Assembly: GCA_024305745.1 (NCBI GenBank)
Contig: JAHRBS010000006.1
Location: 2,501 to 66,500, forward strand
Source: Polyporus tsugae
Lineage: Eukaryota > Basidiomycota > Agaricomycetes > Polyporales > Polyporaceae
DNA length: 64,000 nt
Direction of reading: 5' to 3'
In this document: piece by piece, positions 1-64,000 of the stretch
Layout: each line of letters begins with the position of its first letter
Numbering within the stretch: position 1 is the stretch's first letter
Position numbers and translations under genes: made by a program
Notes under the pieces: model-generated
Told to the model about the DNA's origin: nothing
Database searches by the model: none
The model's input: only the letters and a program-made list of their open reading frames with translations

Positions 1-680
1 CAATGGGTGCAAGAAATGATGATGTTGATCCCGCACATACGAGTTGTGTTTAAATAGAGCTTTGCTCGCGAACCAAATCTGGTCGGCTGGGCCAATCGAA
101 CGGAAATGGTAGGTTGGTGAAATGCATTCAGTGCAGCCTTTGAATGAGAATGGAATAATGTAAGCAGTCCAGTAGCCTTCTTGCTACTATATGTTGCGGT
201 TCCATAAAGTTGTGTTGAACTCCTCTGGTATGAGGATACTAGTCCCTCGGAGGGCATGAAAATCCTCAATCTCGAGGATGGCATCGAGGTCCAAGGCCTC
301 ATGATTTGTCAACTGGACCAACCGGAACCGGATACAAGAAGCCAACATAGATGCAGACTGTGAGCATTGTTTGTGACCATTTTTCCCTTTTCTGCAAGCA
401 AATCACAGAAGCTGAACAGATCCAATGACGACCTCTCTGTGGGTTTGACTGGGAAACATGCTGTTTCAGAGAGAAAACTTTCTTACAGAGGATTTTCATT
501 TCTTGCACTGATTGGTCAGACAATGTCAAGTCTATGATGAAATGTAACTTCCCTAGCTTGAATGACCCCGCGTACAGTGTCTATCCCTGCAGAAAACATT
601 TAGGGGGCCCTTCTAGGTAAGTACTGTCGGCGCGCAGGGTTCACTGCAGTCGAAGGCGGCATGTGAGTTCGAGGTTGCAG
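1..680. other. Non-coding stretch, nothing recognised
   Basis: No convincing coding region, repeat or RNA is seen. The only longer open frame, on the minus strand (299-529), has no recognisable domain, no clear start context and no splice partners. The palindromes of the neighbouring region have not yet begun here. Confidence 0.5.
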
Positions 681-681
681 T

Positions 682-853
682 TGTCCGTCCAGGATGGACC
701 GGTTCGGCACTAGGAGGGACAGGGGGCGAGTGGTAGGAGGTATCCCATCCTGGACGGACTGTTTCAATATCAGGCTGGACTCCCAGCGGGGTGCGTCCGT
801 CCAGGATTACCAAATAGTTGACAGGAAGTGGCAGGGTGTCCGTCCTGAACGAG
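682..853. repeat. Decayed palindrome copies
   Basis: Four degraded versions of the 19-bp palindrome lie near 682-700, 742-760, 792-810 and 836-853. Each keeps one half (TCCGTCC or GGACGG) and has mismatches in the other. They mark the left edge of the palindrome-rich territory. Confidence 0.7.
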
Positions 854-1004
854 CAGCTGTTGCAAAGACAATCAGCTACAGGAGCTAAGATGCCCTAGTG
901 CCCTGCATGTACATGTTATCTATTTTTTGACGTTGGCTGACTGATTGAATGGTCTCATAGTCGCCTATACACCTTCGTTACCCCGTCACGACTCCTCAAT
1001 TACG

Positions 1005-1445
1005 TGTCCGTCCAGGACGGACACCGGGGGCCCCAGGCCAATTGCCGCCACGGGCACACTCACCGCCTTGTCCGTCCAGGACGGACACTCGGGGCATGTG
1101 CGCCGGAAAGGAAGATCACCGCATGGAAGGAACAAGCAAAGAGCGGCATCGAATTCCCATTCCCAGGGTGCGGACACCCCTTACAATGCGTTCGCGTTCT
1201 CGGGGTCAAACCACGCCGCGAAGTCCCGCTCGAAGTTCAAGCTCGAGTCGTTCATGAGCGTTCAACCCAGGCTCCCTAATTCAGCGAGAACGTAGGCAGT
1301 GAAGGCGCCGGAGGGGGCAGAGGAAGGGATGTTGAGAGGGCCGGAGGAGACGATAGGGGCAAGGTGAAGGAGTAAGTAGTAACTCAGGAGGTAGGGGCGG
1401 ACACACCTACTCACCGAAACGAGAACCATCCGTCCAGGACGGACG
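1005..1445. repeat. Three 19-bp palindromes (TGTCCGTCCAGGACGGACA)
   Basis: Perfect copies lie at 1005-1023 and 1069-1087. A third at 1427-1445 keeps the core but has mismatched ends. All have A at the centre. The sequences between them are unrelated, so the conserved unit is the palindrome and not a longer repeat. No gene is supported between 900 and 1950. Confidence 0.95.
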
Positions 1446-1990
1446 TTCGCTGCACCCCACATGAATTGATCGGTCTCTCTTCGCTGTGTTGCCCAGTAGC
1501 CACCACTACCCAACCCGTAAAATCACCCGGTATTGCCTTGGCTTTCGGAACTTGCGACCGATGAGACGCTCAGCGTCTTCGAAGTTGCGAGGTCCCTGGG
1601 GATCCGGTTCTTGCCTGCAACGCTGGAAGGTGACTGAGGTGGTGCAATTGCGTTGTTGATGTTGGTCTCGACACGTTGGCAAATATCGAATTTTCACATC
1701 TGCCCCAAAAGCTAGGTGGTATCCCGTCCATTCTCGTCCACGAGTGCACCCTCGAGTGCTGGCGGCACCAAGGGAATTCGGCAAGTATCATGGCATTGGA
1801 CAGGACAAGGGGAGATGGCAGTAGCGAGGACGCTACCGTGTTTGTCTGCCCCACTAGATGAGTAATAATAATGCCCTTGTTCAACGTGTTTTTAGGCGAA
1901 GAGGAGTGTCATAAGCTCCCGCTGTCGTCAAGTTTCTAGGCTCCTCGGACTCTCATGTGTAACTGAGGGTCTGGCCATGAGGCATATCTG

Positions 1991-2374
1991 TACAGCGTGG
2001 TGTACGTCCTGGACGGTAACATCGGGCACTGTCCCCGACTGTTGAACATTTATCCACCGTTGAGTATTGTCCTCGTGTGATAGATACCTCTAAGCTTATG
2101 TTCAACGCGGCAGACACGAGGCAAAGTGCGTGCGTCCCACCGCAGCTGTCCGTCCAGGACGGACACATCCGCCACCGCCCAGTACAGCGTGGTGTACGTC
2201 CTGGACGGTAACGTCGGGCACTGTCCCCGACTGTTGAACATTTATCCACCGTTGAGTATTGTCCTCGTGTGATAGATACCTCTAAGCTTACGTTCAACGC
2301 GGCAGACACGAGGCAAAGTGCGTGCGTCCCACCGCAGCTGTCCGTCCTGGACGGACACATCCGCCACCGCCCAG
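1991..2374. repeat. 192-bp tandem duplication carrying palindromes
   Basis: Two nearly identical 192-bp units, 1991-2182 and 2183-2374. Each holds one decayed palindrome (2001-2019; 2193-2211) and one perfect palindrome (2147-2165; 2339-2357). The two units differ at only a few positions. One of these is the central base of the perfect palindrome, A in the first unit and T in the second. Confidence 0.95.
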
Positions 2375-2595
2375 GGAGGTTCAACTGTTTCCCGCTCGCG
2401 GCCCATCGTCCTCATGTTGCACATTGGTCCTGAATTCGACACATGTTGAGTCCTCGAGGCCGCCTTAGCAACGGACACTGTATTCCACCTATTGTATCAC
2501 TCCAGTCGCAACGACGAGCCTCTCGTCACCGCGTGTCGGGGCCCAGCGGCCCAGCGGGCACCCACCCGCAAAGTCGACAGGTGTCCTGTCCTCCG

Positions 2596-2614
2596 TGTCC
2601 GTCCAGGACGGACA
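2596..2614. promoter_or_regulatory. Palindrome just upstream of a TATA box
   Basis: A perfect copy with A at the centre ends 26 bp before the TATA box of the next gene and 65 bp before its start codon. The position is where a bound factor could influence transcription. A regulatory role is inferred from position only, since identical copies occur where there is no promoter. Confidence 0.5.
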
Positions 2615-2640
2615 GGTCTGTATCCCAGTGCAGGCCTCGG

Positions 2641-2647
2641 TATAAAA
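2641..2647 (+). promoter_or_regulatory. TATA box (TATAAAA)
   Basis: A consensus TATA box lies 33 bp upstream of the ATG at 2680. This supports the chosen start and suggests a very short 5' leader. Confidence 0.65.
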
Positions 2648-2679
2648 TCACATCGCTCCGTGCAAGTCGATCTGCAACC

Positions 2680-5600
2680 ATGGCGCCACCGCTGTTCCCT
2701 GATGAGCCTCTCCCTCCTCGAACCATCGGCCTTACGGAGTTCGTACAACTCGCTGAACAGTACTGTAACGACGAGAACATCGACCGTTTCGTCAACCTAG
2801 TCCTCGCGGGTCGCGCACCCATAACCCGCCCCAATGCGAACACCAACCAACGCCGTCTTTTCATTAATCCCCGTTACGAATGCGAGTTTCCCGAAAGTTA
2901 CACCATTCTTGGCGACTTTGACTCTGTTATCGGTCTCACTCGTCTCCTTCCATTCAGCAAGTCTATCACCTGGCACTTGTTTCCCCCTTTCTCCGAGACC
3001 CTTACCACTTCCGTCCACATCAAGTGGCCTATCACCAGAAATGTAAGTAAATAACCTACATCAATCGTCACCACTCTCACCCACTCTGTTATTCAGAACG
3101 CCACCCTTCAGGTCCCGCTTCACAAAATTCCGAACTGCCTTTGCTTCAAGTTCAGGACCCGCCACCAGGGTCGTCTCTTCTTCCCAAAGCGATACGACCC
3201 GCACGTCCCTCCCACGCTTAGTAACGAGGTCTTGGCCTCCATCTACGATGATGCCATCCGTCCCGCCCTCGGGGCTGTCGCCCCCGAACTCGCAGTCCAG
3301 TGGCCGGTGAATTTCAGTCACGTCACTCGTCTCGTTCGGAGCCGCACTGGCCAGCTCGGCGCCCTTACCAAGGACATCACCCAGGTCTTTCTTGAGGCCT
3401 TCGCGCGCGAGCTCCTCGATCGCCTGGCCCAGCTCGACGAGAGCTTCGCGGATGCCTTCTTCGAGATCGAGGCCAAAGGCGTGAAGGCTTCCAGCGCTCA
3501 CAACCCCCAGGATTGGTGGGCTCGCAGTGAGGCCCTTGCAGCGGTCTTGGACCCCATCGACCAGCAGCTTATTCCCGACGAGGAGTTGGAGTCACGTTGG
3601 TTTGTCGACGTCGCCCTGGAAGTTCACGCTGAGGGCCGGGTTATGCAATGGCTGACCGAAAGTCACACCCGGCTCATTCGACACATGCTTCCCTCTATCT
3701 CAGAGGACCAGGCCATCGCTTTGAAGCGCAGCAAAGCTTTCAAGGAGGACCTCAGCGGACACCTCACAGCATTGTCCGGCTTCCGCCTCGAGACGGGGAC
3801 GAAAGGGCGCGCTGACCATGTCTCCTATATCAACGTCTACACCACCGACAAGTCAGCGACCTATCAGCAGCACGCAGGGACCTATCGGCGTCGCACCGCG
3901 CAGGACCTCTTGCCCAACCCTTTCGAGAAGTTCCTTTCCGACGTCGACACCGTCGCAGAGACCTTCGCCGACTGCGCAGGGGGTTCCGGTGTCCTCCAGA
4001 ACGGTGCAGCTCGTATGGAGGCCCGCGTCGGCCTCTTGTATGCCAAGCAGGCTCTCGCAGACATCCCCGACGACCTCGTCACGGAGTCGATTCTCGCCGT
4101 GGACTCCGCCATCTGGTGGTAAGTCCTCTGTCTATGGTTACCTGTAAGCTTTCTAATAGTTCATTTATAAAGGTACTTCAAGTTCTTCCGCGCATCGGCG
4201 CTCTACCGGCTCTTCAAAGAGTTGGCAAGCTCCCCTCCCGATGCTCGTTCTTGGACACCCAGCCTCATGTTGGGTGCTGTCTGCGTCTACATGTTCAACG
4301 CTGTCATCTACCGCCCTTCCGGGAAGAGGATCGAGGAGGAGCTTGGCAGGCAGTGCGCGTTTTGGACCCATCCCCACGTCCACCCCTACGAGGCAGACTA
4401 TGCGGATGCCGAGTTCGAGAACGTCAACCTCGTCCCTTGCACCCTCGACCGTGGCCTCTACTTCATCGCCGGTCTCGTGCGCGACGAAACTCATGGCGTC
4501 TTCCGTCTCGCCGCTGTCCGTCAGTTAGAACGGGAGGAACTCGCTATCCTCTACAAGAAGCCCAACCTACACGACATCGCGAAGGCCTTCGGCGGGCGTT
4601 CTTTTGGCCTCTCCATCTACAGTCGATCACACAAGGACCGGACCAACACCAGGCGGCCCACCGTCCCCATCCAGGCTGTCAGAGGTCAGCTTACCCTTCA
4701 CAATTTCACCCTCACTCAACACGGCGTCGCGCGCATCCCCACCATGCAAATGACGGGCCCTGACATCGAGAACCTCGACGACCCGGAGGACGAAGAAGTT
4801 TCCTTGGATCGCGCCTTCTCTCTTCTCTGGGCCCAGTTCCCTTCCGACATCATCCAATGCTCCCCGAACCAGAAGAATCGGCACAAGCCTTCGTACATCA
4901 AGCTGAGCCAAGCTGCGCGCGAGGCTGTGACCCACGACTTCTTCCGAGCTGTCGAGCTTCCTTTCGAGGCCGCGTACCTGCGCCTTTGCAATGAGCAGCA
5001 ATGGAGAGAACTCGTCTTCGACAAGTTCTTCCCGCCCAAAGGGACTGTTCTCTCCGATCGCCTTCAGAACTTCCGCAACGCCCGCTATTTCTCGAGCTAC
5101 ATTGGCGAGATAGGCCGCCTCTCAGACCACGACGCCACGGTTATCCGCGATGAGCTTTGGATTCTATTCCGAGGGCTGTCCTGGCTCCCGCATCCTTATT
5201 CGGATCGCATGTGGAAGAGCAAGGCCTGGCATCCGCTCCCTGCAGGCTGGAGGGCCCTTCCTCCCGGGCACGACGAACCAGCCGTTCATATCGTCGTCAA
5301 CAGCGCCAAGTGCCCCGATCCTCGCGCCGTCTTTCTGCTCGGCGCGCCTAACCCGCGCGCTCGGGAGGCCGAGCCGGAAGACGAGGAAGACGCCGCGTGG
5401 GTCGAGCTAGCCCAACGCCTCCAAACGATCAACATGACCCACGGAGAGCCTCGCCTCGATCTCGCCCACAGTGTCGGTCCCCTCCTCGACAGCATTCGCA
5501 GCCTCCCAGGTGGTGGGCATGCCCGCGAGCGTGAACGTTCCCCGAGCGTTGCGGGGAGTAGTGCCAGTCAGGCCGGAGGGGCGGGCCGCGGTAACGCTTA

Positions 5601-5874
5601 TCGTCGCGAAGAAGAAGAGGAGTCTAGCAGTGGGGTCGAAGTGGGCCGGGCTCTGAGCGAGCCCCCGGTGGATGTCTTTTCCATCGGACTCACTCGCGGT
5701 CACGACGACTGGAGCCCGCCGCCCTCGCCCGTACTCATGTTCCCTTCTAGCCCGGAGCTCGTTGAGTGTGCCCTTTTCGACGGACTTGACGCGTCTGACG
5801 AGGAACGGGGCCCGAAGCGCCGCCGCGTGAACTCTGACCGTTTCGTAGATTTCGACGCGTACAGTGATGTTTAG
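2680..5874 (+). CDS. Unrecognised large basidiomycete protein, 1028 aa, 3 exons
   Basis: Exons are 2680-3042, 3097-4118 and 4173-5874. Both introns are 54 nt, GT-AG, and keep the frame (phase 0 and phase 2). The start is the first ATG after the TATA box, reading MAPPLFPDEP. I do not recognise the family and see no catalytic motif. Residues 1 to about 870 look globular, with many Trp/Tyr/His positions and helical stretches. From about 870 on the protein is acidic and low in complexity, and a basic GPKRRRV cluster near the C-terminus could be a nuclear localisation signal. There is no signal peptide or membrane segment. It has the same orientation and GC-rich codon use as the SNF2-like gene 1.35 kb downstream, and a palindrome foldback separates them. 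The pairing suggests, but does not show, a shared nuclear role. Gene model confidence is high; function is unknown. Confidence 0.85.
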
Positions 5875-5964
5875 TGTTTCGTGAAAGTACACCGAACGTG
5901 TTTCATACAAATATATGCGTAGTTTGATTCTCAGCTGCGAGTGTTCGTTTCACGCGTGGCTCGG

Positions 5965-6668
5965 TCGAGACGCGTCCGTCCTGGACGGACACAGACAGAG
6001 GCGGGGACGTTCTGCCATAGTTCAACTGGCAAGACCGGCAAATGTGTCCGTCCTGGACGGACACATAGGGAGGGAGCCCTGCACTGTACTTTGCTCCAAT
6101 GATCACATTTCAGGGAGCAGAACTGTCCGTCCTGGACGGACACATGGGGTGTAGGAGCTGTTCGGGCGCTCTCAGGCCTCACCGACTCTTTATCCGTCCT
6201 GGACGGACAAACTGGGCTTATGGCCTGCACTATATTTGACATATCATTTGTTAATCCTCAGTCGCTGGGCATTTGTTGATCCCCTGTCAATGGCTAAGCC
6301 ACGGAGCAACCTCCTTGGCCGAGCCATTGACAGAGGATCAGCAGCCTCTGGGGCCCAGCACTTGACAGAGGATTAACAAATGCAAATGATATGTCAAATA
6401 TAGTGCAGGCCATAAGCCCAGTTTGTCCGTCCAGGACGGATAAAGAGTCGGTGAGGCCTGAGAGCGCCCGAACAGCTCCCACACCCCATGTGTCCGTCCA
6501 GGACGGACAGTTCTGCTCCCTGAAATGTGATCATTGGAGCAAAGTACAGTGCAGGGCTCCCTCCCTATGTGTCCGTCCAGGACGGACACATTTGCCGGTC
6601 TTGCCAGTTGAACTATGGCAGAACGTCCCCGCCTCTGTCTGTGTCCGTCCAGGACAGACTCATCTCGC
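5965..6668. repeat. 0.7-kb foldback with eight mirror-placed palindromes
   Basis: The arms, about 5965-6250 and 6383-6668, are near-perfect reverse complements without indels. Palindrome centres at 5982, 6054, 6133 and 6200 pair with 6651, 6579, 6500 and 6433, and every pair sums to 12633. The left-arm palindromes have T at the centre and the right-arm ones A, as expected of an inverted copy. The roughly 132-bp loop holds a second, imperfect inverted repeat around CCTCTGTCAATGGCT. It may be a foldback-type mobile element or the product of an inverted duplication. It also fills the space between the two large genes. Confidence 0.95.
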
Positions 6669-6752
6669 CCCGCGGTGCGGCGCGGTGAGTGAAGCCATCA
6701 GTCAGCTGAGGTACGGTGACATGCACCAGCGAATGCCAGTTTCCACTGTGCG

Positions 6753-6771
6753 TGTCCGTCCAGGACGCGCT
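6753..6771. repeat. Damaged palindrome copy
   Basis: The left half TGTCCGTCC is intact and followed by A. The right half is mutated to GGACGCGCT. It lies just outside the foldback, within the upstream region of the SNF2-like gene. Confidence 0.8.
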
Positions 6772-7133
6772 GTCTCAGCCCGGGAATGGATTGCCAGAGA
6801 GGTGCTTTTGCTTGACCTCCTAGAAGTAAATAACAAGCCCATCAACAAGTGCAGCCCCGCACCCGCGTTGGGTACAAAGAAACATACCGCCCAGAGTATC
6901 GTGGATCTCCGCGAGACTCGGAGTCCGAGGACGTGACAGGCAGGCCACGGAGCATGTGGTCGTTGTGTCCGCGGCCATCACGTCGAGGTTTCTATTTAGG
7001 AAGTCAATTGCAACCTCCACGAGGTTCTTTTCCCGAAAAGGCCATGCAACTTCCTCGAGGGATCGTTGAGGACACCGCGTGTTCAGGGTCGGGCCAGGGC
7101 TCATTGTGGTCGCCGCCGCCTCATGTTGGGCGG

Positions 7134-7140
7134 TATATAT
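7134..7140 (+). promoter_or_regulatory. TATA box of the SNF2-like gene
   Basis: The sequence GGTATATATC lies 86 bp upstream of the favoured ATG at 7226. An in-frame ATG at 7154 is only 14 bp downstream of this box, which is too close for a normal transcript start, so 7226 is preferred. Confidence 0.55.
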
Positions 7141-7225
7141 CAGACAGAGTTCGATGCGCCCGCTCCCTCCAACCCCCTTTCTCCCCACCACCTTCAAGCT
7201 CACCAGCACCCACCAACTCGACAGC

Positions 7226-10200
7226 ATGCCCTCCCTCGACAACGTCAGCCACCTCCTCACCATCTGCGCGGACACGCCGGAGTCGTTCACGTGGAACGTT
7301 TGGCAAGACCGTACCGGCCTCCTCGCGATGCCGTTCGGCCCAGAGGCGACTTACAAGACGGCCGGCATGAACAAAAAGGAATACAAATTAGCAAAGGTTT
7401 TTTATCGGCGCTGGTTGGAGGAAGTGGGGTCCGCCAAACGGTTGCAGTTTGTTCGCGGGCGGACCGACGCGCACCAGGAGGGGCGCGTGATCGTGAAGAA
7501 GTGGGCGGCTGACAAGTGGGCGGAATGGGAGATCTCGGAGTTGGTCGCTTCGACTCTCGATACCTGCAGCTTCAAGACGTTCGACGTCCCCAAGGCCCTC
7601 AAGCGCGACCAAGTAGTTTATTTAGTGTAGTTGTTTATTATACGGTTTACTGACTTATGTGCACAGTGGCCGAATGCGACGGACCTCGGTATCCGTGACG
7701 TAGTCGCCCCCAACCTCGCCCTTGCGATGTTCGGCCCCGACTGCGTCACGGGGGTGGGGTCGATCCAGGTCGTCCACATCCCCCTCATGCCGGTCGTTGG
7801 GGGTCTCATCGTTTCGGCGTGGGACTCGAGGGGGCGGGCGTGGAAGCGGGCGCGTGCGGGCGCGGTCAAGAGCGAGGATAAGTTGGCGCGGGACGTTGCA
7901 GGTAAGCCCCAAGTCCCATTTCGCAGCTTGCAGGCTGACCTTTGTTTGTAGCACTCGAGTCCCCCGACGCAGTGCCCACCCCCTCCGAGATCGCTCGGAT
8001 CATCCAGCGTATCAAGCGGACGGTCACCAAGTCGGAATTGTTCGGCGACGCGGCCATGGTGGAGCTCGTCGCTGCGTGGAAGACCAGGCTCGAGCAGATG
8101 TACGAGGTGGCGGCGAAAGTCAAGGAGGCGAAGCACGACCGTAAACACCTTTTGTTACTGTTCTTACATTTGTGTTACTGACGCGTTTGATTTACAGGCA
8201 TTCCCGCCGGCCTCCTGAAGGCCCTCAAGGCCCTCGCGGACACGCCAACGGTGCACATCGTCCTGTGCGAGCTCGAGCAAGCGATGGACGACCTCCCCGA
8301 ACACTACCTCGACGCGGTCGCCGAAGCTGCCGACGAGTTCGACTTCTCGGACTGGCTGACGGGCGTCGAGGACCTCCAGGACAAGGACCCGCAGGAGCTT
8401 TGGGCCGGCCTTGGGCTGAACAACGAGCAGATCCCTGGGTTCAACGAGGTCGAGGATCCGCGTGGCGAGGTCAACCCCTGGGACCCGACGCAGTGGGCTA
8501 AGTTCGTCAACACCGACAAGGCACTCGCTTTCGGTCCCCGGTGGCATCAGCTCGTCGGGATCACGAAGATGTGCGAGCTCATCATCAAGGGCAAACCCCT
8601 CCTCCTCATGGACCAAGTCGGCGTCGGCAAGACGCTCCAGATCGTCGGCGCCATAGTCATGTACCCGATGCTTCGCGCGTACTACCAGAGGAACAAAAGG
8701 TTCCCCCCGCAATTCAGTAAGTCTTTGCCTTTTCTGCTCGTTACTTGCATTTACTAACAGTGTGTATTACAGAGGGCCTGAAGTGCGACACGCCGGACGG
8801 GAACTTGCCCGACCGTCCCCACCTCATCATCGTCCCGGTCCCGCTATTCGACCAATGGATGTTCGAGTTCAAGCGGTACGTCAAGTTCGGCTCTGTCGAC
8901 ATCTACCCGTACAAGCACCAGTGGGCCCAGTCCGGGAGGATGGCGATCTGGGACGAAGTGTTCCACCTCAAGGACGACAAGCAGACGCTGAGCCACAAGG
9001 TTCTGCTCGTCGCGTACACGGTAAGCAGCCCAGCTTTGTTTATTAACTTCTGAATATGCATGCTAACGTCTGTAGGCCGCCGAGTCCGATTGTTCGCAGC
9101 GGTTCACGAACACGAAGAAGATCGCTCCCCAGCGGCCCGAACGTGACTCCGCGCTGCCCATGAGGTCGATGCTGTACGATTACCAGTTCGGCATCACCAC
9201 CATCGACGAGGCGGCCAAGATGCGCAACCCCAGCCACCACTGGACGACGATGAACGAGCTCTCCCTCCTCTCCCACTGCACCATCGCGGCGACGGCGACG
9301 CCCATCACGAACTCGCCCTTGGTAAGTACGTTTCTTATGCTGGTTGTGGGACCATACTGACTGCCCTTTAACAGGACTTGGTGTACATCGGCCGGTGTAT
9401 CGGGATCCCCGCCTGCGAGGAGGAAACACTCTTGGTCGACATGAAGAAGAAGCTCATGGCCGCCGCGCGCAAGTCCAACATCGAGTTCCGCAACGCTCGC
9501 GAGGACGGCGACTTCGTACAGGGGATCCTCAACGGCGAGATCGACCTCCCGGCCAAGAAGGAGCAGGTCAAGCAAATGACCTCGTACACCGTCGCGCTTC
9601 GCAAGATGTTCAACGGCCACACCATCCGCCGCACCCTGGACGCCGTCGACTGGGAGGGGCGTCCCATCTCGGGGCTGAGCCCTTACGTCGCCCAACAAAT
9701 AATGCTCACGCCGTTGGACGAGGAGTCGGAGGTGTTGGAGGCGACAGCAGCCGCGATCGTCGCTGAGCACGACACCGCGCGCACTGCCGCGATGGTTGCG
9801 CAGGCTGAAGGACACGTAAGTCTTCTCGTTCTCGTTGATACTCAAGACACACAGGGCGGACGCTTCGAGACACGACCGGGTCTCGAAGTGTCCGTCCTGG
9901 ACGGACACACAGGGGCACAGTGCCGCGTCCCAACATGCGGCAGGCTGGAGTGTCAGAGGTGTCCGTCCAGGACGGACACATAGCGCGCCGATGCCTGTTC
10001 ACGGTTTCGCACTGGTGGCAATCGTGATGCAAGCACGGTGGCTGCAGGTGTCCGTCCGGGACGGACACTTCTGCGCTGACTCCTGTCTATGGGCCGGATG
10101 CCGCCAAGAGTGTCGTGGATCTCCGCGAGACCACTGGCAGGCGGGCCCCTCCCTCTCACCTGTCCGTCCCGGACGGACACCCGTGAGTGCCGCCACGGTT

Positions 10201-12772
10201 GCCACTCCGTCGTGGCCGCACTCACGGGTGTCCGTCCGGGACGGATACCATTGGCGCGTGGGGAGACGAGAAGACATCGGGCAGGCCCCTCGCTCTCCTT
10301 GTCCGTCCTGGACGGATAGATTTCCACTGAGACCTCGTGAAATGCGGCGTGGTGGATTTCACGTCGATTTGTTATTGAACCGCAGGGGCCCATCCCCCGG
10401 TGTCCGTCCGGGACGGACACACTTTGTTCATCTCCACTGTTGCTCACACACTGTTCATCCAGGCTTTCTACGGTCGTTTCCGCCGCAGCCACCTCCACTA
10501 CAAGCTCCTTGATGACCCGCTCTGGGCGCCGAAAGATATGGAGGAGTGGGAGGCCACCACCTCTACGAAGCTCCAGAACCTCATCGACATCCTCCTCCAT
10601 CACCTCGCCGACGACAACGCCCCGCTCCTTCGCCGCCCCTCGCAAGACAGCAACGACTTGGAGGCGGATCCCGAATGGAAAATGCAGGAGCGCGACGACG
10701 AAACCGACTATCCCGACCGCATCATCGTCTACGTCGCCTTCCCTTCCAACAACCACCTCATCACGAAGGCAATTAACACTTTTCTTCTGTCGTTATCATT
10801 ACTTATACACTTTGATTTCGCAGGTCTTGAGCTTCTACGGCATCAAGTACATCGAGGTCAACGGCTCCAAGCGCATGTCCGTGCGCTCAAAGGACATAGC
10901 CAAGTTCCGCAACTCCGACCGCGACGGACCCCGTGTTTGCCTGTTGTCGAACGTTGGCACGATGGGCCTCAACCTCCCCCAGGCCAACATCCTCGTCGCC
11001 TTGGTAAGGTTCTATGTCTTACTGTTGTTATTTCTTACCTAACATCCAAACAGGATCAAATGTGGTCGCACCAGGACTTGCTTCAACTGATCGGTCGCAT
11101 TTGGCGCCACCCCCAGAAGAAGCAGGTGTTGGTTTACCAGCCTTGCCTCGAGCACGCCACGGACATGTTCCTGAGCGTTCTCTCGTTCTCGAAGAACGCG
11201 CTCCTCGCCGCCTTCACCAAGTCGTCGAAGCAGACAAGTAAGTTTTTAATTATTATCTTTATGACTCTAACAGCTGTTTACTAATGTACTGTAGAATCCA
11301 TCTTCCGTCATCTCCTTCCGGCCGGGCTCCGGGATGACAGTGACGAGGATGACGAGCCCGAGCCCGAGCCCGCGACGAAGACCAAGGCCAAGCCTGCGGC
11401 CAAGGCAGCCACCCGGGCATCCACCCGTGCATCCACCCAGGCGTCCACCCGGGCGTCCACGTCCAAGGCCAAGGCCAAGCCGCCCGCCGTCGCTGACGAG
11501 GACAAGGAGAGCTCGGAGAGCGAGGACAAGGAGAGCGAGGACGAGGAGGGCGAGGACGAGCAGCCGACAGGCAAGGCCAAGCCTGCGGCCAAGGCAGCCC
11601 CCCCCGCGTCCAAGCCCAAGCCCAAGCCCAAGCCCAAGCCCAAGTCGCCCGCCGTCGTCGCTGACGAAGACGAGGAGAGCAAGGAGAGCGACGACGAGGA
11701 GAGCGAGGACGAGCAGCCGAAAGGCAAGGCTAAGGGTAAGGCCAAGGCAGCCCCCCCCGCCTCCACCCGTGCATCCACGCCCAAGCCCAAGCCCAAGCCC
11801 AAGCCCAAGCCCAAGCCCAAGTCGCCCGCCGTCGTCGCTGACGAGGGCGAGGAGGCCGAGCAACCGAGAGCCAAGGGCAAGAGCAAGGTCGCCGCCACCG
11901 CAAGGGTCGCTCCCGAGGATGACAACGACCAGCAGCCTGAGCCCGCCCCAACCCAGCCCTCCAAGCGCGACCGCAGGAAGCTCGTGCCAGAAGTGGTGCT
12001 CGAATCGCGCCAGTCCCAGTCTGCGCCGGCGGGGAAGAACAGCAAGAAGGACAAGAAGAAGCACCCCGCGCCCGAGCCCGCGCCCGAGCCCGTGCCCGAG
12101 CCCGTGCCCGAGCCAGCCCCCCAGCCCAAGGTGTCCAAGCCCAAGGTTAGGCCTACACCGAGGGCACCAGCGGCCTCATCGTCGGCGCGCACCGAGGACA
12201 CACGCGCGGAGCCCGGGCCCTCGCGTCAGACCCGTCCCGACGCCCCCGCCACCCCCAACGCTCCCCCCTTGAAGCGCACGGCCAACGTGTCAGGGCATCG
12301 CGATGAAGAGGTGGACGACGAGCAGAAGGCCAAGCGGCAGAAGAAGAAGGAGAAGAAGGAGAGGCAGGCCCTAAAGCGCAAACGCGAGGAAGCCGAGAGA
12401 GAGCAACTGGCCCAGGCAGTCACCCTCCCCCAGAACTTTCATTTCGACTTCGACGTGGACCCGGCGCCCGAAGGTCGCAGCCCACCGGCGAAGAGGGTTG
12501 CAGGAGAGGGCGCGGGTGCCTCTGGGAGCGGCGCGGGTGCCTCTGGGAGCGGCGCGGGTGCCTCTGGGAGCGGCGCGGGTGCCTCTGGGAGCGGCGCGGG
12601 TGCCTCTGGCTCTTCTCCCGCCGGCGGTCGTGGTGGTGGGGCTTCTGGCGGCCGCGCATCTAGGCGCGACGATAGCGACAGCGATCGGCCAATGGAGGCC
12701 AAGGACATTTTTCTGAAGCGGGTCGCGGGGAGCGGCCGGCCTGGTAAGGCGAGTCAGCTCGGCCGCAAGTAG
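7226..12772 (+). CDS. SNF2-family helicase-like ATPase, 1470 aa, 11 exons
   Basis: Exons: 7226-7612, 7667-7901, 7952-8140, 8198-8716, 8773-9020, 9076-9321, 9375-9815, 10463-10768, 10824-11003, 11054-11237, 11295-12772. All junctions keep one frame. The protein carries the two-lobed SNF2 ATPase layout: Walker A as DQVGVGKT (about 409-416), motif II as DEAAK (about 570), TATPITN (about 600), then the C-terminal lobe with FYGIKYIEVNGSKRM and QLIGRIWRHPQKKQV (about 930), ending near residue 978. Canonical SNF2 proteins have DEMGLGKT and DEAH/DEGH, so this is a divergent member. Residues 980-1470 are disordered: alternating Lys/Pro runs, acidic Ser/Glu/Asp blocks and a GAGASGS repeat. Likely role: ATP-driven remodelling or translocation on chromatin in the nucleus. 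Intron 7 is 647 nt and full of palindromes, while the other introns are about 50-57 nt. Intron 8 uses a GC donor. Confidence 0.9.
9816..10462 (+). repeat. Oversized intron with seven palindromes
   Basis: GT-AG intron 7 of the SNF2-like gene, phase 0, about 11 times longer than its neighbours. It contains palindromes at 9889-9907 (centre T), 9960-9978 (A), 10049-10067 (G), 10161-10179 (C), 10229-10247 (G), 10300-10318 (T) and 10401-10419 (G). The pair at 10161 and 10229 forms the ends of a hairpin with arms of about 34 nt. A 31-bp segment at 10101-10131 matches 29 of 31 positions in the same gene's upstream region (6887-6917). The splice donor GTAAGT and acceptor CCAG are intact, so the insertion is probably tolerated because it is spliced out. 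Confidence 0.93.
12509..12616 (+). repeat. Coding minisatellite, 21-bp unit
   Basis: About five tandem copies of a GGCGCGGGTGCCTCTGGGAGC-type 21-bp unit encode repeated GAGASGS heptads in the disordered tail of the SNF2-like protein. The copies are almost identical, which points to recent slippage expansion. Confidence 0.9.
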
Positions 12773-13167
12773 ACTTGTTATTCTTCGCATATCGCTCTCG
12801 TTTGACTCGGACAACTGTACTATAGCATTCTGGATACGACGCACGGCTGAGATTGTTTGTTGGACAGTCGATAGGACTGTATCTTCCCATATGTTTACCT
12901 TATCCATACCTCTTAATCTCAATCTGTGACCCCCCCTTCAACAGAACAGCACGGGTTGAATTGCGCGGTACAATAAATGGATGTAGGGCTTACCTGCCTT
13001 GTCCATGACGGATTCCAAACCTTTTGACGAACAGGCCTGACCAGATCCCCTCCCGACCAGCTCATCTACATTCCTCTCCCCGACGAACTGTCGCGTCTAT
13101 CAATCCTCAAGGCTGTGCTCACGCGGAATATCACAGGTGTGTGCTGCTGGCGCTGTGCACCCAGAAG
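12773..13167. other. Spacer downstream of the SNF2-like gene
   Basis: No gene or repeat is recognised. It probably includes the 3' untranslated region of the SNF2-like gene. Confidence 0.4.
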
Positions 13168-13243
13168 AGCCCGTCCTGGACGGACACGGCTGCACGGGCA
13201 CCCACACACCCCTCGCACGACACCTGTCCGTCCAGGACGGACG
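13168..13243. repeat. Two palindromes with mismatched outer bases
   Basis: One at 13168-13186 (centre T, left end altered) and one at 13225-13243 (centre A, last bases altered). The cores CCGTCC and GGACGG are kept in both. Confidence 0.85.
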
Positions 13244-13450
13244 GCCACGCACCCATGCCTGTCTGGCCCATGTCCAGCCACGTGTGAAAGCAGCCGTTCG
13301 TGCGTGTTCAAGTTCTATGGGTCGTTGTTCAGCGTGCCACTTGTTATTAGCGCAACTTCTCGTTATCCAATAACTATTACTTGCCGAATTTCATTATGAC
13401 GAATCACACTCGCAATTGTACAGATGTAAATGGCAGCAGGTGACAGAGCA

Positions 13451-13704
13451 GTGGTATCCGTCCTGCACATGCAGTGTGGCAGGTGTCCGTCCAGGACGGA
13501 CGGCTGGGGATCGGGGGACGCACGCGCAGTGCGGCAGGTGTCCGTCCAGGACGGACAGGACGGGTGCTCACACCCCAGTGGTATCCGTCCTGCACATGCA
13601 GTGTAGCAGGTGTCCGTCCAGGACGGACGGCCGAGGATGGTGGGACGCACATGCAGTGCGGCAGGTGTCCGTCCAGGACGGACAGGACGGGTGCTCACAC
13701 CACA
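13451..13704. repeat. 127-bp tandem duplication with four palindromes
   Basis: Two 127-bp units, 13451-13577 and 13578-13704, each with two palindromes: 13484-13502 and 13539-13557, then 13611-13629 and 13666-13684. All four centres are A. Each unit also holds a half-related GTATCCGTCCTGCACATGCA segment. The flank at about 13720-13840 resembles, weakly, the arm sequence of the foldbacks at 15.4-19.4 kb (GCATCAAT, TTATTA). Confidence 0.95.
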
Positions 13705-14878
13705 ATGCTATACCGACTGGCATTACTATGTATTGCTTTGTTCTCATTCAATGCTGCTATTAAACATTGCATCAATAGACGCATTAACATCAAGTCTTGA
13801 CACCCTGTGTGTTATTATTGGTACACTGGTGTAGAGTGTATCTGCTCCATCTTTATCTAGTAAAAAGTTGATGACTAACTCACTACTTCGCCATCAAGTT
13901 CTACGTCTACGTGGTGTTCACATAAGCAGCTCATTAGCTACAGCCACCTCAGGGCGTTAAGCTCCAGACAGATCATCACATTATACACAATATTCGCCTA
14001 ACACAAATCAATGTAACTCCCAACTTGTAACCCACAGGCCGTCCTACTAATCCTCACAAGCCAAGATAAGCTGTAGCAGTTTTTGCCTACTGGAAACAGC
14101 ATCCATCATACCAAGGTTTCTTATTCACTTCGCGCTTGAAAGAAATAGCCCTCGACGGTCCACCACTGTCAAAGCTAGATTCCGGTAAGCAAACGCCTCT
14201 AGAAACAGACAACTTGGGCTTACGGTGGGGTGCTTACGTCCCTCAGGCGAGTAGTGGGGCGAACGGGACTGTAAGCCCTTGCAAGACGCCAGGGAGAAGA
14301 GTCGACAATGCCCATAGGCTGAGCAGGAGGTGGAGCCTCGCTGAAGCGCACAGGAGGCAGAGGCTGAATAGGAGGGGGTGGTAATGGGCCTAGAGGAGGA
14401 GGGCGGCACGGAGGGAGCTAGCAAACCATATTCATCAGAGGGGTTGGCATCCTGACAAACATGTGGATCTGACCTTTTCAAGTGAGCGTATTCTAACCCC
14501 ACGATGCTGTGTTGCATTGTAGTTGGCGAGTTCAATTTCGTCGTCAAGCTCCCGCCCAGATACCAAGCAATCGACCCCGAGGTTGTTGGTGAGAACAATG
14601 GAGCACTGCCCGGAGTCATTGGTGCCAGACTCCGTAGAAGTGAGACTCCCATCCTCTCCATGTTCGTCAGCATCCTCCGCAGAGAGCGGGTGAAGGCTCT
14701 GAGCATCCACGTCCCGCGGACGCACGGGGGGGCGGACAGTCTCGTCGGTACTGGTGCTGGTGCGTGACGCTACGGGGAGGGGGCGCATCGTGACTCAATG
14801 CGGGGTCAGTGAGGTCGGGACTGGATTAAATATCCCGAAAGTGTGAGAGTCGTGCCTTCCTTACGGCAAGGGCTAGGA
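13705..14878. other. Spacer with one doubtful minus-strand ORF
   Basis: A minus-strand frame from ATG 14788 to 14435 encodes 117 polar residues (MRPLPVASRTSTSTDETVRP). An AT-rich TATTTAA lies about 40 bp upstream of it. It has no recognised domain and could be either a small gene or chance. The rest of the interval shows nothing I can name. Confidence 0.2.
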
Positions 14879-15038
14879 CGACAAAGTAAGGCCGAAGTCC
14901 GGAAGCTGGCCTAGGGGGAAAATAGTTAGCCCACAAGCGAAGGTATGCGAAGCTACCGTTTACGGTAAGGTTCCAGCCAAACCACAGCCGAGGAAAGGTC
15001 GATGTCAGCCAGTTCTCGGACTTCGACCTTACGTCATT
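14879..15038. mobile_element. Possible short MITE
   Basis: About 30-bp inverted ends, starting ACGACAAAGTAAGGCCGAAG on the left and ending CTTCGACCTTACGTCAT on the right, enclose about 100 bp of non-coding DNA. The inverted match has several mismatches. No clear target duplication was identified. Confidence 0.4.
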
Positions 15039-15396
15039 ATATCACTGCCGCGGAGTGCGCATGACGGAGTAGAGGTTCGAGATATCCGTCGAAGCTATAC
15101 TGCGGTTCTGGGACTAAGTCCAACAGGGCAGGCCTCTCCATTGAGGAAGAACATTGACTACGGTTCAATGTCAGCACCTTCGTGCATGGTATCCGTACTT
15201 GAGGAATGTGTCGGCCACCACCGTCGTTCGCGCAGTGCCCGCAGACTCTTGCCCTATAAGTTGCTCATGACGCAATGTGATAACGAAATTGAAGCCTTGA
15301 CAGCGAAGTACACCCTTAGTTTGTTGTTAATATTCACTCCAACTGCTGAGGTTAAGCCCCGCACGCATATGTGGTGGACAGGGCCAGTGCAGCAGG

Positions 15397-15415
15397 TGTC
15401 CGTCCAGGACGGACA
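15397..15415. repeat. Palindrome at the left border of a foldback
   Basis: Perfect copy, centre A at 15406. Its right half GGACGGACA is also the first 9 bp of the foldback that follows. About 15040-15396 to its left shows no gene. Confidence 0.92.
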
Positions 15416-15949
15416 GGTCGGATGTAAGGCCCTATGCAAACTGGCCTGTAGAGTTATCATTCGACGCTACTATTAAGTGGTGGATTAATGAATGCATCAA
15501 TGCCTTTACCTGGCCGAGTTATTAGCACACCAGTGCGCATTTATTGGGTTCTACTGGTGTTAGTTAATGATTAATAAAGAGGTGAGTGCGATGCTATGGC
15601 ATTAACGGACGCCAGTCATTAGTTCACGATCAGTGGTGGGAGCACAGTCAGGCGCCACGCTAGTGGTGTCCGTCCAGGACGGACACCTCTAGCATGGCGC
15701 CCGACCGTGTTCCCACCACTGACCGTGAACTTACCACTGGCTTCCGTTAATGCCTTAGAGTAGTGTCGCATTCACCTTTTATTAATCATTAGCTAACACC
15801 AGTAGAACCCAATAAATGCGCACTGGTGTGCTAATAACTCGGCCAGGTAAAGGCATTGATGCATTCATTAATCCACCACTTAATAGTAGCGTCGAATGAT
15901 AACCTTGCAGGCCAGTCTGCATAGGGCCTTACATCCGACCTGTCCGTCC
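15407..15949. mobile_element. 543-bp foldback element hinged on a palindrome
   Basis: It begins with GGACGGACA and ends with TGTCCGTCC, the two palindrome halves. Its arms (about 15416-15666 and 15686-15940) are reverse complements with scattered mismatches. A complete palindrome sits at its exact centre, 15667-15685. It has no coding capacity. The arm motifs (GCAAACTGGCCTG, GCATCAATG, GCGCATTTATTG) recur in the foldback at 18936-19411 and in the loop of the 3-kb element. It may be a non-autonomous element with long inverted ends, or the result of palindrome-initiated inverted duplication. Confidence 0.88.
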
Positions 15950-16185
15950 ACTTCATGCACTAGTCATCTCCAAGACAGGCCATGACATTATGTTACAAAA
16001 CAATATGCGATATGACAACGTATCAACCAACTCCATGCGCAAAATACAGACACCCCCGCCAAACATCGCTGTCGCCGACCCAACCATCACGCGTGCACCC
16101 TCCTCCCGCCTTCTCCGTCCTCTTCGCCTGCTTTCTCGCCCACTGGAGGGTATCGAGGACGGCCGCCGGAGGACGACATCAACGC

Positions 16186-16932
16186 TCACGGCGCGGCTGT
16201 CGAGCCCCAGAACACACCGTGCCTGACAACGGTGGTCACTGCAGAGAAACAGTTAGCAACTCTACACCGCGAATAGATCGGGTAATACGCACGCTCGCGG
16301 AGACTGGTAACGTCTTGTTTGAGGTACACCAACAGTTGCACCCTCGCGTCCACGACCTCCGCATCCGCCATTTGCAGCGCGAACTCTGCCCCGTTGGTCA
16401 CCTCCTGGGCATACTGAGCTGCGGCTTTCTCGGCCTTCCTGCGTGCTTGCAAGTACGAGTGCATCGCGTTGCTGAAGTTGTCTTGCGCCGTGTTCATCTG
16501 CCTCACCCGCGTAATGATGGAGTATTCTTCACCAAACTCCCTCAGCGCCCGACTGCTAGGCCGCTCGTGATACGGCAGGCTGGCGAGGTGGCTGTACAGC
16601 GTGCTGAACTCGCTATCCACATTCACCAACGGAGGCAGCGCGCGCACTAGCATTAGGAATGCTGACATCGCATACGACGCGCTGAACCTAACAGGCTGCG
16701 GCCTCGGGCCTGGGATGGGGGTCGATGGTGGGGATAGGTTACTGGTGACAATGCGGCCGACGAAGGCCTTGAGCTCATAGGACACAAACTGGTCGACAGA
16801 GTTCATAGCGGTGAGAATGACAGTGATGCGATGGCTGCTCTCCCAACTTGCGGTCCCTTTATATTCATCGCCAGGCGGGCTCATCCATGCGGCCAGCACC
16901 TCCACGGCCTTCCTTTTCACTTCACCGTCCGT
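16186..16932 (-). pseudogene. Start-less copy of the element's unknown gene
   Basis: The inverted partner of the gene at 18048-18802. Protein similarity covers the whole length; blocks such as MSAFLMLVRALPPLVNVDSE are identical and others diverged. At the position of the partner's ATG this copy has ACG (16932-16930), and I see no other in-frame ATG close by. The first codon that could serve is GTG at 16920. The C-terminal intron, about 16242-16292, is conserved and joins to TTVVRHGVFWGSTAAP before the stop. It is otherwise open, so loss of the start may be recent, or a non-ATG start may be used. Confidence 0.7.
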
Positions 16933-17508
16933 CCCATAAGTCCTCCCTTCTTGCCGGGGTCTCCATCAACACTCCTTAGTACATTCAAGTCCATCAGGTT
17001 CATTCTATACATAGACAGTCATGTTCCTCGGTACCGCGGAACATCCCTTCCCTTCCTTCCTTCTACAACAGAACACGTAATTCCTATATCAGGCCACTTC
17101 GTGTCCGCTTCAGAAGCCAATGTGGGCGTGAACCTACTATATTGTTAATTGACAGAATATGACGTCCTCCCACACTGTGCTATATGTTTTCTACTCTTTG
17201 TGTTTCACCTACACATATGTTCTCACTCAATTGTAAATGGGATTGAACTCCTGTGAGAAGTGTGTGACGAGACGGTTGTCGAAGTCCTCACCAGCCGAGT
17301 GAGTGTCTCTAGCAGCAGTCCTCCAAACCTATTCTCGGTTCTACCATCAGTGAAGTTTGTACTCGCAACTGGTGCACATTTATTGTGTTCTACCCGTCTT
17401 AGCCAACAATTAAAGAGGTGAATGCGACGCTACTTTACGGCATTAAAGGAAGCTGATTGTAAGACTAAGGGCAGTATGGTCAGGCGTCATGACAGCGGTG
17501 TCCGTCCG

Positions 17509-17527
17509 GGACGGACACTCTGCACGG
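17509..17527. repeat. Palindrome inside the 3-kb element
   Basis: Perfect copy with G at the centre, 28 bp from the element's symmetry point. It lies in a roughly 240-bp loop whose left part resembles the arm of the 15.4-kb foldback. The element therefore carries a copy of the kind of site it is inserted in. Confidence 0.93.
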
Positions 17528-18047
17528 GTTGGGACCAAGTGCGGTACTCGCTGAGCCGCCAAAACAGCAAACGTCTCCAACTGACGTACTGCCACTAATA
17601 GATACTGTCCCTTGCGAGTGCAAACTTCACTGATGGTAGAACCGAGAATAGGTTTGGAGGACTGCTGCTAGAGACACTCACTCGGCTGGTGAGGACTTCG
17701 ACAACCGTCTCGTCACACACTTCTCACAGGAGTTCAATCCCATTTACAATTGAGTGAGAACATATGTGTAGGTGAAACACAAAGAGTAGAAAACATATAG
17801 CACAGTGTGGGAGGACGTCATATTCTGTCAATTAACAATATAGTAGGTTCACGCCCACATTGGCTTCTGAAGCGGACACGAAGTGGCCTGATATAGGAAT
17901 TACGTGTTCTGTTGTAGAAGGAAGGAAGGGAAGGGATGTTCCGCGGTACCGAGGAACATGACTGTCTATGTATAGAATGAACCTGATGGACTTGAATGTA
18001 CTAAGGAGTGTTGATGGAGACCCCGGCAAGAAGGGAGGACTTATGGG

Positions 18048-18802
18048 ATGGACGGTGAAGTGAAAAGGAAGGCCGTGGAGGTGCTGGCCGCATGGATGAG
18101 CCCGCCTGGCGATGAATATAAAGGGACCGCAAGTTGGGAGAGCAGCCATCGCATCACTGTCATTCTCACCGCTATGAGCTTCATCGACGACTTTGTGCAC
18201 CAGGAGGTCATCAACTACGTCACCCGGACTGTCTCCCGCCACCCATCCACACTTACACAATCGACCCCCATCACAGGCGCGACGCTGCAGCCTGCTAGTT
18301 TGAACGCGTCGTACACGATGTCGGCGTTCCTAATGCTAGTGCGCGCGCTGCCTCCGTTGGTGAATGTGGATAGCGAGTTCAGCACGCTGTACAGCCACCT
18401 CGCCAGCCTGCCGTATCACGAGCGGCCTGGCCTTCGGGATCTGCGGGAGTTTGGTGAGGAATACTCCATCATTACGCGGGTCAGGCGGATGAAGGCGACG
18501 CAAGACAACTTCTGCGCAGCGATGCACGCGTACTTGCAAGCACGCGGAAAGGCCGAGGAAGCCGCCGCTGAGTACGCCGAGGAGATGAACCAGAGGACGG
18601 AGGGCAAGCTGCACATGGCGGATGCGGAGGTCACGGAGGCGAAGGCGCGTCTTTTGGCGCACCTCAAAGAAGACATCACGAGTCGCAACGAGTGTGAGTA
18701 TCAACCCGATCTGTTCGCGGTATAGAGTTACTAACTGTTTTCTCTGCAGTGACCACTGTTGTCAGGCACGGTGTCTACTGGGACACAGCAGCGGCACCGT
18801 GA
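18048..18802 (+). CDS. Unknown 232-aa protein of the 3-kb element
   Basis: Exons 18048-18693 and 18750-18802; the intron is 56 nt with GTGAGT and CTGCAG. The start is ATG in CTTATGGGATGGACGG. The protein (MDGEVKRKAVEVLAAWMSPP) shows no family I know. It has a basic N-terminus, a central conserved block around residues 90-135 and an Ala/Glu-rich, probably coiled-coil stretch at about 150-215, ending RHGVYWDTAAAP. There is no signal peptide, membrane segment or zinc-finger pattern. Two copies at mirrored positions inside a bounded element suggest a role in the element's own maintenance or movement, but no catalytic residues of a transposase or recombinase are visible. Confidence 0.6.
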
Positions 18803-18935
18803 GCGCCGATGTCTTGGGTGAGAAAGTAGGACGGTGTCTGTACTGCGTGTATTGCTTAATATGTTGTCGCATTGCATATTGTAACTCAATGTCATGGCCT
18901 GTCTTGGTCTAGGAGATGGACTTAGTCAATGAAGT

Positions 18936-19411
18936 GGACGGACAGCTCAGATGCTTGTCCTGCCTCCCGCTGCAAACTGGCTTGCAAGGTTATTATATCA
19001 GTATTGCTTCGTTCAATGCCACTATTAAGTGGTCAATTGATCAATGCATCAATGTCTTTACCCCGCCGTGTTATTAGCATACGGGACAGTATTCATTAGT
19101 AGCAGTATATCAGCTAAGTACTGCACTTGGTCGCACCCCATGCACAGTGTGTCCGTGCAGGATGGAGACCTATGGCCCGACGCCTGACCGCACACGCACT
19201 ACCGATGGGCAGAACAACAAGATATGGGCACTAGTCTACCAATAATTCAGCCGAATAAAGACTTAAAGATCAGTTAATGTTAATGCATCAATGCACCGCA
19301 TAATAGGGGCATTGAACGAAGCAAAAGAGATAGGTGCTTTGTAATGACCATGCAGGCCAGTTGGCACATCATTGCAATATGAGCCAGGTCTAACACCGGA
19401 CCTGTCCGTCC
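18936..19411. mobile_element. Older foldback with half-palindrome ends
   Basis: It starts with GGACGGACA (18936-18944) and ends with TGTCCGTCC (19403-19411). The arms are imperfectly inverted; TTGCTTCGTTCAATGCC on one side mirrors GGCATTGAACGAAGCAA on the other. A decayed palindrome (19150-19168) lies near the middle. The layout matches the 15407-15949 element, but with more mutations. Confidence 0.75.
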
Positions 19412-19960
19412 TGGACGGACACCTGCGGGACTGCCCTTGCCCCACCACATGTGCGTGGTCCTATACTCGGCTGTCCGTCCAGGACGGATACCCCTGCTCT
19501 GCCCCCTGCTCTCCTTTATTCTCAATAGTGGCATTGAACGAAGCAAAAGGGATAAGTACTATGTAATGACCATGCAGGTTGGCACATCATTGCAATATGA
19601 GCCAGGTCTAACACCGGACCTGTCCGTCCTGGACGGACACCTGCGGGACTGCCCTTGCCCCACCACATGTGCGTGGTCCTATACTCGGCTGTCCGTCCAG
19701 GACGGATACCCCTGCTCTGCCCCCTGCTCTCCTTTATTCTCAATAGTGGCATTGAACGAAGCAAAAGGGATAAGTACTATGTAATGACCATGCAGGTTGG
19801 CACATCATTGCAATATGAGCCAGGTCTAACACCGGACCTGTCCGTCCTGGACGGACACCTGCGGGACTGCCCTTGCCCCACCACATGTGCGTGGTCCTAT
19901 ACTCGGCTGTCCGTCCAGGACGGATACCCCTGCTCTGCCCCCCGCTCTCCTCTATCTTCC
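19310..19960. repeat. 218-bp tandem array, three units
   Basis: Three nearly identical 218-bp units (starts about 19310, 19528 and 19746; the last is partial). Each carries two palindromes: T-centred at 19403, 19621 and 19839, and A-centred with GGACGGATA ends at 19472, 19690 and 19908. The first unit overlaps the right arm of the preceding foldback, so the array seems to have grown from that arm. These are the last palindromes in the window. Confidence 0.95.
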
Positions 19961-20099
19961 CACCCTTATCCTCTTTATATCCTCCTTGCTCACTCCATCA
20001 ATGTGGATGTAAGTCCACTTACCACTCCGATTCTCAGTTGCTAATACCGGACTCCTTACTCCCTTATCACATCCGACTTACTGTTCTCTTTGTACGGTG

Positions 20100-20330
20100 C
20101 TGGCGCTAATGGTCCCTCGCTTAGGAGCCAAGCGCTTAGCGCTGGCTAGGCAGGCGCTTAGTGCTGTTTAGCCGATCGCTTAGGAGGGCTAAACCCTACC
20201 CTAGGGGTTATTTCATCCCTAGGGATAGAGGGCTGAGATGTTCCCATAACCATTAGTAAGCGGATAAGTAAGGCAACAGGCCCAAAATTGGCTCAAATAC
20301 TCAGATAATGTCACTGACGGAAATCTAGCT
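20100..20330. repeat. GCGCTTAG-rich short repeat patch
   Basis: Short repeats of GCGCTTAG(C/T)GCTG and CGCTTAGGAG, followed by AAACCCTACCCTAGGGG-type sequence. The function is unknown. The resemblance to telomere repeats is too irregular to call. Confidence 0.45.
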
Positions 20331-20419
20331 ACAGCACCCTTTTGTTCGACTTATGGGAGGTTGCTAGATGCCAAAAAAGAAACTTATCAAGGATAGTTAT
20401 AGTCAAGAGGCTGGGAGAA

Positions 20420-20960
20420 CTCAAGGTTGGCCTCCATCACTGTCACCAGTTGCTATACCAGAGGACCGACACAGCTAAATGTGCAATACTGCGTATTTTC
20501 AGTCAGAGTGCTGGTGAGCGGGAACAAAGACAGTGACGACCACCCAACCACCTAGGGAGGGACGCTGTAGTCTATAGACATCTAGAATACAAGGTCGCCC
20601 CTCGTCGCCCCCACCCGTTGCTGTACCAGAGGACCAACACAGCCAGATTTGCGATTTTTACCTCCATGCACGGTATTCCAAGGGCCGGCAAGCAAGAACG
20701 GAGAGGGCAATAGCCACAAAACTACCTGGGGAGGGTAACTATAGTGTATAGACACCTGGAATGCAAGGTCGCCCCCTGTCGCCCTCACTCGTCTCTACGC
20801 TATGAGCCAGTTACTTGCAAAATTCACCACTACAATGCAGTCAGAGAGCCGGTGAGCAAGAGCAAAGATAGTGGCACCCTTAAAACTACCTAGAAAGGAT
20901 AGCCATTATCATTAGGTATCCAGAATATTAGGTCGCCCCCTGTCGCCCCCTAATTTTCCC
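20420..20960. repeat. Degenerate tandem repeats, period about 170 bp
   Basis: Three diverged units end in GGTCGCCCC(C)TGTCGCCC-type blocks near 20590, 20767 and 20935. Each also contains GGTGAGC or GGCAAGC followed by an ACTACCT block. They look like an older relative of the 144-bp modules that follow. Confidence 0.7.
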
Positions 20961-21288
20961 ACTCTAGAAGCTGAATACTGCAAAAACTCTGGCCCTAAGG
21001 GGCTTAGGGCCAGTATTATAGAGATAGGGCGCTTTTTTGGGCTTATCTAAGCGCTCCAAAAGTCGATTCGACTTTTTGAGTATTACATAAGGAGACAGAA
21101 CCTCCAAATGGACAAATGTAGACAGAAACAAGCTGGACAATGCCAGTAGCCAAAGTATCAACAGATATAGTCCAATCATAGTCCTTGGGCACTGAAGGCA
21201 CCATCTCACACTCATTAACCCCAGCTCATTCCTGCAGTGGTCAGATAAACCTTGCACTAACTAAAACTTCAGACAGTAGTGGAAAATA

Positions 21289-22500
21289 TTGGCGCGAGGT
21301 CCATAGCACAGTGACAAAGATAGGTATCAAGACCAAACTTATTCAACAACCTGTGGGAGATCTAGGGCTTTATAGAAAGTGCCTCGCGCCAGGAGGTTGT
21401 TAACTAGAAAGAGCCGTCAGAGGGCTCGCGCCACCTTATAGCGCCTTGTACTAGTCAATAGATACTTGGTTGGCGCGAGGTCCGGTGAGCAATAACCAAG
21501 AGGGTGACACCCCCACAATTATCTGCATGGGCTAGTCATAGTCCTTAAGCATATTATAGACCACCTCACCCTCCCTCACCCCTCCTCATTCTAGCACAAT
21601 GGACCTCGTGCCAATAAAAACTTCAAAAAATAGCATAAAATATTGGCGCGAGGCCTGTTGCACAACAACGAGCATAGATATCAACATAACCCTTGTGGGA
21701 GGGCCTGTAGAGGTTCTAGAGCTACCTTAAAAGTGCCTCGCGCCAGTCAGTTGTTAAGTAGAATCAGCCGTCAGACACCTCGCGCCACCCTGCACCAGCT
21801 AATACAGACTCAGTTGGCGCGAGGTCGGTTGCGCCAGAATGAGAAGAGTCACCAACTTCGAACAGCTTAGAGGTGATAGAAGTGATCTTTAGACATCCAT
21901 ATAATCACCTTACACCAGCTGAACACGCCTTGTGCTATCACAACGGACCTCGCACCAACGTATTTCACCTATTTCTGGAGGGTCAGTTGGCGCGAGGTCC
22001 GGCGAGCAACAACGAGGAGGGTGGCAGCCCCAAAACTACCTGCACAGGCTAGCCATGATGCATGGGCACCTAATGGACCACCTCGCCCCACCTCGCCCCA
22101 CCTCGTTCCAGCACAACAGACCTCGCGCCAACGGATTTGAGGTACATTACGTAGTAGTTGGCATATTTGAGGTCCGGCAAGCAGCAACAGAGGCAGTGAC
22201 GATCCCCAAAACACCTACAGGGCCTAGCCATGGTCCTTGGGCACCTAATATACCAGCTCGCCTCACCTCGCCCCAGCCGGTTGTTGCACAACGGACCTCG
22301 CGCCAATGGAAACTCCGAAAAATGGCCTAAAATATTGGCGCGAGGCCCGTTCCACAACGACGAGCACATGTATCGACATGAGACTTGTGGGAGGATGTGC
22401 AAGGGGTCTAGGGCTACCTAAAAAGTGCCTCGCGCCAGGAAGTTGCTAAGTAGAATGAGCCGTCAGAGCCCTCGCGCCAACCTCGCGCCACCTCGCGCCA
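21289..22500. repeat. Higher-order repeat of 103-bp and 144-bp modules
   Basis: About 18 copies of TTGGCGCGAGG or its complement CCTCGCGCCA(A) bound fixed-length modules. The 103-bp modules are 21289-21391, 21643-21745 and 22335-22437. The 144-bp modules are 21470-21613, 21814-21957 and 21987-22130; a slightly degraded one ends at 22305. A 29-bp spacer follows most 144-bp modules (21614-21642, 21958-21986, 22306-22334). Each module is flanked by inverted motif copies, like a small element with 11-bp inverted ends. It has no coding potential. Confidence 0.85.
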
Positions 22501-22525
22501 ATCCTTAAGGGGCTTAAGGACAGGA

Positions 22526-23350
22526 TTATAGAGATAGGATCCCATTGACAGGCCGAACAGCGTTTTCGGCGAGAATAGGCCCGGGGTGCTCTTCCACGGG
22601 GTCCGACAGGCTGCGCCGCTCCTTGCGAGTAACACCCTCTCCTGGACGCTCAAGTACACTGAGTTTTAGGTCATGGACGGGAAACACAGTCAGTTCGCGT
22701 TGGAGCGTCAGCCGCGCACACACCGCGCATGTGTCCTCTTCCAACCAACGAGGATGGGTTTTGGCGTCGAACTCGCGGCCAATCCTCGCCAGAAGATTGA
22801 CATCCGCCGGCAGCGGCGGAAAAGGGTCGCTCGACGGGGAGTGGGCCTCCATTCCTGCACCGCCGCGCATCCCGGGCCCACAGATGCGGATCGAGTACCC
22901 GACGAGTGTCGCTGTGCACGAACCCGAACAAACGTGCACGTGAACGGCTCGGTCCAATAGACTGCTGTCCCGTTCGGCCGCGCATGTGACAACAATACCG
23001 TGCAAGCGAGCAGCGACTCGAAGGACTGATATTGGACATCGACCCCCCAACAGCGTTGGGATAGGCTGGTCCAACATGACTAAACACGGATCGGCAGCGT
23101 GCATAAGAGCAGCTTTGTCACGTGCAACAATCTTGACAATTCGTCCCTCGAACTCCCTCTCCGGAAAGGAGCCGAAGACAGCGGCGTAGGCCCTGAGCTC
23201 AGACCCCGGTGTTGACCGGATGGCGGGCAACCGCGCTGTTAACCAGTCAGCAGAGTGTTCGCGGAGGACATTCACTGCAAGCTCACCGTTGCGGGTTTGC
23301 CCTGCATTGTGGCTCAAGACGACGCCCTCCTCAGATGGCCCAACAAGCAT
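22526..23350 (-). CDS. Unclassified ORF with Helitron-like Cys motifs, 274 aa
   Basis: A single open frame from ATG 23350. Residues about 60-150 contain ISVLRVAARLHGI and HVHVCSGSC, and residues about 200-215 contain EEDTCAVCARLTLQ. Paired Cys-x2/3-Cys motifs with an LRxxAxxHGI helix resemble the N-terminal zinc-binding region of the large Helitron-type proteins of basidiomycetes. No Rep (HUH) or helicase domain follows, so this would be a fragment if the reading is correct. It abuts the 103/144-bp repeat field. The family assignment is tentative and from memory of general patterns only. Confidence 0.4.
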   Translation of the reverse strand: MLVGPSEEGVVLSHNAGQTRNGELAVNVLREHSADWLTARLPAIRSTPGSELRAYAAVFGSFPEREFEGRIVKIVARDKAALMHAADPCLVMLDQPIPTLLGGRCPISVLRVAARLHGIVVTCAAERDSSLLDRAVHVHVCSGSCTATLVGYSIRICGPGMRGGAGMEAHSPSSDPFPPLPADVNLLARIGREFDAKTHPRWLEEDTCAVCARLTLQRELTVFPVHDLKLSVLERPGEGVTRKERRSLSDPVEEHPGPILAENAVRPVNGILSL

Positions 23351-26300
23351 ATTCTGACTTATCTAGAGAGTAGTCAGGTATCTCAAACTGCCACGAGGAC
23401 GGCCGTACTCACTTGGAGAATTGCGGGCTAGAGGAAAAGGATGCGAAGTGCATGAGCGTCCACCGTCAAGCCTGTAGGGCTTTTAGCGACTCGCGAAGGT
23501 GAGCGCGCATCCGCCGGCGGATACTGCATCGAGAAACTCCCGCTTCGAGTGGGGCCCAGGGAATAAAGGGGGCGGACATGATCAAAAGGCGCGCTGAAGC
23601 ACGTGCGGTCGCATGCAAAGCACGTGAGGGGCAATCGTCAACGGGCTAAGGTGACCGATTCTAGTGGAATCGGAACGTGAAGGAGTCACTCATTGCTCGT
23701 CACACATCCGAGTCAGTAGGCGCACACCTCATCCCTTGGGAGGAACTCACACCTGTTGTCGCGTTTAGCTGTCGGACATGAGATGTTAGAACAAATAGAG
23801 GCATAGGGGGCGCTCTTACCGTAGCACATGTAGCAAAGCAGTGGATCAGGCCTCGTCCCTGATAGTGGGTGAACTACGGGAGAGGGAGGGTCAGCAACGT
23901 GCGAGAGCGCAAAGGAGGACGCCGTTGGGCTACGCACCGCGCTTGCCATACTGTACGGTGTTCGTCTATGGATGTTGTAGTTGGAGAAGTTGAGGATGTT
24001 TCGATGAAGATGTGGGACCATGAACTGGATACGGACCTTTATACCAGCCATCCGTCTACTCCCCTGGCAGCGGGGGCGACGAGCGCAGGCACTCGCCGAG
24101 TGCTACTGTGCAAGAGCCCAAAGGGCTACATTCCGACTGGATGGTGGAGCGAGGTGTCGCACTGGGTGCCCAGCGACGCGCGCTCGCCCCGCACCCCGCC
24201 ACAATTTCTATCAAAGCTGAGCGGTGCGGAATGGGGCATAGTAGAATCAGAACTCACCAGATACATATTCGGAGGCGTCAGCGTCGAGCACCGGGGCATG
24301 GCGCTCGAAGCCGCACGGTGAATAACTGGATCCCATGCATATGCGCTCGGCGACTCGTGGGCGCCATCGACCTGGCCGGGCACCGTCGAACGAGATCACT
24401 GTTGGAAGTCAATAAGGGGCGCGGAATACAGGTTAACGTAGATGCAGACGGAGGATCGCAGCGCCGTAGGAGCCTCCTGTTGCCACGTCGTAGATTGAAG
24501 ATTCTGAGCCTGCGCTTCTGGTGTCCTCGGGGCAAACGTGGCGGCGATGGTTAACTAGGCTGGTACCGCTCAGCAGTAACCGATCAACGGCACTGCATTA
24601 CGATTTCCACAGAGGGGCGAATACGAGGCGTCGATGCAGAGGATCAGCGCTCAGCCCCTACTGAGGTATAAGGTATGAATACTCACTTCTGTATGTGAGT
24701 CTACTACCGCGGCCAGTCAGCCAATGGAAACACATACCACGACGGGGAGAAAAATCATACAGTATGTGTCGGCGCCCGAGGTTCCAACGTTCAACATGCT
24801 TCGGCTGGCGCGGTATACATCAAACATGCCTTCATGAACGATGCTGCGATGCATAGGTTCAACGTCCTACTTCTCGATGTTACAACCTGAACTGATCGGC
24901 CTACAAAGAGGTTTAAGTCCGATACGTTAAGCTGTCTCGTCGGGCGAAGAGTTTACCGGTGGAAAACTTACCACTGCAGTTATATAGCCGCTGTTGTAGA
25001 GTGGCAGTCGGAAGGGGACGTCAGGCTTCGGCGACCGCGCGGTTATGTACAGTAGGTCTCCTGCATAGCAAATATATCTGTAGCACGGGCACGAAAAAGG
25101 GGAGCGTGCACTGCCCAAGAGGTCGGGTTGGAATTTCTAAAAGTGTAAAAGGGCGGATCGTAGTTGGATCAGAACCAGAATGCTAAATACGCACTTTGGA
25201 TGTACGATGGCGGGTGGAGTGACCGGACAGCACAGCTAGTGAACGAATACAGTAGCCGAAACGGGGGTTCTTGATAAGTTATGGATTTGCGGTTGTCACA
25301 CATCGATTCAAACGAACCAGGGGGTAGATAAACCGTATTGGTAGCCATGTTGTTGGGGGCGCCGTGTGCACAACCGTGCCTATCTCGTTACGAGATATAC
25401 GCGGGCTAGTGAAATTTGTGGTATTGGACGCAACATACAGATAGTAGAGAGGCCGCACATACCTAAACCAGAAGCCCAACCTGCCCCCAATCCGTGCACC
25501 GCGTCCTCGGACTTTGAAGTACTCCACCGCTGGACCACAACGTTCCTGCATGCCTGTACAGCGCCGAACCTTCAAATTGCCGTTGTAAGGGGAAGACGGA
25601 TAGAGGGTGCCAGGTGACCGATATGCCGGATCTCCGTCTTCTCGCAGGCGAGGATTGGCCGGGGTAGGACACGAGGTAGTGTAATGATGTGGTTTTTTCT
25701 TGGATGATAGGCTAGACAGTGCGAGCATAACAGTGGCCAGAGGAGATGCCGGTGAATGGCGAACTGGAGGGTTGTCCAAGGAAAAGTGGCAGGACCGTCG
25801 GTGGGAGCGCTAACGTGTTGTGACAGCAGCACGTCACATCACGTTCCCACGAGTCACGCCCTTGCTGGTTTATTCTCGCCGACTCGACGGTCGCACTTGA
25901 GCTTGAGCTTGACGATGGAGTCATGAACATTCCCTCAGCTGGCTGGGTATGTATACACCGTATCTGTCAATGATTAGGTGTTTCAACATTCGGATTAGAT
26001 CTAGGTCGGGCAACTCGGAGAAGCTACCGCTGCCAGAGTCCGAGTCGTTCGGTTGCCAGCTGCCATTCGATTCAGAACAGACTCAGAGTCCGAGGGTGTG
26101 GACTGCCATGAAAACCGCATGTAACTATTATTCGAACAGGCCATGGTGCTTCCAAGTTCCGGAATACAGCTCTGACTAATATCATAATACAGTGCCATGG
26201 ACAGACGGAACCTTGTCGAGGGCACTATTGCGGCGATAGTCCGTCACTCGCGGTTGCCTCGAGCATCGCGGCCATTGGATGCAGTGGTAGACGTTTATCA

Positions 26301-26370
26301 GATGCAGTCGTTCTGCGTCAATCTGCCACTTTGACCCAGGTGATCAACTCGAGCTCGTGAACTTCTTGTC
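23351..26370. other. About 3 kb without a supportable gene
   Basis: Several open frames of 80-170 codons occur on both strands (for example 23713-24051 minus, 23869-24321 plus and 25279-25779 minus). None has a recognisable domain, consistent splice sites or a good start context. The region may hold decayed genes. No clear repeat is seen. Confidence 0.4.
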
Positions 26371-26441
26371 GCTTCATGGCAACGGTCCTCATACTAATCG
26401 TCCTCTCCCAGACATCCAGCCACCCCCCTTCTGGCCCCTTC

Positions 26442-26460
26442 TTTCTTTCTTTCTTTCTTT
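26442..26460 (+). repeat. CTTT microsatellite
   Basis: Short run of CTTT units upstream of the membrane-protein gene. Confidence 0.8.
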
Positions 26461-26858
26461 ACTGTTTACTCTGTGTCGGCTGGCACCACAGGCTGGAGAC
26501 CTCCGGCTGGTCCACGCAGCTCTACCACTGGCTGGCTAACGCAGAGGTTTGGAGTATTCGTCAAATTCCGGTGTGGAAAGTGTGCTTACGCTCCGTGCAT
26601 GGCGTCAAGCTGACATGGACTATCATAGTAGCTCTTCGCGTTCGGTTTTCGATTTCCACTAGTGGTACACCCGTCCCAGCTTTTCAAGGTGAGGGTACAG
26701 CGATCCGGCCTCCTACCACCCCGCAGAACATGTTAACATCACCGTGGCACAGGCTCTTTCGCCAAGGAGGACAGGCCATCTCAGTACGTACTCGAGTTCT
26801 ATAATTTATCCCAATGGCCTATCTAGCGAGGATCTGACGTTTGTGTGATGAGGCAGTC

Positions 26859-28385
26859 ATGCCACGGGGCAAGGGCAGGCTCCGCCTCGCACCCCGCACA
26901 CTGGACACGTCGTCCGTCCGGGCTTCAAGTCCCATAGAAGACGATGCACCTTTTATCCTCAATCCGCCTTCGTCTCTCGCGGAATGTGTCCCAGTAAATA
27001 TCACGTGGACGGGCGGGACGCCTCCCTACTCCCTTCAAGTCAACTCCGGAGACAGCAGCGAGACGCTCGGACAAGTTGACAGCATCATGGCCACTCACTT
27101 TGTGTGGGACACCAACGTGCCTGCCGGAACACTGGTATCGCTCGAACTTACTGATGGACTAAATGTTCTCGAGTTCACTCGCGAACCGATCCTCGTTGGC
27201 GCAGGACCCAGTGACTCGGATGCTGAATGCAATATTCTCCTCCCTAATATCACATCGATCGCGGCTTCTCACACATCCCAAAGCATCGCGGCGTTGACTC
27301 CCAGTGCTAGCTCAGTCCCCGTTACTACTATAGTCACCCTCACTGGATCACAAATCCCGGTTCCCGTCCCCTCTTCGTCGTCCGCGGGTCGACAGAGGAC
27401 ATCCCTCAGTGGGGGCTCAATTGCGTTTACTGTCGTTGGTGTCCTCTTACTTCTGGGGATTTTCCTTTGGTGGCGCTATTACATTTGGAGAACCAGGAGA
27501 CGAAAGGACCTCGCGGGTGCGTATCTTGCATCGCTCTACAAAAATCCCTCGTCACGTTGAAATGTGCACCAGAAGACACCGAGAAACAAGAGACGGCGGA
27601 AGACGAAAACGAGGATGGGGTATATCTCTGTTCCTATACAGCACCAGCATGGACACTAATGATGATATGCAACCACTAGCCTTCAGGGCTTTGGAGCGAT
27701 GTCGATGCACAGTCGACGGATGGCCATTCCATAGGTGCATTCTCATACCCGAGCGTCCATCCGAAACTGGTACTGACATGTGGTGGCAACAACAGGACAT
27801 TCCGACCGCCCGGCGGCTACCCCTACGTCCAATCCCTTCGAAAACCCCGAGAATATCTTGTATACAGAACAACTCTTCACCGCATCCCCCGTATCAGACC
27901 CCGGAGACCAGACACCCACGCACTCTCCCCTCACGACCTCACCCCGAAGCAGCCCCCGCTCCGTGAACACCGCGTTCCCTACCCGGCCACTCAGACCCAA
28001 GATCGCAAACACGGGCACGGGCACGGACACGCAGCCGCTCTCCGACGCGGACGCCGCGCGCCTCTCGATCTCCACCTCCTCCACGCTCCCGCCGTCGTAC
28101 CGCACGCGCCGCTCCGCCGGCAGCATCTACATCCCCCCGTTCCCGCCCCCCGCGTACACCCTTGCGGACGCGCCCCCGTCGGCGTTCAGGATGCCGAGGC
28201 GGACCCCGCGGCGCAGGCTGGCGGCGCATCCGAGTCCCAAGCCTCGTGCAGGTGGGACGCGGCGGGAGTCACCGCGCGATGGGGACCGGGATGGGGGATC
28301 GGGACAGGGAACGGAAGGGACGTCGGACGTAGTAGCCTCTGCGTTCTCGGACCGCAGGAACGAACGGCTCTCTGGACGACTCTAG
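26859..28385 (+). CDS. Single-pass membrane protein, WTGGTPPY type
   Basis: Exons 26859-27516 and 27796-28385 join in frame (...KDLAG / HSDRPAAT...), giving about 415 aa. The 279-nt intron is long and may hide another exon. The extracellular part has a beta-domain signature INPPSS-type...ITWTGGTPPYSLQV, then Ser/Thr-rich sequence, a membrane segment SIAFTVVGVLLLLGIFLWW and a cytoplasmic tail ending with a TLPPSY motif. This is the usual layout of fungal cell-surface or sensor-like proteins of unknown ligand. No signal peptide lies in frame, so the true first exon is probably upstream (an ATG at 26376 opens the hydrophobic MATVLILIVLSQ) and the start given is provisional. It belongs to the same family as the copy at 43814-45344. 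Confidence 0.6.
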
Positions 28386-28984
28386 TGAAGAAATCACCGT
28401 GACGGACAGTGCGGGCGACATCAGTGAGATTGGTACGATGATTCGTCTCACGACCCGAGAAGACTGACTCCACGTGTGTTGTATCCTGGGCTCCCGCAAG
28501 TTGTATCTACACTGTACGTGCAGCCCGGTTGAATCTATAGCTAGCTAGGGCAGTCGGTGACCAATCAAGCATCATGAACGCAAGCTCAGGTCGATCCGTC
28601 GTGCCCAAAAAACTCGCCGCGAAGTACATGGCAGGGCGCAATCCTAGTATCCTCGGGCTCGCGCCTCCAGTTTCAGCTTCAGCCTGGCTGCATCCGCATC
28701 GTACGCCTGATATGCCAGAGGCAGCCTGCTCTTGACGGTCTCCGTTTCTGCGCGAGAGGGCGAATGGCAGAACATCTGAGAGTCACTATAACGAGAGCGC
28801 TAGCAGTGCGAGTACACTATCGCCTCCCGTCAGCCACGAGGTTTGTGTTTGTACTCGTCTCGATGTCGAAAACAACGAATGCCTCGAGGCCCTTGCCGCA
28901 TCGGCGCGCCGTTCACCATGAAAACGAGCACAAACACCAATTTTCTAAGTAGGGGCAACCCGACAGACGTCAACAACGACGACA

Positions 28985-30322
28985 ACACCACAAGAAGCTC
29001 CGGCGAGAAGGCAACTTACGCACCTTTGACGATCGCACACGCCAGCAGCCCGCGCTCCCTCAAGCCAGCCAGGCATGCGCTCCTCGATGCCGCGAACCCA
29101 GCCCTCCCGCACCTCCTCCTCCGTCCCTCGCCAGCCTTCCGTGCGACGGTCCCGGGACTCGTAAAAGAACGTCCAGTCGACCGCCTCCAGCTGCGGGAAC
29201 GCCACGGTCGGGCTCGGGGCGAGGATGGCGTTGAGCTGCAGCGCTTTGAGCTCGGCGAGCACGGCGTCGCGTTTCGCCCTGTGCGCGTGGTGCTGGACGA
29301 CGAGATGTCGGAACGCGGGGGAGCGGACGTGGGCGAGCGCGGAGGCGAGGGGCTGGAGGCCCCTGTAGAGCGTGAGGCGGAGCGTTTCCAGGGCGAGCAG
29401 CACGGAGATATCCCTGCGAGGCACACACAGTCCGCGCGCAGGCGATACGGTCAGTGCGAGCACCATTGCGTTCATCATGCGGGTACACCGGTGCGCACCG
29501 TCGAACCTGTGACTGGAGATGTCTTTCGTGGGGCATGCGCAGAGTTCCAAGTGGCGGAGGTTGTCACCCCAGGCGGGGGCCAGGAGGGAGAGGTCCGAGA
29601 GGAACGTCTGGTGCAGCTGTCCGCCGTGTCCGTGGTGGTCAGCACAAACCGGGGGAAGGAGTCTGCAGCGAGGGGACGGACCGTGAGAGATGTTAAGCTG
29701 TGTGCGCGACGCAGTGGGTGCAGCTCGATGGCTGGGAAGTCGGTACGCTCTGTATACTGGCCCGTGGGCCAGGTACAGAGCACAAGTGAAAAATGGGTGA
29801 GGTTGGAGAAGGAGCGAACGAGGTGGACGAGCTCTGCGAAGTGGAAGCGGGTGAGGTGGAGACGGGTTCGTTCTTTGGTAGGGGGCCACGGGAGGTCCTG
29901 GACCACGATGAAGCTCGCTGATTTGAGGTGCTTCAGGGAGGTGACAATGTATGGCTGGAAGGGCAAGTGGTCGATGATGGGGCTTAGGTAGAACTGAATG
30001 TGTTGGACGAGGGAAGGAGAGGTGAGGAGAGCGATCGAGGGCTTGAGCGAAGCTGGCGTATTCGCGCTGGGCGGAGAGCTAGGGTGGGAGTTCTGAAGAG
30101 ACAGGCCTGAGACGGATTGCGGAGGGAGCGGCATGTGAGAGCACAAGAGCACAGCAGTTTTTGGAGGATGCAGCTCTGTGGGACAGCATCGAGAATGAGA
30201 AGGAAGATGTCGAGGGGAAGGACTACGTATAGAGGCGAGCGCGAGTAGGGACAGCGGGGATTCATGGTATTCTCCGCGAGATCTGAGAGGGAGACGGTGG
30301 ACGAGGTCATCGCTCCAAGCAA
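28985..30322 (-). pseudogene. F-box-like protein gene, frameshifted
   Basis: The N-terminal part LPLDIFLLILDAV...LTCRSLRNPSQACLF is an F-box-like motif. The remaining LRR-like region continues in other frames (ANTPASLKPSIALLTSPSLV, then LAPAWGDNLRHLEL...FPQLEAVDWTFF). Compared with the intact paralogue at 51275-52674, the frame changes near 30040-30080 and again near 29610-29640, at places with no convincing intron. F-box proteins recruit targets to SCF ubiquitin ligases; this copy probably no longer does. It is divergent from the EthD-like gene at 30645 and shares a 320-bp intergenic region with it. About 28386-28984 shows no gene. Confidence 0.65.
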
Positions 30323-30573
30323 GCGTGCCTCAGTATGTAACCGGAATCCGATGAGCGTCGATGATGATCTTAGACACGTTTGGCTGTGTTGTCCAGTATT
30401 CGCTTACATGATCTGCCTTCCGCTTGTCTTCCGCTCTCACAAACACTCTTGGGAACATATGGCTAAGGTGAGTATGACCAAGGACGTCGTTCCCAAGCAA
30501 TGCCCACTATCGATGACGTCTTGTATTCTCCAGGCTTGCTTGCCATCCCAGGTGACCACGTCGAGTGAGAAAG

Positions 30574-30580
30574 TATAAAT
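30574..30580 (+). promoter_or_regulatory. TATA box (TATAAAT)
   Basis: Lies 65 bp upstream of the ATG at 30645, followed by a CT-rich leader (CTCTACCTCATCC). Confidence 0.65.
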
Positions 30581-30644
30581 ACTAGGCCCGGGTCCTCAAC
30601 GGGTTTCCCTCTACCTCATCCAAATCTCCCACCGTCTCGCCAAC

Positions 30645-31346
30645 ATGACCGGCCTACTCTTCGTCTACTCAGAATCCGGCTCAGCCGTGTCCACCGAACA
30701 GTTCAACGACTGGTACGACAACGAGCACGTCCCCCTCCGCATCCCCATCCCCGGCTTCCACTCTTGGTCGCGCTGGATTGCCACCGACGGCAAGCAGCCC
30801 TCCTACCTCGCCATCTACGACATCGACAGCACCGGCACCATCAACGAGTCCCCCTACTCTTCCCTCGCCGACACCCGCTCCGACCGCGAGAAGAACATCA
30901 TCGACCGCCTCGCCCTCCTCGACCGCCGCGCGTACTCCCTCCACGAGCCCGCGCACCCACCCAAGGCCGGCGACGCCTACGACGTGCGCAAGCCGGGCCC
31001 GTACATGAGCAGCGTCGCCATGGACATCCCGGACGAGCACGTCGTCGAGTTCAACAAGTGGTACGACGAGGAGCACATCCCGCTCTTCTCCAAGATCCCC
31101 AGCTGGGTGCGCACGAGGCGCTTCGTGTTCGAGGAGGGTGCGGCGCGCGGGACGGAGGAGAGCTTGAAGCCGGTGGGAGGGCGACCGCAGAGGTTCATCG
31201 CGCTGCACGAGTGGGAGACGCCGGATGCGGTCGGGAGCGAGGAGTATAGGGCGGCGGTGTCGACACCGTGGACGTTGAAGTTTAAGGGGATCGCGGCGAG
31301 GTTCGAGCCGAGGGTGTTCAAGCTTTGGAGGAGCTGGGATAGGTAG
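30645..31346 (+). CDS. Two-domain EthD-like alpha/beta-barrel protein, 233 aa
   Basis: Intronless, with an ATG in a good context (GCCAACATGACC). Two homologous halves each carry the same motif: FNDWYDNEHVPLR at about 19-31 and FNKWYDEEHIPLF at about 134-146. This W-Y-D-x-E-H pattern is typical of EthD-like dimeric alpha/beta-barrel (ferredoxin-fold) proteins, often found with small-molecule metabolism or oxidation genes. The substrate is unknown. It is a soluble, presumably cytosolic protein with no signal peptide. Two damaged relatives lie at 40187-40430 and 46750-47375, so this is the surviving intact copy in the window. Confidence 0.85.
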   Translation: MTGLLFVYSESGSAVSTEQFNDWYDNEHVPLRIPIPGFHSWSRWIATDGKQPSYLAIYDIDSTGTINESPYSSLADTRSDREKNIIDRLALLDRRAYSLHEPAHPPKAGDAYDVRKPGPYMSSVAMDIPDEHVVEFNKWYDEEHIPLFSKIPSWVRTRRFVFEEGAARGTEESLKPVGGRPQRFIALHEWETPDAVGSEEYRAAVSTPWTLKFKGIAARFEPRVFKLWRSWDR

Positions 31347-32272
31347 TGAGGAGTTGGCGACGGTGAGTCTTTTTTTGCGGTCGTTGTATGTGCTGCTTCT
31401 CATGCGCCCCAGGCATACGTTCGCGATACCTTGTGCTAGAGTTATGCCTCACTTTGTGCAGCAGATTCTAGCGTTCTTTCAGAGCCTTGAACAGATGCAT
31501 TCGGTATCAAGTCTTTTGGGGGCAAATGCATTACACACTTCGCAGGCAGTACTGTAGTGTGGGGCTCCCCAGTCGTCATTGCGGTCAGCCGACTCTGGCA
31601 CGCCGCTCAGACCGGCATCCTGATCCAGTCAGGCGGTAGAGCGTCTTCGTCCTCGAGGACTCCGAGCCAGGTCCGTTCGACCTTATGCAACAAGACTGAC
31701 CGTTTCTGCCACCTGCAGCTCGTAGACAACTGGTCCATCCGGATTCGTCCATTGATCCTATGTCGCCACGCCCGGACGATGTGCGGCGTAGCGTGCGTGC
31801 GTGCTTCCTCGTTTGCCCATTGGATGAGATGAGGTGCGCCGACTCACTCAGTGAGTACAATCCGGACCAGCCGGTCTGCCCGACGCCGAGGGTTAGCTCC
31901 AGGCGAATTCCACATTTGGCCTCGATCGTGTCCAGCGTCCATAAGTACGTCTTTCGGTATGAAGTCTTCGCCATCCATGAGCCTGAGTCTCGTCCGGCTC
32001 GCCGTGGCAACAAGCTGTTTTTCCCTGTGACATGCGTCGTGTCACCCATAATCCCGTCGAGAGATCGAGCAGATAAGTACTTATCAGAGGTAGGTTCGGA
32101 GCAAGCCCCTTGCTCCGGCGCTCAAAATTCGTTCGGAGAAGGCGGCTTGATCCGAACCTATATCAGAGGCAAGGACAATCGCGCGCTTGAAACTCGCAAC
32201 AATCCCTTCTTGCCGATCGAGCGGCAAGTAGCCTCATGTTAATTCGACATTAAGCGCCTTTGCCACATCTTT
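31347..32272. other. Spacer, nothing recognised
   Basis: Frames up to 160 codons exist on both strands (31760-32242 plus, 31585-32049 minus) but show no domain or splice pattern. The interval includes the 3' end of the EthD-like transcript and the left target duplication of the hAT element at its end. Confidence 0.35.
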
Positions 32273-32280
32273 CCTCCTCC

Positions 32281-35200
32281 TAGTGCTGCCGTGGAGCAGA
32301 GCTGGAGTTCCTCTGGAGTGTCGGCTATCAACTCCGAACAACTCTGAAGCACTCCAGAGGACTCCGGAGTTAGTCATGTGATCGGGTGGTCCCCATGCGA
32401 AGATAGCGCGCAGCGAGAGAAAGACAAGGTGCTTTGGGGGTGAGTCATGCTGCCGTGGCAGATAGCTCGCGCGAACAGCATCTACAAGTAGTGTACTACT
32501 GTAATTACTCGGTCAGATCGCCATGAGCTTCGTGTACCCGTCGTAAGAACTCTCGCATGTGTCCGGGCTGTAAAAGCTGCGCTGCGTCCTGATCTGCGTC
32601 CACAAGCCGCTCGCGCGCGTGCAACTCTACCGCCGTTGCAACCCCATGGCGTCCGCGATGCTCGCGACGTCGGCTTTTAAGTGAGAACTTGAGGACCTGA
32701 AGAATTTCCATCATAGCACCTGAAAGACCAGTGCGGCGAAGGGTGTCTGTCTCCTTGCTTGAGGAGAAGACGCGCTCGGATCCCACGCTTGAGGCCTGCA
32801 CCGCAAGCATTGTGAGCGCGACCTGGTATAGCAGGGGATAGCGTGCGCGCGATAGACGATCCTATATAGCGTATTAGTGCGGAGATGAGCTGATATAAGC
32901 AGAAGACTTACATTCCAAAAGGACAAGGGGTCGCGCTGGACGTCAAGCCCATCAGACATATATCGTCGAAGCTCCTGTTCGACCGCTGCTTGATCCTCCG
33001 CATGTAGGCGTTCGAGCCGCTCTTCGTCCGTTTCCTCGATGGCGGCACCGTCCGGACTGGATGACCCCGATGTGGCGGGAGGGACACTCTTCGCGCCATC
33101 TGAGAACTGCGCGGCCTTCTCTTCAAGTTTACGCTCGAGCGCCGCAAACATGACAAGCCCATGCTGTAATGAGCGAGCAGGGCGACTGTTCCCTGTCGTG
33201 TCGAAACTACTCGTGCGCGATAGGTTGGTGCTGCCGGCCGCACCATGACTTGAGGTTGCGGGCACGCGGGCGGGAGTTGTGTCAGATGCTCGCGCTGTGC
33301 GATTTTCCTGGTCAGCCACGCGGAACTCGAGCATCTAAGCACAATATTAATGTATCAGTCAGTTCAATGGGCTGTTGAATGGAAGGATCCAAGGCTTACA
33401 GCGTCCGTCACCCATGTGCGCGCGGCCTCGACTTCATCAGGCGCCCAGTGGGTCTCAAGCCAATCAAACTTGACGGCGGGATTGATCACTGCCAGAAAAC
33501 GAGTGGTCAGGTGGAGAAAATGGACAACGAAACATGTGGACGCACCCATAGCGAGCGCGTATGCCCGTGTTTTCCGTGTGAGAACCATGTACTTGTGGAG
33601 CGCGGCCATGGAAGCTCGGATGCCGTGCGCGATAAAAGGGTAGGCATCAACAGCCTTCCTGAGCGACTGATAGAACCGCTCATAGAGAGGGAGAATGACA
33701 GGGGCGGTGGGTGTTTGATCGCTGGACACAAGCTCTTGGACCTCGTGCGGAATGAGCAAAAAGTCGCGGATATCCTCGAGTACCTTGAGTTCATCGCCGT
33801 TGAGCAAGTAGCCTTGAAGATCTTTATATCTGGAGTCGTACTTGAACTGATATTCAACCGCCTAACAGGATGTTTGTCAGCAAAGAGTTTCGAGACATGG
33901 AGAGATGTGTATTGTCGAAGGGAAGAGGACGTACTGGATAAACCGTGAGAAGGCGGTCGACCATGAGAAGGATTGATGACCACCGGGTGTCGACGTCTCG
34001 GACAAGCTGTAGCTCTGGGACCTTTTGACCACCGGGCCACTTGGGCTCATGGTTATGCTCCTTAATGATGCGCATAAGGTTTTCGCGCCGTTCGCCTGAC
34101 GCGCGGCACACAGTGACAAGCTCGCGCGCACGCTTGATGGGGTCGGATACAAGAGCCTCGATATACTCTGGTGGTGCACCACACAGTTCCGTGTTAGCAG
34201 ATGCTGCCATCTCTGGGTCAACTGACTCCAGGAAGACATCATCTCCGGGTTCCTCACTAGGTACTACCGGATTTGCAGGGCCGTCATCCGGACTCACTTC
34301 GCTCGGCGTCTCAGGAACTTGGGTTAGTGCCTTGAGACCATGCTTTACGGAGATATTAACGATGTGAGGGAAACATCTGAAATCAAGAGTGGTTGAATTG
34401 AATTATTAAGTTATTATTGCAAGCAAGCATATGACGCAGCAATCACGCACCGGATATGATTGCCTTCAGCGCTGAATTGGATATGGGGGCTTTTCTCCTT
34501 GAGGCGCTTCTCCAAGTCCGCCATCATGGTGTCGTTGTTGGATGCGTTATCGACCGTGATGCATCCAATCTACCCCACCAATGTTAGCATTCATTTGATA
34601 ATAATATTGAACATGATACACACCTTGTCGAGGACACCGAGTTCCTCAATAACAATGATGAATTGTTCCGCAAGATTCTTTCCTGTATGACGCTCGAGAA
34701 TGTGGCGGAAGGCGCCGAGCCGAGACCGGAGGACAATGTTGTGTTCCCCATCCTCTGCGACGTAGTGGAGCGTGATGGCAAAGAATGATCGAAGGATGAC
34801 ACTGGACCACAAATCACAAGTAAACGAAATGCGACCGACTGCAGCCTAAAAAGGTGATGAAGTTCAGTATTTGGTTATATACAGCTCCGGCGCAATGACA
34901 AACCTTAAGCTCATGTCGGAGCTCGTCCATCTCACGTTCGTACTCCTCTACGAGGAGATCATGTGCTCGGGTGCGATGCAATATATCCCCGTCCTCGAGC
35001 ACTTCGGGAGACGTGCTTGCGTACATGAGCAATTCCCGAAAGAGCGGGTCTTCAACTACGTTGATGGCCTGTTTTGCACAAAGTTCAGATCATCAGTTGT
35101 CAAAGTTAGCGTTGAATGGCAATGGCACGCACCTGATCGGAATGTGCAATCCACTGAACAATGCGACGCCAAAGGCCATCGCGAGTGAATGGTTCTGGAG

Positions 35201-36825
35201 GTGATTGCGGGATCTCCGACGGCGGGCAAGACTCGGATGTAGTAGGTGGAACACCGTTCTTGAAGCCCACCCTCTCCCAGCCCTTAAGTTGGTTGCTGAT
35301 GACGTCGTGCTTCCATTGTTCGAGGTGACAGCTCTTGAAGTGGTCGCGAAACGTCTCGGTTTGCCCATTTGTGATGTTATAGGCCTTCCATTTGTCCTCG
35401 AGCCTGAATGTGCGCCGACGTCAGTGCAAATGAACAAAACATTCCGCTATAACAAATAACTCACATGCAGTAGTGGCATGCGGCGTACTTGTACTGCTTG
35501 TCAGGGCGGAGACAAGAGCGCGGCGCGTCAACCGGGAGGACATCTGGACGCTTCCCATCTATGGAAGGATGCGTGTTCGCCCAAACGTCGGTCGCGCCAG
35601 CGTCCGAGTACTTCGACTTCTTCCTGAGGACAGAACCGAAATGGTGGAGTGGTGCAGGCGTTGTGTATGACGTAGTCGAGAGAGGCACTGGATTTGCAAC
35701 AGTCGCGCGCGGAGCAGTAGGGCCAGTCAAGCGGAGATCGGCATCAGTAATTGGAGGATGGACGGCGCGTGCCTTCCGCTTCTTCCTTTGCTTCTCGCCT
35801 GGAGGGTTGCCGACCGCCGAACGCTTGCCATTGCTATTCAGCACCTGGCCAGTGGTGTCTTGAAGAGCCGCCAGGGAATGACCAGCCGAGGGTAGGGTGT
35901 GGGGCATCGGTGGCGGTAACTGTGTACTATGAGCTTGGGAGATCGCAGCCCTGGATGATCGGAGTTAGCATGCATAAACAAAAATAATATCACATAGCTC
36001 AAACGAACCGTTGTGCAGGGGTGTACTGTGGAATGGCAGGGGGCATAGGATATGGATACCCGGCGGTCGGGTGAGGTAGGGAGTAGGTAGTAGGCCCGAG
36101 AGCCATCCCAGGACCGTAGCTGCCCATCTGAGGCTCGCGCTCCAAGTGGTACCGATCGTTCGGGATTGGAGAAGCTGTCGACTGCCACTCGAAGGCCGAG
36201 ACGCGATGATCTGATTGAGGAGTGGATGAGTGGTAGCAGGCACAGAACGCGGGCTCGGGCGCTCCGCATGTCTGACAGGCAAGGGATGGCAAAGAGAAGG
36301 ACATTCAAACAGCGGGGAAGATGGGCTTCTGGTGGCTTCTTCCGGGGCTTCACGCGGCAATTTATGTACATGGTACTGGAACCCTGAAACATGTATTCAC
36401 AGGTGGACTTGACAACGACGACGCAATGGCTCCTACCGAGCCTCTAAAACCTACTCTAGACTTCTGCCTATGCAACGCGATGTGGGCCAGAGCTGCACCG
36501 GTGATCGCTTTGAGGCGTGCTGAAACAAGTGCGTCATAGGCGAGCGGGAGGCGGGATGGGAGCGGCGGGATAAGAGACGGGACAGTGCGCAAATGCGCTC
36601 AAGACGCGACCTCGCCGACTCGTAGGAGCGCGTCGCGTTTGGAACGTGATCGCGTTCTACAAGGGCTTGTGCAAGATCATGGGAAGACGCAGCCACCGAT
36701 GTCGGCAGGCGACATTGACGCCCACTCCAGAGAAACTCCGGAGTTCCTCTGGAGTGACCTGCCGAGATGCCGTTCGGAGCGGAGTGGTCTGCACTCCAGA
36801 GCACACCGACTCCGCGGCAGCACTA
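32281..36825. mobile_element. Complete hAT transposon, 4545 bp
   Basis: Terminal inverted repeats TAGTGCTGCCGTGGAG (left) and the complement of CTCCGCGGCAGCACTA (right) match at 15 of 16 positions. Identical 8-bp target duplications CCTCCTCC flank the element (32273-32280 and 36826-36833), as is usual for hAT. Subterminal regions on both sides are rich in CTCTGGAGT / ACTCCAGAG motifs, probable transposase binding sites. It encodes a full transposase on the minus strand. About 36305-36760 is non-coding. Confidence 0.95.
32505..36304 (-). CDS. hAT transposase with BED zinc finger, 1048 aa, 11 exons
   Basis: Exons (minus): 36304-36009, 35950-35465, 35403-35133, 35068-34904, 34845-34624, 34569-34451, 34376-33935, 33861-33546, 33488-33400, 33334-32912, 32822-32505. 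Each junction is GT-AG and in frame, and no stop or frameshift is found. A BED-type finger (CHYC...HFKSCH, about 256-288) follows ATDVWANTHPSIDG. Conserved hAT features are TVDNASNND (Asp487), RCFPHIVN (about 520-527) and DVDTRW (about 647-652). The C-terminal dimerisation region is SSVGSERVFSSSKETDTLRR, near residues 950-970. The enzyme cuts and pastes the element by a DDE-type reaction in the nucleus. The N-terminus has an extra Cys-rich segment (CQTC...FCACYH). The intact structure suggests recent or current activity. Confidence 0.93.
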
Positions 36826-36833
36826 CCTCCTCC

Positions 36834-37672
36834 CTCTCCACTCCCTCTAGATCTCCTCGACCTTGAAGTTGATACGCGTTCTGGCCAACATCCAATGCCA
36901 TCCTCCTCAGTCTTCATGACATCTACTGGACTGGAACGCCATCCCGCCGGAGGGAAGTAAGTCGCAAAAATAGTACCCACGTTGATATCTCACCATATGC
37001 TGGCTTGATCAAGCCACGCTTGTTTGTGATGGTCGCTAGTATAGTTCGGAAACCTCGTCTCGTAACGCGCCACTCGCTGAGTCGCTGGCAGTCGCTGGCA
37101 ATAAAGATCAGCTGTGAGTATGGCAACCCGATGGCAACTCTCCCTTGGATTGTCCACTCACCTCGTCGCGACGTCGAGTAACACGACCAGCGTACCCCCT
37201 TATGCGGAGTCTGAACCCGAACGGCTGGATCGAGCCTAAAGTTTAAGGATTTGCGTGGATTGTGATCACAGCACCGGGCACCCTTCGATTCCCCCCGTAC
37301 TTACTGATTGATTTTCGAAATCAACTGTAGGCTCTACCCCACACGAACGCGACGGGACGCACATGGCACACACTGCTGGGAGGATGATACTAAGGGATGG
37401 GAGCAGTCGGGGCGGTCGTGTCTTCCCAGACCCGTTGGCCTTCCCTCTCGACTGCTCTGCTCGTCCGCCGGATTTCCTCACGCTCCTTTACTGTTTCACT
37501 CTCATTCTGGAGGGAGGAGTTGGCTCTTCTCGTCTCCTTCGAAGCTTTCTCCGAGCGGCTGTTTCTGCGGATATTCGATTTCGTGAGTACTCGTCCTACT
37601 TCTCCGGTGGCCCCACACAAACGTCTGCTTCTCCCGAAGCTTCCACGAACCCCACCCCACCTCGACGCCGCA
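36834..37672. other. Spacer and leader of the next membrane-protein gene
   Basis: No gene is recognised up to about 37330. From about 37380 the sequence resembles the leader at 41060-41280, including a conserved GTGAGTACT that may be the donor of a 5' UTR intron. This suggests the transcript starts well upstream of the ATG. Confidence 0.45.
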
Positions 37673-38975
37673 ATGGATCTCGTCCATCGTCAATGGGGAT
37701 GGGGCACCGACGGCCAGACGAATCCCTGGACGGGGCTCTACACCTCGGGCATGTCTGAGTCCTTTTCCAGCGACCATTTCGCACCGCTAGCCAGCCAGGC
37801 TGCACAAACGAACACCGCGACCTCCATCAGCACTGCCGCTGCCCAGCACGCCCCCGTTCAGAGTACTGCCGCTGCCCCTTACGCCGCCGCTCAGGGTACT
37901 GCTGCTGCCCAGGCCGCTCAGAGCACTACCGATGCCCAGCACGCCCCCGTTCAGAGCGCCACCACTGCCCAGCACGCCGCTGCTCAAGGCACTACCGCTG
38001 CCCAGCACGCTCCCGCTCAGAGCACAACCGACACCCCAACGCAGAGGCAGGCAAGCACGGGGCCGGTGGCCATACAAACAGCGGCGAATACGAAGATAAC
38101 CACGTCGCCCACGGCCTTCGTTCCCTCGCTCCCCGGCGAAACTGCGTCTCGTTCCGCGTCGGATCACGGGGCAACTCGTTCGTCTGGCGGCTCCACTAAG
38201 TCCGGCGTCACCATCTCCTTGTCAAGTGGTGGTCTGGGCCGCACCGTCAGTTTGCCGGGCTCGGGCTCGACCCCGCAGCCTACTGCAACCGGCTCGAGCG
38301 CGACAGCGCGGCCAATTGCAACCGGCTCGAGCGACAACGCAAGCTCGTCACCGCCGGCCCACCGGATAGGGACGGGTGAGATCGCAGGGATCGTCCTCGG
38401 GATCGTGTTTGCACTGGGGCTAGGCGGTGTGTTGTACTACTTGTGGAGACGGAGAACTACGAGGAAGCGCGACAGCACGTTCATCCAGTACCGTACGCCG
38501 TCCTATTTCACCTGCTCTCGTCGGGAAGCTGATCTCGCTGCCTGCACCGTTAACAGCGTTTTCGTCGGATGCAGCCATAGCCAACATGGTCGAGGTTCCG
38601 CCCCATACACTCGTCCCTCCAACACTCGTCTCTCCAAACCCTCCGGCAGATTGGGGCCCGTATACAGACGCGGCCGAGTCGCCGGCTGCCACTTCAACGT
38701 TCGGTCGTCCCGCGGACACCTCAGCATACGGGGGCGGGCTCACGATGCCCGAAGCTGAGGGGTTTACGCTGCCGTACGCGTGGGACCACCCCCCGCCGAG
38801 CTCGGAGTACGTCCCACCGACGCCGGATCATCAGCGGTCGACGTTCCGCGCGTCGCGAGGCGGGCCAGGGCCGTCCCCGAGACGGTCGAGCTTTGGGTCG
38901 GTCGCGGCGTCGCCGGTGTATAGCAGCGGGGTGCCGGACGCGGATAGGCGGCCGCCGTCGTATAGTAGGTATTGA
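37673..38975 (+). CDS. Ser/Thr/Ala-rich single-pass membrane protein, 406 aa
   Basis: Exons 37673-38492 and 38575-38975 (82-nt intron with donor GTACGC). The start MDLVHRQWGWG is chosen because the paralogue at 41281 begins MGLVDRQWAYG in the same context. Residues about 45-130 are imperfect repeats of AQHAPVQST-type units. A Ser/Thr-rich stretch follows, then the membrane segment IAGIVLGIVFALGLGGVLYYLW (about 243-264), a basic stop-transfer RRRTTRKR and a Pro/Ser/Tyr-rich cytoplasmic tail ending RRPPSYSRY. There is no cleavable signal peptide; probably N-out by its membrane segment. Likely a surface glycoprotein; the ligand is unknown. Tandem paralogue of the 41281 gene. Confidence 0.8.
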
Positions 38976-40186
38976 CTATAACCGTGTATGAGTGAGTGTA
39001 GCGTTATAGTTTATCGGACGTTGGACGGTTCGTTGCGATGTTGCAGTGTGAGCTCCCGTGCGCGTTCAGACGGTTACATACGTATACCAAACTTTGAATG
39101 CGGTGCTGTTATCTTCCATCGAAAACTTACCATCCACAGACTCCACGGGCAGGGATTGCGGCAATCGTCGCAGGGGCCACCGGTATCGCGCGGATGCTGC
39201 ACTCGCGCTTCAGCTCCTCCAACAGCAACCAGCATCCAATCGCCGGTTGGCACCAGAACCAGGCTGACATCTCGGCGCGCGCGAGTATGAAGGTAAGCAC
39301 GTCCAACCGGTGCGTCTGCCATTTGACGGATTCTGACTGTTCACTTGCGTGTCTTTCGTGACAGATAAAAATGGCACATAAGCTATCAGGATACGCAGTT
39401 TTACTCGCTCGCAATCGCTCCAACCCGCGCCGGTTCAATAGATGCCACTTTGCTACGGCGAGAGACAAGAAGACAGCCGCGAGTCCCCCGCGCCCAGTCT
39501 GCGACCGTGTGGTCTATTGCTCACCATTTTCCCTCGCCGCGGAGCAGCCACTGATGTGTAGTTCCAAGTCTCCTACGAAGCTGACCCAGTGCAAAGTCGC
39601 AGAAAACGACGAAGCCGCTCGGTCAAGACGCAAAGCCCCCGAAGCGGCATTGAAGAGCCACACCGCGCGCATATCCTGCGTCGTCTTTCGGGAGGGCGCG
39701 CATGTACACAGCTGCGAGTACGACCCTACGGTGCGCAAATCGGACGCAGCTGCCAGGAACGGCATCTGCATCGAAATGACCGTACGTCTTTTCCACCCGA
39801 GTCAGGAGTACGTTCGGTGGTGTGCGTGTACTGTACTGACAGATTGTTCGTTGTGTGCGACCGCAGACTAAGCCGTCGAAGCGCTTCCCTCGGCCTGACC
39901 TGGTCCTTGCGCCGTCCCAAGATGGCTTGTCCGCGCTCGCGATGTTGGTCAAGAGCCAGTGTCGGTATCGTGTGTGAGCGCGAGCTCCCGCACGTCGACG
40001 TCGCCCCCCGTGGGCCTGTGGCGGGTAGTTCGCGTTTCTTTCACGTTGCTCACTCTTCACCACCTCCTTCGCGGATGTGCGTTAGGAGATGTCTGACTTT
40101 TTCTAGTCCTATGCGGCTGGAGAAGAAGGCTCAGGACGGCTTTTTACTCTTCCATGGTTGTTCACGGCCATTGAGCGTCCCGCAGC
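38976..40186. other. Spacer between tandem membrane-protein genes
   Basis: No supportable gene. A short stretch at about 39145-39290 (GIAAIVAGATGIA in one frame) resembles a decayed membrane segment of the same families, but too little remains to call a pseudogene. Confidence 0.35.
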
Positions 40187-40430
40187 GACTGGTGCGACAA
40201 CGAGCACCTCCGAGTCCCTCTCCGGGTCCACACCCCCTCCTTCCACACCTGACCACGCTGGATCGTCACATACGGAAAACACCCATCCTACCCTTTACGA
40301 CATACATAGCCCCGCTAGCTCCGCCAACAGCCCCCCTGTCTTCCCTCGCTGACATCCACTCCGATCGGGAGAGGAACATCATCAACCGCCTCGATAACTC
40401 GGTCGCCGCGCGTACTCCACGGGCCCGATA
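40187..40430 (+). pseudogene. Remnant of an EthD-like gene
   Basis: Nucleotide similarity to the start of the 30645 gene is clear (GACTGGTGCGACAACGAGCA..., later GACATCCACTCCGATCGGGAG). The frame is broken by several indels. Only the first domain is left, without start or second domain. Confidence 0.7.
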
Positions 40431-41280
40431 CTTATTACTTACAAGTTACTTCGCCGCGACCTCGAATGGCCAGTCAACACACCTCTGCTTGTTCCGAATT
40501 AATATTCCTGGCCGAGGACCGTCACAAGATCTTTGCCACAGGGCGTGACGTGATCCGGGAGGAAGAGGCTGGAACTTGTGGAAGAGGAGACGGTGCCCCT
40601 GGGCCTGGGTGGCGCACACAACCGACCTCCACTGGCACCCGCCCTTGCCCTGATCTCATCGTCGCGGGCTACGTGAGGCTCCCTTCGTGTCGCTCTACTC
40701 TTCAGCATTTGAAAAGGTTGGAGATGGTGCACGACAGTCGACCATGTAGCTCTATCCAGAGTGTGGTATGTCGTCGACATACGACTGGTCTCTCGTTTAG
40801 CGCCTCATCGACGGTCCTCTTGGCGCCCGTTGATGGACAGCAATGCATTCCAAATTTACACCTCGCCGATAACCCCACAGCCGCCCATAACCCACAACTT
40901 TTGGCCTGTCCCGACCTCTCCAAGTTTGAGCTAATAATGGTAAGAGGGAGTGCCGCAGCCAAAGCACCCTTCGATCAAATCGTTTGAACTGATTGACATT
41001 CACCAGCAACCTTCTTACCCTGAGCCTACCGACAATATGTACTGATGCGAAGAGGTTGTGGTGGTGACGACCGCGTCTCTCTTCTCTCTCACCGTTCTGC
41101 TCGCCCGCTAGCTCTTCTTCCACTCCTTTCCTTTACCGCCTTTGTTCTGGAGGGGAGATTTCGGGCGGCTGCTTCTGCGTATCGCATGTGAGTACTCACC
41201 CATCTTCCTTTGTTGATGTCCCGCGCAAACATCTGCCCGCCTCTGAAGATTTCACAACCTGCCTTCACCCGAACATCGCG
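40431..41280. other. Spacer and probable 5' leader
   Basis: No gene seen. From about 41070 it parallels the leader of the 37673 gene. Confidence 0.35.
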
Positions 41281-42584
41281 ATGGGTTTGGTTGATCGTCA
41301 ATGGGCCTACGGCAACGGAAATGCTATGGACACAGCAGCTTACAGCTACGGAGATCCTCAGTATACATACCCCTACAGCTACCCCTACAACAGCGGCCAG
41401 GTCGCCACGCTACCCAGTCCGGCTATCGCACAAACGCATACCGTCGTCGCCTCCCCCAGCACCTCGACTACCGTTCAGCGGGCCACCGCCCCAAGAACGA
41501 CCGGCACACCGACACAGGGTCAGACAAGCACTGATGCCCCCACGAGGCCCGCCGCCATGCAGGTAACGACGAACTCAATGGCGACCACGTCCCCCACAAC
41601 ATCGCTTCTATCCTTCGCCGTTGAAACTACGTCTAGTGCTGCGTCGGACGGAGGGGTAACTCGTTCGTCCGGGGCTACGTTTGGCGTCTTCACCTCCAGC
41701 CCAGCCATCACCGTTGCGGGCTCGAGCTCGACCGCGCAGCTTACTCCAACTGGCCCGAGCGGAATCGCAAACTCCGAAGCGCCGGCGGCTGCCAGTGGCG
41801 GGATGGGAAAGGGCGAGATCGCGGGGATCGTCCTTGCGATCATGTTCGCGCTGGGGCTGGGGTGCGTGTTCTACAAGGTGTGGAGGTGCCGGAAAGCGGC
41901 ACAGAGGCCAGACAGCACATTCGTTCAGTATCGTACGCCATCCTCCGTCATCCGTTCTCGTCGGGACACTTATCTCGCCGGTTCACAGCGTTCTCTACAG
42001 ATGCAGCCAGAGCTACGACTCGAATGGCCGAAGTTCTGCCCCCCGTGCTCGACATTTCACGCGCGCTCGCGCCGGAACGCGACTCTGCGCACCGGGACAT
42101 GGTAGGCGGGTCCACGACGGCCGCAACGTTGGCTACTAGTAGTCCCGCGGGCGCCTCAGGATACGATAGCGGGCTCGCGGTATACCCCCTGGGCGAGAAG
42201 TCGCGAGTTCACTCCGCGGCCACTCCTTCTCGTTTCTCCGCTCCTTTCGCCCTTGCTTCCCCGCTCTCTCCGTCGCCATTGGTGCATTCCCCCGTCTCGC
42301 CTGCGTCGCCGTGCAACACCCCCATCGCCCCTCTACTCGCGGCACACAGCCGTCTGTCCAGTGCCGCGCCTATGCTGCCATACGCGTGGGACCACCCCTC
42401 GCCGACGTCGGAGTACCTCTCGCCGACGTCGGAGCGGCAGTCGACGTTCCGCGCGTCGTGGTTCTATGCGGAGAGCGGCGGGGTGTTCTCGCCAGCGAGG
42501 GCGAGCTATGGGACGCTCTCGTCGACACCGGCGTATGGCAGCAGCGCGGTCGACAGCCGGCCGCCGTCGTACAGTAGGTATTAA
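41281..42584 (+). CDS. Ser/Thr-rich single-pass membrane protein, 409 aa
   Basis: Exons 41281-41932 and 42007-42584, with the same intron position and GTACGC donor as the 37673 paralogue. The N-terminus MGLVDRQWAYGNGN is followed by a Tyr/Gly/Pro patch (YSYGDPQYTYPYSYPY), Thr/Ser-rich sequence, the membrane segment IAGIVLAIMFALGLGCVFYKVW and a tail with MLPYAWDHPSPTSEYLSPTS, ending SRPPSYSRY. The AYAWDHPxPxSEY tail block is also in the paralogue, so it is probably functional, for example an interaction motif. Role inferred: surface protein or sensor. Confidence 0.8.
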
Positions 42585-42829
42585 TCCTAATGGAACAGTA
42601 CTAGTATTAGCGAGTGTAGCGCTATATGTGATCGGACATTTTACGGCTTGTTAGAATGTTGCAGTATGAGGCGTGCAGGTGTCTAGACGGTTGCCGAATA
42701 TTCAGGCTGAAAATACTATTGTTATCTTGCTAAGTTATCTTCCATCTGATGGGTCACACAGACGATTGATAAACGACGGACCTCAGGCTGCGACGGCTTG
42801 CTCCGCCTTCTGCGTTGAGGATATCGTGC

Positions 42830-43570
42830 TGTTGGAGAACGCCACCGTTGTGTCGACGTCGTGTCCGGCAAGACTCTCGTAGTCTGAGTCTACGAATGGT
42901 ATGCCGCGGTTCTCACACCACCCCGAGGGGGCCGGGATGACCATCTGTCGAGGACCGATGGCATTCGACTCTACGACACCTGTGAAGGAGCGCAGACATC
43001 TCGAGCGCACTGGCACGCTCCTGGAATGTCCTGCGCAGTACTCATCGGGCTCACTGCAGGCACACCGATCGGAGGCGTTGCCGTTCTCGCGATCCTGCTT
43101 TGGCTGGTGCGGGTACCGCCGACGGACGGGGAAACCGACTCGGAGGGTCCCTGAAAGATTTCCTCCGAAAGTGACTCGCCGTCTCTCTAGTATATCCAGC
43201 CTCGCTCATCGATATCGCGCCCCCTTCGCCATGCATGCGCCGTACGCCTGACCCAATAACGCGTGGCGAGTCATCCCGGCGATTCCGCCGGCGAGTCTCA
43301 GACGCTCTTCAGCAGCACCCCCTCAGTGTCGCGCGTCCCATGTCGTTGTCAGACGGAGACTTCGTTAGCTCGCGCTCCGACCGGTCCGAGATGGCGTTTA
43401 GACGGTCGATGGACGGAGGCGTGACCGTCGCAGGTGGGCCGGGTGTGGTGACGGCGGCGGGGACGTGCCGACGATCTCGGAAACGGAGATCGTCGTCAAG
43501 AGTAGGCTGCCTCCGGCATATCAGGCGTACGATGCGATGCGGCCTGAAGCTGAAGCCGGAGGCGCGAGCC
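42830..43570 (+). pseudogene. Decayed single-pass membrane-protein gene
   Basis: Fragments in shifting frames match the gene at 48572-50053: GMSCAVLIGLTAG...VLAILLWLV (membrane segment, about 43025-43110), then RRSMDGGVTVAGGPG (about 43400-43440) and KSRLPPAYQAYD (about 43490-43530). The extracellular part is not recognisable and no continuous frame exists. Confidence 0.65.
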
Positions 43571-43813
43571 CGAGGAATCGGCGAGGATACCAGGATTGCG
43601 CCTTGCCACTTCGCGGCGAAGTGTTTGGTGCGCATGCGATGGACTCGATAAACCCACCCCCCGTTTGTTCATGAAGTTTGAGCGTGGACATCGCTAGCAA
43701 TAAAGTAAACATTTCTGTATGACAGTCAGGCGATGCTGTGATCGTCATACAACTGTGTCCGTAAAAGCGCAGTTCGTAAAAGCCGTAGTCAGTAAAAGTG
43801 TAAAACGTACATG

Positions 43814-45344
43814 TCAATCCTCCCCGAAGTCCGACGAATAAGGAGGAGGAAGAGTGGAGCCGTCCGACTCGGACATGCTAAGCTGGTCGACGTCCGAGTC
43901 GTCTGCCCGCACCTCCCCAGCTCTCCCTCCCCCTAACCTCACCCCTCCATGTTTCGTGTCTTCTAAGACTATGATGTTCGACCTCAAGAGCAGGCCTGGC
44001 GCGGCGTTCCTCAGGGATAACAGCAGCATCCGTCTCCGTTTGTCCGTTTCCATTTCGCCCGCCGCCCGGTCTGTTAACGTTAACGTTCCTGTTCAGGCCC
44101 CACATTTCACGAAGCAGTTTCTCGGCCTCGACAACTCCGTTAACGCTCTCTCGATGGGCCCGATGAGATACTAGATCCCCGGCGCGGTCCGTTGCACCTG
44201 TGTCCATCATGGATGAGGCGCGAGCCACCAATGAACCTGTCGGACAAATGCCTGAGTCGCTGACGAAAGCCGCCCCACAAGATCCACTCACTGTTACCGT
44301 TTGCCCGCGTGCGTGCTTCCGGGTCCTCGTCCGTCTCATGATACTTGCTCCGGTCACCGTTGTGCGTGCGGTCTGCCACGTCCGAGGACTCGGATGCCGT
44401 GTCTCCGTGTGAACTCGAGTTTCGAATTCGTGACCCACGACGCGCTACCGACAGAGAGCCGGCGCCGCCGCAACCGCGTCAGCCTCGAAAACAGAGCTTC
44501 GAAAACAAGCGACACTGACCCGGGGACAGGTCCGCACCCGGGCCCGCGGTCGGCGCGCGCCTTCTGCGCCGTCGACGTCGCTTGATGTGCAACAACGACG
44601 CCAATACCAGAGAGGTCGCAACAACACTCGTCGCTGCCGCGATGCCGGCAGCAGCCCCGGTGCCGAGACGAGGTCGACGGGCAGATGGAGCTGAAGTGGT
44701 CGAATTTGATACAGCGGCGGCCGGGCCACCGGAAGACGTACTAGCAGTTGTGGTCGCAGTATTAGTAGGCACAGCGGATGGCGCAAGGCCCGAGGGTGTG
44801 GCGAAAGGCCGAGCTGCTTGCGACTCGGATGGGCGTGCCGTGGGGGTGGGGATGTGGGTTGAACCTGGCGGCGCCGAGTCGGGCGAGCTGGAGCTAACGC
44901 CGACTGAGGGGACGTGTACTGTGGAATCCGTTGAAGAGGAAGTAGTAGAAGCGCCACTGGTGTCGGGCGGCCCAATGAGGCATTCATTGTCCGATCCAGG
45001 CTGCACAACGAATGCAGCGCTGAGTCCGGAAACAGATTCGGAACCCCACACCATACGACAGTATGTGCAGGAAAATCTGCTGAGCTCCACGTGAAGAAAG
45101 AAGCATTGGTTGGCCCCAAATGGCGCTGGCCTGGGCCACCTCCTTGCTCGATCAGGTTCACAAAGAAGGGGGGAGTGCCACCCGTCCAAGAAAAGGTGAA
45201 TGGCTCGCATTGAACTGGAGGGGGGTTAATTGAATTGAGGGTGATGTTGGTTTGGTCGAGTGAATGGACTGGGAGGACGGTGCCGAAAAGAAGTATGAAC
45301 TGCACAAGGAGCGCCGCGCCGGACGGAAATATCGGAGGAGCCAT
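43814..45344 (-). pseudogene. WTGGTPPF-type membrane protein gene with a frameshift
   Basis: From ATG 45344: signal peptide MAPPIFPSGAALLVQFILLF, then INPPPVQCEPFTFSWTGGTPPF and FPAHTVV. After this the frame changes near 45045-45060, inside TATGGTGTGGGGTT, and continues as SESVSGLSAAFVVQPGSDNE with a Ser/Thr/Pro-rich stalk, a membrane segment (AAAGIAAATSVVATSLVLASLL) and an Arg run (HIKRRRRRRRR). The tail appears to continue through an intron near 44460-44520 into EKLLREMWGLN and ends in STLPPPYSSDF at 43814. A two-base slip in a GT run would explain the break, so it could also be a sequencing error. Family: surface proteins as at 26859. Confidence 0.65.
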
Positions 45345-46749
45345 TATTGGTGCGAGCCTGCTCCGAGTCGGGGATGATGTCGCGGTTGGTGCGCAAAAGG
45401 GGGTGACTAGAGGGCCGTCCGAGCAATGATGGAGCAGCCTCGACTTGTAATTTCTGACAATATTCTCGACGTGAACAACATTCTCGACGCTTGAAGTGAA
45501 GTATGTCTCGCTTACCAGAAGTGAGCCTTGGGTGGGGCCGGGGACAGAACGGGAGCGACGCCGTCGTGTGGAAGGTCCTTGCGCGAGTCGGGTAAGTGAG
45601 AATCATACCTCGCGATGACTGCGAGTAGTCAGGATATAAAGGAAACGCGAAGGATCCGAATCATGACGGCCTGACCATGCGGCGTTGATTGTTGTGAGCA
45701 AGGAGGACGAAGAACTAAGATGGACGGCATGGACGTACTAGATCGGAAGGCACTCCCTTCTGATTCTCGCACCCCGAGGTAGCAAGAGTTGAGGTACAGT
45801 CATTCTGAGAAGCATCAACAGAAGACATGCCTATGACTACAAGTAGACCGAACGGCAACTGTCGTGACAAGATTAAGATACGAAGGGGGTGGTCGGTCGC
45901 AGTTCGTATAACCAGATCGCGCTGAATGGTGGATTGGATGATCCACTGAGTGACACGAGCGAACGAGATGAGTGATCTAAAGACCGGCTATGCACATGGA
46001 GCACAGGATATAAAACGCGCATTCTTGGCCAGAGGCGTGCCACCCCGTCATAGGCCTCCATCGCAAGCCGACGCAAGCTCCTCGTCCTGAGCCTCGGGAC
46101 AGCATTTGACGAGGGGGTCGCTGGGTGAATGAGGGACGGAACGAATGGTGTCGCAGCCGAGGAAATATACGCGTAAGGTCGTATCCAAGTTGGATGCGGT
46201 GCAGTCTATCGACCCTTCGAACACCGTGGAGGTGTCCTGGAAAAGTGCAAGGTCCAGGAGCGCGTTCGATGATGTGGTCTATGGGCGAGTAAGTTAAAAT
46301 ATGAGTATGGACATATCAAACACGTTACCAGCCATGGTTACTACCACTCGAGTTTGGATTCTGGCGCGTGGAAAGTCCTATATCTCCCTAGGACTGAAAT
46401 ATCTAAGCTACGAGCGGGAGCGGGGAGAACTTGAAGGCGACTCGGAAGCACGCCATCGCCACGAATGGTCCGTCCATGCGAGTGCGAGTAGCTCTGTGGT
46501 ATCAATCCTCTCTGCCATCTGGGCGGGTGGCGCTCACCGGATGCTCCGAATCTTTTCGACGTCGCGGGTGACTTAGAGACAACATACCCTAGCGGATGGT
46601 CCGTGCCCAGTCATAGTGTAAGTGGTAGTGGCAACGTGCAAACCGAGGACACATCCCTGAACATACCGGCGATAGGTGATGCGAAGCCTATCAATAGGGG
46701 GCATGAGAAGCAGCGCATACAGTACGGCAAACACTCACCCGCACCGAGC
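45345..46749. other. 1.4-kb spacer, nothing recognised
   Basis: No domain-bearing frame, repeat or RNA gene seen on either strand. Confidence 0.4.
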
Positions 46750-47375
46750 CCTCACACCAGCTATCCCAGCTCCTCCAAATACCCTCCGAGTCGGCTCGAA
46801 TCTACCCTTGAGCTCAATCGTCGACGACGTCGTACTCGCAGCGGCGATGAGCCTCTGCGGCCGGCCTCTCGCCGGCTTCAAGCTCTCTTCCGTCCCGCGC
46901 GCCGCCCCATCCTCGAACACGAACCGCCCCGTGGGCACCTACCCAGAGATCGTCGAGAAGCGCGGGGTGTGCACTTCGTTGTGCCACTGGTGGAACTTGG
47001 CGACGTGCTCCTCTAGGATGTCCATTGCGAAGCTGCTTATATACGGCCCGGGCGTAGGCGTCGCCGTCCGATGGCGGGCACACGGGCTGGTGGAGGGAGT
47101 ACGCGCGGCGGTCGAGGAGGGCGAGACGGTCTATGATGTTCTCCTCGCGGTCGGAGGGGGTGTCGGCGAGGGAGTAGCAGGGAGGCTCGTTGATGGTGCC
47201 GGTGCTGTCGATGTCGTAGATGACCAGGTACGAGAACTGCTTGTTGTCGGCAGCGGTGCAGCGCGACCAAAAGTGGAAGCGGGGGAAGGGACGTAGTGGA
47301 GCGTTGTCGTACCAGTCGTTAAACTCTTCGGCAGACACGTACGGCTGAGCCAGGTTCTGAGTACACGAAAAGTAG
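46750..47375 (-). pseudogene. EthD-like gene with frameshifts
   Basis: It reads LLFVYSEPGSAV, then after a shift SAEEFNDWYDN, IDSTGTINEPP and DREENIIDRLALLDRRAYSLHQP, then again in other frames to GRFVFEDGAARGTEESLKPARGRPQR. Part of the NEHVPLR motif is deleted. At least three frame changes separate it from the intact 30645 copy. The opposite orientation and neighbouring F-box fragment suggest a duplicated block. Confidence 0.75.
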
Positions 47376-47979
47376 GCCGCTCGAGAGGGTGGAAGATGCT
47401 GCGAAGGCTAGGCCACCGCCGGATAACGTTAATTCGATGTCATCCATGCTGTAGTGGGCGTACTTGAGGCCGGGAATGCGTCATACTCTTCGCATTATGT
47501 AGCCCACGAGACAAGCAGTTAAGCAGCATCACTGCGGGGTGTGATGAGGCAGAGATCAGCCGTAGGAAGATTGAGAAATGTGCGTATTCGAGGGGAAGAT
47601 GTCGGGAGTTGCAACGTTGAGCGCGTGAGCGCTGCTGCACGGAAGGCTGAGCATTGTCGATAGACGCTTGAACACAACACACACAAACAACGCGTTTGTC
47701 GTGGCCGTTCGGCGAACCCGGCGAGTTTTTGTTTTTTTTTTACATAACTCCCTCTGACATCCATGTCTTTCACCTTCATCTACATGGTTACATGATCTGC
47801 CAGCATGCGATGTGGGTCGACAAGTTTGAATTGAATTTGAGGGTGCATGCGACATATATAACTGTGACCAATCGGATGCAACATGCGCACTGACATCGTC
47901 GCACACTGGCAGAGATGTCGCCCTGGAGCCACTCCGTCTCACGGCTCGAAATCTCTCGTGACCTCCCTCACTTATGTTC
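47376..47979. other. Spacer between two pseudogenes
   Basis: No gene or repeat recognised. Confidence 0.35.
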
Positions 47980-48215
47980 TTTCCCTAGTCTTCCGACGGC
48001 TCGTCGTCCAGTACCACGCGCGAGTCGGGAAACACCAATCTATGCTTGACGACGGGAAAGCGCTCGAGCTCGATACCATCCTATCCCCGGAGGCGTTCCC
48101 GCAGCTGAAGGAAGTTGACTGGACGCTCTTATAACGGTGCGGAAGAGGACGCCGAGGAGGTGGGGATAGGCTGGGTTCGCGAGATTGGGGAGCAGATGCC
48201 TGGCTTGAGGGAATG
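47980..48215 (+). pseudogene. C-terminal fragment of an F-box-like gene
   Basis: FRRLVVQYHARVGKHQ...LDTILSPEAFPQLKEVDWTLL matches the C-terminal part of the 51275 gene (LDAILTPEAFPQLREVTWTV). A second frame holds WVREIGEQMPGLRE. The N-terminal two thirds are missing. Confidence 0.75.
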
Positions 48216-48571
48216 ATCGTCGTCTGCGTGCACGGCCGTGTGGAAGGTGCGAGTTTCGGGCCGGCTGCATTGTGCTGGGAACGTCATGGACGTCATTGAC
48301 ATCTGTCGGGTTGCTTCCAGGGGAATGTGACTTTGGTTGACGCGTAAAAGATGCGAACTCTGGCTTGCGACATGGGGAGAATTCGACCGGCATTGACTTA
48401 GAACAGGGGGCGCGATATTGTTACTGTTCAGGAAGACACGCTGTACATACAGGATTCTTGTCGAGATCGAGCCAGCCGCGCGGTCCGTTGCACTGACTTA
48501 TGATCCGTACGAAAGGACCCGTCACGTCCACGTCAAAAGTACAAGCACACTTCAGAAGTAGTACGGCCTAC

Positions 48572-50053
48572 TCACGCCGCACCGTACGCCTGATACACCG
48601 GGGGCAGCCTGCTCTTGATGCTCTGCGCCTCCGAGATCGACGGCGCGTCCCCGCCGGACAGGCCCGGCCCGCCCGCGAGCGTCACGCCTCCGTCCATCGA
48701 CCGTCTATGCGTCATTTGGGACTCCCGGTCGGCGTACGACTCGACGAGATCCGTGAGAGCAGATGCGGGGCGCGAGATACGGGGCCCGGTGCCGAGCGTG
48801 GCGGAATACTGCGAGTCGCGGAACGACGCGCCATAAGTCGATGCGTCGGGGTGCAGCAGCATATCCTGGCCGGAAGGTGTCGCTGCGACACGTACAGTAG
48901 GGAGGAGCGATGAGCAAAGTCTTGGTCTGAACGCGACACGGACGATGCGGGGACTCACAGCTCGAGAAGGGATACGGGACGCCTCCGCGTCCGAGTCGGC
49001 TCTGCCTCCGGCGGCACCAGTACCAGAACACGAGCAGGATCGTGAGAACCGCGAAGGCCGCGATGCCTGCGATGAGCCCGATGAGGGCCTCGCGGGACAT
49101 TCCAGTTGCGTGCGCTTGGGATGCCACGGGGCCTGGAGGTGGGGTAGTAGCAGCTACGTTCGAAGATGATGTGGAGGAGGAGGATGGTGGGAGGGGCCCG
49201 GAGGATAACGGAGGAGTGATTGTGGCGGACGGGGGAGCCGTGGACATCAAAGAAGCGTTGATGTTCGATACAGACGCGTTTAGGGGGGAGGGCGTCGAAA
49301 GTTTGGAAGTCGAAGAGGTGCTCGCCGTAGCAATCGCGGCGTCATTTATCGTGCTAGAGCTGGTGCCCTTATGGGTTGTGCGGGTCGACGACGACGGCGT
49401 AGTGGTCTTGGCGGGGGATGACGTTGTCGTGGTTGTCGTCGTCGTGGAGGCACGATCTCTTGCGATCCCAGACGACGCACCACCAGAGTCACCTCCGTCA
49501 TCGTCGACCAGGAAGTAATCCAACCAAAGCTCCACCCCCAAGTTCGTGATCTTGAGCGTATGCTCGCCAGCCGGAAGAGTTCCCGAATCGTAGAACGCCT
49601 GATTGTAGGCCTCGACTTGCACCGCTTGAGGAGGGAGGAACGTCGTCGGTTCGCCGCCATCGATCGCGTACTGCGATTGCATGCTCCACGTCCCGACGGG
49701 TTTGAACGCGCCGAAGACCTGGACGGACGTGCCTTTACCCCAGAGAAGCAGATATGAGCCAACGTGCGTGGACCATACGTCTGGAACGGGCCACACAAGG
49801 GGGATGTCGACGACTCACCTGTGAAAGTGAACGTCACCGTCGAGCCTGACAGGTTTCCCCAGGTGAGCGTGCCGTCCCAAGTCGGCGCCGGCTGGTCAAG
49901 GAATCCCATCCACGCGCCATCCCATTGGACGCTAGTGCGATCCCAATCATCGACGATCAACGAGTTGGCGAGAGTATGTGGGTAGCTGCTAGCAATTGAC
50001 AGAATGAGCGTGAAAGTAAGAAAGGAGCGACTCGGACGAGCGTTGGGGAGCAT
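48572..50053 (-). CDS. Secreted-domain single-pass membrane protein, 439 aa
   Basis: Exons (minus) 50053-49819, 49732-48959 and 48882-48572; both introns are GT-AG and in frame. The start MLPNARPSRSFLTFTLILSI gives a signal peptide. The ectodomain (about 30-170) reads SLIVDDWDRTSVQWDGAW, TLTWGNLSGSTVTFTFTG, TSVQVFG...EHTLKITNLGVELWLDYF, a jelly-roll, galactose-binding-like pattern frequent in fungal surface proteins. A long Ser/Thr stalk, the membrane segment ALIGLIAGIAAFAVLTILLVFWYW and a tail with RRSMDGGVTLAGGPG and SRLPPVYQAY follow. Likely a carbohydrate- or ligand-binding sensor at the plasma membrane; the ligand is unknown. About 48216-48571 is non-coding. Confidence 0.85.
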
Positions 50054-51274
50054 GGTGGCGAGCGAGAGAGACACTACGCACACAAGGACGGTGCTCCCGC
50101 TGGCCCCCTGGGAGCGACCCTATGCGCCATGCCCTGGACGATGAAGCGTACAGTACGGGAGATACATCTGCGCCATCAGGAAGGAGATGGGGGACGGAGT
50201 GGTTCCTGAGTTCCGCGCATGATCCCTCCCACCCCGGCCTGTTGCCCGCAAATTCGGCGGTCTATGTGAGGGGCATCGCGTCGGTCGACCAGATGTCTCC
50301 TGATGGGACTGTGCGAAGGTTTACTTAGTAAGGCGCATACGATGAGGATGCTGACCGTTTGGGACCGGAGCCCGTATTCATTTTCCCTCGTATAAGTACA
50401 GGAACTATCGCGAAAGACGTGCTGTGGTCACAGAATCGCGTAATCCCGCTGATGATGGGAACGCTGCGTTTCTGTTTCTTGGTCTTCCTTGTAGTTGAGT
50501 GGGTCGGACGCGACGGAAGGGGAGAGGCTTGCCCGGGAGCGTGGCAGCACAGATTCGAATCGTGCCATGTTACAGTACAGCATCTGTTATGGATAGTTAG
50601 CGATGACTGTAACGGGGAAATTGCCTAGCCCCACGATCCATCTCAGACAACCACGTTCTGATACACGGAATAGATCAAAGTAAGCAGTGCATGCAGACTG
50701 CGGCGAACACGATCGGACTATGACTGCAGATTCCGGATGCCTATTGAAAGTAGAAATGAACAGACACAGTACCCATGTTAGAACGTTAAAACGCACAATA
50801 ATGGGACGGCACCCTGCGCATCGATGACTCGGAGTCGCATATGTATCTGCTCCGGATCCAGTTCGAGTCTGAGCTATATTGTAGCCACGGTGAAGCGTCT
50901 GAGGACGGGAAACAACTACCAATATCGCAGAAAAGACTCACCTGCAAGCACAATAGTCACGGTCTCGAATCCCCGATACGAGATCGCGAGCAAACACCAC
51001 AAGTTCAAGTAGAAACCGCGGCGTCGTGGACGAGAGCGCTAGCCAACCCTAGTACCGTGACTGGCAGGCTCGTCGCCGGCTGTCTCCGTACAAGCGCCGT
51101 GTATAACACTAGCCTCGTGGCGGTAAGCGCTTGAGCAAGTTGTCTTTGCGGCTGACGCCAGTACTTGGGACCCCTTCCTGTACGCTGACAGAGTCATAGG
51201 CCTACAGTACGTCCACCAATACTGTTTTCGTGGGGTATCCGCTTGCAACTTTAACCACCTTCTTTCCGAAGGAC
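50054..51274. other. 1.2-kb spacer, nothing recognised
   Basis: Between a leftward membrane-protein gene and a rightward F-box gene, so it should contain both promoters. No clear TATA box or repeat was identified. Confidence 0.35.
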
Positions 51275-52674
51275 ATGCCTTCTACTAGCATCGACTCCCC
51301 CGGAAAGGAGCCTCCCGTCTCACCCACCGGTGCCGAGACCCTCGTCGTGACGAACTTGAATCATCCAGTGCTCCCTCCAGACATCGACATCCTCCTGCTC
51401 ATAGTCGACGCTGTGGGAGAGAGCGATCACTCCATTAGAACTCGAAACAGACAACTATGCGCTCTTGCTCTGACCTGTCGCTCTCTTCGGAGACCGTCGC
51501 AAGCCCTTCTCTTCAACAGTCCCTTCCTCTACAACCAGCACAAATACGCAACCTTTTCTCGTGCTCTCGATGACTCCCCAGAGCTTTCCCACCTGGTCCG
51601 AAACATCACACTCGACGTGAGCAACCCCAGAGACAGAGACGAAGACATGCCCCTCCCTCCTTACCTCGTTGCCCGGCTGACAAACCTCGAATCGGTGGAC
51701 TTTAGGGGCGATTGGGACCCAACGTGGCCTTTCCCCACCCCTCACAGAGTGTTATCTTTTATCAAGCTGTTCGGCGTCCTCAGCCCAACGCTCACCAGGC
51801 TCACACTCGTCGGCTTCGAGTGCGAAGGTTTCGAAGAGCTCGTTCGGCTGGTGTGGTCCTTCCCTTACATCACCTCCCTCACACTCGGATCCTTCATGTG
51901 GAGCGACCCACGCCATGGAAGCGACCATCACTCCCTCCCGGCTGTCGAGCGGTACCCCCGCCGTGCACCCCACCTAACATCGCTCACGGTCAGTCTCTCG
52001 TCTTACGTTCCCGGGCTTGCGCTGACGCACGTTGGACAGCTGTACCTGTACTCCCGCCTGAACATGGCCCTCCCCGTGTGGGGAGAATGCGTGCGGGACT
52101 TGACCCTCTATTCCGCGAACCGGGTCGACAACATTGAGGGTGCGTGCCAAGCCCTAGGTCAGACGTCGCATCGACAATAACGTTGACGCATCTGCAGGCA
52201 TATCCGCCTTCCGCGCGCTGGAGTCACTCTGCCTCGGGTTCTACAGGGCCGATTTCGGCCCCCTCGTCCTCGCGCTGAGCTCCATACGTTCCCCGGCTTT
52301 CCGACTCCTGGCCGTCAAGCATCACATGACGAAGGGGGAGACACGCGCATCCACGCTCGCCCAGATCGAAGATCTGGATCTCGACGCCATCTTGACCCCC
52401 GAGGCGTTCCCGCAGCTGAGAGAGGTCACTTGGACGGTCATCTTCCCCAAATATCCCAACGCCAGTGCTGGCGAAGGAGAGCCAAAGGAAGAGGAACTGG
52501 CCTGGGTGAGCGACATCGGGGAGCAGATGCCTGGGGTGCGGGATAGCGGGCTGCTGAGGTGCAAGATCGCGAGGGGTGAGTGTTCCAGCCAGCGATGCTG
52601 TTTTGGTGTTGTTCTTTGAAAGTACTGACCTGACGTCTGCCATCGCGTTGCACTCAGATGGAGATGAAGCGTAG
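51275..52674 (+). CDS. F-box-like protein, 419 aa
   Basis: Exons 51275-52139, 52198-52575 and 52658-52674. The start is ATG in AGGACATGCC (MPSTSIDSPGKEP). An F-box-like motif, PPDIDILLLIVDAV...LCALALTCRSLRRPSQALLF, lies at about 35-85. It is followed by leucine-rich, beta/alpha-like repeats (HLVRNITLDVS, LESVDFRGDW, LTRLTLVGF, ITSLTLGSF, LTSLTVSLSS, FRALESLCLGF) to about residue 370 and a short acidic end. It probably acts as a substrate adaptor of an SCF ubiquitin ligase in cytosol or nucleus; the target is unknown. The third exon is tiny (DGDEA stop). It is the only intact copy of this family in the window. Confidence 0.85.
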
Positions 52675-52987
52675 TACTATGAGCCTGCTAACGGACGATT
52701 GCGGGGTTAGCGCAAGGAGCTGACGATCCACCCGTGTAAAATTGGGGCGTGACCATACTTAGTTTCTTGTTTCGTAGATCAGCTTCGCTAGCACGGCATT
52801 AATATTTGTGCAGTGGTGCGCGCGAGGTTATGGGAGCACTTTGATCAACCACTCGAAGGGGAGCAGGGCAAGTAGTACGCGCGATCGCGCGCGGATCGTC
52901 TTACAAGCGGCTAAGTAGCAGACAAAATTACGAAAGTACATTATATTAAAAGTCAGATATATAGATTTGGAGTTCCGCTAGAACGAT
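52675..52987. other. AT-richer spacer
   Basis: No gene recognised. Near 52930-52970 the sequence is unusually AT-rich for this window. Confidence 0.35.
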
Positions 52988-53165
52988 GAAGTATCCCAAC
53001 TAACTTGGCCTTCTCCGACCCGTCGCCTCCCATTCTCTTCCCCATCATGCACTACGAAACAATCCACGAGTTCTATACATACGACCGTATACAGCTGACA
53101 CAAAGGTGGCAATGTGGACAATCCGCTGCAAACGTCGTCGTCTGCATCGCCCAATGGATCTTCTT
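52988..53165 (+). repeat. Left copy of a direct repeat around the retroelement
   Basis: About 178 bp, closely similar to 55171-55360 (shared start GAAGT.TCCCAACTAA, shared end TTCTT). It contains both the end of the retroelement fragment and the last codons of the membrane-protein gene next to the right copy. It is therefore a duplicated junction and not a simple LTR. Confidence 0.85.
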
Positions 53166-53629
53166 GGGTTTAGGCAGGAGGTTACACAAAATAAATCACC
53201 CAGCGTGCGAGTGCTGGCTGCACCCGGCTACTGCGCTGTCCCGTACACCCGCTGGTGTATCTGTCTCCTCGTCAGGAGTCAGGAGCATCGGAACAACGCG
53301 ATGCCTGGCTTATGTAGCGGCGTCGGGGACCACGTCCCCCCAGCTCAGCTCAGGGACTTTGCTCGCCGCCACCAGCACACCTTTGCGACGTTCGACGTAT
53401 CTTTTCGCTATACACTCAACACAACATCCCTCGAATCACCAGATGAAGTCACAGAATGGTGGGATCGGCGAACTCCAGCCCGCTCCGAGAGCGTGCGGCA
53501 ATCAATCACCAAGTGCGAGCAAGTCGTCGAGGGTTACCGATGCAGGCAAATGTCGTGAGTACAAGCCGTCCGAGTCCTCGCGTCCACGTTGTCTACCGAA
53601 CCGTCAATTCTTCCCTCGGCTCCTATCTT

Positions 53630-55284
53630 GCCCGACTCGACGACGCAGACAGAATTAGGAAGGAGGCCGGAAGAGAACTCGAGAAGCGATTCAGCGATGG
53701 AGCTGAGGGCCAGCAGAATGAGGGAGGAGGACCTGAGGCCGACAGGATGGGACCGGGTCCAACCAGACGAACCAGGGTCAGTCCACTTCGCAATCCACCT
53801 TACGATCTTGCCACAGAGCGAACCGCCGTGAGGCGCTAGTCCCGCCACTGCTAAAGAAAGATCTCGCAGCCCGCCTTACGAGTCTGACTCCGACGGACAC
53901 AAGGACAAGCAGCGAAGACCTGACCCCGCAAAGTTTGCCTGGGGGAGCCCGGGCACCCAGTCCGACGAGCTCCTTAGGCAACAGCTCAGGAAGACTCTCA
54001 AATATCTACGCGAGTACGGAAAGGACATCAAGTTCTCCAAATGCAACCTCATTAACTCTGCTGGAGCGCCTGAGTTCCCCGACGCCAAATGGAACAACAT
54101 CCTCCTCGGAAAACCTCTCGACCTCGACCACGTCCTCAGCAACCAATATGTTCCCACGTCCGAAGACAAGCACATCGAACATATTGGAGACGTCGAGCTC
54201 CGCTACCGCTCCTGCCTCCAGCGACTGGGTCATCGCTTGGCAGCGCACTGCCCTCGCGACCACATATGCCTTCCCACACAGACGAGCGGAACTTTATGCA
54301 TACCACACCCACATCTTCGGTCTCTTCACAGCTGTCGACGCACTCTTTGACGACCGTGTCCTCCACTATGATCGCGCGGTCCGCAAGCGCGTCGGTTCTG
54401 TCCGCAACCTCCTACTTCCCACTTTGACCAATTCCTCCAGCCGCGCACTCAGTTCGTTGACTCTTGCGGAGCCAACGTCGTCTCTCGGCAAGAGACCTCT
54501 TCCTTCCGACCTTCAGGATGTTCGCGCAGGGACCGCGAAGCTTGCATCCGATGGAACAAGGGCATTTGCACGTCACACCCCAGCGACTGCCGTTACCGGC
54601 ACGTCTGCTCCCTTTGTGGCGGCAAATACACCAAGTGAGAGTGCCAACACGACCAGCATCAAACCCTTCCTCGATGTCGCCCACCCACGTTTCCTGCGCG
54701 GTCTTGTATGGGATGATCAGGAAGCTCCACGTCGCCGCTTTGCGGATGTGTCCCTCACTCACACTCCCGTGCCAGACGTTCCTCCTGCAGTGCGCGCCGG
54801 CCCAGTTATCAATGCTACCCTAGCCGCTCATCCCGATCTCTTCAAAGTTGTAACGCCCATTAAGGTCGACGTCCTCGCAGACCTTCTCGCTGATCATCCC
54901 AACCAACCTTTCGTCCGTTCTGTCTGCCAGGGCCTCCACGAAGGTTTTTGGCCCTACGCCGATGAGAAACATTCCCTCGTTGATTTCCGTTCCCTTGCGG
55001 GCCACATCAATTGGGCATTCAACGTCTTCCCACTGCTAGAGCCTTCCCTCTCTGAACTGTACGCAAAAATTGCCGACAAGGAGATCCGCAATGCCCCTCT
55101 CTATGTCAACAAAGCGATCCGGGATGAGCTCTCCTGGCTTGCCCACCACGTTCAATCCCTTCCCGGAGTAGAAGTGTCCCAACTAAGTACACGCCCGGCC
55201 TTCTCCGACCCGTCGCCTCCCATTCTCTTCCCCATCGTGCACTACGAAACAATCCACGAGTTCTATACGGCCGTATACAGCTGA
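53630..55284 (+). pseudogene. Frameshifted, internally deleted retroelement
   Basis: Gag-like sequence (KYLREYGKDIKFSKC, PEFPDAKWNNILLGKPLDLD) lies in one frame near 54000-54200. SDWVIAWQRTALATTYAFPHRRAEL and FGLFTAVDALF follow in another, and a zinc-binding block (CTSHPSDCRYRHVCSLCGG) near 54560-54630 in a third. PIKVDVLADLLADHPNQPFV and FWPYADEKHS precede LAGHINWAFNVFPLLEPSLSELY, which looks like the region after a reverse transcriptase. The catalytic core between them is missing. At least two frameshifts and a large deletion make it non-functional. It may be DIRS- or Ty3-like; the class cannot be decided without a search. Confidence 0.6.
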
Positions 55285-55360
55285 TACGAAGGTGGCAACG
55301 TGGACAATCCGCTGCGAACGTCGTCATCTGCATCTGAATCGCCCAATGGATCATCTTCTT
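55171..55360 (+). repeat. Right copy of the direct repeat
   Basis: Partner of 52988-53165. It spans the end of the retroelement fragment and the 3' end of the oppositely oriented membrane-protein gene (tail LPPSYQLYTAV). Confidence 0.85.
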
Positions 55361-56607
55361 GCCCCAAATTTCCAGGCGGTCCTCCCGCGATCCTCACGCC
55401 CCCATCAACCGACCTCCTCCTCTCATCCAGCGGGCTCGTGTATTGGCTCAACCCCGCGCTCGACGTAATGGGAGAGTCCTTCTGCTGCTGCCTCCCGCCG
55501 TGCGGGTGCCGCGCTAGAAGTGGAGAAGCGGAAGAGGGAGAACCCAGCGGCTCGAAGCCAGTACGTCGATCGCGACCCATCCTCATTCCGTCCAAGTCGG
55601 TGGTCTGGATCTCATGCGGCACACTGCGCTCTTCAGGACCAGAGCTCTCTGCTGGCGCCTGCGTGCCAGTGTAGATGGGCTTGGGCTGAGACAGCGACAG
55701 CAGCGAGGTCGCCGTCGAGCCCCTGCTGCCGCTGTCGTGCGCAATGTCCTGCTTCTCCGAAGGCTCGGCAGCCAGCGCCGTCAGACCCGGGTCTACGGCC
55801 GATGCGAAGGTGAGTATTTGTCCCTGTTGTATGGCACAAGTGCCCGCCAATTAACGTACTGTACGGTGTCAGATCGTCTCGTCTGTGAGCTTGCTTCCGG
55901 CGGCGGCTCCTCCACCCGACCAATCCGACCAGGACGATGAGGACTCGGACGAGCGCGGCCACGGCCAATCCTGCGATCGCGCCTGCTGCCAACTTGGACG
56001 AGTGTACGAGTGCTGGGGTGCTGGTCGGAGACGCGATGCCTGAAGCAGGGGTGGAAGTTCCCGACTGTGACGTACTACTGGTAGCGGGTGGAGGTGGCAC
56101 TGCGGCATCCGTCGAGGTAAGTGTTACATTATTCGTGTTCGAAAATGAGTGCGTGGTTTGCGTCTGGGAGGAAGGACCGGAACCCGATTGGGTTGTCACC
56201 GACTGGCCGGCAGAACTAGAACCCGTAGTTGCCGGGCCAGTTGTAGGTGGAGGGGCCTGTGTCGTGCTCGCGGAAGTCGCCTGCACGTTCTGCGAAAGGG
56301 TGGATGTGGTCGTGGTCGTGGGCTGCGGCCCCGGGGGCGTGATCTGGAGGTAGTCGAGCCACAGCTCGCGCCCGACGTTGGCGATCACGAGCGTGTGCTC
56401 TCCGTCGGAGAGGGTGTCGGACTGGAAGAACTTCTGGCGGTATGAGGCCCGGACGGTTGTGCTGGCGGGGATGAAGTCCGCCGTCGTCCACAGATCGCGC
56501 CCATAGATGGATGCGGCGGAGTGTGGCGGTCGCGAGGCTGATGCATTAGCCGGTGTTTGTTCGAGGGACAGACGAGGCGAGGGCCTTTCAGCCAGAGAAA
56601 CAAACAC
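55263..56607 (-). pseudogene. 5'-truncated membrane-protein gene
   Basis: It retains the second half of a galactose-binding-like ectodomain (RQKFFQSDTLSDGEHTLVIA, GRELWLDYLQITPPG), a Thr/Ser stalk, the membrane segment LAAGAIAGLAVAALVRVLIVLVGLVGW and, after an intron near 55810-55860, a tail with RRRSVDGGVRIAGGP, ending TLPPSYQLYTAV. Compared with the 48572-50053 gene, the signal peptide and first half of the ectodomain are missing, and no suitable exon is seen in the next 400 bp upstream. It could still be expressed as a shortened protein. Its 3' end lies in the duplicated junction with the retroelement. Confidence 0.65.
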
Positions 56608-59600
56608 GGACTCAAGTTGGGATTTCAGGCGGGTTTGGAGGGGTATTCAGAGGGCATTGGGGGGGGATTGGGGAGGGTAGGAGGAGGATATTTGGGTGCT
56701 CAGGTATTCAGGATGGCATTCGGACGGAGAGGACGGCGGTAGCGCGATCCACACCAGCACACGATGTACAGCAGTCGGGAAAATATATTTGATTCCTTCG
56801 AACAACGTCTACAGTGTGCTACACCCTTCGCCACGCAAACATACGCTGTACCATGGCTGCGCCGTGACTCGGCTATGCATCCAAAGATACTTCGAAGTCC
56901 GGGACTCCGCCGCGCGTCCGGGTACTTGAGTGAGCATCACGCAAACTGAGTGAACCGTGTCTGTTTGATCAGCGAGTTTCCGACGGACATCAAGGCACAT
57001 ACCCATGACCCAACTCTGAGAGCACACTTGGAGCACACCCACCAGCCCGCAGAACAGGCCTAAGACTCGACGCGGAAGTTGTGGACCGTCCGCTCACGAC
57101 CACGCTGCCGCGTGCGCAACGGGTATATGGAGCCTCGCGCGCGCGCGCACTTTCTGGCCTTCTCCGCCGGCTTCTCCGCTGTGGTCATTGACGCGATGTC
57201 CATGCAGGCCCACTCGGAGCGACCACCGGTATTGTCGCCGAGTACGGGTGTGACTGCCGGAAAGATTCAATTCTAAGTACACTTGGACAGCTCGAGCACA
57301 CTTACCGCCGCCCCAAATCTGTCGTCATTTGGACCGAAATCGCTCGGATGGTCACCGCCAGTCACTGCACAACCACGCATGGTCAGAATCCGAGCTACTC
57401 ATAAACCATGCAATCCACGTACTGGTTGTGCTGCCTCGAGGCGCAGCACCTACCACGCGCTGTGGGCAAGTTGTTCTTGCCACTGCCAGATGGAAGTATC
57501 GTCCATGGCGCAGGGTGTGCGGCCACCTCCGCACCTTCGTGTCCAGATCTGCCAGACAGTCCGCGAGGAGACAGCTCGTGTGCCGGGTGCTCCGTCGCGC
57601 TCGCCACAGTCGTTGAAAGCATGCGAAACAGACGGGGTTGTGGCAAGTCGAAACGTGAATACTGTGTCGCAAGGACGCAACACCGAGAGAGGGAGGGCAT
57701 CCATAATCGAGGGAGAGAAAGAGAAGGGGCGCACCAAGCAGCTGACCTGCCAGACAATCCGCTCTTGACTGCTCATCCGCGTCTGCCAGCCACTCCGTCG
57801 CAACGTTGAATCCCGACACTGATCAAGTACTAGACACAGAATGTGAGTAGTCATTACGAGCATCCTGATACATGTACTCACCGCCGGCCCCATATACGAC
57901 CTTCGACTGAGCGGCACAGGTCGGCATTGGTCACTAACCGTTGATAGTAGGTTGGGAGATTTCTTGGGCGGTACCTGATGACGAGCAGGGGGATGAACCA
58001 GAGTTGAGGCATCAGCGGCTGAAACGCAAATGCAGAGAGAGCGAAAAAGAAAACACTCACATTTATGTGAAGCGGCGGGGCTCGCGGCTTCCCGTTCACG
58101 ATCGACGCGAGGTGCGGTTCGGCGCGCGCCCCAACGAGTAGTCCAAATCTGAGAGGGGAGAAGAATGGACGGGAACGCGCCAGTCTGAAGACGGCGTTGT
58201 ACAAAGGTACGGCGGGAGCCGGGATGTCGACCGGCGGCCACTCCTTCACAAGGATGAGAAGCTGAGAGAGGGGAGAGGCTGCATCTGGGAGCAACGTAGA
58301 AGGGCCGGGACACACCAGGTAGTAAGGATGCGCAAATAAGTATTGGAATCCGAGATCGTACCTCTGACATCTGCCTTTCCCGAGAGCTGTGCCTCCGATG
58401 GCCGCTTCGGCGGCTTTGTGTTCCAGCCGGCCGGGCACCTCATCCTAGATCTGCTCTCGGGTATCTGTTAACAACAAGGATTATTGGTCAATGACGTTAC
58501 GTGAACGGGGCTGCGCACACAACCGCACCATGCAGTACTTACTTAGACAGTGGTTTCACTCGAAGACACGGCTGCGGACAGTACTAGTGAAGAGGTAGCC
58601 GAGGGACCACTGTCTCAAGGCAGTCAGGGCAAGCGAGGGCGATACATTGACATCTAGTCGTGAGACGGCCCAGGGGATTAGATCGAGATGCAGCGCCGGC
58701 CAAGAGACAGGTTAACTCACTATCAAATGGCCGTAGTGTGGGATACGTTCGCATGGCGGCTCATCGCTTGACCGTTGCAGGCGAAGATGGCGGCCGTCGT
58801 AATTGTAAACCGGTTGCTGATTCCGAGGGACGTGCAAGCGAGCATGCGGACTACTGAATCGTCTGTCAGTGAATGTTCCTGAACAGTTGACGAGAGTAAG
58901 AAACGTACTATGGGAGTCGACAGTGGCTTAATTGAGCTGACAGCAGTAGTCACCCCGAGTCCTTCTGCCATTCCATCGGCGGGCGTACTGCAAAACCTGC
59001 AAATATGAAACAAAGTCTGACGGCAACATCGAGAGTGGAGAGATGCGCTGTGCTTACGACCCTGAATTCATACGGGCACAGATTCCGCCGCAACAGAGTT
59101 CCAGAATTCTGTTATTGGCGTGGGTTGGTGTTTCATCTTTTGCAGTCAATGAGCGGTCCATCGCGTAAGCGGAGAACAGTATTGGCTACGTACGCGCATG
59201 ATGGTTTGCACCATAGCCGACATGACACCCTGCGAGTGCGCGGGCATTGCCACGCCCTCTACGGTCGGCCCGTCACCCTCCTTCCCATCTTGGCTCCGTC
59301 CGTCGAGTTTTGTGAGAGGCGAATCGACGACAATCGAATATTCGAATGTTCAAATCGGATGATGGCCATTCCTCTAGCGTCTTACCAGTACCGGGAGGAC
59401 CGTGGAAGGGAGCCCGCCGACAATTAGTATCGACAACTTGAACCTTCCATGCGCGAGTATGAAAGCGGCCTGATAATCGCGACTAACTTGTCCATCGAAG
59501 GATTGCATTCCTAGACATACAAATGACCGTATGACGGAGCATTCGTCACCCGCCGTGGACTCGGATCTGCTGTTGCCAATTAGTCGGAAACGTGCCGGGC

Positions 59601-60360
59601 ATCGGAGACAAGGCTTACCCGTTGTGAATTGAACCACTGGCATATGCTGCGGTCACACTGAATAGCGTAGTTCTGACGGAGCATGGGAAGAGATTAACCG
59701 TGGGTTACATCCACAAGATACGCGATATCAAACTGCATACCCACCGTGACATTCCGGGTCTGTCCCAAACTTGAATGTCTCGGGCCGCAGGTACTGCCGT
59801 CGGATAACAACTAGCGTGAACGGTGAAACTGCTGCAGGTCGGTCGCTTGTCCGTCACGCTCAACGGACAAACAGACCGTGTGCAATCGATATGACGACCG
59901 GCTGAAGTCAATGGTGTTAGCACTCTGAGAGCCGAGCATTTGGTAAGCTCGTACATACCGGCCTGGTGTGTTATTTGGGCCGTCGCAGGCTGCATTAATA
60001 CCTTCTGCACGCACACAGATTCGGTTGATATGGGAGTTGGAGGGAAATTAATGGAGAACCGATAAAACGGGCTCTGTGACACCCGGCGGCACCGCAAAAC
60101 TTAGTTAACTGAGGTTGAGGCGAGTTCACAACAGGGTGAGAAGGTATGTTTACTCACCTAAAGACATTGGCGCAGAGCATGTGTGATTGTCAATGAGCTT
60201 GGGGGCTTACCGGCCGCGCCGCCAGCCGCACGTCCACGCCGTACTGTGGATAGGTAAGAAAACAAACATTGCCGTGCGCGTGTGGTTCATATCCAGCCGA
60301 TACATTGCGGTTTGCAGGCCGCAGGCATGAGCATCCGGTCACAGTCGAAACAAGACAGTA
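56608..60360. other. 3.7 kb without a confident gene
   Basis: Minus-strand frames at 57878-58438 and 58723-59013 contain hydrophobic stretches (FFFALSAFAFQPL) and many possible short introns. A decayed or very intron-rich membrane-protein gene is possible, but I could not assemble a consistent model. No repeats or RNA genes were seen. Confidence 0.35.
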
Positions 60361-60369
60361 TCTATAAAT
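60361..60369 (+). promoter_or_regulatory. TATA box (TATAAAT)
   Basis: TCTATAAATG lies about 50 bp upstream of the ATG at 60416, supporting the gene model. Confidence 0.6.
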
Positions 60370-60415
60370 GTGGAGAACTCTCGTCTCTGTCTATCTGCAC
60401 CCGACTCCGCTCACC

Positions 60416-61425
60416 ATGTCTGTCGTCTCGAAGCTCGCATTCATCCCCTTCACAGCCTCAAACTACAACGACACCCAGCGCAATGCCAACCAATCTGACC
60501 GGGACAGATTCCGGGGAGAAGTGCGGGGCGGGCTCGACGCCATGCTCGGTGAGTCTCTACACATTCCGCGCGATGTCGCACCACTCACTTCCACAAAGTC
60601 CTTATTACAGGCATGCTAAAAGTCCACATGCACTACTCGAAAGAGAAGTACGCGCGGATCGTGGTCTGGTGCCTCGGCGTGCTGCTCGACGGCTGGCCAT
60701 GGTACATCCCATTCGCGAATCTCAGCGACATCATGGGCGGCGCCGCGACCCTTCGCTTGCTACGAGACCTCATGCGGGACGGCACGCTCAAGTTCGTTCC
60801 TGCCCCCCCAGATGTCCGCCAGCGCGCTCTCCACAACCCACAGAGCGTCCTTCCAGATGCCATGGCAAACGCTAAGCTCCCCCCACTTCCGCCCACAATC
60901 CAGACCTGGACGTTCTCCTTGGAGCACTTTCGCGACCTCATCACACCGCGCGGGAACATCGCCCCCCTCTCACACCGACAGCCGGTCTCTCATCGTGCGC
61001 ATCTCACTGCTCCGGCCGAGGAGCGCGTCCTCCATCCAGAGAACCTCGAGCCTGTCCTCACGCTGCCCATCGATCCAGACTCCTCGCGCCCGACACGCGA
61101 GCGCCGTCAGCGCTGCGACGTCAACAAGGCCCGTCACCGTCCCGTCTCCAATCCGCAATGCAAGCCGTTACGCGCACGAAAGGTCGGTGCACTCACCTCG
61201 CACTTCATGCTCGACCGGCCGACGGGCTCGAGCCGAGCCTCAACGTCCGGCAGCCGGGTCATGAAGCCGCTGTCGCAGCATCGGATGCCGGTGATGGTTG
61301 ATGACGATCTTGGCGGTTACATCGCACCGGGCAGGGACGACAGCGAGGTGGAAGACATTGAGTCCTTTTCGGACTCGGAGGACGAGCGCGATGGGCGGCA
61401 CCAGGCGAAGCGGCGGCGGTTGTAG
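60416..61425 (+). CDS. GWP / PFANLSDI-domain protein, 315 aa
   Basis: Exons 60416-60548 and 60611-61425; 62-nt GT-AG intron, phase 1. Start MSVVSKLAFIPF. Residues about 45-110 hold HYSKEKYARIVVWCLGVLLDGWPWYIPFANLSDI and a following Leu/Arg helix. This block occurs in many uncharacterised basidiomycete proteins, often near mobile elements (family recalled from general pattern, unnamed). The rest is basic and probably disordered, with Pro- and Arg-rich stretches, an acidic DDSEVEDIESFSDSEDE patch and a terminal KRRRL that could direct it to the nucleus. A DNA- or chromatin-related role is possible but not shown. Confidence 0.75.
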
Positions 61426-64000
61426 TGAGACGGTGTTCCGTGTTTCAGGCGTAAAATAGTCCCAGTAATTTCAGCGTGATGAAGTGCATATATTGAGAGC
61501 CGTGTGTTTCCACGAGAGTCGCGGAGGCCGACGGGGATGGTGGTGGTTCGAGTGCAACATTGCCGAGGGCCGAGCGCCCGAACCTGCCATATGCGGAACC
61601 GGTGGCTGTTGCGCGCGCGCTCGCACTCGTCATCTTGCCTCTGCTCTTCCAACTTGTCATTGTCACTGCTACGGCGACCACTGTCCAGTAGCCTCGCTCT
61701 CTGCGTTCAGACCCCTACTGGTCATCTTTGGTCTTCCGTGCACTACCACCCTGCTCAGCCTCGCTGGTCTCTCAACAATGACTGGTCCAACCCCCATTCT
61801 TCGAGGGCATCCACGCGCGTACGTCGCCTCTCGTCCTGGATCTATGCGCACCTAGGCTCTAGGAAAAGAAGTGCGAGTGCTGCATATGTGAAAGATCATC
61901 TGGTGCGTGCGCCTTCCGGACTGTCGCCGCTGTCGCTCTCTGTCTCTCTCTGGTGCTCGCTCCTTCCACCCTCCGGTAGTCCAGCCTGCTAGGATGGTGA
62001 TCAGGCCAAGCCCTCCACCCATTGTGGACAATCCGAGCCCGTCCTCCGCTCCTCACTCCGGATGGCGGACACCTCTGCACAGGTACATTCAGAATACACA
62101 GGTAAGTCAGTTGTTGCTCAAATTCATTTCTGTGCATGTCCTGGTACTGGATATGTGCGCACGTAGCCGCCTGCTGCATCCCGTTGCCAAATTTACCATG
62201 TATTTCTGCTGCTACGCCGGGCGCGTGGCTGATATCCAATATATGGAGCTCTCAGTTGTTCTCACTCTCCTCTCCGTCGCGCACTTGGGTCACGGCGGTC
62301 GACATTGTAAGTTTTATTGAAGACACGAGGACCGTGTCGAAGCGAAGTGCGAGTCAGCCTCAATACACCCGTCCGTCGCGATCGGTCGGCCCTCGGCCCG
62401 CTTCCCCAAGGCGGGGAGTACGATCCGTGACCTTTGGTTAACCTCAAGCAAACGCTCTGCCGTGCGTTCGCTCGCTTCTCTCGAGACGGCCGCTGATGGT
62501 GAAAAGCGAGTGGTGCATGTTGTGCATTTTCCATCAGACGGTCGTGTTCCAACTGAAAGTGGAAACGCGCCTCACCCGGGCGGCCGTCTCCCGTAATTAT
62601 TTTCATTTTTTCCAAGGCACATACCGACTGGCCGCGGCGCAGATCTAGTCCTGCGTGTGACAGGGATTCTTGACGGTGAGTAAATTGAATGCAATGCGCA
62701 TATATGCATGTACGAGCTTACCCTTTTGCCCAACAGCCGCATGCAGTCACTCGGCGGCCTGTCGCTGTATGTCTGTCGCCGTCCGAATGACGCATATGCA
62801 GTGTCCGTCCGGCGTACCACGTTCCGGCCACATTTTGTGCGTATCCGAGCCGCCAAGCTGCCAAGACGCGAAATGTATATCGCCTAGGAGGGAGCTTCAC
62901 TCGCTCACAGGTATGCGCCACAACTTAGTTTCAGCGCATGCTCAACCTTCGGGAAGACCATAGACAACAACCATCCAGGGCCTTCCCGTGGAGTGTTCAC
63001 GCAGTGCCAGTGTCTCAGGACGTCCGGCAGTAGCTTGTCCACTCTTCATCTTCAGGTGAGTGTCCAGCTATGTCTATTCCGAGTCCTGGAAGCTGGGTGG
63101 TGGCGTGGGCACATACTTGTGCGTGTGTCGTGCGACATGCGCAGACAAGGAGTCGCGGCTGCGGGTGGCACAAACAAATCTATTCTGTGCCGATTACGGA
63201 GAAACCCTCCGCGCAGATTCTGTAACCCATCATGTGTCGCAACATGGACGGCCGGCCGCTCGAATAGCTTGTCGCTAGGTGGGCGTCCGATCAGAGCCTG
63301 CATTAAGGACGCGACTGCCTGCCGTTCGACAGGTACAGTGCGGATATTGTACAGAGCCGTCGCAGTCTATGCATAGAACGGTAACGGGACGGGTGACGGC
63401 AAACAATCGGGTACGAGAGACCATGGTGGTCGCGCTCGCGGCACAGGCGGATCAGCTTCAGTTTGGAAACAGCCGCTTGGAACATAGTATTGCGGAAGGA
63501 CGATCCCGTCACAGATCAGCGCCCACTTTCTGAACGAGAGTAGCCCTCGTGCTTCATCCGTCAGAGATGTGTCTTGCTGCAAAAGAGACGTGCACATGCT
63601 GAACAGTGTCGTATTCCCCAACAGAATTTCCCCAATACTGATTCTCTTCACAGGTCATAGACAACAGCCATCCAAGGCCTCGCCGGCGTGTGCTCACGCT
63701 ATGTTTCAGGAATCAGGATGTCTAGCTGTCTCAAGCTCGCCCTATACTATCCATTCATAGATGAGTCAGTCTCTTCATACATGGTTTCGGAAGACGGGTG
63801 TTGTGGGAGCACATATGCTTCGCTTCATCATCCGGCCGCACGCGCTGCATGGAGACGGAGCACGCCCAGGCGGCGCAAAGAAAATATATTGGCCGCTGAT
63901 CGGATGCCAGACGGGGGATTCGGGCGGCAGGCGTCGCATTCTAGACACCTGCGACCCTTTTACTATTGTTATGATAATAATACATGAGCCAAGAACCAAC
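61426..64000. other. 2.6 kb without a supportable gene
   Basis: Only short frames with no recognisable domain. Two short related segments, near 62945-62990 (ACCATAGACAACAACCATCCA...) and near 63655-63690 (TCATAGACAACAGCCATCCA...), suggest an old duplication about 0.7 kb apart. Confidence 0.4.

What the first reader, a model, noticed from the sequence alone, without database searches (positions are those of the whole stretch)
682..19926. A 19-bp palindrome with an odd centre repeated 37 or more times in 19 kb
TGTCCGTCCNGGACGGACA is conserved while the DNA between copies is mostly unrelated. Copies occur in spacers, an upstream region, an intron, foldback hinges and tandem arrays, and stop abruptly near 19.93 kb. 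Such strict conservation of a short palindrome implies selection for binding or recombination, or very recent spread. It does not fit a normal MITE, satellite or CRISPR repeat.
Basis: seen in the sequence. Interest (0 to 1): 0.93.

Follow-up and report, generated by a model that had tools for sequence, protein, structure and literature searches.

The report
Chromosome-end elements with private palindromes
The repeated 19-letter palindrome belongs to a selfish-looking two-gene DNA element that sits at many chromosome ends of a polypore-like fungus, and two older relatives of the element at other ends each carry a different 19-letter palindrome at corresponding places, as expected for binding sites that changed together with a matching protein.

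Summary
The window holds 36 copies within 2 mismatches, none expected. The window is a subtelomere (C6:2501-66500) of a 43.2-Mb genome with TTAGGG telomeres. Of 197 exact copies 185 were listed, all within 41 kb of contig ends. They belong to a Y'-like block with an intact unknown gene (gene 1, 1028 aa) and an intact SNF2/Rad5-like helicase (gene 2, 1470 aa). The block is repeated at several ends and in tandem.

The main result goes beyond the finding. Two diverged relatives in the same genome (C2 left, C5 left; gene 1 about 52% and 45% identical) lack this palindrome in the stretches read. Each carries its own 19-bp odd palindrome, TGGCCYTCC-N-GGARGGCCA or CACCCGACC-N-GGTCGGGTG. Clusters sit upstream of gene 1 and at the same enlarged helicase intron in all three families. 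In the C2 type the arms vary independently, which speaks against a hairpin.

Best reading: family-private binding sites of a dimeric protein, possibly the element's own. Binding is inferred, not shown. Nine literature searches showed no precedent.

The parts
682..2614 (.). box cluster A, telomere side and upstream of gene 1 (682, 837, 1005, 1069, 1427, 2001, 2147, 2193, 2339, 2596)
2596..2614 (.). promoter-proximal box, 26 bp before TATAAA (2641) and 65 bp before the gene 1 ATG (2680)
2680..5874 (+). gene 1: 1028-aa protein without Pfam match, introns 3043-3096 and 4119-4172; homologues in Ganoderma adspersum and Dichomitus squalens
5973..6771 (.). box cluster B between gene 1 and gene 2 (5973, 6045, 6124, 6191, 6424, 6491, 6570, 6642, 6753), mostly inside an inverted repeat
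5963..6670 (.). inverted repeat carrying most of cluster B
7226..12772 (+). gene 2: 1470-aa SNF2/Rad5-like ATPase (SNF2-rel_dom, Helicase_C), 10 introns
9816..10462 (+). intron 7 of gene 2, 647 bp against 50-57 bp for the other nine, holding 7 boxes (9889, 9960, 10049, 10161, 10229, 10300, 10401); same splice position as the box-bearing intron of the C2-left element
13168..13684 (.). box cluster D downstream of gene 2, with a 127-bp tandem repeat (13449-13701)
15397..15949 (.). foldback unit: inverted repeat 15407-15949 with a box at the hinge (15667) and half boxes as its outer ends
   Evidence: sequence
15941..18944 (.). larger foldback with half boxes at its two ends (15941, 18936), a box in the loop (17499) and two inverted copies of a small gene
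18174..18802 (+). small gene (gene 3), right-arm copy, 1 intron, no Pfam match above cut-off; left-arm copy starts at 16806 on the minus strand
19302..19955 (.). 218-bp tandem repeat, 3 units, each with 2 boxes (19403/19472, 19621/19690, 19839/19908); proximal part of the block

Best explanation
The palindrome is a cis-acting protein-binding box of a Y'-like subtelomeric element. A dimeric DNA-binding protein recognises two 9-bp half-sites in inverted order around one free base. Boxes are set in clusters, mostly 55-115 bp apart, upstream of gene 1, between the genes, in intron 7 of the helicase gene and beyond. There they most likely organise the element's chromatin and expression (autoregulation, insulation or silencing in a repressive chromosome end), and the SNF2/Rad5-like ATPase may be the remodeller brought to them. 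Three families of the element in this genome each use their own box, so box and binder appear to have diverged together; the conserved unknown gene 1 product is the first candidate for the binder. Shown: the element, its location, the intact genes of the window copy, three families with three boxes at corresponding places, the uncompensated degeneracy pattern of one family. Inferred: that a protein binds, that it is a dimer, that it is gene 1, and what binding does.
For: Location: 185 of 197 exact sites were listed and all 185 lie within 41 kb of a contig end; tandem head-to-tail blocks at C13 right (second one partial) and C16 right. Family-private boxes: the C2-left element has TGGCCYTCC-N-GGARGGCCA at about 2.8-3.7, 7.7-8.3, 11.1-11.6, 14.5-14.8 and 16.5-16.7 kb; C5 left has CACCCGACC-N-GGTCGGGTG at 34 places between 15.4 and 31.4 kb. 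The window motif was not found in the first 20 kb of C2 left and C5 left. Same places: intron 7 holds the cluster in 3 of 3 families (window 7 boxes in 647 bp; C2 left 6 boxes with up to 2 mismatches in 607 bp, same splice context AAMVAQAEGH|; C5 left 6 boxes in a 673-bp gap between exon matches); clusters lie upstream of gene 1 in 3 of 3. Recognition pattern: in 32 non-redundant C2-type sites positions 4 and 6 are degenerate on both arms (pooled majority 0.59, 0.67) while the others stay at 0.88-1.0, and the arms vary independently there (12 paired vs 13.3 expected; 15 vs 16.9). Diverged paralogues whose homology was confirmed from flanks: 2 of 90 box bases changed vs 47 of 241 flank bases (p 1.7e-5); with one weaker pair 5 of 108 vs 64 of 287. 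No box in coding sequence, 0 of 42.
Against: No binding protein is identified. Gene 1 has no Pfam match, no PDB sequence match better than E 0.9 and no fold assignment. Recent block copies show no constraint on boxes, and the C8-left copy has six box changes, all C>T or G>A. The paralogue test is biased because sites were first recognised by their motif; the C3-left tandem pair is the least biased case. In the window-type sites the outermost position pairs slightly more often than chance (27 vs 24.3, p 0.05; p 0.03). Box distance between families does not track gene 1 identity closely (window-C2 51.8%, window-C5 44.6%, C2-C5 52.5%; half-site consensuses differ at 2, 4 and 5 positions). The C5-left gene matches contain stop codons, from introns or from decay. 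Three families are few.
Confidence: 0.62

Rival explanations
1. The boxes are what is left of an old ~70-bp subtelomeric satellite, kept alike by recombination and gene conversion between chromosome ends, with no binding protein.
For: C3 left and C16 left carry a tandem array of 70/71-bp units with the box. Box spacing in the window is often near 70 bp. Spacers show weak residual similarity in global alignment (z>2 in 13.6% of 272 comparisons vs 3.9% of 408 controls), though not in local alignment (7.4% vs 7.6%). Recent blocks are over 99% identical over long stretches.
Against: Homogenisation does not explain why only 19 bp stay alike while spacers diverge, why both arms differ together between three families, why the degenerate positions are the same on both arms, or why the same helicase intron holds the cluster in 3 of 3 families.
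Confidence: 0.14
2. The palindrome is a mobile mini-insert or the junction of two abutting transposon ends (9-bp inverted ends), multiplied by insertion, like the double-hairpin elements of some mitochondrial genomes (recalled).
For: Many contexts without detectable common flanks (22 groups); foldbacks whose ends are exact half boxes (15407-15949, 15941-18944).
Against: Several box pairs share homologous flanks with the box already in place, so these were not separate insertions. No interior site among the 185 exact window-type sites listed. Insertion does not predict placement in the same intron in three families with three different sequences. Target-site duplications were not tested.
Confidence: 0.1
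3. The palindromes work as DNA structures (hairpin or cruciform) that promote breakage, foldback and recombination at chromosome ends.
For: Boxes sit at the hinge of 15407-15949 and in the loop of the 15941-18944 foldback; slight excess pairing at the outermost position of window-type sites.
Against: Arm changes are not compensated at the degenerate positions of the C2-type boxes, and most window boxes are not at hinges. A 1-nt centre gives a strained loop (general knowledge).
Confidence: 0.09

Closest known systems
Y' elements of Saccharomyces cerevisiae (PMC13177704, passages seen)
   Same: Subtelomeric, several kb, present at some ends only, tandem copies, helicase ORF, several sequence classes; the passages also tell of insulators with Reb1-binding motifs and of proto-silencers (ARS consensus, Abf1 sites) in X and Y'.
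   Different: The helicase here is SNF2/Rad5-like and split by introns, there is a second conserved gene of unknown kind, and the boxes are a 19-bp palindrome private to each family rather than sites of general host factors.
Subtelomeric RecQ helicase genes of mushrooms (Agaricus bisporus PMC7473861, Ganoderma leucocontextum PMC10817607; passages seen)
   Same: Helicase genes in multiple copies at chromosome ends of mushrooms.
   Different: Those are RecQ; Pfam gives SNF2-rel_dom and Helicase_C here. The term search found no 'palindrom' in either paper and no 'SNF2' in the Agaricus paper.
CENP-B box in alpha satellite (recalled)
   Same: Short conserved protein site in a diverging tandem repeat.
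   Different: The CENP-B box is not a palindrome, binds a host protein and is centromeric.
EBNA1 sites of oriP, papillomavirus E2 sites, plasmid iterons (recalled)
   Same: Many palindromic or repeated sites for an element-encoded protein, private to each element.
   Different: Those are episomes; here the element is chromosomal and the binder is unproven.

Membership tests
Y'-like subtelomeric element | directly next to telomere repeats | tested here: met
   C8 left: CCCTAA tract to about 152, block sequence from 159
Y'-like subtelomeric element | tandem head-to-tail copies | tested here: met
   C13 right (second copy partial) and C16 right
Y'-like subtelomeric element | sequence homology to Y' or its helicase | not tested
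   no direct comparison with the Y' helicase was made; the similarity is of anatomy only
Telomere-linked RecQ helicase (TLH) | RecQ-type helicase | tested here: not met
   Pfam: SNF2-rel_dom 1.5e-15, Helicase_C 1.1e-11, no RecQ model among the five families listed; best PDB match of the homologue profile is Rad5
MITE | longer conserved internal sequence between terminal inverted repeats | tested here: not met
   information falls off beyond +-10
MITE | target-site duplication | not tested
   no empty sites were compared
Simple satellite | whole unit repeated in tandem | tested here: inconclusive
   true 70/71-bp array at C3 left and C16 left; in the window most spacers are unrelated or only weakly alike
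CRISPR array | regular spacers | tested here: not met
   start-to-start distances between neighbours from 46 bp to several kb
Dimeric protein-binding site | symmetric position-specific degeneracy without pairing covariation | tested here: met
   C2-type sites; window-type sites vary too little for a strong test and show a slight pairing excess at the outermost position
Dimeric protein-binding site | a protein that binds | not testable with these tools
   needs EMSA, DAP-seq or ChIP

The most novel reading that the evidence does not exclude
Each family of a chromosome-end element encodes, in gene 1, its own dimeric DNA-binding protein of an undescribed kind that reads only its family's 19-bp palindrome and works with the element's SNF2/Rad5-like ATPase, so that several mutually blind selfish systems coexist at the telomeres of one fungus; the families are older than the split from Ganoderma (C5-left gene 1 is 69.9% identical to the G. 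adspersum protein but 44.6% to the window's own).
Probability: 0.33. Interest if true: 0.9.

Novelty: new variant of a known kind. Interest (0 to 1): 0.82.

Why it matters
What the helicase-bearing elements of fungal chromosome ends do, and how they stay there, is open: the passages of the Y' paper seen here say that functionality of the ORFs is not settled. A set of element families with different palindromic boxes at corresponding positions makes the question testable, because it predicts who binds what: three proteins against three boxes. If true it would be a private cis-trans code for subtelomeric selfish DNA, and the unknown gene 1 family would get a function.

Tried and rejected

One search miscounted the weaker paralogue pair; one search has the corrected numbers.
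Full report
What was checked. The motif TGTCCGTCCNGGACGGACA occurs 36 times with up to 2 mismatches at 682-19926 and not elsewhere in the window; 100 shuffles gave none. Allowing 4 mismatches gives 42 sites in the window, all with 3 or fewer. The window is C6:2501-66500 of a genome of 43.24 Mb in 18 contigs. Telomere repeats were seen at 12 of 18 left contig ends and at several right ends; at C6 left none was seen in the part that can be read, so its place at a chromosome end rests on the contig start and on the same block lying next to telomeres at C8, C3 and C16 left. Genome-wide there are 339 sites with up to 2 mismatches, against 4 for the pattern read backwards.

Where the copies are. The exact copies number 73 + 12 + 112 = 197. 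185 of these were listed; all 185 lie within 41 kb of a contig end (C3 left and right, C5 left, C6 left, C8 left, C13 left and right, C14 right, C16 left and right). The 12 unlisted ones should, by the order of the list, come after C16:2908768; they were not seen. Places of the inexact sites were not listed. Blocks stand head to tail at C13 right (second one partial) and C16 right, and the listed strands fit one polarity relative to the telomere. At C8 left the block begins about 7 bp after the telomere tract.

The element. Two genes in the block splice to intact frames: gene 1, 2680-5874, 1028 aa, two introns, no Pfam match; gene 2, 7226-12772, 1470 aa, ten introns, SNF2-rel_dom and Helicase_C. 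Introns were set by eye. The profile of gene 2 homologues matches Rad5 best among solved structures. Relatives of both genes occur in Ganoderma adspersum as V8D89_016230 and V8D89_016232, both listed with a longest contig of 33,846 bp; that this is one contig is inferred from the equal length and the numbers. Partial gene 1 homologues occur in Dichomitus squalens. The host is therefore probably a polypore; no tool names it. Gene 1 exon 3 has 8 near-identical copies, all near contig ends, 6 of 8 without a stop. Gene 2 has 9 such copies. Block copies are above 99% identical over long stretches, with one C8-left stretch at 97.9%.

Other families. The gene 1 search also found two diverged homologues, both near chromosome ends: C2 left and C5 left (51.8% and 44.6% identity over aligned residues). 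Neither shows the window motif in the first 20 kb. Instead C2 left has its own odd palindrome, TGGCCYTCC-N-GGARGGCCA, in clusters at about 2.8-3.7, 7.7-8.3, 11.1-11.6, 14.5-14.8 and 16.5-16.7 kb. A genome search for exact matches to TGVCCNTCCNGGANGGBCA gave 13 sites, 12 on C2 left and 1 at C13 right, and none for the reversed control. C5 left has CACCCGACC-N-GGTCGGGTG: of 41 distinct places with up to 2 mismatches, 34 are on C5 left (15.4-31.4 kb), 4 on C17 right about 24 kb from the end, and 3 are interior singletons on C13, C4 and C9; the reversed control gave 1. C5 left also carries two window-type exact boxes beyond that element, at 32.9-33.1 kb. All three consensuses are 9 + 1 + 9 bp with CC at half-site positions 4-5 and 8-9, though position 4 is loose in the C2 type. 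The C5-left gene matches contain stop codons, which may be introns or decay.

Same places. In the window nine helicase introns are 50-57 bp and intron 7 is 647 bp with 7 boxes. At C2 left the corresponding intron is 607 bp (11061-11667), begins right after the same residues (AAMVAQAEGH), ends before AFYG, and holds six C2-type boxes with up to 2 mismatches between 11116 and 11634; the other gaps between helicase exon matches there are about 45-55 bp. Boxes also lie upstream of gene 1 in all three families: nearest at 2596 for the ATG at 2680; at 7661 for a C2 start near 7489-7498; at 19537 for a C5 match beginning at 19383. Boxes lie upstream of gene 2 in the window and at C2 left (14480 for a start at 14212); at C5 left the gene 2 start was not mapped. 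Gene order differs: gene 1 then gene 2 in the direction of transcription in the window, gene 2 then gene 1 at C2 left and C5 left.

What kind of constraint. None of 42 window boxes lies in coding sequence, where 8,636 of 19,245 bp are coding (p 1.4e-11; the left-arm gene 3 limits in this count are approximate). In an even-handed rescan of the cluster regions (up to 5 mismatches anywhere; shuffled expectation 0.55 and 0.65 sites) 32 non-redundant C2-type sites show positions 4 and 6 loose on both arms (pooled majority 0.59 and 0.67) and the others at 0.88-1.0, while the two arms of a site vary independently at those positions. That is how a protein dimer on double-stranded DNA would look, and not how a selected hairpin would. 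The 34 non-redundant window-type sites are most conserved at the inner positions 5-9 (0.94-1.0) and less so outwards (0.84-0.93); at the outermost position they pair slightly more than chance (27 vs 24.3, p 0.05).

Time depth. Between recent block copies boxes change like the rest: 6 of 1,824 versus 144 of 46,851 bases, p 0.83; C8 left alone 6 of 722 versus 84 of 18,383, p 0.16. All six changes are in the C8-left copy and are C>T or G>A; that copy shows CpG transitions in 30 of its 76 private changes, which would fit cytosine methylation. At larger divergence, four sets of paralogous stretches whose homology was confirmed from flanks alone have 2 of 90 box bases changed (centre base left out) against 47 of 241 flank bases, p 1.7e-5; adding the weaker 17499/19150 pair gives 5 of 108 against 64 of 287. 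Other weak or repeated pairs were left out of the count. Box changes per pair were read by eye from the sequences; recognition of sites by their motif biases this test.

Age. The C5-left gene 1 is 69.9% identical to the Ganoderma adspersum protein, while the window's gene 1 is 45.0% identical to it. The families therefore look older than the split of the host lineages, or have moved between them; gene trees were not built.

Mechanism. The best-supported account is a family-private dimer-binding box, likely organising expression or chromatin of the element at a chromosome end, with gene 1 as first candidate for the binder. The box 26 bp before a TATA sequence and the intron cluster fit regulation; nothing here tells activation from repression or insulation. 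No expression or binding data were available. Structure prediction of gene 1 did not help.

Known relatives. In anatomy this is like the Y' elements of yeast (PMC13177704, passages) and the subtelomeric RecQ genes of other mushrooms (PMC7473861 and PMC10817607, passages), but the helicase is of another kind and the private palindromes have no counterpart in the passages seen. Nine literature searches showed no earlier description in their listings; subscription journals are mostly outside the library. Comparisons to CENP-B boxes, EBNA1 and iterons are from memory.

Noticed in passing
C3 left 2061-2484 (L007) and C16 left 1247-1600 (L020): A tandem array of alternating 70- and 71-bp units with the box lies 1-2.5 kb from the contig end; the two unit types differ in their spacers while nearly all boxes are identical.
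   Followed up: yes
window 15941-18944: A foldback whose outer ends are exact half boxes; a whole box lies in its loop and two inverted copies of a small gene (gene 3) in its arms.
   Followed up: partly
C8 left block (L012, L035): 30 of 76 changes private to this block copy are CpG transitions, and its telomere tract joins the block directly at window position 882; this suggests a truncated, perhaps methylated copy.
   Followed up: partly
window 21027-22490: A second subtelomeric repeat, about 98.8-98.9% identical to stretches near the C11 left and C1 left ends, lies just inside the block.
   Followed up: no
C17 right 3029472-3029748: Four C5-type boxes where no gene 1 or gene 2 match was reported: perhaps a remnant of that family.
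   Followed up: no
window 37829-38030: A 33-bp minisatellite of about six units outside the block.
   Followed up: no
C2 left and C5 left elements versus window: Order of gene 1 and gene 2 is swapped relative to transcription, as if the elements were circular permutations or cut from a tandem array.
   Followed up: partly
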